Positions 1 through 37,079 are shown, counted from the stretch's first letter. The stretch is 37,079 bases of DNA from a virus (IMGVR_UViG_3300032087_002697:1-37079); one strand, 5' to 3'. Notes: generated by a model not told the origin, from the letters alone. A program made the numbers and translations.

Positions 1-1
1 G

Positions 2-89
2 TGGTAGGGCTGGTGGGACTCGAACCCACAAGGAGATTTCTCTCCAGCGGGTTTTAAGCCCGCCGCGTAGACCGTTCCGCCACAGCCCC
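2..89 (-). tRNA. tRNA-Leu (anticodon UAA), CCA encoded
   Basis: Read on the minus strand, position 89 down to 2 folds as a class II tRNA. The acceptor stem GGGGCTG pairs with CAGCCCT (one G-U), the T arm is GTGGG-TTCGAGT-CCCAC, and there is a long variable arm (GGAGA/TCTCC) typical of tRNA-Leu and tRNA-Ser. The anticodon loop CTTAAAA gives anticodon UAA at 56-54. The 3' CCA is present at 4-2. It lies just downstream of a candidate structured RNA and probably shares its transcript. Confidence 0.95.
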
Positions 90-123
90 ATATTAAAGTT
101 ATAAGTTATCTAAATTGGTTCCA

Positions 124-275
124 GCATTGGGCCTGATAGGTCGCTGTCTTTACCGCGTCTCCCTCGCTAGCCAGCTTTCAACTACCTTTCGGCTAAGTGC
201 CATCCAATTATGATGGCTGTGCGTTCATGTCTGGCTTTGAACGTCAATCCTTTAAGTTATTATCAGGCCCAACGC
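124..275 (-). ncRNA. candidate structured RNA A (152 nt, homologous to RNA B)
   Basis: The ends form a 15-bp helix (275-261 with 138-124; one G-U) enclosing about 120 nt with no credible ORF. Inside are a CGTTC/GAACG hairpin (243-222), a GCCATC/GATGGC hairpin (217-199), and a short GCC-GAAA-GGU tetraloop hairpin (193-184). The loop of the first hairpin contains AGCCAG, complementary to CTGGCT at 174-169. The same elements occur in the same order in RNA B at 1321-1499, with different bases in the second and third stems, which argues for selection on structure. It sits between a stop codon and the tRNA-Leu gene. I do not recognise the class; strand is inferred from the neighbouring genes. Confidence 0.6.
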
Positions 276-281
276 ATTGAG

Positions 282-626
282 CTAAATTATTCCCTTTGCA
301 ATCGCAGCTTTTAGGTGCTTGCACTTTCCACGGAACTTAAATCCGGGGCACGAGCAAGACACTGCATTGTTCCTTGGGTTTCGCCTAACAGTGTAGGAAT
401 TGCCCTTTGAACCTTTCACTTCGGCGGTCAAGGAGGACGCTGGCGGTTCCCAAACCATCCATTTAGGAAGGTCTTCGCGGGTTGTGCCAGACGGTACTTG
501 AATCCATGTACTGCCCGCGATAGCATACGTCTTACCACTGGGGAAGGTCGCAACTGTCGGGTTTAAATGAACCTTTACGGGGAAATCAATATTGGGATAA
601 TGAGTAATTGGGTCAAATGTGTCCAT
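282..626 (-). CDS. SWIM-type zinc finger protein
   Basis: 114 residues. The C-terminus carries a CxC...CxH zinc-finger motif (C91, C93, C102, H104, in CSCPGFKFRGKCKH), characteristic of SWIM domains, which bind DNA or protein partners. The N-terminal 60 residues are beta-rich and unassigned. The start follows a GAGGTAG ribosome-binding site. It is the last protein gene before RNA A and tRNA-Leu. Its role in the phage is unknown; a small nucleic-acid-binding accessory factor is the most that can be inferred. Confidence 0.8.
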   Translation of the reverse strand: MDTFDPITHYPNIDFPVKVHLNPTVATFPSGKTYAIAGSTWIQVPSGTTREDLPKWMVWEPPASSLTAEVKGSKGNSYTVRRNPRNNAVSCSCPGFKFRGKCKHLKAAIAKGII

Positions 627-641
627 TGTCTACCTCTATCC

Positions 642-746
642 TCACAAACTGAGGGCTAGCACTAGCAGTGCGTACAAAAGTGGAGCCATGGCGAAAGCGA
701 ACACCATGTCTCGGAAACCTTCGGATTCATCATAATTGTCTTTCAT
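642..746 (-). CDS. small single-pass membrane protein (34 aa)
   Basis: A 34-residue ORF (MKDNYDESEGFRD at the start) with a charged N-terminus and a hydrophobic C-terminal helix (about residues 14-34, FAFAMAPLLYALLVLALSL). It begins 3 nt beyond the stop of the upstream HTH gene, whose last codons supply GAGGAG as ribosome-binding site, so it is probably translationally coupled. Tiny membrane proteins are common in phage early regions; no function can be assigned. Confidence 0.55.
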   Translation of the reverse strand: MKDNYDESEGFRDMVFAFAMAPLLYALLVLALSL

Positions 747-749
747 ACT

Positions 750-998
750 CTACTTTAACTCCTCGATAAGCTCGTTTAGAAAATCAACATCAATCTTTCG
801 TCGGCCAGCACCATCGCCACTTGACGCCGAAAATAAAATCTTAAGATTGACTCCGCGATCCCGATAACGCTTGGCGCGCTGGTAGACGTTTACCTTGGCT
901 GTGCCTAGCTTTTCAGCTACTTCATCCAAATTTTTGGAGGCTTGCCATACCTTGCAAAATACTTCCGCTGTCGCAACATTCCGCTTTCTATTGCCCAT
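750..998 (-). CDS. small helix-turn-helix DNA-binding protein
   Basis: 82 residues, basic N-terminus (MGNRKRN). Residues about 10-48 read as a tri-helical helix-turn-helix: a helix with VWQASKNLDEVAEKLG, then a recognition helix with KVNVYQRAKRYRDRG. This arrangement matches small phage HTH proteins that I recognise from myovirus genomes. A GGAG site lies 9 nt before the ATG. It belongs to the transcription unit started by the promoter at 1259-1287, downstream of the 73-aa gene. A transcriptional regulator is the likely role; targets are unknown. Confidence 0.75.
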   Translation of the reverse strand: MGNRKRNVATAEVFCKVWQASKNLDEVAEKLGTAKVNVYQRAKRYRDRGVNLKILFSASSGDGAGRRKIDVDFLNELIEELK

Positions 999-1009
999 TT
1001 ATCTGTCTC

Positions 1010-1231
1010 CTAACCGCAGCATGCGGGATGTGACCAGTTCTCATATTGCCAATCGCTGATTCTCTCGCTCTTACAAAGGAAATCAGTCCAATTGTTCCAA
1101 GACTCGGAGCGAGCGGGCCAGTCTGGCTTGCCATCTTGCTCGTAAACATCCTTGATAACTGGCAAATGCACAGTCTCAAATTCCTCACAAGCCTGTTCCC
1201 AAGTCATAACGCTATCCAAGTTCTTCGCCAT
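1010..1231 (-). CDS. conserved small hypothetical protein (73 aa)
   Basis: 73 residues starting MAKNLDSVMTWEQACEE, with six Trp and a C-terminal ACCG. The reading frame is open further upstream, but that extension crosses the -10 box at 1259-1264, so the ATG at 1231, preceded by GAGGAGG, is chosen. It is the first gene behind a strong promoter and is followed by the HTH gene. No family or function recognised. Confidence 0.7.
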   Translation of the reverse strand: MAKNLDSVMTWEQACEEFETVHLPVIKDVYEQDGKPDWPARSESWNNWTDFLCKSERISDWQYENWSHPACCG

Positions 1232-1258
1232 GTATGTCCTCCTCGACCTTACACACAT

Positions 1259-1287
1259 ATTATACAAAATCTCAAACCAAAAATCAA
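1259..1287 (-). promoter_or_regulatory. sigma70-type promoter, TTGATT-17-TATAAT
   Basis: -35 TTGATT (1287-1282), 17-nt spacer, perfect -10 TATAAT (1264-1259). It drives the 73-aa, HTH and membrane-protein genes. A repeat with two extra TTGACA hexamers lies directly upstream. Confidence 0.8.
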
Positions 1288-1290
1288 GAA

Positions 1291-1314
1291 CTAAATTGTC
1301 AAGCAAATGTCAAG
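1291..1314 (-). repeat. promoter-upstream repeat, copy 1 (tandem TTGACA)
   Basis: 24-nt element containing TTGACA-N5-TTGACA, placed so that the true -35 follows after 9 nt. Nearly identical copies stand at 1985-2008 and 4140-4163, each at the same distance from a promoter. Confidence 0.8.
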
Positions 1315-1320
1315 AATGAT

Positions 1321-1499
1321 AAGGCAGCCCCAAGCTACGGATTCCGCCTGTCCTTGGCGCGGGACCACCACCCCAGCCAGCCTTCGACTGCCCTAAGGCT
1401 GCGCGTTGCCTGAGAAAAGCTATGGCAACACGTCCACGTTCGTTTCTGGCTTTGAACGCTGTGTTTATACCTCTATAAAATAGGGCTTGGGACTACCTT
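1321..1499 (-). ncRNA. candidate structured RNA B (179 nt, homologous to RNA A)
   Basis: A 15-bp closing helix (1499-1485 with 1335-1321: AAGGTAGTCCCAAGC against GCTTGGGGCTGCCTT, two G-U pairs) encloses the same order of elements as RNA A. These are a CGTTC/GAACG hairpin (1458-1437), a GTTGCC/GGCAAC hairpin (1429-1405), a GCC-TTAG-GGC hairpin (1399-1390), and CTGGCT (1380-1375), complementary to AGCCAG in the first loop (1451-1446). A 3' segment AAGGACAGGCG resembles AAAGACAGCG of RNA A. It lies between the stop at 1549 and the promoter at 1287-1259. Together with the remaining 50 nt up to 1549, this stretch holds no convincing protein gene. Confidence 0.6.
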
Positions 1500-1548
1500 A
1501 TCAAACTATAGTTCATAATTTACGATAACTGAGCCTGTCTGCGGTATA

Positions 1549-1734
1549 TCATGCACCTCTCGTGGGTGTTGGTGGGGGTCCGACAACGGAAGACGGGGTT
1601 GAACCCGGTCTTTGGACTCCCGCTGTCGTCTTTGCTCGTTGATTCTTTCGATTATCCAAGGCTGCACTGGTTTTGCCCCCTAAAGTAACTAGTGGTGCAA
1701 ATGTAAAGGTTCCATCTAGATTTTCAAGAATCAC
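1549..1734 (-). CDS. small hypothetical protein, Pro/Thr-rich tail (61 aa)
   Basis: 61 residues with a GTG start that overlaps the stop of the preceding gene (GTGA) and a GGGAGA site 4 nt upstream. The N-terminus (MILENLDGTFTFAPLVTL) reads like a short beta-strand protein. The tail is low-complexity and rich in Pro, Thr and Ser, so the real protein could be shorter or non-functional. Support is mainly positional; no homolog recognised. Confidence 0.45.
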   Translation of the reverse strand: MILENLDGTFTFAPLVTLGGKTSAALDNRKNQRAKTTAGVQRPGSTPSSVVGPPPTPTRGA

Positions 1735-1907
1735 TTTGTCTCCCGCTTGATGAGCACAAGGTCGTCTTCACGAACAATTGAGCTACTACCTCGGTTATTG
1801 CCCTTGACCCAACGGACGTTCCAGCAATAGGAAACCGCTGGTCGCTCGGAGATGAATCCGATATTGCTGCGGGAACCCTTCTTATAAACAAAATTGCCAA
1901 TTCGCAT
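1731..1907 (-). CDS. small SH3-like/KOW-type hypothetical protein (58 aa)
   Basis: 58 residues, MRIGNFVYKKGSRSNIGFIS at the N-terminus and ending DDLVLIKRETK. The pattern (RIGxFVYxKxSxxNIGFI then WxVRWVKG then EDDLVLI) resembles the small SH3-barrel proteins frequent in phages, such as the one at 35562-35753. A GAGGTAAG site precedes the ATG. It is the first gene after the promoter at 1953-1981 and is coupled to the next gene by a GTGA overlap. Function unknown. Confidence 0.65.
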   Translation of the reverse strand: MRIGNFVYKKGSRSNIGFISERPAVSYCWNVRWVKGNNRGSSSIVREDDLVLIKRETK

Positions 1908-1952
1908 TTCTTACCTCTACTGTTTGTGGGACGACGCCCGATTTGTATACAC

Positions 1953-1981
1953 ATTATACGCGATGTGTGACGCGATGTCAA
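1953..1981 (-). promoter_or_regulatory. consensus sigma70 promoter, TTGACA-17-TATAAT
   Basis: -35 TTGACA (1981-1976), 17-nt spacer, -10 TATAAT (1958-1953): a perfect match to the bacterial housekeeping consensus. The -10 context CATCGCGTATAATGT is shared with the promoter at 4108-4136, which suggests co-regulation as early promoters. Confidence 0.85.
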
Positions 1982-1984
1982 TCA

Positions 1985-2008
1985 TTAAATTGTCAAGCAA
2001 ATGTCAAG
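1985..2008 (-). repeat. promoter-upstream repeat, copy 2 (tandem TTGACA)
   Basis: Same element as 1291-1314: TTGACA-N5-TTGACA followed after 9 nt by the -35 of the promoter at 1953-1981. Confidence 0.8.
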
Positions 2009-2013
2009 AGTAA

Positions 2014-2135
2014 AAAGTGCAGGGTTACCGCCTGTTCTCCCGTGAAGGTCGAGGACGGGAATCTAACCCTCTAGGGACTTGAGACATGGCCACGTCGCGC
2101 TGGCGTTCCAAGTGAACCCGTTCACCCTGCACTTT
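2014..2135 (-). ncRNA. candidate structured RNA C (122 nt)
   Basis: A perfect 12-bp closing helix (2135-2124 AAAGTGCAGGGT with 2025-2014 ACCCTGCACTTT) surrounds a GC-rich core. The core can form GAA-CGGG-TTC, a GCCA/TGGC hairpin enclosed by ACTTG/CAAGT, and a 7-bp stem TTCCCGT/ACGGGAG. The 3' part (GAACAGGCGGTAACC) resembles the 3' part of RNA B (GACAGGCGGAATCC). It occupies the same type of site as RNA B: right after a stop codon (2143) and before a promoter with its repeat. A run of five T at the 3' edge means it could partly act as a terminator. Confidence 0.5.
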
Positions 2136-2142
2136 AACTTGT

Positions 2143-2241
2143 TTACTCCCAGAGTGTGTACATTATCAGCATAGCAACGACCAAACTAACGAAAAACCAG
2201 CCAACAGCTAACCCAACTCCTGCGAGCATTTGCAAAGACAT
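2143..2241 (-). CDS. small single-pass membrane protein (32 aa)
   Basis: 32 residues starting MSLQMLAGVGLAVGW, hydrophobic almost throughout, ending MYTLWE: one predicted transmembrane helix. AAGGAAAA precedes the ATG. It lies between a 62-aa coiled-coil gene and RNA C. A second small membrane protein of this region is at 642-746. Function unknown. Confidence 0.55.
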   Translation of the reverse strand: MSLQMLAGVGLAVGWFFVSLVVAMLIMYTLWE

Positions 2242-2263
2242 TTGTTTTTTCCTTTATAATCTC

Positions 2264-2452
2264 TTATTGATAATTTGTCCAACTTTCAATATTCTTCAAT
2301 CGACGACAAGAGTTCTTGACAGAAACAATCTCTCTTCCTAGACTTTCGCGTGTGATAGAGTCTAGCTCTGATAAATTAATTAATTCTTCCATTTGCTTCA
2401 AAGTCGTGCTAAGACTTGAGATAATGGACCACAATAGCATTGATGAAGTCAT
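2264..2452 (-). CDS. small alpha-helical hypothetical protein (62 aa)
   Basis: 62 residues, strongly helical with heptad-like leucines (SSLSTTLKQMEELINLSELD). The start follows CAGGATGG, a weak ribosome-binding site. It shares the intergenic region 2453-2531 with the divergent plus-strand HNH gene. No family recognised; existence is supported by composition and orientation only. Confidence 0.5.
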   Translation of the reverse strand: MTSSMLLWSIISSLSTTLKQMEELINLSELDSITRESLGREIVSVKNSCRRLKNIESWTNYQ

Positions 2453-2489
2453 TTAACCATCCTGTTTTAGAAAATTCTTGCCATTTACT

Positions 2490-2524
2490 CAATGGTTAAA
2501 CTATTTACTTATAACCATTGGGAG
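2490..2524 (+). promoter_or_regulatory. inverted repeat with CTATTTA loop next to the HNH ribosome-binding site
   Basis: CAATGGTTA (2490-2498) and TAACCATTG (2512-2520) form a 9-bp stem with a 13-nt loop that contains CTATTTA (2501-2507). The ribosome-binding site GGGAG (2520-2524) abuts the 3' arm, and the ATG follows at 2532. The layout recalls T4 homing endonuclease genes, where a hairpin masks the site in readthrough RNA and a late promoter lies inside the hairpin. That role is inference. Confidence 0.45.
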
Positions 2525-2531
2525 ATGAATA

Positions 2532-3068
2532 ATGAACGAACAAAAATTACAAAGTTTAGTCGAACAAGGAATGTCCATTCGCAAACTGGCTTTACACTTT
2601 GAATGTGCGCCAGCAACTATAAGACACTGGCTCAAGAAATACAACTTAAAAACTAAAAACCTATCTTTTAAAGATGGTTACTCTAACTCTGGTCCATCAA
2701 CAATGAACGACACTGAAAAATATTGCCCTTCCTGCGATATTTGGAAGCCACATGGCGATTTTTATCTTCGCAAAACCAGAAATAATCAACTGTCTGGTTG
2801 GTGTAAGGTTTGTAGTAAGGAATCCGCTCGCCTGCGTCAAAGAGAGACTAAAAGAAAAGCAATCATGTATAAAGGTGGGTGCTGCGAAAAATGTGGATAT
2901 GACCGTTGTTTAGCAGCACTTGAGTTTCATCATACCGACCCGGCTCTAAAAGATCCAAGTTGGGATACTATGAAAACTCGTACTTTTGATGCAATAAAAA
3001 AAGAAATAGATAAGTGTATCCTACTATGCTCAAACTGTCACAGAGAAGAGCATCACCTGACCAACTGA
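2532..3068 (+). CDS. HNH homing endonuclease with N-terminal HTH
   Basis: 178 residues and the only plus-strand gene. Residues 1-40 form a helix-turn-helix (SIRKLALHFECAPATIRHWL). Residues 65-94 form a zinc ribbon (C65, C68, C91, C94). Residues 118-175 form the HNH nuclease domain: C118/C121, catalytic-type HH at 133-134, and CSNCH at 166-170. This is the architecture of free-standing phage HNH endonucleases, selfish genes that cut unoccupied alleles and spread by recombination. Its final codons and stop lie inside a tRNA-like sequence (3057-3079). Opposite orientation and independent control sequences fit a mobile insertion. Confidence 0.9.
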   Translation: MNEQKLQSLVEQGMSIRKLALHFECAPATIRHWLKKYNLKTKNLSFKDGYSNSGPSTMNDTEKYCPSCDIWKPHGDFYLRKTRNNQLSGWCKVCSKESARLRQRETKRKAIMYKGGCCEKCGYDRCLAALEFHHTDPALKDPSWDTMKTRTFDAIKKEIDKCILLCSNCHREEHHLTN

Positions 3069-3079
3069 GCTAAGAGCCC
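3057..3079 (-). pseudogene. tRNA 5' fragment (acceptor strand plus D-arm start)
   Basis: On the minus strand 3079-3057 reads GGGCTCT-TA-GCTC-AGTTGGTCAG, the canonical first 23 nt of a tRNA. No anticodon arm, T arm or 3' acceptor strand follows in the 600 nt downstream, which are occupied by the HNH gene. I read it as a tRNA remnant or a short captured segment at the endonuclease insertion point. Confidence 0.5.
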
Positions 3080-3086
3080 GGTAGGG

Positions 3087-3290
3087 CTATCTGCCTGCCC
3101 ACAAAGCGTCTTCCCGAGTCATCATCGGAGCATAAGCTCCCTTATTGAATGCCGGGGCAGAGCAACGTGCTCGATGACTCGCGATGCGACCTGCCCTAGA
3201 GTCCCCACACTCTAGGCACAAGTGATAGCCCAGTTCAAACCTTTTGATTGAGTATTCCTCTCCACACAATTTACATTCTGCAACCTTCAT
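3087..3290 (-). CDS. conserved phage zinc-ribbon protein (67 aa)
   Basis: 67 residues with two CxxC pairs (CKLCGEEY near the start and CLECG about 20 residues later), forming a four-cysteine zinc ribbon. A conserved C-terminal part includes CSAPAFNKGAYAPM. I recognise very similar proteins (CGEEYSIKRFELGYH, APAFNKGAY) from many T4-like and marine phages, always unassigned. Its ATG overlaps the stop of the upstream gene (TAATG). Zinc binding is predicted; function unknown. Confidence 0.8.
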   Translation of the reverse strand: MKVAECKLCGEEYSIKRFELGYHLCLECGDSRAGRIASHRARCSAPAFNKGAYAPMMTREDALWAGR

Positions 3291-3649
3291 TATGCCCCCT
3301 CTGCGTACACAATCCCATATTCAGTAAAGTAGTTCTCAGGATGATCATCGTAAATATAGCCTCGAATGGCGCTTTTGGTGCGAGTCTCTGGTGCCTTGAG
3401 AGAAGCGGGCCGGAAGATGGCACCGTCTTTGCGGCGAACAAAGCCGAAAATACGCGAGCTATTTCCTGACCATCCATGAAAATCGTCCACAAAGATTTTC
3501 CAGTATACACGTCCTTTTTGGACGCGGACTCGTTTCTCACGCTTGTGGACAGCCAAAGCATCCTTGCTATCTAGCATATTTTGAATAAGGCCAGTAAATT
3601 TGCTGAAATACCACTCAATTTCTTCATTTGTACGTTCTTCCATGATCAT
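3290..3649 (-). CDS. conserved phage hypothetical protein (119 aa)
   Basis: 119 residues. The C-terminal two thirds matches a widespread phage family whose hallmark is a beta-hairpin (VYWKIFVDD, RIFGFVRRKDGAIFRPAS) followed by LKAPETRTKSAIRGYIYDDH. Related proteins have 'DGxILKxASWKxPAKxARGNIYD'. No catalytic motif is visible. It overlaps the upstream gene by 4 nt and is joined to the zinc-ribbon gene by TAATG, so the three form one operon behind the promoter at 4108-4136. Confidence 0.75.
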   Translation of the reverse strand: MIMEERTNEEIEWYFSKFTGLIQNMLDSKDALAVHKREKRVRVQKGRVYWKIFVDDFHGWSGNSSRIFGFVRRKDGAIFRPASLKAPETRTKSAIRGYIYDDHPENYFTEYGIVYAEGA

Positions 3650-4086
3650 CCCATAGTGTAAGCAACAGTAGGCGTAAAACCAATAATATTAACAATGTTT
3701 TTTCCAATGGCATCGACTGTCCAGCCAGCCTCAAAATGTTCCTCGGGTGCGTCAAGATATAGGTCCAACCACTCTTGTAGGCTAGCGACCTTTGCGCTAC
3801 CCGGTCCAGCCAATTCACCGAGCGCCCAAGAAACCAAGGTTTCAGCCCCAATTAGCTCAACGGCCTCACTACGGTCCTCATTGATATGGTTTTCCCAGAA
3901 GTCGCGTGCGTATTGTCCAGCGTCTTCCTCGCTTTTGAACAAAAGCACAGATGTGGAATATGTGTCCCCATCAGAAAAGCACTTTTCAATCTCCACTTCC
4001 GCGTAGTCGCCGCAATCATTACATGCCGACTCAGCCAGCATGTGCATCTTAGTTTCTCTACCGTCACTTAACTTAATGAAAGACAC
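3646..4086 (-). CDS. hypothetical acidic protein (146 aa)
   Basis: 146 residues, acidic, with one CxxC (ACNDCGDY, about residues 21-28) and a possible ferredoxin-like first half (VEIEKCF, STSVLLFKSEEDAGQYARDF). It is the first gene downstream of the promoter at 4108-4136. No homologous family is recognised; it may be an early accessory protein. Confidence 0.65.
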   Translation of the reverse strand: MSFIKLSDGRETKMHMLAESACNDCGDYAEVEIEKCFSDGDTYSTSVLLFKSEEDAGQYARDFWENHINEDRSEAVELIGAETLVSWALGELAGPGSAKVASLQEWLDLYLDAPEEHFEAGWTVDAIGKNIVNIIGFTPTVAYTMG

Positions 4087-4107
4087 CTAACCTCCAACTG
4101 TCTATAC

Positions 4108-4136
4108 ATTATACGCGATGTTGAACCCAAAGTCAA
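4108..4136 (-). promoter_or_regulatory. sigma70-type promoter, TTGACT-17-TATAAT
   Basis: -35 TTGACT (4136-4131), 17-nt spacer, -10 TATAAT (4113-4108) with the CATCGCGTATAATGT context also found at 1953-1981. It drives the operon 4086-3087. Confidence 0.8.
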
Positions 4137-4139
4137 CAA

Positions 4140-4163
4140 CTAAATTGTCAAGGAAATGTCAAG
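4140..4163 (-). repeat. promoter-upstream repeat, copy 3 (tandem TTGACA)
   Basis: Same 24-nt element as 1291-1314 with one base changed (TTTCC instead of TTTGC between the TTGACA hexamers). It overlaps the last codons of the gene ending at 4159. Confidence 0.8.
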
Positions 4164-4308
4164 CCTCGATAGGGTCCATGGTCATCCACCACAAAAGTAG
4201 GTGTTCAAACTTAAGTTCCACGTTTTGACTCTGCATCAATTCGTCAGCAATTTCAATAATTTCTGTTGCCGCTTCAAGTTCTTCTTTGCCGATAACGTAG
4301 GTATGCAT
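4159..4308 (-). CDS. small hypothetical protein (49 aa)
   Basis: 49 residues from the ATG at 4308 (MHTYVIGKEELEAATEII), preceded by AAGGGA at 8-nt spacing. An alternative GTG at 4341, coupled by GTGA to a tiny upstream ORF, would add 11 residues. The protein is helical and acidic and ends LLLWWMTMDPIEA. No family recognised. Confidence 0.55.
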   Translation of the reverse strand: MHTYVIGKEELEAATEIIEIADELMQSQNVELKFEHLLLWWMTMDPIEA

Positions 4309-4337
4309 TGGAAATATCCCTTTTTTGTCTGATTTGC

Positions 4338-4424
4338 TCACGGTTGGACAATCCTCCCGCGTTCAGTCATAAATGTAACCACATGGACCCTCATCGTCAA
4401 GTCGTGTTTACATTTCTTTGACAT
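4338..4424 (-). CDS. possible 28-aa ORF
   Basis: A 28-residue ORF starting MSKKCKHDLTMRV, preceded by GAGGG, ending in a TGA that overlaps a GTG of the next frame. It fills the gap between the nucleotidyltransferase gene and the 49-aa gene. Evidence is limited to the start signal and close packing; it may be untranslated leader. Confidence 0.3.
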   Translation of the reverse strand: MSKKCKHDLTMRVHVVTFMTERGRIVQP

Positions 4425-4431
4425 ATTTCCC

Positions 4432-5373
4432 TCAATCTTTAACGGTCATCATCGAATCATAGGCTTTAACCTTGAGATCCGACAATCTTTGTAGCTCCTC
4501 ACTTCTGCGAAGCACCTTGAAAGCTAGGTTTTCAACAGAAAATTGACCTGCGCCCTCAAGCCCTGTTTTACGCATGTTCCGTATCTTTGCCTTTAATCGG
4601 TCAATTGCGTCTAATACTTTATCTTCTTCGCCCTCGTCCATCATTCTCTGGATATCATCGATTCTATCTGAAATATCTTGGGCTTTCTTCTCGATGTTTG
4701 CATAGTCGATACTGGCTGCTTCTGGTTTGGGCTCCGTAAGCCACTTATCGTCTTTGACTGAGTAAACACCAGTTGAAAGGTGCGGTTCGTTTGTATCTTG
4801 GAAGTAAATTTCTACTTCATAATCGCTCATGTAAATATCATGAGTGTTGTTCCAATTGGTTTGGAGGTTCTTAAAAAACTGAGCTACAAGCTCTTCATTC
4901 TCGTCCACCTTTGTGAAGTCGAGTAAGATGTGCAAGTCAACATCAGAATACTTTGACCAATTGTAGTTTGCCAAAGAGCCGGTTAAAGTTATGTCTTCGA
5001 CGTCTAAATCAAACGGAAGATCGATAAGAAAGTCTTTTACAATTTTTAGAAGGGCTTCCCTAACCTCTGGTTTAATTTTGTTGTCTTCCCAGATTGTTGG
5101 TTCAAGCTCATCATTCACCTCAAAAGATTTCAATGCTTTCTGGCTTACCTTTTCTTGCAAGCCCTCAAACCTAAGCTTTGACGTGCCAAACCTTTTAATT
5201 TTACCAGTATACGGTGGACCACTCGCCTTGTTTTTGATGCCGCCTGAGGTTGTATAAATATCATTTCGGCGGCGCTGTGCTTTGTAACGCTTTTGTGCAG
5301 CAGACTTAAACGGGGTTTGTTCCACCGCTTCCGTAATTCTTTGATAGTTTTTCCACTTTCGTTCAAAAGACAT
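4432..5373 (-). CDS. nucleotidyltransferase-fold protein with leader-like N-terminus
   Basis: 313 residues. The centre carries the pol-beta-type nucleotidyltransferase signature GS-x10-DVD (G132, S133, D144, D146), with a possible third acidic residue in DYEVEIYF. Such enzymes transfer NMP groups to proteins, RNA or small molecules. The first 20 residues (MSFERKWKNYQRITEAVE) are amphipathic with aromatic and Glu positions like the leaders of downstream genes. They are followed by a basic linker (residues 25-70, rich in K/R). The C-terminal third is coiled coil. It heads the leader-protein array. The target is unknown; a packaged and injected modifier of host components is an inference from the T4 precedent. 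Confidence 0.75.
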   Translation of the reverse strand: MSFERKWKNYQRITEAVEQTPFKSAAQKRYKAQRRRNDIYTTSGGIKNKASGPPYTGKIKRFGTSKLRFEGLQEKVSQKALKSFEVNDELEPTIWEDNKIKPEVREALLKIVKDFLIDLPFDLDVEDITLTGSLANYNWSKYSDVDLHILLDFTKVDENEELVAQFFKNLQTNWNNTHDIYMSDYEVEIYFQDTNEPHLSTGVYSVKDDKWLTEPKPEAASIDYANIEKKAQDISDRIDDIQRMMDEGEEDKVLDAIDRLKAKIRNMRKTGLEGAGQFSVENLAFKVLRRSEELQRLSDLKVKAYDSMMTVKD

Positions 5374-5385
5374 AATTTGTAATTC

Positions 5386-5823
5386 TCATGTTGATCTAAG
5401 TCTTGCTTTTCTTGCTGCGGCCTTCATTCGCCGCTCCTTTTCTCTTCGCTCCATGCCCCTTTTTGCGTCCTCAACCTCTTCGTCAGTAAGCATTGGGATT
5501 TCTTTAAGGTCTTCTGGCTTTATTTCGCCACTCTTGAGCGCCTTAATGAGAGGAACATAACCGTTAAGTTGCCTCATTGGTTCGTAATCACCTTCCATAG
5601 CTGCAACAAGGGCTGCATTGTGCGCCTTTTTAGCTCCTTCTGGATCCCCAACATTGAGTGCGACACGACGGGTGCCTTTAAGGTTAGATAAGACTCTTTC
5701 TTTCTCTGAGATGTCAGGCCCAGCGAAGGGGTTAAAACCCACGTCATCGCGATAAGCCTCGTTTAGAGCCATAGAAAGCTCTTCTTTAATTATTTGCTTA
5801 AGCTGTTCTTTGGTGAGTTTCAT
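5386..5823 (-). CDS. MKITK-type leader protein, basic C-terminus (145 aa)
   Basis: 145 residues. Residues 1-22 form the leader MKLTKEQLKQIIKEELSMAL, ending NE. The remainder (from AYRDDVGFNPFAGPDISE) is helical and ends in a strongly basic tail (RREKERRMKAAARKARLR) that could bind DNA. The same leader type heads five other genes here. By analogy with T4 capsid-targeting sequences it may direct the protein into the head; the cargo itself is not recognised. Confidence 0.75.
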   Translation of the reverse strand: MKLTKEQLKQIIKEELSMALNEAYRDDVGFNPFAGPDISEKERVLSNLKGTRRVALNVGDPEGAKKAHNAALVAAMEGDYEPMRQLNGYVPLIKALKSGEIKPEDLKEIPMLTDEEVEDAKRGMERREKERRMKAAARKARLRST

Positions 5824-5835
5824 AATTGTTTACCT

Positions 5836-6069
5836 CTAGTCGTCGTCAATTCTGTTGTAATCAGGATCATTTTCTAAGGTATCAAGTGCCTCTTCCAAAC
5901 GCCTAATAACAAGAAAAAGGGTGCCAGACTCGTCATCTTCGCCTTTGAGCATGTTAATGGCATCCATAATATGATATTCTACAGAACCCTCCTCGGGGCG
6001 CTGGTGAGGCAATAGGTCTTCAAATTCTTCTTTGATTAATTGTTTCAACTGAGTCTTGGTGATTTTCAT
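5836..6069 (-). CDS. MKITK-type leader protein, acidic (77 aa)
   Basis: 77 residues: leader MKITKTQLKQLIKEEFEDLL, then an acidic helical segment (EYHIMDAINMLKGEDDESG, IRRLEEALDTLENDPDYN). Its composition contrasts with the basic protein encoded just downstream. A weak GGAT-like site precedes the ATG. Cargo function unknown; candidate packaged internal protein. Confidence 0.75.
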   Translation of the reverse strand: MKITKTQLKQLIKEEFEDLLPHQRPEEGSVEYHIMDAINMLKGEDDESGTLFLVIRRLEEALDTLENDPDYNRIDDD

Positions 6070-6084
6070 AGTAATAATCCTTTA

Positions 6085-6366
6085 TCAAACTTTAATGTGA
6101 GCACTGGCAAAATTGTCAATCAAATATGGAAGAAGTAACTCTTCAAGGTCTTCGCCAAAAGTCTCTTCATCGATGTAATTGTTAGGATCTACAATCTCAA
6201 TGGTTACCGAATACTTCTTATCATCAGTTTTTCCATAATCTGAAATAATTGCCCTTACACCATTGCCTTCATAATCAATACCGGTATCATCTTCCATATC
6301 CACTTCTGCAATCTTTCCAAGTTCTTCTTGGATAATCTGCTTTAGTTGTGATTTAGTGATTTTCAT
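6085..6366 (-). CDS. MKITK-type leader protein (93 aa)
   Basis: 93 residues from the ATG at 6366, placed by a GGGAG site and by the leader MKITKSQLKQIIQEELGK. The open frame continues upstream but lacks a start signal. The cargo (residues about 25-93) is beta/alpha (GVRAIISDYG, KYSVTIEIVDPNN, LEELLLPYLIDNF), ending HIKV. A CTATTTA heptamer lies about 20 nt before the ribosome-binding site. Cargo unrecognised. Confidence 0.75.
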   Translation of the reverse strand: MKITKSQLKQIIQEELGKIAEVDMEDDTGIDYEGNGVRAIISDYGKTDDKKYSVTIEIVDPNNYIDEETFGEDLEELLLPYLIDNFASAHIKV

Positions 6367-6397
6367 TGTAAAATCTCCCATATACACAGTAAATAGT

Positions 6398-6733
6398 CTA
6401 AAATTCTTCTTGTCTTCCATCAGACCAAGTAATAATTGTTTTATTATCTGGATGTGGACTTACATGCACTTTCTTGAAGTCGCTGAGACTTTCGAAGATC
6501 GCGATAGAGCCCCTTGGAACTGGTGTTAACCAGTGGAGAACCACCTGACCCGTCGCGTATTGAACTCCCTCAATAACAACTCCTGTGCCTGAAACCCCTG
6601 TTTCGTCGTTTTGCCGACACACTGTAAAAGTCTCAATACCTCGTGGGGCAAATTTAGTGGGCGGCTTTGGCTTTAATTCCTCCGCATCCGTCACAATCTT
6701 TTCTTGTTCTACCTGTTCTAAGTCGTCTTCCAT
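6398..6733 (-). CDS. conserved hypothetical with beta-sandwich-like domain (111 aa)
   Basis: 111 residues. Residues 1-30 are acidic and Pro-rich. Residues 33-108 match a small all-beta family that I recognise from phages and actinobacteria (hallmarks VSGTGVVIEGVQY, TGQVVLHWL, and a C-terminal TIITWSDG). The start follows GGAGGATTAATTC. No catalytic residues are evident. It sits between the phosphomannomutase-like gene and the leader array. Confidence 0.7.
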   Translation of the reverse strand: MEDDLEQVEQEKIVTDAEELKPKPPTKFAPRGIETFTVCRQNDETGVSGTGVVIEGVQYATGQVVLHWLTPVPRGSIAIFESLSDFKKVHVSPHPDNKTIITWSDGRQEEF

Positions 6734-6736
6734 GAA

Positions 6737-7483
6737 TTAATCCTCCGTTCCGCCCATGCAACTAAATAGAAATCTTTTAGTGTCAAGGTAGCTTTTGACC
6801 GGAACGGCCATATCCACGGGGCGGCTTTTACTTTGATTTTGACTCAGGGCTTCAAAGAAAGGGTAATCGTTTCCACCGGGAGTAAGCCTATCCCCAAAGA
6901 AAACAATTACATGCTTTGGATTCGCTGAACGTACACGATTGTAGGCTTGCGCCTTGTTCATCCCTTTGGGGTAGATATCAATACTGATCTGCCCACCGAT
7001 TGAACAATCCAAGTAGGGCCACATGTGCAAGATTTTCTCCCTTAGAATTCTTCTTTCACCTGTCTCGGCATCCCACAATTCATACTCTTCTCTTTGTTCT
7101 TGCGTACAATTGCGACCCACAGCACTAAAATTAAGCATGCCGGGACGTTGCTCAATGTGCCCACCAGTCTTAGCGGGACAAGAAGAGTATCGAACCCATT
7201 GTTCTAAGGTGTCTAGCAGCTTCGCTGGGGCCTCGAAGTCGTTTGTGTATACCGGCACACCCTTGTGCTCGTAAACGTTCCCAGAGCAGCTAAAAACGCC
7301 CTCTACGAGTTTAAGGATTTGTTCTGGAACTTGTTGCTTTACTTTGTCCATATCGCTACCGGTAACCAAGTATACACGGTTGTTTTTGCAGAAATCTGTA
7401 AAAACCTCCTCCATATCCTCGGTCATAGCTTGACGTGCAGGTGTTAGTGTGCCGTCGATATCAAACATGTATATCTTACTCAT
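6737..7483 (-). CDS. phosphomannomutase-like HAD enzyme (eukaryotic-type PMM)
   Basis: 248 residues, the usual length of eukaryotic-type phosphomannomutases of the HAD superfamily. The nucleophile motif FDIDGTLTPAR lies at residues 7-17 (D8, D10). Later landmarks typical of PMM are VTGSD, RPGMLNFSAVGRNCT, CSIGGQISIDIYPKGMNK and VIVFFGDRLTPGGNDYPFFE. PMM interconverts mannose-6-phosphate and mannose-1-phosphate for GDP-mannose synthesis. The phosphosugar-binding residues of the cap appear present. With the isomerase-like cupin at 17003-17389 it may alter sugar-nucleotide pools for glycosylation, which is inference. Confidence 0.85.
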   Translation of the reverse strand: MSKIYMFDIDGTLTPARQAMTEDMEEVFTDFCKNNRVYLVTGSDMDKVKQQVPEQILKLVEGVFSCSGNVYEHKGVPVYTNDFEAPAKLLDTLEQWVRYSSCPAKTGGHIEQRPGMLNFSAVGRNCTQEQREEYELWDAETGERRILREKILHMWPYLDCSIGGQISIDIYPKGMNKAQAYNRVRSANPKHVIVFFGDRLTPGGNDYPFFEALSQNQSKSRPVDMAVPVKSYLDTKRFLFSCMGGTED

Positions 7484-7491
7484 TTTTTATC

Positions 7492-7701
7492 CTATGCTTC
7501 GCCAACTGGCTCTTGTGCGAGCAATAACTCGATCATAGCTTGCTCGTCCAACTTATCCAATTGCAATTTAGCTGCTTTGTCTGCTTCTTTTATCTCTTCC
7601 AGCATCTCCCAAAGAGTTTCATTCTCATCTTTAAGAATATCATTTTCTTTGATAAGATGCTGGACTATGGTAATTAACTCGTCTTTAGTTTTGTTTTTCA
7701 C
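7492..7701 (-). CDS. coiled-coil protein (69 aa)
   Basis: 69 residues from a GTG at 7701, preceded at 8 nt by GGGAG. An in-frame ATG at 7716 would begin only about 3 nt after the expected transcription start and has no ribosome-binding site, so the GTG is preferred. The protein is one long coiled coil (LIKENDILKDENETLWEML, EEIKEADKAAKLQLDKL). It is the first gene behind the promoter at 7726-7754. Function unknown. Confidence 0.65.
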   Translation of the reverse strand: MKNKTKDELITIVQHLIKENDILKDENETLWEMLEEIKEADKAAKLQLDKLDEQAMIELLLAQEPVGEA

Positions 7702-7714
7702 GGGTCGTTCTCCC

Positions 7715-7732
7715 ATATACTAAATAGTATAT
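7715..7732. promoter_or_regulatory. 18-bp perfect palindrome over the -10 and start region
   Basis: ATATACTA-AA-TAGTATAT is perfectly symmetrical and covers the -10 box (7726-7731) and expected transcription start of the promoter at 7726-7754. It could be an operator for a dimeric repressor. It could also be an incidental AT-rich overlap of TATACT with the recurrent CTATTTA motif. Confidence 0.4.
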
Positions 7733-7754
7733 CGTATCATAAATCGTTTGTCAA
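7726..7754 (-). promoter_or_regulatory. sigma70-type promoter, TTGACA-17-TATACT
   Basis: -35 TTGACA (7754-7749), 17-nt spacer, -10 TATACT (7731-7726). It lies in the gap between the serine protease gene and the coiled-coil gene and probably drives the coiled-coil protein and the PMM gene. Confidence 0.75.
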
Positions 7755-8462
7755 TCAAATTTTCAAATTTCGATCTAATTGATCAAAGTCAAGTAACCAG
7801 ATAGGCACGATATATACTACATCTTCGATGGATGTGGGGTATCCGTAAAAACCTTGACCCACCTCAATAGCCATTAAGATCCCAACTAAATTACCACTTC
7901 TTGTAAAAATAGATGAGCCTGATGCGCCATTCCATGCGTATGAGTGCAGAACTAGCAAGCCTCCCTCTGAACCGGCGATATAGCCGCGCATGGTCAATGG
8001 GCCTGTCATATTAGGAAAACCTGTGTAAACCACGTCCAAGCCCACTTTTACGTTTTTGTCTCGAATGGGCGCAAGCCTCATTGGTTTTAGTTGCTTGTGA
8101 TCTGGCACGCTTAATACTGCTATATCTTTGTCCCTGTCAAAATATACAACTTTGGCCACAGTATCAAAAAGACTAGTGGATACAACGGTAACGTTACTTG
8201 GTGACCCAAGAACGTGTGCGGAGGTTATAACGATAACCTCACCTTTGTATCTGTATAGTGTGCCAGTGCCGAAAGATAAATCGTCCTGCTGCATAGAGAA
8301 AACCTTTACAACGGCATCTCTTGTATTACCCTCTATCTGTGTAGAAGTCTTAAGTAAAATCCCCTCTCTTGCATTTGCATCTATATCACACACACCTACC
8401 GGTGTTGCGTGACATGCAACGAAGAGAAGAGATAGTATCCCCCAAATTAATACTCTCATCAT
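7755..8462 (-). CDS. secreted trypsin-like serine protease
   Basis: 235 residues. Residues 1-17 are a signal peptide (MMRVLIWGILSLLFVAC) ending in a cysteine, so the protein may be a lipoprotein, although F at -3 is not the classical lipobox. The trypsin/HtrA-like triad is visible: H83 in VITSAHVLG, D113 in DIAVLSV, S181 in NGASGSS. No PDZ domain follows. A secreted protease encoded among head-cargo genes could act in the periplasm, for example on envelope proteins or in superinfection exclusion; this is inference. The ribosome-binding site AGGGGGG can be masked by an upstream hairpin (8468-8488). Confidence 0.8.
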   Translation of the reverse strand: MMRVLIWGILSLLFVACHATPVGVCDIDANAREGILLKTSTQIEGNTRDAVVKVFSMQQDDLSFGTGTLYRYKGEVIVITSAHVLGSPSNVTVVSTSLFDTVAKVVYFDRDKDIAVLSVPDHKQLKPMRLAPIRDKNVKVGLDVVYTGFPNMTGPLTMRGYIAGSEGGLLVLHSYAWNGASGSSIFTRSGNLVGILMAIEVGQGFYGYPTSIEDVVYIVPIWLLDFDQLDRNLKI

Positions 8463-8467
8463 ATCTA

Positions 8468-8488
8468 CCCCCCTGTAGTAACTAGGGG
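8468..8488 (-). promoter_or_regulatory. hairpin that can mask the ribosome-binding site of the protease gene
   Basis: On the minus strand CCCCT (8488-8484) pairs with AGGGG (8474-8470), with TAG/CTA stacking inside the loop. The 3' arm is the ribosome-binding site AGGGGGG itself, 5-7 nt before the start codon. Translation may therefore depend on opening of the hairpin. Confidence 0.45.
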
Positions 8489-8506
8489 CTATTATGCGAA
8501 AAGCAG

Positions 8507-9103
8507 TTAGTTTACGAGAGTCAACGCACCTTCGTGGGCTTTGTATATATCAAATTTGACATCTGGGCGCTCTTTGCTAGCCGCAATCATGTGCCTTAGA
8601 TTCTTATCTGAGTCATCGAGGAACTCCACAGACTCGAAATTGCGGTACCTATCCAGCACTTGAAGAGTAAACGAGCCTTTATTTTCGCCTGCCAATCCTT
8701 TAATTAATAACTCGGTTGTATCAATTGGAGGCTCAAGGCTTTGGAGATATCGCTGAATGTCGTCCTCAGAGTTAGGATCTCGCGCTGTTAGAATCATAAC
8801 CTGCACTCTTGGGTCAGCTATCCTATCTCTTAGCATCTTTACTATGGGCTTAATCTCCATGGGTGCCTGTACTTCATCGTATGAAGTAAAGTCTAAATTA
8901 TAAAGACCTGATTCTTTCGCTTCGTCCTGCTCTTCTTGAGAATAAATTCTTTTAACAAACTCTCCTGTTTCTTTATCGAAGGCATCAGCAAAAGAAGTTG
9001 TAAATGCAATTGTCTCGTCAAAGTCAAAGATAGACAGCATCATAGAATCCTGTATCTCTACTTCTTTTAAATACCTACGCCAGTTTTCAAGTAGGAGTTT
9101 CAT
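8507..9103 (-). CDS. HAD-superfamily phosphatase with MKLLLENW leader
   Basis: 198 residues from the ATG at 9103, which begins the leader MKLLLENWRRYLKEVE. Residues 24-35 hold the HAD motif IFDFDETIAFT (nucleophile D27, acid D29). Motif II is MILTAR and motif IV is FLDDSDKN. This resembles the phosphatase half of polynucleotide kinase-type and related phage HAD proteins. An open frame upstream of the leader is ignored because the leader position is conserved. It overlaps the previous gene by 4 nt. Candidate injected phosphatase; substrate unknown. Confidence 0.8.
   Translation of the reverse strand: MKLLLENWRRYLKEVEIQDSMMLSIFDFDETIAFTTSFADAFDKETGEFVKRIYSQEEQDEAKESGLYNLDFTSYDEVQAPMEIKPIVKMLRDRIADPRVQVMILTARDPNSEDDIQRYLQSLEPPIDTTELLIKGLAGENKGSFTLQVLDRYRNFESVEFLDDSDKNLRHMIAASKERPDVKFDIYKAHEGALTLVN
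9078..9103 (-). repeat. leader-coding DNA repeat, type 1a copy 1
   Basis: 26 nt coding MKLLLENWR, identical to 9542-9567. DNA-level identity between leaders of otherwise unrelated genes implies recent duplication or recombination. Confidence 0.8.
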
Positions 9104-9567
9104 TCTCCTTCTTCCTTCTCGCAAATGTCTTGGGTTCCAAACTTTTGGGTGCCGTTCTCACCACAAGTGATTCTATCGGCAATGTATTCATATTCTTCTT
9201 GTCTATTATACTTCTTCAGAATATCTCTTACTTTCCTTTGAAGTTCTCTATTGTGATCGGCGTGCTGAGCAAGCAGCCAAAGATTCTGAAAGTCCTTGTC
9301 TTCAAACTTATCAAAGTCTTCGTCGGATAATGAGTTGAATAAAGATTCATATTTCTTTTGTCTCGCGGCATCGTTGAAAAGATCGTCTGTTGTTGTGCCG
9401 TGCTCTTTGGCGAACTCGGCAGCCAACTCTTTGGAAAAGCCACCTTTCTCTTTCATTGTAGCGGCCCACTTGTTTCTCAAATCCTGATCCGCGTCTCTCA
9501 AACTTTGTAGCGTTTGAGAGATATTCTCATTTAGATACTTTCGCCAGTTTTCAAGTAGGAGTTTCAT
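9100..9567 (-). CDS. MKLLLENW-leader protein with DUF6624-like segment (155 aa)
   Basis: 155 residues: leader MKLLLENWRKYLNEN, then a helical domain. The stretch NLWLLAQHADHNRELQ (about residue 95-110) resembles the 'lwlLvQHaDxdpafQ' signature of DUF6624 proteins. The C-terminus has two Cys (DRITCGE, DICEKEEGE). The start follows directly on the stop of the next upstream gene (ATGA-type packing). No biochemical function is known; candidate packaged protein. Confidence 0.75.
   Translation of the reverse strand: MKLLLENWRKYLNENISQTLQSLRDADQDLRNKWAATMKEKGGFSKELAAEFAKEHGTTTDDLFNDAARQKKYESLFNSLSDEDFDKFEDKDFQNLWLLAQHADHNRELQRKVRDILKKYNRQEEYEYIADRITCGENGTQKFGTQDICEKEEGE
9542..9567 (-). repeat. leader-coding DNA repeat, type 1a copy 2
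   Basis: Identical over 26 nt to 9078-9103, at the 5' end of the next gene in the array. Confidence 0.8.
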
Positions 9568-9743
9568 CTGTTCACCAGTGTATTAATTTCATCTAATTTA
9601 GACGATACCCCTGTTGTAAATAAGTCAGGGATGATCGAGTGAATCAAGCACTTTGTTCCAGCCGTGAACAATAGAAAACTAATTGCCATGGCGTGACGCA
9701 TGTGCTCAAAGTAAGTTTCGCCCTGTTCTTTAAGATGGGTCAT
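9564..9743 (-). CDS. DUF6356-like small membrane protein (59 aa)
   Basis: 59 residues from the ATG at 9743, matching a small family that begins 'MTHLKExxxTYxEHMxxA' (here MTHLKEQGETYFEHMRHA). A hydrophobic helix follows (AISFLLFTAGTKCLIHSIIP), then PDLFTT. This corresponds to DUF6356, small bacterial and phage membrane proteins of unknown function. It overlaps the upstream gene by 14 nt. It is one of the few array members without a leader, so it is probably not head cargo. Confidence 0.75.
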   Translation of the reverse strand: MTHLKEQGETYFEHMRHAMAISFLLFTAGTKCLIHSIIPDLFTTGVSSKLDEINTLVNR

Positions 9744-10173
9744 TCTTTTCTTGCCATTCGTGAGATACTTTATCTTCGCTGATAGGGCCACCAGCAGCCC
9801 AAGTATAACACGCTCTAGCAGAATGACACTTAAAATGGTGCATCCAACAATAACCTAGATAACCCTCAGCATCTTCTATCGGTGCCGAAATTGGACCGGG
9901 CATACACTTTAGCATTCTAGGTGAAATATCAAAAGCAGTGCAGTTAGCACACCTTGATTTTTTCGCAACCTCTGGAGTAGTGTTCCAGTGTTCTGCGGCT
10001 CTGTCCCAGTAATCTTCATCAGCGAGGTTTAACGGGCCATACTGGATGTGCTCTGCTTTAATCGCTGAGTTACGGTTCTTTGTATTCAGCTCAAGGTCTT
10101 GGGTTGCCTTTGGGCAAACCATTTCTTTGACTTCATTTAGGAATTGTTTCCAATTTTCAAGTAGTAATTTCAT
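9730..10173 (-). CDS. MKLLLENW-leader Cys-rich protein, possible Fe-S or zinc site (147 aa)
   Basis: 147 residues: leader MKLLLENWKQFLNEVKE, then a domain that I recognise from marine phage genomes (YGPLNLADEDYWDRAAEHW). The core has CANCTAFDISP, a third Cys (MLKCMPG), GYCWMHHFKCHS and ARACYTWAAGGPI. The order CxxC...C...GxCW recalls high-potential iron-sulfur proteins, but spacing differs and extra Cys/His could instead bind zinc. Its start codon overlaps the stop of the preceding gene (TAATG). Candidate packaged metalloprotein; function unknown. Confidence 0.75.
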   Translation of the reverse strand: MKLLLENWKQFLNEVKEMVCPKATQDLELNTKNRNSAIKAEHIQYGPLNLADEDYWDRAAEHWNTTPEVAKKSRCANCTAFDISPRMLKCMPGPISAPIEDAEGYLGYCWMHHFKCHSARACYTWAAGGPISEDKVSHEWQEKNDPS

Positions 10174-10174
10174 T
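10139..10174 (-). repeat. leader-coding DNA repeat, type 1b copy 1
   Basis: 36 nt coding the start of MKLLLENWKQFLNE, identical to 10741-10776. It differs from type 1a at several silent positions. Confidence 0.8.
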
Positions 10175-10775
10175 AGTGATCGCCCTCCCCAAAAACAAAC
10201 TCTCTAAGCTCGTCGCCTTTTACAGCGGTCATACCAGCTTCAACAGTGCCCAAAGTAATTTTTCCAAGTGCTGCTTTCCCAGCAAGAGCCGCCTTAAACG
10301 CCTTATATGCACCAGCCCCAGCCGCAATTAAAAATGCTGCTACAATAAGATGAAAGATTCTGTTGGTTATTTTTTTAACCCATTGTTCATCTTTATTTGG
10401 AAATAATTTTTTAATAATAAAACTAATTGGCCTCACATACTTGTCATGTAAATTATGTGATATATCAACTAGCTTATTGCCAAAAGCTGTGAAGTCTCCC
10501 ATACCCACACCTTTCAAAGCGCGAGATAATTTGGGGACTATAAAATTTATTGTTTCGCCAATAATTTCCAACACTTGAGGAATAGCTAAAACAGCACCAG
10601 TGCCTGCTAATGCTAAAGTTCCAAGACCAATTGCCTCATCAACCTCTTCTTGTTGCGGTTCTACTTTGTTTAATGAATTTAACATTTTATTAAATGCTTG
10701 ATCCATAGTAGACTCTATAGATTCATCAGTGCTTTCATTAAGGAATTGTTTCCAATTTTCAAGTAGTAATTTCAT
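10173..10775 (-). CDS. MKLLLENW-leader membrane-active protein (200 aa)
   Basis: 200 residues: leader MKLLLENWKQFLNE, an acidic linker (to about residue 48), then hydrophobic segments. One spans residues about 50-80 (LGTLALAGTGAVLAIPQVLE, ETINFIVP), and another 130-170 (IFHLIVAAFLIAAGAGAYKA). An amphipathic KLFPNKDEQWVKKI lies between them. Head-packaged proteins with transmembrane segments could help DNA cross the inner membrane; this is inference. It is coupled to neighbours on both sides (ATGA and TAATG). Confidence 0.75.
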   Translation of the reverse strand: MKLLLENWKQFLNESTDESIESTMDQAFNKMLNSLNKVEPQQEEVDEAIGLGTLALAGTGAVLAIPQVLEIIGETINFIVPKLSRALKGVGMGDFTAFGNKLVDISHNLHDKYVRPISFIIKKLFPNKDEQWVKKITNRIFHLIVAAFLIAAGAGAYKAFKAALAGKAALGKITLGTVEAGMTAVKGDELREFVFGEGDH

Positions 10776-10776
10776 T
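10741..10776 (-). repeat. leader-coding DNA repeat, type 1b copy 2
   Basis: 36 nt identical to 10139-10174, at the start of the adjacent gene. Confidence 0.8.
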
Positions 10777-11041
10777 TCTTTTCCACCAAAACCTTTAATG
10801 TGCCCTCGCCCTTAATAATTCTGTGAAATTCATAGGCGGGTATATTATAAATAGTTCCCTCTTCCAACAAAATCGGCAATTCATCATCCATTTGCAGCTT
10901 CCAGCCGTTGGATTCAATAACTTTCACCCTTCTATCTTCCTGATCCTGATGCCAAACTAATTCCTCAGAGTTCACATCTCCTTTGAACTCTCTGAGGAAT
11001 AGCTTGCCTCCAACCTTCTTTTCAGAGAAGGGGAAGTCCAT
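10772..11041 (-). CDS. small cupin-like protein (89 aa)
   Basis: 89 residues matching a compact phage/cyanophage family: starts MDFPFSEKKVGGKLFLREF, then ELVWHQDQEDRRVKVI, WKLQMDDELPILLEEG and AYEFHRIIKGEG. The H...E/D...H pattern and strand order suggest a single cupin barrel that may bind metal. It lacks a leader. It is coupled to the neighbours by ATGA and TAATG overlaps. Function unknown. Confidence 0.8.
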   Translation of the reverse strand: MDFPFSEKKVGGKLFLREFKGDVNSEELVWHQDQEDRRVKVIESNGWKLQMDDELPILLEEGTIYNIPAYEFHRIIKGEGTLKVLVEKK

Positions 11042-12318
11042 TACCAGAACCTTCCGATACCGGGTCCAAAATCTTTATGTGATCGACAAGACCAGTATCC
11101 CGGCGTTGTCTTATCAGTCTTTTCAGCACAACGATGGCGCTTGGCATATGACTTTCGAGCATCAGGATCATTCCAATTGCCTTCAAGTCCACCTTTCTTG
11201 TCGCCATATGTAACCATCTTTATGTTACCAGTCTTAGGGTTACGAACATAAACTTTATACTTCTTGCCTGATCCACTGTTTCTGGATGGCTTGTTTAATT
11301 TAACTTCTTTGCCCTTGTACTTTGCCTCGGTTAGACTCTCATCGATAAATAGCGGGAACTCAAGAGGAACCCTTTCGCCCTCAACAATTGCCCACTCCCC
11401 AAGCTCGGAGTTTTCCAGCAAATCGCGCTCGTCATCATTTAGGACTTCATACAAGCCCTTCTTGTAGTAGTGGCGTGCTTGCTTAATTACATTAAAGAAG
11501 CAGGGCGAACCGGGACGATAGATATTTTCTGTTACAGGGATGCCGTTCTCAACGTGGTGCAATAAACCGGGCTTGAAAACTGCTCTTTGGAATTCCTCTC
11601 TAATCATCATCTCTAGATTAATTGATTCGTTCTTTTTCTTTTTCTTTCTACCGGGCTTTTGAGGGTCTGTTTTTACATAAGTTGGCTTGGCTGCGCCTGT
11701 CTTTTTAGTTTGTCCGGGGTCTTTTCTTCGTTTACGGCGACCGGCGCTGTCTCTTTCTTTTTTAGACATGCTGTCATACTTCGAGCGTGAAACGCACTTA
11801 GGAGTTGTTTTTTGACCCGGTTGTCTGGCGCATGGCTTTCCGTCATACTTTCCACCGGCTTGGACCCAACCGGGCTTTCCTCCCTTGCCTTTGGACCTTG
11901 ATTTACCAAACCAATCACGCAAGCTTTCGTTTTGCTCCTCAAGGACAGACATAATTTCTTGCATAATCATATCTTTGATCATTTCTTCATTTGTTTTTGA
12001 TTTCTGCATTCTTTTTGTCTTCCTCTTGGATGCTTCTTTTCTTTCTTCTGCGTATTCAAAAGCTCTTTTTAATCTAGCCTTTACATCTGGGTCTTTTGCA
12101 TTTTGGTAAGCTGCTCTTACTCTCTGATGGATTAAATTAATTATTTGTGACTGTCGTTTGTGCGACTTGGATTTGAAAGATGGCTTAGAGAGCGTTCTTC
12201 TGATCGCCGCAGCACTTGAGAATTCAACTGATACAGTGTCCTTAGGGTTCTCATCAGTATATAATCTACGTCCAGAGCCCTTTGGTTTCTTGCCAGTTCC
12301 TTTCTTTGGGTCACTCAT
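11041..12318 (-). CDS. three-module basic protein with internal leader-like segments (425 aa)
   Basis: 425 very basic residues that read as separate modules in tandem. Module 1 (about 1-105) is Lys/Arg-rich helix. A leader-like helix (NEEMIKDMIMQEIMSVLEE) then introduces module 2 (about 130-225): ESLRDWFGKS, KPGWVQAGGKYDGKPCARQ, SKKERDSAGRRKRRKDPG, a family common in marine phages. A second leader-like stretch (NESINLEMMIREEFQRAV) introduces module 3 (IYRPGSPCFFNVIKQARHYY...). A final domain (KKYKVYVRNPKTGNIKMVTY ... HRCAEK ... YWSCRSHK) is also a known stand-alone phage protein. Processing at the internal LxE-like sites would release several peptides, as for T4 internal proteins; not demonstrated. 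Confidence 0.75.
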   Translation of the reverse strand: MSDPKKGTGKKPKGSGRRLYTDENPKDTVSVEFSSAAAIRRTLSKPSFKSKSHKRQSQIINLIHQRVRAAYQNAKDPDVKARLKRAFEYAEERKEASKRKTKRMQKSKTNEEMIKDMIMQEIMSVLEEQNESLRDWFGKSRSKGKGGKPGWVQAGGKYDGKPCARQPGQKTTPKCVSRSKYDSMSKKERDSAGRRKRRKDPGQTKKTGAAKPTYVKTDPQKPGRKKKKKNESINLEMMIREEFQRAVFKPGLLHHVENGIPVTENIYRPGSPCFFNVIKQARHYYKKGLYEVLNDDERDLLENSELGEWAIVEGERVPLEFPLFIDESLTEAKYKGKEVKLNKPSRNSGSGKKYKVYVRNPKTGNIKMVTYGDKKGGLEGNWNDPDARKSYAKRHRCAEKTDKTTPGYWSCRSHKDFGPGIGRFW

Positions 12319-13025
12319 TTCTGCCCCTCTCCCCTGAGTCCGGTTGGTGGTAGTTCGCCGCCTGAACCTGCGCTAAACCGCCGACCAGCATCGCGGCCAA
12401 CATAGTTTCTAGGGTCATATCGCTTTGCCTTTGAGCGTATTGTCTCATTCTTTTTCTTGCCCCTGTAACAGTCCTTGATACCTTGTGATTTGCAGCTTGC
12501 CTTTTGGGTGAAGCCCATCTCGTCACAGGGTGTTCGTTTGCAGTAAGCAGGCGTCGCACCTCGACGATCTTCTTTTTCACTTATCTTTTTTTTTACGTCG
12601 ATTTCCTCACCATCTTGTAAGATATAATCCCCATTCTTATGCAGTCCAACATCAGACATGCCCTTGATTGCATCTTTAATTTCTTTCTGCTCGGCTCCAG
12701 TGCCTTTTACTAGTGCGTCCATGCCAGCGGCGCCGCCTTCGTCAATCAACACCTTGCGAATCTTTGCCTCAAGGCTCTCTTTGCCCTCGTAAAGCTCTAG
12801 CTCCTCCTTGGTGGTGCTCTTGCCCCAGTTCTTGGCTCCGACCTTCCTGCACTTCACAAGCGCTCCAGAGGCGTAAGCAGAGGGCCATACGTCGTATCTT
12901 GACTTAACCTTGTAGTAACAAGCATCACGCTTTGCCGCCTTCTTCTTTTTCTTCTTCTTTTCGTCAAGAAGGCTATCAAGTTCTTCCTTGATGATCTCTA
13001 AAAGTGTTTGCTTGGTAATTTTCAT
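12315..13025 (-). CDS. MKITK-type leader protein, multi-domain (236 aa)
   Basis: 236 residues: leader MKITKQTLLEIIKEELDSLL, a poly-Lys linker, then a small Cys domain (ACYYKVKSRYDVWPSAYASG...KCRKVGAKNW) that matches DUF5872-like phage proteins. Next comes a winged-helix-like segment (residues about 85-140: IRKVLIDEGGAAGMDALVKG, VGLHKNGDYIL). A second Cys-rich piece follows (TPAYCKRTPCDEMGF, CKSQGIKDCYRGKKK) and a Gly/Arg tail. It overlaps its neighbour by ATGA. The basic, Cys-containing modules suggest DNA-associated virion cargo. Confidence 0.75.
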   Translation of the reverse strand: MKITKQTLLEIIKEELDSLLDEKKKKKKKAAKRDACYYKVKSRYDVWPSAYASGALVKCRKVGAKNWGKSTTKEELELYEGKESLEAKIRKVLIDEGGAAGMDALVKGTGAEQKEIKDAIKGMSDVGLHKNGDYILQDGEEIDVKKKISEKEDRRGATPAYCKRTPCDEMGFTQKASCKSQGIKDCYRGKKKNETIRSKAKRYDPRNYVGRDAGRRFSAGSGGELPPTGLRGEGQK

Positions 13026-13027
13026 AA

Positions 13028-13426
13028 TCAGTCTCCAGATACTAAAATATAATCTCTGATTTTATTAAGGTAATCGGATGCTAAGGTAAGTTTGCCCATC
13101 CACCAAGACGGTAAGTCGCCCTCATCAGACATATGATCTAGGCCATGAAGAATTTGGGCTGCATCTTCCATGGCAGTCTTTAATTTACGACGTGCTGAGG
13201 CGACATCTACATGCCCGTCCTCGTTAAGGGTTTCACCCATGTTAGAGCCGATGTTTCTAGCTTGGTTGATGCGCTCGGCTCTTTCTTTTGAGTATGGACC
13301 CATGGTCTTAGCGCCTTTCTTTTTAGGATCGACATAAAACTTGCCATCCCGCTTGACAACCTTTTCGGTTACGCCATCAAGCTCTTCGCTAATTAATTGT
13401 CTAAGTTGTGACTTGGTGATTTTCAT
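13028..13426 (-). CDS. MKITK-type leader protein (132 aa)
   Basis: 132 residues: leader MKITKSQLRQLISEELDGVT, a basic linker, a second Glu-rich junction (GETLNEDGHVDV), then a helical domain. The domain is recognisable from marine phages (DVASARRKLKTAMEDAAQIL, LPSWWMGKLTLASDYLNKIR). That domain occurs as separate proteins elsewhere and has no known function. It overlaps the upstream gene's stop (ATGA). Confidence 0.8.
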   Translation of the reverse strand: MKITKSQLRQLISEELDGVTEKVVKRDGKFYVDPKKKGAKTMGPYSKERAERINQARNIGSNMGETLNEDGHVDVASARRKLKTAMEDAAQILHGLDHMSDEGDLPSWWMGKLTLASDYLNKIRDYILVSGD

Positions 13427-13752
13427 TTCTTCTTACCCTTTTTCGCCATCTTAGTTAAAGTGGCATAATAAATTGATTCGCCCTCTTTCCCATATCTGTC
13501 AGTGAAATCATCTTTTGGGACTTCTTTTTCAAGCCTTTTCAATTTTCTTTTCTCTGCTGGCTTTAATTTGCGCTCGTCCACTTCCTCTTCATCCAAGCCC
13601 TCTGCTTTGATGCAATTACGATAAGTTCGGCCAAACATCTTTTTTGTTTTACGGGTTGGGTGCGTCTTATAGCCCTTTTGGCAACGCTCTTCAATAACGC
13701 CCTCAAGTTCTTCTAAAATCATCTGTTCTAACTGTTTTCTAGTGATCTTCAT
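13423..13752 (-). CDS. MKITK-type leader protein (109 aa)
   Basis: 109 residues: leader MKITRKQLEQMILEELEGVI, a short Cys-containing basic module (RCQKGYKTHPTRKTKKMFG, NCIKAE), an acidic linker and a helical domain (KLKPAEKRKLKRLEKEVPKD, DRYGKEGESIYYATLTKMAK). The last domain is widespread as a C-terminal unit in marine phage proteins. Its ends overlap neighbours by 4 nt or abut them. Candidate DNA-binding head cargo. Confidence 0.8.
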   Translation of the reverse strand: MKITRKQLEQMILEELEGVIEERCQKGYKTHPTRKTKKMFGRTYRNCIKAEGLDEEEVDERKLKPAEKRKLKRLEKEVPKDDFTDRYGKEGESIYYATLTKMAKKGKKK

Positions 13753-13753
13753 A

Positions 13754-14197
13754 TCATTCTTTCCTGAAGGCGTCTTGTATAGCTTGCGTATACATCTTCC
13801 CTAGATTATAATTAGTTGCTTCTTCGGGATAAATCCATTCATAATCATCATGTTCGTGGCTCAATTTTAATTCACCTGCCCAATCATACACCATATAGAA
13901 CCTAGTATAACCTGAGAGGGCAAACCAGTTAGGAACATGTGATAGGACCAGACCTGTTTCCTCCTGCACTTCTCGGGATAAACCATGCTTATCGGATTCA
14001 CCCTCTTGAACGTGGCCACCGGGAAGATCCCATTCCCACGGTGATTCTTTTGATATTAATTCTTTAGAGCGTCTTAGAATAAGGATCTTTGAATCATTGA
14101 ATCCCTCTACGTCCCCAACCATGATGGCTTTTGAAACTCGACTCATATCTTCACCCTCCTTAAGAAATCGCCTCCAGCTTTCTATTGAAATTTTCAT
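13754..14197 (-). CDS. NUDIX hydrolase with leader
   Basis: 147 residues. Residues 1-15 form a leader of the second type (MKISIESWRRFLKEGED). The NUDIX box is complete: G61, E67, R75, E76, E79, E80, G82 (GHVQEGE then REVQEETGL), preceded by WEWDLPGG. NUDIX enzymes hydrolyse nucleoside diphosphates linked to another group (oxidised dNTPs, NAD, ADP-ribose, RNA caps). T4 also has a Nudix hydrolase, NudE.1, but it has no known leader. Joining the enzyme to a head leader would place it in the cell at injection. Substrate cannot be told from sequence. Confidence 0.85.
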   Translation of the reverse strand: MKISIESWRRFLKEGEDMSRVSKAIMVGDVEGFNDSKILILRRSKELISKESPWEWDLPGGHVQEGESDKHGLSREVQEETGLVLSHVPNWFALSGYTRFYMVYDWAGELKLSHEHDDYEWIYPEEATNYNLGKMYTQAIQDAFRKE

Positions 14198-16914
14198 TTG
14201 TCCAATCTTTTAAGTGATCCCTTTACAACATCAATAACCTTGACACCGGGAACAAGCTTAGACGAATTAATTTCTGGTACAAGAACTTGTGAAACATAAG
14301 TGCCGGGACGGAGCGCATCGGAGCTAGGATGGAACTTGATTCTTGCTTCAATAACCTCGCGTCCGGTTACCCTTTGGGGCTCATCATGGCCAACAACCGT
14401 AACGCCCTCGATTGCACGGATACGGTTTAGTTTTTGCTCGATACCACCACCCATACTAGGATCAACTTGAATCTTTAAGTTAACTTGGAACATTCTGGTT
14501 TCGAAACCTGTTTGTTCGTTTACTAGCTTCTTTAAAATAGCTTTTTTAATTGCTTCGCGCAATTTGGTTTCTTCAAACTGGACTGCTACTTGTCTTTTTA
14601 GCGTCCCGATAACTTGATCGTACTTCTTATTTGCAACCTTTTCTGCTGCCTTATAAAGAACATCAAGATGACTATCAACATATTTAATAAATGCTTCAAC
14701 GCGAGCAATTTCTTCTTCATCCATATCAAGCATGATTTTAATTGTAAACCTAAGGCCAACCTTGAATGTATCACCGGGCGCACCAGCAATCTCTCTACTA
14801 GGAGTTAGGAGCACCCCCAACTCTGGCGTAAACGTCATTGGCATCATTTCACGCATATCTTTTGGCTTTCTTTCAAACTTTTTATCAAATGGCAAGGGAA
14901 CTTGAGCGTTTGCAAATTTAAACGCTTCGTTTGCAAGCTTCTTAAATGTTCTTCGTACATCCGCAGTAATTTCTTCTCGGCCTGTGCCCTGCCTAAGCAT
15001 ATTACGATAAGCAGGCCCAATAAGGAACTGGTTGATCGTATCATTTTTAAACTCTGCAATTTCATAATAGCCGAGTCCACCACCGGGAACGTGAATAAGC
15101 TTATGTGTTGGAATATCCTGCGTAATATCAATTCCATCTTGTGGGTCGTCTTCGGAATAAGAAACGTTAAGGTTGGCATAGCCCTCAAAGTCATCGTCGG
15201 TAAATTTACGAACTGTTCGATCAAATGCCTCTTCTGGCAAGTAATCGTTTTCGATAAAGTATTGTCGCAAGAGGCCCCTAGCTCTATCATAGGATTCATT
15301 ATACTCGGATACAACATAATCCAAGAAAGTTTCTAGCTCTTCAACAGCATCGGCACCTCCACTTCGGAAATTAAATGTCTGTCTGTAGTCAACAGTAAAT
15401 TTATTATCGTCCTCGCTAGATTCAATTTCATTTTCGCCATAGCCATAAATATCAATTGCCTTATCCAATACGCTTTCGATTTCTTCTGCGAACTCACGTT
15501 GAGCCTGCCAAGAAGACCGGTAATCGGGCACCACCGTTCGGCCTGACTTAGTTTCCCACGCATCATCATAGGTAAACTCAAACTGCATCGTGAAGCCACC
15601 TTGAACGTAAAAAGGCACTGTTTCATCCCAGCCATCTTCGACATCAGCATAAACAGAAATGTTATCATTAACGGCTTCTTGTGTTCTTGTAACCAATCTA
15701 TTGACGTCCATTTCGGCTTGTGCTTGCTGATCTTCGGCAAATTTATCATCATAGAAATCTTCGTATTGATACTCTACCATACCAAAAATTTCTTCTGCTT
15801 GTTCTTCAAGCGGCGTATCTTTAAACAGTAAAGCAACAAGGTCGCCTATTTCGCCTTGGCCACCCTGTTCGATATCTGTGTATTGGCCACCAATACGGAT
15901 AAAATCTCCGTTTCCAATTGCTGATGGGTCGATGTTTCCTTCTTCGTTTGCCCACATATCCCGTTGATTCTGGCGTAGCCACTGGCGCACGGTTGGTAGA
16001 AAGTCTGGCACTCGCGCACCATACACCCGATCCTCTGCCACGCCAAAGTCTTCGCCGGTTTCGGGATTGAATAGTTTATAAATACGAACGCGAGCAACTG
16101 GCTCTGGTCCGTCAAGATCGATATGACTATCGCCAAATATTTCCTCTGCGTTGATTCGATCAATTAAGTTATACTGTGCAACATCTGCACCGCGCATAAG
16201 GTATGCAACCATGCCGTGCCCACGCGATTCATCGATAGCGCAGTTAAAGTGCGAAGACCCTTCGGAATGGCAAGACCGTGTAACGCCAAAGTCCGACATA
16301 CGCGCCACGTCGATTGGGTGACGTGTAATAATAACATGGGGCTTATTTGAGATATCTACTTCAAAATTGTTGAGAAACGGCTTTAAAAAGAACTTTCTAA
16401 CATTATCCATCTCGCGAAGCATGTTTTGGTTTTGTTTCCACCATGCCTTATCTTCACTAGTGCCGAACTTTTCAACCAATTTACCCAATGAAACTTTCTT
16501 TACGTCCGTAACCGTTTCACCTGCTCGCGGACCTTTAGGGATTACCTTTTTCTCTTCTTTTTTCATCATCAAAACCGGCAGTTCGGTAGGTACGGTATAC
16601 TCCCTTCCTCCTTGATCGGTCATTTTTTGATCGACAGTTTTAAATGTAAATGCTGGTTGCCAACCTCGATCAACAATTCGTTTAAACATATCGGTTGCTT
16701 GTGTAGCTAATTCAATACCAAGGGGGAATATGACCCGCATTGTTTTTTCGTCTTCAAACAAATTGTTAAACGAAAACCTTGGGCCTTGCCTGTCTGGCGT
16801 GCCGTCCGAAATATATTGCCTAACCAACTTACGAGTGGCTGTTGTTAGTTCGGATATCTTTTCTTCTTCAAGTACATTTCGCTTGAAGCCTGAAACCATT
16901 GTATGAAAGTCCAT
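14194..16914 (-). CDS. large conserved phage protein, candidate virion protein (906 aa)
   Basis: 906 residues, acidic. The N-terminus MDFHTMVSGFKRNVLEEEK is amphipathic and Glu-rich, loosely like the leaders. Residues about 190-300 hold the family hallmark VIITRHPIDVARMSDFGVTR-SCHS, then CAIDESRGHGMVAYLM and a region ending VPDFLPTVRQWLRQNQ. The hallmark recalls catalytic Ser/Cys-His arrangements but no enzyme class can be named. The C-terminal 120 residues form a ferredoxin-like domain (MFQVNLKIQVDPSMGGG, RIRAIEGVTVVG). I recognise homologs in marine phages as unassigned proteins. It follows the terminator at 16948-16980 and so needs its own promoter, which I cannot place. It heads the cargo array and overlaps the NUDIX gene by 4 nt. 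Confidence 0.7.
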   Translation of the reverse strand: MDFHTMVSGFKRNVLEEEKISELTTATRKLVRQYISDGTPDRQGPRFSFNNLFEDEKTMRVIFPLGIELATQATDMFKRIVDRGWQPAFTFKTVDQKMTDQGGREYTVPTELPVLMMKKEEKKVIPKGPRAGETVTDVKKVSLGKLVEKFGTSEDKAWWKQNQNMLREMDNVRKFFLKPFLNNFEVDISNKPHVIITRHPIDVARMSDFGVTRSCHSEGSSHFNCAIDESRGHGMVAYLMRGADVAQYNLIDRINAEEIFGDSHIDLDGPEPVARVRIYKLFNPETGEDFGVAEDRVYGARVPDFLPTVRQWLRQNQRDMWANEEGNIDPSAIGNGDFIRIGGQYTDIEQGGQGEIGDLVALLFKDTPLEEQAEEIFGMVEYQYEDFYDDKFAEDQQAQAEMDVNRLVTRTQEAVNDNISVYADVEDGWDETVPFYVQGGFTMQFEFTYDDAWETKSGRTVVPDYRSSWQAQREFAEEIESVLDKAIDIYGYGENEIESSEDDNKFTVDYRQTFNFRSGGADAVEELETFLDYVVSEYNESYDRARGLLRQYFIENDYLPEEAFDRTVRKFTDDDFEGYANLNVSYSEDDPQDGIDITQDIPTHKLIHVPGGGLGYYEIAEFKNDTINQFLIGPAYRNMLRQGTGREEITADVRRTFKKLANEAFKFANAQVPLPFDKKFERKPKDMREMMPMTFTPELGVLLTPSREIAGAPGDTFKVGLRFTIKIMLDMDEEEIARVEAFIKYVDSHLDVLYKAAEKVANKKYDQVIGTLKRQVAVQFEETKLREAIKKAILKKLVNEQTGFETRMFQVNLKIQVDPSMGGGIEQKLNRIRAIEGVTVVGHDEPQRVTGREVIEARIKFHPSSDALRPGTYVSQVLVPEINSSKLVPGVKVIDVVKGSLKRLDK

Positions 16915-16947
16915 GTGTATTTCTCCGCACTAGTAATTAGTTTGCGA

Positions 16948-16980
16948 TAAAAAGAAAGACACTCCCGTTTGAGAGTGCCT
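16948..16980 (-). terminator. rho-independent terminator after the GroEL operon
   Basis: GGCACTCTC-AAAC-GGGAGTGTC (16979-16958, two G-U pairs) followed by TTTCTTTTT on the minus strand, about 25 nt after the stop codon at 17003. Confidence 0.85.
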
Positions 16981-17002
16981 TGGAAAAAAATGGCGCGAAG
17001 CT

Positions 17003-17389
17003 TTATTCTTCGACCCTATTATAATCATCTTCTAACCGAACCACATCATCAAGCTCTGGGGTGCTGGCCTCCAACAAAACAACCGGTTCGCCCCCGGCTG
17101 GGGCCTCAAAACGGTGAATTTGGCCCGGATGGATGCGGCATGACATACCCTCCGACATTGTATGCTCTACTTCGTATTCAGTAGTAAAAATCTTTAGAAC
17201 ACCCGACAAAACAAAAATAGTTTCATCCTTTACATTATGATACTGCTTTGAAAGTCTGTGACCCGGATTGATATGCAGAATCTTACCAACATACTTATCG
17301 GTGTGTGCCCACAATTTCTCCCAGCCCCAAGGCTTCAAAACAACCTTTGCGGATACAATATTACCGCTGTCCAACTTTCTCTTAGTCAC
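17003..17389 (-). CDS. cupin, mannose-6-phosphate isomerase type
   Basis: 128 residues, GTG start with GGAGG 5 nt upstream. The sequence has the type II phosphomannose-isomerase cupin signature: KPWGWEKLWAHTDKYVGKIL, HINPGHRLSKQYH (metal-binding His), DETIFVLSGVLKIFTT, GMSCRIHPGQIHRFEAP. The family interconverts fructose-6- and mannose-6-phosphate, or epimerises/binds sugars. At this length it is the isolated cupin domain. It is the last gene of the GroEL operon. Together with the PMM-like enzyme at 6737-7483 it suggests manipulation of mannose-phosphate metabolism. Confidence 0.8.
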   Translation of the reverse strand: MTKRKLDSGNIVSAKVVLKPWGWEKLWAHTDKYVGKILHINPGHRLSKQYHNVKDETIFVLSGVLKIFTTEYEVEHTMSEGMSCRIHPGQIHRFEAPAGGEPVVLLEASTPELDDVVRLEDDYNRVEE

Positions 17390-17390
17390 A

Positions 17391-17768
17391 TTACCTCCAA
17401 AATATCTGAATACCCATGATCATAAACGATAATGCCACGCAGATCATAGTCTTAGTTGTAAACATTGATTCGTTTGCGAGCCACCACGTTAATAACGGGA
17501 AAGTAAGATAAGACATGCCAAACCCTAGAAAACGTGGACCCCATAGTTCTTTCATTGCCATGTAACCATACTTTGTACCATGCCAAAAGAAAAGTGTCGC
17601 AGGGATTCCCCACAGAATTGCAGATAGCATGGGCTTATCCGCCCACCACTTCCAAACAATTTGTGAATTAGTTCCGAACCAAACGCACAATTGTCCACCA
17701 AACATGCACATGCAGGCGATAAGCAAATGATAATTGTCATCAGACATTGTAAAAAGCTTTTGGATCAT
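17391..17768 (-). CDS. four-helix membrane protein (125 aa)
   Basis: 125 residues with about four transmembrane helices (LLIACMCMFGGQLCVWFG, AILWGIPATLFFWHGTKYGY, GFGMSYLTFPLLTWWLA, TMICVALSFMIMGIQIFW). The pattern 'GIPxxLxFWxGTKxGY' and the terminal 'IxxxIQIFWR' match an unassigned membrane family common in marine phages. The start at 17768 has AGGTGG upstream; an internal ATG at 17747 would avoid most of the 29-nt overlap with the preceding gene. Function unknown. Confidence 0.75.
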   Translation of the reverse strand: MIQKLFTMSDDNYHLLIACMCMFGGQLCVWFGTNSQIVWKWWADKPMLSAILWGIPATLFFWHGTKYGYMAMKELWGPRFLGFGMSYLTFPLLTWWLANESMFTTKTMICVALSFMIMGIQIFWR

Positions 17769-18177
17769 ACGCCCACCTCACATAATCAAACAAGTTCTTC
17801 TTTAGAAAGTTGTGCCATAGCTTCGGATCTAGTTTGATTCCCAGCATAAAAGCTAGCTTCTCTCCCTCGTCCCAAGCCATAACCTCTTCTCTTACCACAT
17901 CAACCCTTCTAGCAATAGACTTATTTTCAAACTTATCACCATAAGGAAATCTCTCATCATAATTCTCACTCGCTCTTATAATTGCATGTCCCGCTTCATG
18001 TAGAATAGTATAGAGTTGTAGTCTCTTACTTTGATTCGTGCTAATTGAAATCGTAGCGTTGTCGCTTGTCCAATATGCGTTCGCTTCATCTGAGTCGAAG
18101 ATAACATCAACTCCTAACTCTTCTACTAGGAAGTGCAGTACAACGTTAATGTCCTGCTCTACGTCCACCATTGTCAC
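17740..18177 (-). CDS. HEXXH zinc metallopeptidase-like protein (145 aa)
   Basis: 145 residues with the zincin motif HEAGH at residues 60-64 (YTILHEAGHAIIRA) and a downstream Glu-rich helix (VREEVMAWDEGEKLAFMLG) that could supply the third zinc ligand. The size and position of the motif resemble ImmA/IrrE (DUF955) peptidases, which cleave repressors. In phages the role is unknown. It lies inside the GroEL operon, overlapping the next gene by 4 nt. Confidence 0.75.
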   Translation of the reverse strand: MTMVDVEQDINVVLHFLVEELGVDVIFDSDEANAYWTSDNATISISTNQSKRLQLYTILHEAGHAIIRASENYDERFPYGDKFENKSIARRVDVVREEVMAWDEGEKLAFMLGIKLDPKLWHNFLKKNLFDYVRWAYDPKAFYNV

Positions 18178-18449
18178 CCCCTAAGGAGTGATCTATTGTC
18201 AATGCCGAGCTTGTCTTTGATGTGCGTCAACTCACCAATAACAGTAATGTCGATACCAGTATTGCCGCGATCAACGTACAATTTGGTAAATGATTGTGCT
18301 TCATTAATGCCGTCTGGTAGCTTGCCCTCTGACAACAGCCCAGACATCCTATCGTCTTGCCGCATCGCAACAACATGCTTTGGGTTTACATATATTTCCC
18401 TCAGACGAAATTCATTAAGAACTTTATACACCTCGACTAGCTTGGTCAT
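18174..18449 (-). CDS. conserved hypothetical protein (91 aa)
   Basis: 91 residues, all-beta appearance: KVLNEFRLREIYVNPKHVVA then FTKLYVDRGNTGIDITVIGE. The order (LxxxRLREIYVNPxHVVxM, VDRGxTGIDITVIG) resembles the small FlbD-like fold, where a sequence is recognised by a beta-sheet, but this is only structural similarity by eye. It overlaps the gene upstream by 26 nt. Function unknown. Confidence 0.7.
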   Translation of the reverse strand: MTKLVEVYKVLNEFRLREIYVNPKHVVAMRQDDRMSGLLSEGKLPDGINEAQSFTKLYVDRGNTGIDITVIGELTHIKDKLGIDNRSLLRG

Positions 18450-18858
18450 TTAGCCTCCCCATAATCTTAGCCATGTCTTCCTCAGGCATCTCAATACCTA
18501 AGTCTTTAATATTTCTCTTTACTTCTTCCATTCTTTGTTGCACTTTATCAAGCTGCTCCGTTGGAGGCTCCTCAGCAACAGGCGGCTGCTGAACTGACTT
18601 CTGTTCATGTTGCACAAGTTGAATAATCATATTCATTACATCGTGCAGCCGGTTGTCAGCATCAGCAAGCATATCCCTTGCTCGTGCAATCTCACCAATT
18701 GTGCCCTCTTTATTATCTTCAAGTAAAAGGTCACATGCCCGATCTAAAGCTTCGCTATAGCTCCGGTCAAGGATGAGTTCTGCACTTGAAATTAATTTAC
18801 TAAGCTCGTGAATAAATTCGTTCTTTTGCACAGAGTATGTAATATTAAGTCTTTCCAT
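18424..18858 (-). CDS. coiled-coil hypothetical protein (144 aa)
   Basis: 144 residues: helical N-terminal part (MERLNITYSVQKNEFIHELS, SSAELILDRSYSEALDRAC), a Pro-rich linker (QQPPVAEEPPTEQ) and a second helix (LDKVQQRMEEVKRNIKDLG). The opening LNITYSV and spacing are familiar from T4-like marine phages. It lies immediately downstream of groEL (the ATG abuts the groEL stop), which makes it a possible partner or client of the chaperonin; no functional evidence. Confidence 0.7.
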   Translation of the reverse strand: MERLNITYSVQKNEFIHELSKLISSAELILDRSYSEALDRACDLLLEDNKEGTIGEIARARDMLADADNRLHDVMNMIIQLVQHEQKSVQQPPVAEEPPTEQLDKVQQRMEEVKRNIKDLGIEMPEEDMAKIMGRLNDQASRGV

Positions 18859-20430
18859 TTATGTCTCCAGAATAGAATAGCCAGTCATAATCAACGTTCC
18901 GGCTGCTGACGCTGCGTTCTGCAAGGCAACCTTTGTAACCTTGACGGGATCAATAATGCCAGCCTCAATCATGTCACACTCTTTATCTTGCCCAAAATCA
19001 AAACCATTGTTACCCTCTAGTCCTTGCACAACACTTTCGATGATGTCTGGACTATGGCCTGCATTACGAGCCATTTGTCTCACCGGCTCTCTGATCGCAT
19101 CGGCTACACACTGTGCCCCAATTGCTTGATCTTGGTTGTCTACATTGACCTCCAAGTCCTTAAGAACTCGTAAGAGTGCGACACCACCACCGGGAACAAT
19201 ACCCTCCAACTGCGCCGCCTTAACTGCCTCTAGTGCGTCCTCAACCCTATGCTTCTTCTCAATCATCTCGACTGGCGTCGGAGCACCAACATTAATAATT
19301 GCTACACCGGCTGCTAAACGAGTGATCCTTTCTTGGATTCTTTCACACTCTGGGAATGTCTTGGCTTGTTCAAACTCTGCCCTAAGCTTTTCTAAACGCT
19401 CTTCTACCTCTTCATGGTTTCGAGCACCATCTACAACAGTCGTAACATGCTTTGTAATCTCGATTCTAGAACACGTTCCGAGATGCTCTAGCTGAACATC
19501 TTGAAGCTTCAGGCCAGCATTCTTAGTAACATGAGTTGCGCCTGTTGCCAAACACAAATCTGACATAATGTTTCTGCGCTCAGAGCCGTATCGCTCAATC
19601 TTAACAGCCGCAACCTTCATAGTGCCTCTAGCTGTATTCATGATTAGAGCGGCGAGAGCCTGCCCCTCGATCTCGTTTGCAACAATTACAAGTGGCTTGC
19701 CTTCGCGAGCAACTTGTTCCAAAACTGGTAGAATATCCTCTACTTTGTCCAGCTTTGAATCCACCACTAGGATTAGTGAATCTTCGTACACAACAGCACC
19801 ACGACGACCATCATTGACAAAGGCACCTGCTGCGTAACCACCGGGGAAGCTAAAACCCTCCTTCAATTCAAGGGAAGTTTCCAGCGAACCTGCTTCTTGG
19901 ATCGTGATCGACCCGTCTTTACCAACAGCCTCAACCGCGTTAGAGATCAATGTCCCAATTGCAGCATCGTTGTTTGCAGAAATAATTGCAATATGCTCAA
20001 TATCGTCCTTAGACTGCACTGGAGTCGCTAGCTCGTCCAAACGAGAACAAATCTCCTCGGTAGCCTTGTCAATACCACGCTTAATCTCTACCACACTTGA
20101 ATAATCATTAATCAAGTGCTTGTGCGCGTTCTTTAGGATTGCCCTAGAAAGAACGGTCGCTGTGGTGGTGCCATCGCCTGCGTTTGTATTTGTACGCTCT
20201 GACGCCTCCTTAATTACTTGGGCGGCTGCATCCATAAACGGATCTTCAAGCTTTACAAACCTTGAAACAGTAACACCATCCTTTGTAATGAAAGGTGGCT
20301 TGCCCTTCTCTCTCAAAAGTACATTTCGGCCCTTTGGACCAAGGGTACTGGCCACATTGTCAGCCAGCACATCAACACCTTCGATGATCTTCTTATGCAA
20401 AGAAGGACCATCATCGTATTCTCTATGCAA
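18859..20430 (-). CDS. groEL: phage GroEL-type chaperonin
   Basis: 523 residues, only slightly shorter than bacterial GroEL. Clear features are STLGPKGRNVLLREK (residues 28-42), TKDGVTV, the ATPase loop GDGTTTAT (85-92), the apical domain (about 190-370), RITRLAAGVAIINVG, and the C-terminal GFDFGQ and ALQNAASAAGTLIMT. The flexible GGM tail of bacterial GroEL is absent, as in other phage chaperonins. Phage GroELs help fold virion proteins and some work without a GroES partner. No GroES-like gene is visible in this window. A perfect sigma70 promoter lies just upstream, so it is probably made strongly and early. Confidence 0.97.
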   Translation of the reverse strand: MHREYDDGPSLHKKIIEGVDVLADNVASTLGPKGRNVLLREKGKPPFITKDGVTVSRFVKLEDPFMDAAAQVIKEASERTNTNAGDGTTTATVLSRAILKNAHKHLINDYSSVVEIKRGIDKATEEICSRLDELATPVQSKDDIEHIAIISANNDAAIGTLISNAVEAVGKDGSITIQEAGSLETSLELKEGFSFPGGYAAGAFVNDGRRGAVVYEDSLILVVDSKLDKVEDILPVLEQVAREGKPLVIVANEIEGQALAALIMNTARGTMKVAAVKIERYGSERRNIMSDLCLATGATHVTKNAGLKLQDVQLEHLGTCSRIEITKHVTTVVDGARNHEEVEERLEKLRAEFEQAKTFPECERIQERITRLAAGVAIINVGAPTPVEMIEKKHRVEDALEAVKAAQLEGIVPGGGVALLRVLKDLEVNVDNQDQAIGAQCVADAIREPVRQMARNAGHSPDIIESVVQGLEGNNGFDFGQDKECDMIEAGIIDPVKVTKVALQNAASAAGTLIMTGYSILET

Positions 20431-20456
20431 TACGCACCTCTCCGTTTCTATATTAT

Positions 20457-20485
20457 ATTATAACCACATGGCTAGTGGTTGTCAA
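20457..20485 (-). promoter_or_regulatory. consensus promoter of groEL with symmetrical spacer
   Basis: TTGACA (20485-20480), 17-nt spacer, TATAAT (20462-20457). The spacer carries the inverted repeat AACCAC-tagccat-GTGGTT, which places a potential operator between the -35 and -10 boxes. Confidence 0.85.
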
Positions 20486-20489
20486 GTTT

Positions 20490-22175
20490 TTATTTTACAT
20501 CAGAGATTTCTTTCGTTCTCGTCTCGATGTTGTCTGCCGCTTTAATGGCGGTTGAAGCCTTGTTATCGTCTGCCAGACCATTTGCAAAATATTCATTTAA
20601 ATTATCTGTCAGGCTCTTCAAAGAACTGAAAATAGAGTAAATATTCTCGTCCAGAACACTCTGACAATTCTTTAGAACGTTCTCGATGTGACTAGAACCA
20701 ATATTGATCTCGCCTAGATAGCGAACATTCACCAAGCCGTCTGAAGTGGACTCTTCCCGGTTAAGCTCAAACTGTTGGGTCTTGAGATAACCACGGGTAT
20801 ACTTGAGTGCTCGTCGCTTTGTTTCTTCATCTTGCGAGTTGTACCAGTCTCTTGATCGCGCAGCAAGTGCTTTAACATTTGCAATGGCTGCTTTGTCCTT
20901 CTTTTTGCCAGATGGCACAGCAGGGAAGATGCCTCGATCCTCTAGATCAGCGATACCTGTTCCCTTACGGGCGTTAATCTCAGCTTGCTGGCCTACAATT
21001 GAAAGATACGCATCATTAATTGCCTTTAGTGCCGAAGCAATCTCTGCATTTGAAACTCTTCCAGTCTCAGGGTCCGTGATTAGTGGCGTAATCATTTCCT
21101 TGTTCGCTCTAGACGTTCGGTTGATAGCTCCAGCACCAGTGACGCCGAGTGAACCTTCAGTTTGATAGCCGATAAGTGGGCTGTCAACAATATTCTTAAT
21201 CTGGAAGTCTTTTAGACCCGAGTCTTGCCATGCCTCTGATGTGCTTAGAATCTTTCGCATCGCTTGATCAATTTGATCACTAGTGAATGAAACAGGCTCC
21301 TCAAGGTCTTCGACATTGGTAATTAATTGTAGCTCGCCGTTATCATCCTCAATCAAAGGCAGAATAATATTAGCAGCAGTGTGGGCGCGGTTTGCACCTG
21401 CGATAATGTTAGCAACATTATCTAGTGTAAAGTCAAACTCGAAGAACTTAATACCACCTTCTTGCTGACCGGGCTGACCTGCAAGGGACTTTGTACAAAC
21501 AACATATCGCATGCCTGCACCGTCAGGGTGGGAGAACTTAGGATCTACCAAGTCACGAACCAAGTCGGTAAAACTACCACCAACAGCAACAGTTTTCTCA
21601 GCGTATAGCTTAAGACTGATAGGAATGTTGTCACCAGTCTTAAAGTCTGCAATTGTACCAGTGTTAGCTTTAATTTGTGAACCACCAAGCAAAGTGGCCA
21701 AGAAAGCTTCAAAAGTGAAACCTGCTGAAGCAGCATTAAAGTTTGTGATGATTCGTGTTAGTGTTTTATAGAAAACCAAGAACGATAGTGTCTTACTAAT
21801 CATCTCTGTGGTCTTCTCTGACTCTATCTGATTAAAGCCACTCTCGTAAAAAGAGTCTAGAGCCTTAATTTTAGCAGCGAGGTCACCACCGGGAGCGATA
21901 TTATTCAAGTAATTCTCTAGGAGTGCTCGCTGCTCTCCGGTTACCTCTGTGCCCTCGTCAGTCTCAAGCTTGTTCCATCCAAGTTCTGTAAGTGGGATCT
22001 CTGGAATACCAGAGTGATTAATCGAGATTGACTGCTGCATCCTCTCGTTGATTGGGGTTCTGAGGTCTTGCGACTCGCTCATAACCTCACGGACAACCTC
22101 GGAAAGCACCTTTAGTGCGTCACTTTTGCCGTTGTCAAAATGATTTTCAATTAATAGATCCCAATTTACGCTCAT
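20490..22175 (-). CDS. conserved phage protein with possible nuclease-like core (561 aa)
   Basis: 561 residues, starting MSVNWDLLIENHFDNGK. Residues about 165-200 contain GFTFEAFLATLLGG, then TIADFKTGDNIPISLKLY. The arrangement E...D-x9-xLK in a predicted alpha-beta core is like the PD-(D/E)XK nuclease fold, with Ser in the usual Glu position of ExK. I recognise related 'GFxFExFLAxLLGG' proteins in marine phages, where they have no assigned role. The C-terminal half is helical and basic in places (SGKKKDKAAIANVKALAARS). It lies between endolysin and the groEL promoter. Virion protein or nuclease; undetermined. Confidence 0.65.
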   Translation of the reverse strand: MSVNWDLLIENHFDNGKSDALKVLSEVVREVMSESQDLRTPINERMQQSISINHSGIPEIPLTELGWNKLETDEGTEVTGEQRALLENYLNNIAPGGDLAAKIKALDSFYESGFNQIESEKTTEMISKTLSFLVFYKTLTRIITNFNAASAGFTFEAFLATLLGGSQIKANTGTIADFKTGDNIPISLKLYAEKTVAVGGSFTDLVRDLVDPKFSHPDGAGMRYVVCTKSLAGQPGQQEGGIKFFEFDFTLDNVANIIAGANRAHTAANIILPLIEDDNGELQLITNVEDLEEPVSFTSDQIDQAMRKILSTSEAWQDSGLKDFQIKNIVDSPLIGYQTEGSLGVTGAGAINRTSRANKEMITPLITDPETGRVSNAEIASALKAINDAYLSIVGQQAEINARKGTGIADLEDRGIFPAVPSGKKKDKAAIANVKALAARSRDWYNSQDEETKRRALKYTRGYLKTQQFELNREESTSDGLVNVRYLGEINIGSSHIENVLKNCQSVLDENIYSIFSSLKSLTDNLNEYFANGLADDNKASTAIKAADNIETRTKEISDVK

Positions 22176-22200
22176 GATGTGAGACTCCTTTATTGTATAA

Positions 22201-23076
22201 TTAGTCTGCTTTTACTTCATTTAACAATTTTACAAGGTCTAATCCTGCACAATCAATCTTTCTGTTTGTAACATTGTAATGATTGACAAAACCTTCAAAC
22301 TTTCCACTGCTTACATCACGGTTTTCACCTGTATCTAGCTCACCATTCTTTAGCGGAGCCTCAAGAGGAATACCACACGCATTCGATACGGCCTCCCACA
22401 AGGCCTTTAGGGCCTCGATTTGGACCGGATAGAAGCCTAGATGTGGGTCTAGAGTCCGTCCATGGACAACAGCATCAGTAACAACTGGACGCGGCCCAAA
22501 ACGCTTTGTATACCAGTCTTGATACTTTGTATAGTATGCGTTACTAATTTCGACTCCAATACTCTTATGGTTGACAGTACGATCACTCGCGTGCCAACAA
22601 GCATGCTGTAAGTCGGCTAATTGATAAATTGTGCCGTCGTTATCAATACAAAAATGCACACTAACCTTTCGCTTATTAAGGACTGATACACAAGACTTTG
22701 AACTAAGGCAGACATCCCAATGATTTACAAACATTGTAATATCTCTCGGTGGCTTGCCGCTATAGCTAGAATATGTATTACTATTGAGCTTTAAGCCACC
22801 GGGCTCGCCCCAAGTAATAACCTTGTCCCACTTAATTGGAAAATAATTGCCGTTGTATACAATGTGTTCTCCATTAGGCTCATAGTCGTCAATGGTCGCC
22901 TCACGATGTGCGAAGATGCGACGAAAAGTAGCCGGACCTACAAGGCCATCGGCCCCAATACCCATTGACTTTTGAAACAGTTTAACTTTCTCTTGTAACT
23001 CAGGACCAAAATCATCTGCGTCAAACCAAGATGGATCCCAGCCGTACTTCTCTGAGGTTTGTTTATTATAAGACAT
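22201..23076 (-). CDS. endolysin: N-acetylmuramoyl-L-alanine amidase with peptidoglycan-binding domain
   Basis: 291 residues. The N-terminus (about 10-55: ELQEKVKLFQKSMGIGADGL, VGPATFRRIF) is a peptidoglycan-binding domain 1. The rest is an Amidase_2 (T7-lysozyme-like) domain: FVNHWD, VHFCIDNDGTIYQLADL, HACWHAS, GVEISNAYY and a C-terminal FVNHYNVTNRKIDCAGL supplying zinc/catalytic positions. It cleaves the bond between muramic acid and L-alanine for host lysis. No signal peptide is seen, so a holin is presumably needed; none is identified here. AGGAG precedes the ATG. Confidence 0.9.
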   Translation of the reverse strand: MSYNKQTSEKYGWDPSWFDADDFGPELQEKVKLFQKSMGIGADGLVGPATFRRIFAHREATIDDYEPNGEHIVYNGNYFPIKWDKVITWGEPGGLKLNSNTYSSYSGKPPRDITMFVNHWDVCLSSKSCVSVLNKRKVSVHFCIDNDGTIYQLADLQHACWHASDRTVNHKSIGVEISNAYYTKYQDWYTKRFGPRPVVTDAVVHGRTLDPHLGFYPVQIEALKALWEAVSNACGIPLEAPLKNGELDTGENRDVSSGKFEGFVNHYNVTNRKIDCAGLDLVKLLNEVKAD

Positions 23077-23084
23077 TTTATCTC

Positions 23085-23753
23085 CTATACAATAATGTCT
23101 GCGAATCCGTACTCAACAGCTTCTTCTGCTGTGAGATAAATATTAATCTTCTTCTTTAGAAGGGTTCGCAATTTACGCTCAGTTAAATTAGTCTCTTCGC
23201 AGATAGCCTTAATATAGGATTCTTGAATTGCTTTAACTTCTTTCATTTCATTGTCCAACTGGTGCATAGGCCCCACTGAACCTCCAATAACGGAGTGAAT
23301 CATGACTCGGCAATGCTTTCCAATCTTACGCTTACCTTTTGTGCCAGCAGCAAGGAGTAACGTTCCGGCTGACATAACCTTGCCTAGACCGAAGGTTTCA
23401 ACATCAACATCTTGCCTAACCCACCGGATCGCATCATACATGGCGAACATGTCATCTGCGTTACCACCATTGGTCGAAATAACAATCTCAATCGGTCGAA
23501 TGACTTCTTTTAATTCTTCGCACTCCGGGTTATCTGGTTCCGCTGGCTCAAGCACTGAGGCATTACTCTTAAGATACCAAAGAGCAGAAACGACGTCTTT
23601 ACTAATTTCTTCGTCAATATCACCCATAACTGTCATAGTACGCAATTCTTGCTCTTGTGCTGCCTGAGGCATAAACATGATCTTTGATAATGCGTCTTGT
23701 TCTTCGCTACTGGCCTCTTTTGGCTTTTCGTCTTCTAGTTTCTTAGGCATCAT
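23085..23753 (-). CDS. ClpP-like serine protease (S14)
   Basis: 222 residues. After an acidic N-terminal extension (1-35) come the ClpP landmarks TVMGDIDEEI, IVISTNGGNADDMFAMYDAI, GLGKVMSAGTLLLAAG (nucleophile S128), VMIHSVIGGSVG (H153) and LTAEEAVEYGFADII. At the position of the usual catalytic Asp (E/R-D before RFLSA in bacterial ClpP) this protein has Asn (KIN-IYLTA, N204), so catalysis may be altered. ClpP/SppA-like enzymes act as head-maturation proteases in several phages. That makes this the best candidate in the window to process leader-bearing proteins, but it could equally be an accessory ClpP. Confidence 0.85.
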   Translation of the reverse strand: MMPKKLEDEKPKEASSEEQDALSKIMFMPQAAQEQELRTMTVMGDIDEEISKDVVSALWYLKSNASVLEPAEPDNPECEELKEVIRPIEIVISTNGGNADDMFAMYDAIRWVRQDVDVETFGLGKVMSAGTLLLAAGTKGKRKIGKHCRVMIHSVIGGSVGPMHQLDNEMKEVKAIQESYIKAICEETNLTERKLRTLLKKKINIYLTAEEAVEYGFADIIV

Positions 23754-24145
23754 TTCTCCATGTGTCCTTTCTTGTATATCTTATTTAGAACATCCATTCC
23801 CGTAGCCCAATCCACATAGCGAGGAAAACCACGGAACCGTTCTGGATATGCAGCCAACAAGCTGCTAATCGCTGCGTTCTTCCACTTATCAAAATTAAAA
23901 TCGTCCACGTTCTTGGTTGTCTTGATTAGGTTTTCAGTCATACCCAAGTCTTTCATTGTGTTATATTTAATTGTCTGGATATATGCAATTGATTCTGCTG
24001 AAGTGGCCAGCATAACCAAGGCGTGCTTCTCGGCTTCTCGGATGTATAACCCGATCTGACCTAAGTCTATTATGGAAGATACTATTCGATATACTGTAGC
24101 CCCGATCACGAAACCCATCAACATCGAACCATAATGTATTTCCAT
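23750..24145 (-). CDS. conserved phage membrane protein (131 aa)
   Basis: 131 residues from the ATG at 24145. One N-terminal transmembrane helix (MLMGFVIGATVYRIVSSII) is followed by a helical cytoplasmic part (REAEKHALVMLATSAESIAY) and a conserved C-terminus (AAYPERFRGFPRYVDW, MDVLNKIYKKGH). I recognise the family from marine T4-like phages; function unknown. A start 27 nt further upstream is possible but lies in the terminator tail. It overlaps the ClpP-like gene by 4 nt. Confidence 0.75.
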   Translation of the reverse strand: MEIHYGSMLMGFVIGATVYRIVSSIIDLGQIGLYIREAEKHALVMLATSAESIAYIQTIKYNTMKDLGMTENLIKTTKNVDDFNFDKWKNAAISSLLAAYPERFRGFPRYVDWATGMDVLNKIYKKGHMEK

Positions 24146-24155
24146 ATTACACCCA

Positions 24156-24198
24156 CATAAAAAATAAGCCACGGCGCTGATTGTCCGTGGCTTATTTG
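24156..24198 (-). terminator. strong rho-independent terminator
   Basis: A 13-bp perfect stem (AAATAAGCCACGG, 24197-24185, with 24174-24162) around a 10-nt loop, ending in TTATTTTTT on the minus strand. It terminates the gene of the acidic protein 17 nt after its stop codon. Confidence 0.95.
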
Positions 24199-24214
24199 CG
24201 TTTAATTTAGTTTA

Positions 24215-25081
24215 TCACTTCTTTGCGCGGAGGCGAGCGATAATTGCGTCAGCCACAGAGTCAACAATTTCGTTTCTCTTGCTCTCGGCCTTCTTGCTTT
24301 CATTCATGGCTTGGAGCCTCTTCATGACGCGGGTCATTGTCTCGTTAACAATTTCCTCTTCATCAAGAAGATCGACCTCATCGAGAACTTCGCCCTCGTC
24401 GTCGTCCATGGCGTCCATAGGCTTGTCCATATCGCCCATGTCACCCATATCGTCCATGTCACCCATGTCACCCATGTCGGCATCGGCACCATCCAGAGAA
24501 ACCTCACCCTCGACTCCGAGAGCGTCTAGAAGTGCTTGAGCGGCCTTTTGTGCAGCTTGCTCTAAGCGATCAGTAAGTTCGGCGTCCATGTCAGTGACAG
24601 GATCCGCGTCTTCATTGTCTTCGTGAGCAGCTTCTTCAATCTCTGCGTCAGGGTCGTGAGCACCTTCTTCCATTTCATGAGCAGCCTCTCCCATGTGGGC
24701 GTCCTCACCCATATGACCTTCTTCGTGGCCCTCTTCCATCTCGTCCTCTTCGAGGCCTAGCTTATCCTGTGCGGCACTACCAAGCTTGCTGCCCATCATG
24801 GCTCCGGGGATTCCACCGCCTGCCATGGCACCTAGTGCGCCTCCGGCGATTTTACCCATCATGCCCTCTTCCATGTCCTCATGGCGGCCTTCGCCCATCT
24901 TGTCGTGGCGACCTTCTTCCATTTCTTCCTCGCGCATACGGCCTTCTTTGTGGCGACCTTCTTCCATGTCGTCTTCTTGCATGTATGCTTCGTTAACAAA
25001 TTTATCAGCCAACCCACCAAGGTTTGCGAATTTCATGAATTGACGCACGGTGGACTCATTTAAAAGTGGTTTCTTACTCAT
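24215..25081 (-). CDS. acidic low-complexity protein, candidate prohead core/scaffold-type protein (288 aa)
   Basis: 288 very acidic residues. The start MSKKPLLNESTVRQFMKFAN, followed by LGGLADKFVNEAYMQE, has LNE and VNE junctions and is familiar from structural-gene regions of marine phages. Residues about 35-75 repeat MEEGRHxxxMxEG units. A Gly/Ala-rich hydrophobic stretch (about 74-105) follows, then EEGHMGED-type repeats. Residues about 185-220 hold DMGDMDDMGDMGDMD-type repeats. The C-terminal 60 residues are amphipathic helix (MTRVMKRLQAMNES, VADAIIARLRAKK). It has its own terminator. An acidic, helical, repetitive protein fits a head core component, but no domain proves it. Confidence 0.65.
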   Translation of the reverse strand: MSKKPLLNESTVRQFMKFANLGGLADKFVNEAYMQEDDMEEGRHKEGRMREEEMEEGRHDKMGEGRHEDMEEGMMGKIAGGALGAMAGGGIPGAMMGSKLGSAAQDKLGLEEDEMEEGHEEGHMGEDAHMGEAAHEMEEGAHDPDAEIEEAAHEDNEDADPVTDMDAELTDRLEQAAQKAAQALLDALGVEGEVSLDGADADMGDMGDMDDMGDMGDMDKPMDAMDDDEGEVLDEVDLLDEEEIVNETMTRVMKRLQAMNESKKAESKRNEIVDSVADAIIARLRAKK

Positions 25082-25141
25082 CTAAAAATCTCCTATAGCG
25101 AGTTGCTATAATAAATAGTATTCCTTAAAAAGAAAAGCACA

Positions 25142-25483
25142 TTAAAAGATTGAATCTTCGCTTTCCAAGATATCAAAAATGTTTTCGATATCATCTTCAT
25201 CTAGTAACAGCTTTTCAACTGTTTCTTTTCCAACTGTAATTAGTTCCCTAGATTCTTTATTCCTTTTTTTGTCCGCAGCCTTCTTAGACTTGCTAGATTT
25301 TAGCTTATCAATGAAATTAAGCATGTCTGGGTCTTGTGATAAATATCCAGTTAGAATACCACGGAAAAACTTTGCTTGTGTTAGTCCATCGTGGGCCAAT
25401 CTAATTTTTAAGTCGGCATATCTTTTATCAGAATCATAAAAGATAACTTTCTTTTTCATTGTGCCGTATTCTGGATCTTTCAT
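25142..25483 (-). CDS. conserved phage protein, ribbon-helix-helix-like (113 aa)
   Basis: 113 residues. The first half (KKKVIFYDSDKRYADLKIRL, then HDGLTQAKFFRGILTGYLSQ) resembles marine-phage proteins with 'LxIRLxxDGLTQxKFFRxxLxGYL', which look like ribbon-helix-helix DNA-binding modules. A Lys-rich linker (KSSKSKKAADKKRNKES) leads to an acidic C-terminal tail (LLDEDDIENIFDILESEDS). The acidic tail could mimic or contact other proteins. No function is established. Confidence 0.7.
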   Translation of the reverse strand: MKDPEYGTMKKKVIFYDSDKRYADLKIRLAHDGLTQAKFFRGILTGYLSQDPDMLNFIDKLKSSKSKKAADKKRNKESRELITVGKETVEKLLLDEDDIENIFDILESEDSIF

Positions 25484-25484
25484 A

Positions 25485-25679
25485 TTATAGTTTTTCTACT
25501 TGCTCTGGTACAAGACTTGGAGGAATCTCAAAAGGGTCCATACTATCTAGTTCTTCTTTAATTTTGTTGAGCATGATCATATAATGGGCTCTAGTCCAGC
25601 CATCATTTCGCCAGCTATTCACTTCCATCTTCCAATTGCGGATTTCATGCAAAATATCATTTAAACTTGGTCGATTCAT
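25485..25679 (-). CDS. small hypothetical protein (64 aa)
   Basis: 64 residues, MNRPSLNDILHEIRNWKMEV at the start, helical, ending PSLVPEQVEKL. Its ATG overlaps the stop of the IMPDH-like gene (TGATG) with AGGAG upstream, so it is translationally coupled. No family recognised. Confidence 0.65.
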   Translation of the reverse strand: MNRPSLNDILHEIRNWKMEVNSWRNDGWTRAHYMIMLNKIKEELDSMDPFEIPPSLVPEQVEKL

Positions 25680-26689
25680 CAGATTCTCCTAATATGAGTT
25701 GAACTCTCTACTTGTCCCGATTGCGTTTGTTGAATAAAGGTTGCCCGAGACTGAAGTGATTCAACACAGCTAGCACCAGAATAAGAGATACCGCTTTTAA
25801 TACCTGTTCGCAACTCTGACAAAACATCTGACACTGGCCCCTTTAGTGGCACGGTATGTGACACGCCTTCGATTGATGAAACTCTGTTACGCCAGTTTCG
25901 CTGTGCTTCTTTACTTGCCATACCTCGGTAAATCTTTTCGCGTCCGTTCGTTGTATTAATTACTCGACCGGGAGTTTCATCTGTCCCTGCCAAGAGCGAT
26001 CCCAGCATTACAAAGTCTGCGCCTGCGGCTAGTGCCTTTACAATGTCTCCACTAGTTCGGATGCCGCCATCTGCGACAAGAACTGCGTCCCTATCTGAAC
26101 TGGCACAGTCCATAATCGACTGTAGAGTCGGCATACCATGTCCTGTCTGGATTCGAGTGGAGCAAATAGACCCTCCTCCAATACCAACGCGGATAGAATC
26201 GGCTCCCCAATCTGCAAGATCGTTAAATGCTTCTAGTGTCGCGACATTGCCAGCCATGATATGAACATCTTTACCGAGAGATGAGCGTAGGGATTGTAGA
26301 GCAGTCTTTACTTTTAGATGGTGCCCGTGAGCTACATCAATGCAAAGAAAACTAACTCCCATTCTGACCAGAGCGGTGGCGCGCTCTAAACAGTCCTCGC
26401 CTACGCCAATCGCTGCTCCGACAAATTCACCACGACTAATAACTTCCATGACGGCCCGAACTTGATCTTCGATAGAATTATATCTGTGAATAATTCCAAC
26501 TCCACCGGCAAAACTCATCGCTTGGGCCATGTTGATGCCTGTAACGGTATCCATGGGGCTAGAAATAATTGGCAGACTGAAATCGCCAACATTCTTTAGG
26601 TTTTGCTTAATTACGATGTCTTTCCGAGTCATAACTTCTGAATACTTAGGCACCAAAAGCACATCGTCGAAACTCAGTGAGTTTTTCAT
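25679..26689 (-). CDS. IMP dehydrogenase / GMP reductase family enzyme without CBS domains
   Basis: 336 residues forming a single TIM barrel: LSFDDVLLVPKYSEV, SSPMDTVTG, MAGNVAT, the catalytic loop RVGIGGGSICSTR (C176), VLVADGGIRTSGDIVKALAA, FVMLGSLLAGTDETPG, YRGMASKEAQ. Bacterial IMPDH carries two CBS domains inside the barrel; here the chain runs straight through. This is the layout of GMP reductase and of phage IMPDH-like enzymes. It either makes XMP from IMP or deaminates GMP, so purine balance is the likely target. GMPR versus IMPDH is not settled by sequence. It overlaps the next gene by 4 nt. Confidence 0.9.
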   Translation of the reverse strand: MKNSLSFDDVLLVPKYSEVMTRKDIVIKQNLKNVGDFSLPIISSPMDTVTGINMAQAMSFAGGVGIIHRYNSIEDQVRAVMEVISRGEFVGAAIGVGEDCLERATALVRMGVSFLCIDVAHGHHLKVKTALQSLRSSLGKDVHIMAGNVATLEAFNDLADWGADSIRVGIGGGSICSTRIQTGHGMPTLQSIMDCASSDRDAVLVADGGIRTSGDIVKALAAGADFVMLGSLLAGTDETPGRVINTTNGREKIYRGMASKEAQRNWRNRVSSIEGVSHTVPLKGPVSDVLSELRTGIKSGISYSGASCVESLQSRATFIQQTQSGQVESSTHIRRI

Positions 26690-26964
26690 TCTTCGTAAGC
26701 TCCATACTTTTCTTCAAGATGCTTTGCAAATTCTTCAGTGATCTTCTTAGCTTTACCCCAACATTCTGGGCAATACAGTCGAACTACCTCTTCTTCGCCG
26801 TGAACCACAACACTCCAAGTCATGGCCATCTCTTTATCTGTCTTGTCATAAGGTTTATCACAAGTTAGACACTCAGTCGGCAATTTATTAAACAAAGCTA
26901 CTTGTTCTTCCACTTCTTGAGCGCCCTTGTTCTTAGCCATCGCTCGTCGTTGCTTTCTATTCAT
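26686..26964 (-). CDS. conserved phage zinc-binding protein (92 aa)
   Basis: 92 residues from the ATG at 26964 (GGAG 7-8 nt upstream, within the end of the dUTPase gene). Basic start MNRKQRRAMAKN, then ECLTCDKPYDK and LYCPECWGKAKK, forming a four-Cys zinc site with EMAMTWSVVV between. I recognise the family from cyanophages and related phages; its function is unknown. Confidence 0.8.
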   Translation of the reverse strand: MNRKQRRAMAKNKGAQEVEEQVALFNKLPTECLTCDKPYDKTDKEMAMTWSVVVHGEEEVVRLYCPECWGKAKKITEEFAKHLEEKYGAYEE

Positions 26965-26966
26965 TA

Positions 26967-27428
26967 TCAATCTCCAGTAGATCCAAGAGCACCATCACCG
27001 CGAGCACTAATAGTAATAGGCCACCAGTCATAGATGTTGTCATTAGAAGTCTCCACAAATCTTACGGGTACAACAGGGACTACCACACCTTGTGCAATCT
27101 TATCTCCTGCTCGGACAACTTGCCGCGTAGTTCCGATGTTGTGCAGGTTGACAAAGACTTCTCCATCATACCCTGAGTCTACAACACAAGCTCCAACAAC
27201 AAGTTGCTTCTTTGCAGCGTTTCCACTGCGGTTCATAATTTGCATCATGTAGCCATGTGGAATACCAAACTTCAAGCCAGTGGGCAAAATAACACTTTGT
27301 CCCGGCTCAATCCCGACTGAATGAAGAATATCAGTTGGGTTGTACTTAAGATCCAAGCCAGCATCCGAAGGGTTGGCCCGAACTGGCTTATGGTTGCAGT
27401 GCGGTAGCGCAAAGTATTCTAGCATCAT
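26967..27428 (-). CDS. dut: dUTPase (trimeric)
   Basis: 153 residues with all five dUTPase motifs in order: 1, PSDAGLDLKY; 2, MNRSGNAAKK; 3, VVDSGYDGEVFVNLHN; 4, AGDKIAQGVVVPV; 5, RGDGALGSTG. It hydrolyses dUTP to dUMP and pyrophosphate, keeping uracil out of phage DNA and feeding ThyX (36803 onward) with dUMP. Either of two adjacent ATG codons (27428, 27425) could be the start; both overlap the stop of the upstream gene. Confidence 0.95.
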   Translation of the reverse strand: MMLEYFALPHCNHKPVRANPSDAGLDLKYNPTDILHSVGIEPGQSVILPTGLKFGIPHGYMMQIMNRSGNAAKKQLVVGACVVDSGYDGEVFVNLHNIGTTRQVVRAGDKIAQGVVVPVVPVRFVETSNDNIYDWWPITISARGDGALGSTGD

Positions 27429-27706
27429 GAGCCACCCCGCGCTGCATCTGAAAGGGAGTTAAAGACGTTGACAAATTGGTCGATGTCCATATCCTTCTTC
27501 ATCATTCGATAAGCCTTAACAGTCATCGAAATCTCTTCCTTTGTGAGCCAGCCTTGCTCCTTAAAGTCCTTGCGAAGTTCACGCTTCTGCTCGGCATAAG
27601 GTTCAATAGCATCCTCAATTGCCTTAAGGCTCTTGATGTACTCAATCATTTTCTCCGTCTTTTCATCACGGACTTGTTCTACAATAGCGGTTTCATTACC
27701 GAACAT
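27425..27706 (-). CDS. conserved phage helical protein (93 aa)
   Basis: 93 residues from the ATG at 27706, 6 nt after GGAGG; an upstream TTG in frame would lie on the ribosome-binding site itself. It is helical throughout: VRDEKTEKMIEYIKSLKAIE, YAEQKRELRKDFKEQGWLTK, AYRMMKKDMDIDQFVNVFN. The 'GWLTKEExSxxVKAYRxMKKDxDIxxFV' pattern is conserved in marine phages, without a known role. It is the first gene after the promoter at 27730-27758 and is coupled to dut. Confidence 0.75.
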   Translation of the reverse strand: MFGNETAIVEQVRDEKTEKMIEYIKSLKAIEDAIEPYAEQKRELRKDFKEQGWLTKEEISMTVKAYRMMKKDMDIDQFVNVFNSLSDAARGGS

Positions 27707-27729
27707 TCTAACCTCCAAGTTATGTTTAT

Positions 27730-27758
27730 ATTATATCCCATCAGGGCAAATTTGTCAA
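27730..27758 (-). promoter_or_regulatory. consensus sigma70 promoter, TTGACA-17-TATAAT
   Basis: -35 TTGACA (27758-27753), 17-nt spacer, -10 TATAAT (27735-27730). It drives the operon 27706-25142 (helical protein, dut, zinc protein, IMPDH-like and following genes). Confidence 0.85.
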
Positions 27759-27773
27759 GCACAAAAACAAAAT

Positions 27774-28706
27774 TTATGCTGCTGCTCGATTCATAAGTTC
27801 ACGAAGAGCAAATACTCCTTGCTCTTTGTGCTTGCACTCACACATAATGTGCAGGGTGTGACCGTAAGTATCAGGCGCTGACCAGTATGAATCGGAGTGT
27901 GCCTGTGGTTTAATTTTGGTGCTGTTGTGCTCCTCAGCCCGTGACTGGGAGTAATGAACAACAGGGGTAACATCTTGTGGCCAAGTGCTCATGGCCAATT
28001 CCAATGCTTCGCGCTCTGTCTGCCCACCTGTGCAGAAACGATGGTGGTGGTAGTCGAATACAATAGGGATACCGATGCGAGAGTGAATATGATCAAACAA
28101 ATGCTTTGTGGACCACATTGATGCCTTATCATCATTCTCCACGGTCAAACGCTTCTGCGTGTTCTCGTTGAGGCGATAGAAGTTCTTACACCAACGCTTT
28201 GCTGTGCCCTCGAAGTCTCCACCGTATGTGCCGCCAACGTGAATGTTGATCTTAGCCCACGGTGTTGCTGGCAAGCCCATCAAGTCAAAGATCTCTGAGT
28301 GGTCATTCAATTCCTTGATGGTCTTCTCCACAACGCTCTGCTTTGGTGAACCCAGAACATTGAACGGGCCGGGATGTGTTGTGATACGCATACCGTGCTG
28401 TTTTGCAAAGTCACCGCACTTCTTGAGCGTAGCCTTGATCTCTTGATAATCAGGCAACTCCTCTAGGCGATACTCGGATGACCATGGAAACAAATTAGAT
28501 GTCAATCGGAAAAATGCAAACCCATGATCGAGATTCCATTGTAGAATCTTGTACAAGTCTTTGCAGTTCTGCAATCCTAGCTCTGATGCGTAGGGTAGCC
28601 CCTTCGCTCTAAATGTTCGTTGGATCATTCCCCGGTTCGTCGTAATCCGCTTGGACTTCGGCAGGTTGGAGAGTGTCATATTCATACATGCATAGCCTAA
28701 ATTCAT
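27774..28706 (-). CDS. uvdE: UV-damage endonuclease (UvdE/UVDE family)
   Basis: 310 residues, normal family length. Landmarks: MNLGYACMNMTLS, the TIM-barrel segments FFRLTSNLFPWSSEY, MRITTHPGPFNVLGSP, INIHVGGTYGG, RLTVENDDKASMW, GIPIVFDYHHHRF (metal-binding His) and VVHYSQSR. The enzyme nicks DNA 5' to UV photoproducts and other distortions, starting alternative excision repair. For a phage in sunlit water this repairs incoming or replicating genomes. It has its own promoter and an inverted repeat covering start codon and ribosome-binding site. Confidence 0.95.
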   Translation of the reverse strand: MNLGYACMNMTLSNLPKSKRITTNRGMIQRTFRAKGLPYASELGLQNCKDLYKILQWNLDHGFAFFRLTSNLFPWSSEYRLEELPDYQEIKATLKKCGDFAKQHGMRITTHPGPFNVLGSPKQSVVEKTIKELNDHSEIFDLMGLPATPWAKINIHVGGTYGGDFEGTAKRWCKNFYRLNENTQKRLTVENDDKASMWSTKHLFDHIHSRIGIPIVFDYHHHRFCTGGQTEREALELAMSTWPQDVTPVVHYSQSRAEEHNSTKIKPQAHSDSYWSAPDTYGHTLHIMCECKHKEQGVFALRELMNRAAA

Positions 28707-28753
28707 AGTGCCTCCTTTTTATAAATATATTATAACATAACTTGAGGCACTAT
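28705..28753 (-). promoter_or_regulatory. 10-bp inverted repeat spanning promoter and start codon of uvdE
   Basis: ATAGTGCCTC (28753-28744) and GAGGCACTAT (28714-28705) are perfect complements. The second arm contains the GGAG ribosome-binding site and the start codon. The first arm is upstream of the transcription start of the uvdE promoter and includes the stop codon of the polymerase gene. Only RNA reading through from the polymerase gene could form the hairpin. Confidence 0.6.
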
Positions 28754-28757
28754 GCAA
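28729..28757 (-). promoter_or_regulatory. sigma70-type promoter, TTGCAT-17-TATAAT
   Basis: -35 TTGCAT (28757-28752) inside the last codons of the polymerase gene, 17-nt spacer, -10 TATAAT (28734-28729), about 25 nt before the uvdE start. Confidence 0.75.
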
Positions 28758-31700
28758 GTGCTTTCCACGTTTTAAATGCTCGACCACGGGTAGAAAATCC
28801 CCATTCTGCACTATATTGCGGACGAATCATGTAAGGTTTATTTACCTGAATATTATCGCCACCGTTCAAATCGACACCCCAGCATCGAATCCGAATGTTG
28901 CTAGAGTTAGAATCGGTTGCCTCGACAATTAAATAGTCTTTGCCATTCTTAGTCTTCTTGGGCACGATCTTGCGCGGAATCAACCAAACGACCTGTAGGT
29001 CTGGATCGTACTCGGAGATAGGCGGGATTGCCATGGCATCGAGCTTGTTCATAATATCGTCATTGATAACTTTATTAATTGGGAACTGCCCGGTCAGATC
29101 AACCAGTGATTGAATCTTCTCTTCTTCAGTAAAGTCACCCTCTGGAGCATACAATTCGATATTCTCTTCAAGGTTCTTAACTTTCCGTGGCCGGTCTACT
29201 GCAACTGCTGACCAGAAGTGCTTCAAGCCAGTAAAGCGATTGTCCATCAACGGATTGAGAGCGCCAGAACGAACAAGGACATCAAGAGACTTTTTATTGA
29301 GTTTTGAATATCGCATCTCTTCATTGAAGATAAAATCTTCAATCGACTGGAACGGACGACCAATAAACACTTGATCAATCGCTGAATCACCCAGTCCCTT
29401 GATAGAAGTAAGCGGCTGAATCAAACGCTTGCCGTCTTCACTAATTTCCCAGACACGTCCAGAAGTGTTGATATTCAGTGGCTCAATCTCGAAACCAAAC
29501 TGCTTGGCAATTGCGATTGCCTTCTCTTTGCGCGTCTCAGGCTCTTTATCCAAGAACGCTGCCATCCAGCACTCTGGGTAGTAAGTCAGGAGCCATGCAC
29601 ACTGGAACGAGATCATAGAATACGACACAGCGTGTGACTTGTTGAAGCCGTAACCTGAGAAGTATTCGAAGGTCTGCCAAAGTCGTTCTGCTTCGGCTTC
29701 TCTCATGCCCTTCTCAATACAGCCTGCAATAAATTTACCATGCAGTGCCATCTTGACCTTGGCGGCTTTACCTGTGCCCTTCTTTGTTAGAACCTTGCGG
29801 AGCATGTTACCTTCATCAAGAGATAAGTCCTTACCCAGCTTGTGGGCCAACATAGCAATTTGCTCTTGGAAGATAAGGAAGCCGTTTGTCTCCTCAGTTA
29901 CTTCGCGGTGCATATCATTGATATACTTGACCATACCGGGATTGCTGCGAGTCTTCACAAAGTCCTTATCAACATTCGCTGACAGAGGACCGGGACGGAA
30001 GATAGAAGTAATAGCTGAGATATCAATTAGATTCTTCGGCTTAACTTGCTTACACAGGTTTTGTGCTCCAGACTCTGTGAACTGAAAGACTCCAGCCCAC
30101 TTGCCCTTTTGGAACACCGATTCGTAGACCTTCTGGTCATCAAAGTTGATGACATCAGGATGAAGATTCTTATTATAGTAATCCATAACATCCTTGAATG
30201 ATGGTTCTGCGACACCCTCATACCGATGCAGAACGTGACGAATCGCGCCCTCGATCATACGGAGAGTGGAGAGTCCCAGAAGGTCAAACTTGATAAAGCC
30301 CATAGGCTCTAGATGGCGAACATTCTGCCCTTCCGACCAAGGTGTCTGTCGGACATCCTTGGAAGAAATTAGCGGCATGTGATAGTCCAAATTCTCTGCA
30401 ATCACAACTCCACCAGCATGACGCGAACAAGAGCGCACTTGTCCATAGAGCGTATCAACGTGTGTTGCAACTTGCGGATACTTACGAAGGAAAGACTGTA
30501 GAGTCGTTGAGAACTCTTTAACTTCTTCGAAAGTTGGTGTGTAGACACCGGCCTTAATGCCGTGCTTCTTCTTAGCAGCGGTTGTGGCCTCGTACATCAT
30601 CTTTCCAGTGACGGCGTTAACCTCTTGGAAAGGAATATCGTAAAGTTTAGAAATATCTTTAATTAGCGATTTCAACTGGAGGGTGTTCCAGTTAGAGATC
30701 GGGGCTACAACATCATTGCCCCACTTCTCTACTAGAAGTTCTTTCAGTTCCATTGGCTCGGCTACATCGTAGTCAATATCTGGATAGTCAGTCGCATCAG
30801 CACGAAGGAAACGTGCAAACTGAAGTCCATACTTGAGAGGATCGACTTGTGTAATGTCCAGCGCATAAGCGACTAGTGAGCCAGCAGCAGAACCACGACC
30901 GGGACCAGAAAGCATAACTTCATTAGTGATGGTTGTAATTTCATTCATGGTCAAGAAATACTTAGAGAAACCACGATCTGCGATAACAGAAAGCTCCATC
31001 TCTAGACGCTCAGTATACTCTGAGTCCTCATGCAGGTTCTTGGCTCGCAGCCCTTCAAAACAAAACTTACGAAGGGCAGAATCTGCTGTCTCGCCAACCG
31101 GAATCACAAAGTCAGGCAGACGAACAGTGTTATCTGGCATAAATTTATCGATTCGCTCATGAGCGATCTGATATGTTGTGACCAGAGAGTCGTACACCAG
31201 TCGATCATCATACTCGACGCCACACTGCTCCGAATACTTCTTATAGGACTCCCACATCTGGTTGCCATTCTTAGGATACAATTCGTATCCAATCTCGTCT
31301 ACGTCCACAGGAAGCTCACTGTCTTCTGCCCACTGCGGGCGACCTTTGCCAAGCCAGCCAAGACGCTTGTAGAGTTCACGATCTTTCCAAGCAGTAGGAT
31401 TCGGATAGTGTGAGTCAGCCGTTGAAATAAGCTTGAGATTAAACTCTTCTGCAATTTGAATGATATATTTGTTAAGCTCATGCTGCTCAGGAATGTTATT
31501 CCACTGTAGCTCGCCGTACCAACGGTCGCCAAAGATAGATTGCATCCGCGCTGTGACGCTCCTCATGGCCTCTAGAACAGCTTCGCTACCTTGCTCCCGG
31601 TTCTCCCAGTAGCAGCCAGCGTAAACGCCTCCAAGGCACGCAGAGGACGCAATGATACCCTCGTTGTACTTCTCCAACAAGTCAAAGTCGATACGAGGGT

Positions 31701-32181
31701 ATCGATAGAAGTTCTCGGACTGATATGACTCCGAGATCAATTTAAACAGGTTATTCAAGCCCTTTTGATTCTGAACCAAAAGAACAAGATGCCGACGGCG
31801 ATTAAGAATATTCCGGGCCGCTTTCTTAGAAGCAGCCTCGTCTTCAACAGTCGCACCAGAAGTTTCTTCTTTCTTCGCGGCGCGAGCTGCCTTCTTGTCC
31901 TGCATAATTTTATCATATTCTTTTCGCCATTCGGCAACTGACGGGATAAAATAAGCTTCACAGCCAAAAATAGGCTTAAACTCCTTCCCTTCGGCTTGCA
32001 TTTTCTTGGCATGCAGAACTTGCCAAGCCAAACCGTTCATATTGCCATGGTCCGTAAGTGCCAATGCATCCATGCCATTATCATAGGCAAAGTTCATGTG
32101 CTCCTGCGGATAACCAAGGCCATCGAAAATAGAGCCTGCAACGCTGTGCGCGTGCAGACCGACAAATGGAATCTTGCTCAT
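28750..32181 (-). CDS. dnaE: DNA polymerase III alpha subunit (family C)
   Basis: 1143 residues, close to bacterial DnaE length. The PHP domain is at residues 6-260 (GLHAHSVAGSIFDG, ALTDHGNMNG, TADSHYPNP). The polymerase core holds GPGRGSAAGSLVAYAL (427-441) and the catalytic PDIDYD (D468, D470). Then come RHAGGVVIAE, FQFTESGAQNLCKQVKP, RPGPLSAN, GYGFNKSHAVSYS and a helix-hairpin-helix region (LIQPLTSIKGLG). An OB-fold-like C-terminus follows (VVWLIPRKIVPKKTKNG). No separate proofreading exonuclease is seen in this window; the PHP domain keeps several metal-binding His/Asp and could proofread. It is probably the phage replicative polymerase. GGGGGT precedes the ATG. Confidence 0.97.
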   Translation of the reverse strand: MSKIPFVGLHAHSVAGSIFDGLGYPQEHMNFAYDNGMDALALTDHGNMNGLAWQVLHAKKMQAEGKEFKPIFGCEAYFIPSVAEWRKEYDKIMQDKKAARAAKKEETSGATVEDEAASKKAARNILNRRRHLVLLVQNQKGLNNLFKLISESYQSENFYRYPRIDFDLLEKYNEGIIASSACLGGVYAGCYWENREQGSEAVLEAMRSVTARMQSIFGDRWYGELQWNNIPEQHELNKYIIQIAEEFNLKLISTADSHYPNPTAWKDRELYKRLGWLGKGRPQWAEDSELPVDVDEIGYELYPKNGNQMWESYKKYSEQCGVEYDDRLVYDSLVTTYQIAHERIDKFMPDNTVRLPDFVIPVGETADSALRKFCFEGLRAKNLHEDSEYTERLEMELSVIADRGFSKYFLTMNEITTITNEVMLSGPGRGSAAGSLVAYALDITQVDPLKYGLQFARFLRADATDYPDIDYDVAEPMELKELLVEKWGNDVVAPISNWNTLQLKSLIKDISKLYDIPFQEVNAVTGKMMYEATTAAKKKHGIKAGVYTPTFEEVKEFSTTLQSFLRKYPQVATHVDTLYGQVRSCSRHAGGVVIAENLDYHMPLISSKDVRQTPWSEGQNVRHLEPMGFIKFDLLGLSTLRMIEGAIRHVLHRYEGVAEPSFKDVMDYYNKNLHPDVINFDDQKVYESVFQKGKWAGVFQFTESGAQNLCKQVKPKNLIDISAITSIFRPGPLSANVDKDFVKTRSNPGMVKYINDMHREVTEETNGFLIFQEQIAMLAHKLGKDLSLDEGNMLRKVLTKKGTGKAAKVKMALHGKFIAGCIEKGMREAEAERLWQTFEYFSGYGFNKSHAVSYSMISFQCAWLLTYYPECWMAAFLDKEPETRKEKAIAIAKQFGFEIEPLNINTSGRVWEISEDGKRLIQPLTSIKGLGDSAIDQVFIGRPFQSIEDFIFNEEMRYSKLNKKSLDVLVRSGALNPLMDNRFTGLKHFWSAVAVDRPRKVKNLEENIELYAPEGDFTEEEKIQSLVDLTGQFPINKVINDDIMNKLDAMAIPPISEYDPDLQVVWLIPRKIVPKKTKNGKDYLIVEATDSNSSNIRIRCWGVDLNGGDNIQVNKPYMIRPQYSAEWGFSTRGRAFKTWKALA

Positions 32182-32198
32182 ATTTACCCCCTGTTTAT

Positions 32199-32227
32199 AT
32201 TCTAAGCGTTTTTGATTGCGTTGTCAA
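32199..32227 (-). promoter_or_regulatory. sigma70-type promoter of the polymerase gene, TTGACA-17-TAGAAT
   Basis: -35 TTGACA (32227-32222) and -10 TAGAAT (32204-32199) at 17-nt spacing, lying in the last codons of the 61-aa gene and about 18 nt before the polymerase start. Confidence 0.65.
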
Positions 32228-32387
32228 CAATTTTCATGACATTATCAATTGTCTCACGATGTTCGTGTGGAAACGTAAGATTCATGATGTCAGAACGAAC
32301 ACGGCCCAGCGCCATCTCAAGTTTTTGCTGTCGTGTCTTGGCTTGCTCCAACTTTTCAAAAAGCTGCATTTTAGTCATTGTCGCCAT
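32202..32387 (-). CDS. small coiled-coil protein (61 aa)
   Basis: 61 residues, MATMTKMQLFEKLEQAKTRQ, helical with heptad leucines, ending IVDNAIKNA. It overlaps the upstream gene by 17 nt and carries the polymerase promoter in its 3' end. A small partner of the polymerase is conceivable only from position. No family recognised. Confidence 0.65.
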   Translation of the reverse strand: MATMTKMQLFEKLEQAKTRQQKLEMALGRVRSDIMNLTFPHEHRETIDNVMKIVDNAIKNA

Positions 32388-33225
32388 TATCTACTCCTAT
32401 TGGGTTAAGTTCTCTATACGAGATAATTAGTTTGCCGGGATGTCGCATTTCGTTTTTCTCCTCAGATGCAAGAAACTCACAATACGAATCCCAGTTGTCT
32501 ATTTTGTGATACCAAGGGATCTCTTGCCCCTCACTATCTATTATAACACACTTGAACACTTTGTCAAGGGAAAAGTTATCCCTGAAGTATTCTTTTTCAT
32601 TGTCCAGTTCTTGCCCGAACAATAAACTGTTTTCAATCTTCTGGAACTTTTCTTTGATCGAATCAAATTGTTCAGAGTTGAATGTAAAGCCTAGAAAGTC
32701 GCCAGTAGCCACAGATTTGTTGTTATGCGTGAGAAAGAAGTTTTCTTTTTTAATTATCTCGACACGATGCGGTCTCAGCGAACTAGGTGGGTAAACTGCA
32801 TGCGGAAATGCCACATAAAACAAAGATGGCTCCAACCACTTACTTATACCAGCGCCAATTGACTTGGCCACCGAAGCTCCCCTCATGATTGACCACGATA
32901 TACAGTATTCTTTGTTCTTGTGTTCAAGCGGACATGGAACATAAAAGATTGGGAGCAAAGTTCTCTTATTAGACGGGAATCTTACCTTTCGTTTTAGCCA
33001 AACTGGGTCTTGGATGTAGTCGCCTAAGCGGTGCCTGATAAGTGGAGTAGTGTCGTCGTTAGCGACAATCCAAATTGTCTTACAGCCCGCATATGCACAT
33101 TCCAAAACAGCGCGCTCCACGGCATAATAGTTTGGAGCAATCGGCATCAAGCTATCATGCCAGTCCATCCTAAAATCCATGGGCTCCGTAACAAGTGGAA
33201 CGATGCCAATCATGTGTTTAGTCAA
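32371..33225 (-). CDS. conserved marine-phage protein, nucleotidyl/glycosyltransferase-like (284 aa)
   Basis: 284 residues. The N-terminal half (MIGIVPLVTEP, MDWHDSLMPIAPNYYAVERA, VLECAYAGCKTIWIVANDD, LIRHRLGDYIQDPVW) is a conserved family of marine phages. It has the look of a GT-A nucleotide-sugar transferase (an 'ERAVxECAxAGCxxIWIVxND' segment like the start of sugar nucleotidyltransferases). No confirmed substrate. A TTG at 33225 is 4 nt after GAGG and overlaps the previous stop; an ATG at 33213 is the alternative. A promoter-like sequence lies inside the gene (32540-32567). Confidence 0.7.
   Translation of the reverse strand: MTKHMIGIVPLVTEPMDFRMDWHDSLMPIAPNYYAVERAVLECAYAGCKTIWIVANDDTTPLIRHRLGDYIQDPVWLKRKVRFPSNKRTLLPIFYVPCPLEHKNKEYCISWSIMRGASVAKSIGAGISKWLEPSLFYVAFPHAVYPPSSLRPHRVEIIKKENFFLTHNNKSVATGDFLGFTFNSEQFDSIKEKFQKIENSLLFGQELDNEKEYFRDNFSLDKVFKCVIIDSEGQEIPWYHKIDNWDSYCEFLASEEKNEMRHPGKLIISYRELNPIGVDNGDND
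32540..32567 (-). promoter_or_regulatory. intragenic sigma70-like promoter, TTGACA-16-TATAAT
   Basis: Perfect -35 (32567-32562) and -10 (32545-32540) hexamers with a 16-nt spacer inside the coding sequence of the 284-aa gene. It could give extra transcription of the 61-aa gene and polymerase. Confidence 0.6.
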
Positions 33226-34085
33226 AATGCCTCGCTTATCTTAGATAAATAGCCTTTGGGCAAACTTAATTGCTGCACAAGTTGATCTGTGGTATCGTGA
33301 TTGAACTCAAATCTATCGTCAGGCTGATAATATCTCTTTGCATCACTCTCAATGACTCTCTGGGCTGGTTCTACTTTTACAGAATAGTATTTATATCTTT
33401 CTGGGTTGTTGACGTCCCGACCGTTGCGTGCTCCCCTAATGCCAGCCTCTTTCATCATTTCCGTGACTTTAAATTTGACCATCGTGTCAGAAAAGTTGAA
33501 ATCATTGACCTCTTCGTCTGTAAGATAAGATATGGCAACCAAATCTTTTAGATTTCGATTATCTGAGCGGTCTGTTGGATAAAAGATAATCTCTTTTACA
33601 AAGTCTTCATCAGAGTGGAGATGTAATACACTATGGCTACATCCACTACGAACGTTGACCCAATCAAGAACTCTATTTTTGCCTTTCGTTTCCTTTTTGA
33701 TTCGAGGTAGGCCTGATACTTTTTCATCGTCGAAGATCACCAATTTATTAAAGTTAAATTTTACATTTCTAGAATGTTTTGTGATAACCGATAGCTGGTT
33801 ATCCTCCACCCTTGCACTTGCGGCGTTATCTGCCATCGGTAGTAGACCAGAAAGGCCTAGAAAAAAGTGCAATCTGGCCCACAACTCGCTTTTTCTGTGA
33901 TTTTGGTCTGGATTTACGCCTAAAACCCTTAAATTTTCATGTTTTAGCTTATCGAACCTGAATGGAACTCGCTTTTCAATGTAAATGACTGGTAGTTCAT
34001 TGTTGTATGCGTATAAAAATGCCTCTAGTGTGCCGCCTATGACAATTATATCTTTGTCATAAACATGACGCTCTAAATTAGGCAT
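33222..34085 (-). CDS. conserved marine-phage protein with Rossmann-like N-terminus (287 aa)
   Basis: 287 residues from the ATG at 34085, which overlaps the stop of the upstream gene (TAATG); an upstream TTG is less likely. The N-terminus (IIVIGGTLEAFLYAYNN, LPVIYIEKRVPF) resembles a dinucleotide-binding beta-alpha-beta unit. Conserved hallmarks follow: SVITKHSRNVKFNFNKLVIF, VLDWVNVRSG, VAISYLTDEEVNDF, MMKEAGIRGARNGRD, RYKYYSVKVEPAQR. I know this combination from cyanophages and similar phages, next to the homolog of the preceding family, so the pair probably works together. Function unknown. Confidence 0.75.
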   Translation of the reverse strand: MPNLERHVYDKDIIVIGGTLEAFLYAYNNELPVIYIEKRVPFRFDKLKHENLRVLGVNPDQNHRKSELWARLHFFLGLSGLLPMADNAASARVEDNQLSVITKHSRNVKFNFNKLVIFDDEKVSGLPRIKKETKGKNRVLDWVNVRSGCSHSVLHLHSDEDFVKEIIFYPTDRSDNRNLKDLVAISYLTDEEVNDFNFSDTMVKFKVTEMMKEAGIRGARNGRDVNNPERYKYYSVKVEPAQRVIESDAKRYYQPDDRFEFNHDTTDQLVQQLSLPKGYLSKISEAF

Positions 34086-34543
34086 TAAATTACCATTAAC
34101 AGACAAGCCACAGCATTATTAGCACAATGAGCAACGATTGACGATCTAATATCGCCTGTTTCTAGCCGAAGCCATCCCAAGAACAAGCTCAGAGGCAGTA
34201 AACCAAGAACATGAAGCGGCTCAAGGTGAACCAGCGCAAATAAAATCGATGTAAAGACCCATGTTCTCTCAGGGGACAGATATTTAGATACCAATCCCCA
34301 GCCCCACTCACGGAAAATCAACTCTTCAATTGGAGGGATAACGAAGATGATAAACATAAATAAGATCGCTTGCAATGGGCCGATACCATTGGCAAAAAAC
34401 TCAGAAACAATTCCAAGCTCTTGTGGCTTAAGGCTTGGAAATGCCTGTGCTAGCTTTGTGACCGCTAGCGATGGAATAAGGCTAATTGTTGCACCACCTA
34501 AAAGCGCCACCGTATAAGGGGTTGGGATAAATCGCTTAATCAT
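34085..34543 (-). CDS. CPBP-family intramembrane metalloprotease (CAAX protease-like)
   Basis: 152 residues with four to five hydrophobic helices and the three CPBP motifs: EELIFREW (E73, E74, R78), LFALVHLEP (H106), and AHCANNA (H139, N143). These membrane proteases process prenylated proteins in eukaryotes and have roles in bacteriocin immunity in bacteria. In a phage the target is unknown; modifying host membrane proteins or exclusion of other phages are possibilities. It is coupled to both neighbours (ATGA and TAATG). Confidence 0.85.
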   Translation of the reverse strand: MIKRFIPTPYTVALLGGATISLIPSLAVTKLAQAFPSLKPQELGIVSEFFANGIGPLQAILFMFIIFVIPPIEELIFREWGWGLVSKYLSPERTWVFTSILFALVHLEPLHVLGLLPLSLFLGWLRLETGDIRSSIVAHCANNAVACLLMVI

Positions 34544-34881
34544 GATGATTTAACCAACTTTTGGATCTGAAGGCGGATCTTATCATATTGACTGCGTAAG
34601 ATATCGACCTCTCTGTGGAGAACTTCGATCCTGCCCTCGCTGGTCGAGCCAAACTTCATCAAGTCGTCACAACCTCCGATAAACTTGTTTCCCAAAAATA
34701 CCACTGGGACTGTTGTTTGACCAGTATCTTCAATAATCATCTGGCGCAAGTTGTCATCCTTCGACACCTCAATTGTGTGTAGACTAGCACCTAGTTCGTT
34801 CGTTACATAGTCTCGCGCTTTAATACAATAAGGGCATGTGTCCTTGATGTACATCTTAAAGACCGTTTCTTCAGTTCGCAT
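34540..34881 (-). CDS. glutaredoxin with C-terminal coiled coil
   Basis: 113 residues. The thioredoxin-fold glutaredoxin domain (1-75) has the redox motif CPYC (C16, C19), the cis-Pro TVPVVF and the glutathione-site GGCDD. A helical extension (LHREVDILRSQYDKIRLQIQ) of about 30 residues is added. T4-like phages use glutaredoxin/thioredoxin (NrdC) to reduce ribonucleotide reductase; no reductase gene lies in this window. It overlaps the previous gene by 11 nt. Confidence 0.9.
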   Translation of the reverse strand: MRTEETVFKMYIKDTCPYCIKARDYVTNELGASLHTIEVSKDDNLRQMIIEDTGQTTVPVVFLGNKFIGGCDDLMKFGSTSEGRIEVLHREVDILRSQYDKIRLQIQKLVKSS

Positions 34882-35362
34882 TTTTCTTTCTCCTGTCTAT
34901 TTTTAAAAAAGACAAATATTCGTCTGGGAGGTTATCATAGTAATTAGTTTTTTGAAGTGTTTTACTAGCTCGATTTAACACTTTTCGATGGGCCACGTTA
35001 ACCATGAAATACGGACTAAGTGATCGTGGGTTATATCCCTCGACTGCCACATCGTCGTTCGGGTTAAAACATATGTTTTTATATTGTTTGAGACCCTTGA
35101 ATTTTAACAATTTGTTTACAAAGACTTGAAATTGCTTTGTCTGATCAGCAGGTATATCCTCTTTGATAATAAACACTGCACTTTCGAAATTTGATTCTTC
35201 AAAATCTTCGATTAATTGTGATAGACCTTTTTCTCCGACCTCGGCTATCATCAACTTTTGAGAATCCAGTTCAGGACCGGCAAAAGGGCAGACAGCCTTT
35301 CCGCCAAACTCAGAACGCCTTTCACGAAGAACAGAGTTTATGTAGTCCTCAACTAGCTTCAC
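34871..35362 (-). CDS. conserved phage hypothetical protein (163 aa)
   Basis: 163 residues from a GTG at 35362 that overlaps the stop of the gene before it (GTGA). Conserved marks are KAVCPFAGPELDSQKLMI, SAVFIIKEDIPADQTKQF, ICFNPNDDVAVEGYNP, RSLSPYFMVNVAHRKVLNRA, LQKTNYYDNLPDEYLSFL. The 'VCPF' and 'SLxPYFMxNVA' segments recall DUF1415-type proteins and marine-phage homologs. No catalytic site is assigned. Confidence 0.7.
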   Translation of the reverse strand: MKLVEDYINSVLRERRSEFGGKAVCPFAGPELDSQKLMIAEVGEKGLSQLIEDFEESNFESAVFIIKEDIPADQTKQFQVFVNKLLKFKGLKQYKNICFNPNDDVAVEGYNPRSLSPYFMVNVAHRKVLNRASKTLQKTNYYDNLPDEYLSFLKIDRRKKNAN

Positions 35363-35565
35363 TGATCGCCCCAATTAGACCGCAAATACTCTTTAGCGTC
35401 GCGGGCTTCTGCCCCGTAGTTCGCCCACTTGGCAATCTCGTCAATAACTTCACTGTGGTCGGCAATCGCAACTGCCTTATAAAGATAAAGTTCAATTGTT
35501 GCTTGTGCCTTTGCTTCCTTTGCTTCCAGTCCCTTAATGGCTGCTTTCAACATTTTGTTTCTCAT
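35359..35565 (-). CDS. small helical hypothetical protein (68 aa)
   Basis: 68 residues, MRNKMLKAAIKGLEAKEAKA at the start, fully helical, ending YLRSNWGDQ. GGAAGG precedes the ATG, which overlaps the upstream stop (ATGA). Similar short proteins occur in T4-like phages; function unknown. Confidence 0.7.
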   Translation of the reverse strand: MRNKMLKAAIKGLEAKEAKAQATIELYLYKAVAIADHSEVIDEIAKWANYGAEARDAKEYLRSNWGDQ

Positions 35566-35753
35566 TTGTCCTTCCTATTATCAATATATTTGCCTTCCTT
35601 ATCCAAAGGCTTTAGGTTCTCTGGAAGGGCGAAGTTCTCTATGACCCTACCAGTGGGCAGTTCATAACGAACATAGAAAGCCTTTTTGACAATCACGCCC
35701 TTTGCTCCCTCTATACCATAATCAGTATACTGAACCTTGTCACCGACTTTCAT
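35562..35753 (-). CDS. small SH3/KOW-like protein (63 aa)
   Basis: 63 residues. MKVGDKVQYTDYGIEGAKGV then FYVRYELPTGRVIENFALPE and LKPLD outline a five-strand SH3-like barrel common in small phage proteins. A Lys-rich tail follows. The ATG overlaps the end of the DUF4385 gene by 14 nt, with GGAGAGCG upstream. Function unknown. Confidence 0.7.
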   Translation of the reverse strand: MKVGDKVQYTDYGIEGAKGVIVKKAFYVRYELPTGRVIENFALPENLKPLDKEGKYIDNRKDK

Positions 35754-36243
35754 TCTTCGCTCTCCTGAAATTATCTTTCATTTGAAGATATGCCTTATCC
35801 TCTCTCGCCAACTTCCACATCTCTCGGAAAATGATAGCCGACTCTGCCTTGTCGCAAGTCATTGCGTCAGGCTCTTGTGGCAAAACTGTGCCGTCTGCCG
35901 CATACTTCTTGCCGTCTCGATGGTTAGCATAGCGACGGGCGCGGGTAAAGCCCATGTGAAGGAACTTCTTGGCCATGTCTGCCCCTACAAAGTCGCCCTC
36001 TGCCAGAAAATTAAGAAACATAGAATAAATTTTCTGTGATGATACTTCGGCTTCCTCAGGGGTCTTGAAGCGCCAATGGGCACAAATCTCCGATTTGTAT
36101 GGCTCGCAGATAAGAACACCTTGTTGCCCTCTGCCAATGTTATATAGATGTGGATTCTCTCGGTAATCTACTTCTGGATTCCACGTGTGAAAATACTCCT
36201 GCATTTGAAGCTTTTCAATGTTTGCGTCATGTAATCGTCCCAA
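35740..36243 (-). CDS. DUF4385 family protein
   Basis: 167 residues from a TTG at 36243 (AGGGGG 6-8 nt upstream); a TTG 18 nt earlier has no such site. Hallmarks of DUF4385: VDYRENPHLYNIGRGQQGVL, CEPYKSEICAHWRFKTPEEA, FVGADMAKKFLHMGFTRARR, YANHRDGKKY, IFREMWKLAREDKAYLQMK. The family is found in bacteria and large phages and has no known function. The promoter at 36269-36297 lies just upstream. Confidence 0.85.
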   Translation of the reverse strand: MGRLHDANIEKLQMQEYFHTWNPEVDYRENPHLYNIGRGQQGVLICEPYKSEICAHWRFKTPEEAEVSSQKIYSMFLNFLAEGDFVGADMAKKFLHMGFTRARRYANHRDGKKYAADGTVLPQEPDAMTCDKAESAIIFREMWKLAREDKAYLQMKDNFRRAKNESR

Positions 36244-36254
36244 AATACCCCCTG

Positions 36255-36371
36255 TTAACAATTATAAAAATATAACCCGATTGCGATCAGAATGCAAGTA
36301 TTAATTATCGCTTGTTTTATTACCCCGGCTACTGTGTAAGCTAGGATCTTGTTTTTTATCGCTTGTTTCAC
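36255..36371 (-). CDS. small membrane protein (38 aa)
   Basis: 38 residues from a GTG that overlaps the preceding TAG by one base, with AAAGG 8 nt upstream. It has a basic N-terminus (MKQAIKNKI) then a hydrophobic segment (IINTCILIAIGLYFYNC). It fills the gap between two clear genes and holds the next promoter in its 3' half, so it may instead be only leader DNA. Confidence 0.45.
   Translation of the reverse strand: MKQAIKNKILAYTVAGVIKQAIINTCILIAIGLYFYNC
36269..36297 (-). promoter_or_regulatory. sigma70-like promoter, TTGCAT-17-TATATT
   Basis: -35 TTGCAT (36297-36292), 17-nt spacer, -10 TATATT (36274-36269), upstream of the DUF4385 gene. Confidence 0.6.
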
Positions 36372-36601
36372 TACTCAGCCTTTACTTTCTTTAGCCATGT
36401 ATGGTCCAAGGGCCAATCAATAATCTGGCCCTCTGTTGTCACGCCTTTTACATTAAGGTAAAAATTGTTACTCGGTGGAGGGTTGCAACTAAGCGTCATG
36501 TCATACATTATGATGATAGAGCCTTTTGGAACCTTCGCGCCGCTCGTATCTTGACCCTTTTTCAAAACTTTGAAACGGTCGCCTTTTTTGTATGGGCTCA
36601 T
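36371..36601 (-). CDS. small SH3-like hypothetical protein (76 aa)
   Basis: 76 residues: SPYKKGDRFKVLKKGQDTSG, KVPKGSIIIMYDM, then NNFYLNVKGVTTEGQIIDWP, ending HTWLKKVKAE. The spacing of strands suggests a small beta-barrel like those at 1731-1907 and 35562-35753. Its ATG overlaps the upstream stop (ATGA). Function unknown. Confidence 0.65.
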   Translation of the reverse strand: MSPYKKGDRFKVLKKGQDTSGAKVPKGSIIIMYDMTLSCNPPPSNNFYLNVKGVTTEGQIIDWPLDHTWLKKVKAE

Positions 36602-36825
36602 TCTTTGTTCTCCTCTCGGAATACGCCTTTCTCTTCTATCAACAATTTAGCTTCAAACATCTCGCTCAATATTCTCCAAGGCTTTGGTGCTGCCTTCTGA
36701 ACTGTCGTCTTAAAGTACGACTTGAGCCATCTATCGTGTGCCCAGCGTCCCAGCCAAGAAGAATTCTCAAGTCTGGGAACTACCACCACACCAGACTCCG
36801 TTCTAAGAAACAGAGTCTTTTTCAT
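36598..36825 (-). CDS. hypothetical protein (75 aa)
   Basis: 75 residues from the ATG at 36825, inside the end of thyX (23-nt overlap). Sequence landmarks: MKKTLFLRTESGVVVVPRLE, SWLGRWAHDRWLKSYFK, ILSEMFEAKLLIEEKGVF. It is basic in the middle with several Trp. No family recognised. Confidence 0.6.
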   Translation of the reverse strand: MKKTLFLRTESGVVVVPRLENSSWLGRWAHDRWLKSYFKTTVQKAAPKPWRILSEMFEAKLLIEEKGVFREENKE

Positions 36826-37079
36826 TCTTTGCTCTTCGGTAAGCCCCAACCGCAGCAGGCCATAGCCCTTCTGCAATTTCCAAGCAAGCCTCTGCTACTT
36901 TCTGAATTTCCCATTGTGCCCCTTCATGTGTACGGAGGTCAATGAACTTCAACAGATTAGACAATGAGACTGTGCCGTAATAGGTCGTATACATGTTCTG
37001 CGGCAGAACACCACGGGCTTGCTCTCGGCAGACACCCGACGATAGCAAGGTTTCAAAAAGTTTAAAAGATTGCTCGTGA
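36803..37079 (-). CDS. thyX: flavin-dependent thymidylate synthase ThyX (3' part; cut by window edge)
   Basis: The last 92 codons are in the window. The frame is open to the edge (in-frame HEQSFKLFETLLSSGVCRE), and the N-terminal part with the RHRxxSxN motif must lie beyond it. ThyX C-terminal landmarks are CREQARGVLPQNMYTTYYGT, SNLLKFIDLRTHEGAQWEIQ, and LWPAAVGAYRR. The enzyme methylates dUMP to dTMP using methylene-tetrahydrofolate and FAD/NADPH, following dUTPase (26967-27428) in the same pathway. Confidence 0.93.
   Translation of the reverse strand, partial: HEQSFKLFETLLSSGVCREQARGVLPQNMYTTYYGTVSLSNLLKFIDLRTHEGAQWEIQKVAEACLEIAEGLWPAAVGAYRRAKNEKDSVS

Follow-up and report, generated by a model that had tools for sequence, protein, structure and literature searches.

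Internal proteins that share a packaging leader and are otherwise unrelated are already known from the T-even phages (PMC12373910, PMC3012670). At least 10 have been reported, the leader is the sole homology among them, and T-even internal proteins block restriction enzymes (PMC12373910). Within the capsid-targeting sequence (CTS) of phage T4, MKTYQEFIAE, residues 4 and 7 serve targeting and residues 8 and 10 processing; the T4 protease gp21 cleaves after L/I-x-E, the core proteins are likewise cleaved at L-x-E sites, and C-terminal processing of Alt is also known (PMC9026906). According to the passages cited, head proteins of phiKZ-like phages (e.g. SPN3US) are also proteolytically processed and many are ejected (PMC5694885, PMC10052503), but these phages belong to another lineage with a gp245-type protease, and the likeness is drawn from published descriptions. 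Enzymes listed in the virions of cyanophages S-SCSM1 and S-CREM2 (NMNAT/cytidylyltransferase, SAM hydrolase, APH kinase) start MK.F..FL.E/ (a slash marks the predicted cut throughout), whereas the relevant passages of the papers describing them treat them as possible cargo or contaminants, without mention of a targeting leader.

The window analyzed here is a 37,079-base IMG/VR record, a viral genome fragment from an uncultured T4-like phage. It contains a gene array (Table 1) that, with a probability we put at roughly 0.83, is an enlarged T4-type capsid-targeting system, loading enzymes and basic proteins into the head, trimming the tag and probably injecting them. The twelve leader-bearing genes of the original prediction are all borne out, 12 of 12 on the minus strand: four with leader A (MKLLLENWR.[YF][LI].E in the window), one with a close variant, six with leader B (MKITKSQLKQIIKEEL) and one with a looser form, the variant and the looser form falling on the NUDIX and nucleotidyltransferase genes as had been claimed. 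The array had been drawn from 4432 to 16914; leaders do occur across 4432-14197, but the 906-aa gene at its end lacks a canonical one. Likewise, the leader B formula proposed for six genes is present, but gene 13423-13752 departs slightly from it. The looser leader has an I-T-E/A site at its end and is missed by the T4-derived motif described below. Bodies after the leaders are unrelated, again as predicted, with Pfam recognizing the nucleotidyltransferase, NUDIX and DUF2608 (HAD-like, the FDFDETIAF protein) and giving nothing convincing for the others.

Table 1. Leaders and other features of the array in the window (leader or gene coordinates, counted from the first base)
Feature	Position	Strand	Gene and product
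Looser leader MSFERKWKNYQRITE/A (MSFERKWKNY)	5329..5373	-	4432-5373, nucleotidyltransferase
Leader B	5779..5823	-	5386-5823
Leader B	6025..6069	-	5836-6069
Leader B	6322..6366	-	6085-6366, start is an internal ATG of ORF 6085-6420
Leader A MKLLLENWRRYLKE	9062..9103	-	8507-9103, HAD-like/DUF2608; body family n=26
Leader A MKLLLENWRKYLNE	9526..9567	-	9100-9567, 155 aa, body without recognized family
Leader A MKLLLENWKQFLNE	10132..10173	-	9730-10173, Cys-rich protein
Leader A MKLLLENWKQFLNE	10734..10775	-	10173-10775, hydrophobic protein
89-aa untagged protein	10772..11041	-	adjoins module gene 11041-12318
425-aa basic Cys-module protein (phrog_727)	11041..12318	-	no N-terminal leader
Leader B	12981..13025	-	12315-13025, body with basic Cys module (phrog_727)
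Leader B	13382..13426	-	13028-13426
Leader B MKITRKQLEQMILEE	13708..13752	-	13423-13752, basic Cys module
Leader A variant MKISIESWRRFLKE (MKISIESW)	14156..14197	-	13754-14197, NUDIX hydrolase; body family n=12
906-aa 'HPID' family protein	14194..16914	-	no canonical tag in the window copy

Genes without a leader within the reported range are those at 6398, 6737, 7492, 7755, 10772 and 11041. The 425-aa basic Cys-module protein has internal leader-like stretches and L-x-E sites at its module borders (e.g. SLTE/AKYKGKEV), and its pairing with the 89-aa gene is kept in the cultured methylophage Melnitz. Melnitz also encodes a 651-aa protein (L356 4573-6525) that starts MKKFSEIIE/A and has an NMNAT domain fused to basic Cys modules like those of the window. 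The gene at 7755-8462, inside the array, encodes a trypsin-like protease that lacks a capsid leader and whose N-terminus has a signal-like stretch (MRVLIWGILSLLFVACHA). Neighboring genes have near-identical leader DNA in two pairs (9730-10775 and 8507-9567), which suggests that leaders may have spread through local copying or recombination.

Pattern scans of IMG/VR viral contigs for leaders A and B, combined with a tabulation of the attached domains as the original prediction had proposed, found both leaders to be widespread and on many bodies; all counts cover the matches listed. Among these, at least 594 leader proteins were collected on at least 355 body families (BLAST), at least 115 with leader A and at least 245 with leader B, and at least five families carry leader A in one phage and leader B in another. 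A relative of the leader B body at 12315-13025 bears leader A in L212. When one representative of each body family is aligned, the alignment holds over the leader alone. Outside the searched letters, leader A (MKLLLENWR.[YF][LIV].E) has [LIV] at position 12 in about 90% and E14 in 81% of the matches listed, after which conservation stops, and in 104 leader A proteins from different body families only M1, K2, E6, W8 and E14 reach 90% or more. Positions 12 and 14, which lie outside the search pattern, form [LI]-x-E, found in 45 of 45 cases in the Cys-rich family with a relaxed pattern. Leader B frequently runs on into a second L..VL.E at 16-22. The leaders are 14 (A) and about 15-22 (B) residues long, with the body starting after them, as compared with 10-19 residues for a T4-type CTS; AlphaFold models residues 2-17 as a low-confidence helix.

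Recognizable cargo includes NUDIX, zeta-toxin-like and AAA kinases, protein kinase, SET, exonuclease, GNAT, a TseH-like domain and poly(A) polymerase or tRNA nucleotidyltransferase. The majority of leader bodies match no described family, and Pfam searches of leader B bodies came back mostly empty. In 84,980 prokaryote genomes, the leader A pattern matched 26 times, always in chance frames that do not continue as a leader, and no true leader A was found by this pattern search. Queries of 20-aa leaders gave no tblastn matches in cultured phages, the probable reason being that the leaders of cultured relatives are spelled differently. Elsewhere in the window, a 288-aa acidic, Glu-rich protein (24215-25081) starts MSKKPLLNESTVRQFMKFANL...FVNE/A, and L141 has one similar N-terminus (MKKALNESTIRKFMKLANIEGLSENFVEK); this protein might represent a third kind of leader or else belong to the core.

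To compare the leaders with T4, we used a motif derived from the T4 CTS, M[KR]x(1-6)-Phi-x-x-Phi-[LIV]-x-E, which was set before counting but after the leaders had been seen. It matches 12 of 61 ORFs in the window versus 0.43 expected from shuffled N-termini (P ~ 6e-14), one of the twelve, at 34871, probably being a chance match. Eight long relatives have 5-16 matching proteins each versus about one expected, per-genome counts that are not unbiased because the relatives were found via the leader patterns. In T4 itself the motif matches IPII, IPIII, gp61.1 and one other protein, and it has no match in lambda or T7. T4 gp61.1 (L352 18966-19130) is a 54-aa protein annotated as hypothetical that starts MKTFKEFIKE/D, and is a possible unrecognized internal protein. 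Leader A, leader B and the T4 CTS have a common register, hydrophobic-x-x-hydrophobic-[LI]-x-E (Y4..F7 I8.E10 in T4, W8..Y11 L12.E14 in A, L8..I11 I12.E14 in B), so that hydrophobic or aromatic residues in the leaders occupy the equivalents of T4 positions 4 and 7. This common register could be convergence, and we do not claim literal descent from the T4 CTS.

The Cys-rich protein at 9730-10173, with at least 596 relatives, shows how leaders vary on a single body. Among 78 distinct N-termini of this family, about 50 begin with leader A or something close to it and one, in L407, with leader B. A few open with a different CTS-like sequence (e.g. MSKLYTFDQFLLE), and about 20 are leaderless; because the last make up about a quarter, the body evidently also works without a leader. 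A tree of the body alone, built on few columns, requires 12 leader changes by parsimony, at least three of them across well supported branches. Taken together, the shared body families, these N-termini and the tree show that a single body can exchange, acquire and lose its leader. The AlphaFold model of the family is poor (mean pLDDT 50).

Relatives of the 906-aa HPID protein, none of which was found with peptide patterns, were recovered by local tblastn. They have N-terminal leaders in L120 and L388 and C-terminal tags in others, and many end in ...[LIT]-x-E/xLVKTWKxFLNS, the core of leader A at the opposite end with the cleavage site placed between body and tag. In a scan of 5,714 proteins, 46 had such C-terminal tag ends versus 1.25 expected, mostly in the HPID family, counts that are not independent because the proteins are related to each other. 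Directly before the C-terminal tag, 26 of 30 HPID proteins have [LIVMT]-x-E versus a background of 17%; the window's 906-aa copy lacks a C-terminal tag end. An Alt-like ADP-ribosyltransferase role considered for the 906-aa protein is not supported, and we assign the family to no enzyme class because its AlphaFold model (pLDDT 68) matched nothing in the PDB at an E value under 0.001. A separate Cas9-like protein, gp12 of S-CREM2 (L475 4705-7314), which the S-CREM2 virion table lists, is CTS-like at both ends, with RFASFMAE/A near its N-terminus and TFRDFLN at its extreme C-terminus.

We found no gp21-family prohead protease (PF03420) and recognized no head or capsid genes in the window, a 37-kb fragment. 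PF03420 is present in 14 of 29 leader contigs, with none of the eight that reach 180 kb or more lacking it. Of 14 further contigs 8 have it, and these 8 include most of the long ones; the occurrence of gp23 across leader contigs resembles that of gp21. Compared with the leader-phage versions, the polymerase, IMP dehydrogenase, chaperonin and dUTPase of the window mostly show 55-69% identity. The chaperonin (18859-20430) is a 523-aa GroEL-like protein of group I, and several relatives have copies 57-60% identical to it. Aligned to LTE65 of T4 gp23, the gp23 maturation site reads L-[RK]-E in each of the 12 relatives compared, an alignment by which the L/I-x-E specificity of the protease appears to be retained in the lineage. 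Of 16 gp21 loci, 8 have leader-type genes adjoining gp21, and the enrichment of such genes there is only modest (10 versus 4.1, P = 0.01). In L242-L253 a small gene downstream of gp21 (MNKSDLKKLIKPIVKECINEVLLEEG) resembles leader B, and may encode a core protein from which leader B originated. A ClpP-like protease in the window (23085-23753) matches the head maturation protease family phrog_94 (E 9e-26), in a lineage that also has gp21.

A link to virions comes from cyanophage mass spectrometry, and from a leader, MK.F..FL.E, that is similar but not identical to A and B, in four proteins plus one. Table 3 of the S-CREM2 report gives 52 of 219 proteins as detected in virions (PMC10665884). The T4-derived motif, set before S-CREM2 was examined, has four matches there (SAM hydrolase, APH kinase, cytidylyltransferase and one small protein without known function), and by that table all four were detected (P = 0.003). 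The NMNAT of S-SCSM1, which the relevant passage of its report places in virions by mass spectrometry (PMC9602691), starts MKSFLQFLKE/A; one of the two motif matches in this phage is annotated as a virion protein, and a multi-module relative of the window's 425-aa basic Cys protein is also so labeled. The cyanophage authors themselves, in the passages cited, allow that enzymes in CsCl preparations may be contaminants. The NMNAT leader is present in P-SSM2, P-RSM4, S-ShM2 and S-N03 and absent from Salmonella phage PHA46 and cyanophage S-H9-2.

The parallel with T4 internal proteins in the original prediction therefore draws support from the register, from gp21 and gp23 in the lineage, from leader swapping and from the cyanophage virion enzymes. 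Like the T-even CTS (IPI-IPIII, Alt; gp21), the leaders are short putative N-terminal propeptides with an [LI]-x-E end, a hydrophobic register and unrelated bodies, in a lineage with a gp21-family protease and gp23. Unlike it, they are spelled MKLLLENWRKYLNE and MKITKSQLKQIIKEEL rather than MKTYQEFIAE, and one genome can encode from several to about 20 proteins of the leader type. They are attached to hundreds of body families, enzymes among them, come as two tags that can replace each other, and also have a C-terminal form. On the T4 model, leaders A and B would be short helices at the N-terminus that attach to the core of the prohead while the head is assembled, through their hydrophobic face if T4 genetics is a guide, and that end in an [LI]-x-E site for a gp21-type prohead protease. 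Once the shell closes, the protease would cleave behind the Glu and release the attached enzyme or basic protein within the head, and this cargo would be ejected with the DNA and act before phage gene expression. We infer by this analogy both that proteins with leader A or B reside in virions and that the window's own proteins undergo core binding, cleavage and injection; an early role of the cargo against host defense or in host take-over would be a natural guess.

An explanation that keeps prohead targeting but dispenses with delivery is that the proteins are core, scaffold or other structural parts of the head, degraded or kept there. Such parts would suit the leader-type genes flanking gp21 and the L-x-E cleavage of T4 core proteins (PMC9026906). 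We nevertheless consider this unlikely, since the recognizable bodies are enzymes or effectors (NUDIX, kinase, zeta-toxin-like, tRNA nucleotidyltransferase, SET, exonuclease), differ between phages (at least 355 families among the matches listed) and also occur leaderless, unlike structural parts. That the leaders instead direct proteins elsewhere, for example to a membrane or to a phage compartment within the cell, or serve to bring in a chaperone, L-x-E being a mere helix end, is quite improbable: amphipathic helices serve many uses and AlphaFold offers a low-confidence helix here, but the Phi-x-x-Phi-[LI]-x-E register equals that of the T4 CTS, the leader phages encode gp21, the four S-CREM2 motif proteins are in the published virion list, and the C-terminal tags place the site between body and tag.

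It is highly improbable that the processing enzyme is the ClpP-like protease in place of gp21, despite its match to a head maturation family, as its relatives occur in a genome (G004) that has gp21 too and the L-x-E site is retained in gp23 of the lineage. L-x-E specificity is not a known trait of ClpP-type proteases. Scarcely credible is an origin of the leaders as recent duplications of one gene start, or as a translation-enhancing N-terminus without targeting function. The adjacent window genes at 9730 and 10173 do have nearly equal leader DNA, but across loci the DNA of leader A is about as similar between loci (70%) as within them (72%) and uses many synonymous codons, which shows conservation as protein, and a translation leader would not predict an L-x-E end or C-terminal tags.

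Beyond the capsid-targeting array of the window, we lean slightly toward a wider reading in which marine T4-like phages have a general protein-delivery system, where interchangeable N- or C-terminal Phi-x-x-Phi-[LI] tags with an L-x-E release site bring hundreds of enzymes and effectors into the head, and the injected set could be read from the genome; the two tags may differ in the core partner that they bind or in when they are loaded. As far as the open-access literature shows, what is new is that marine T4-like phages have two further tag families, that these replace one another on a single body, that the cargo is so large and so rich in enzymes, and that a C-terminal version of the tag exists; in that literature we found no paper with the leader strings, and none joining capsid targeting sequence, phage and metagenomes.

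If the capsid-targeting reading is true, the tags would be a sequence rule for picking from metagenomes the cargo that abundant, uncultured phages of the ocean inject as infection begins, and would be new means for loading proteins into phage heads. The reading would tie the Cys-rich, HPID and basic Cys-module families to the virion, suggest that NUDIX, kinase, zeta-toxin-like, tRNA-modifying and methyltransferase proteins act early, and account for the NMNAT, SAM hydrolase and kinases in cyanophage virions.
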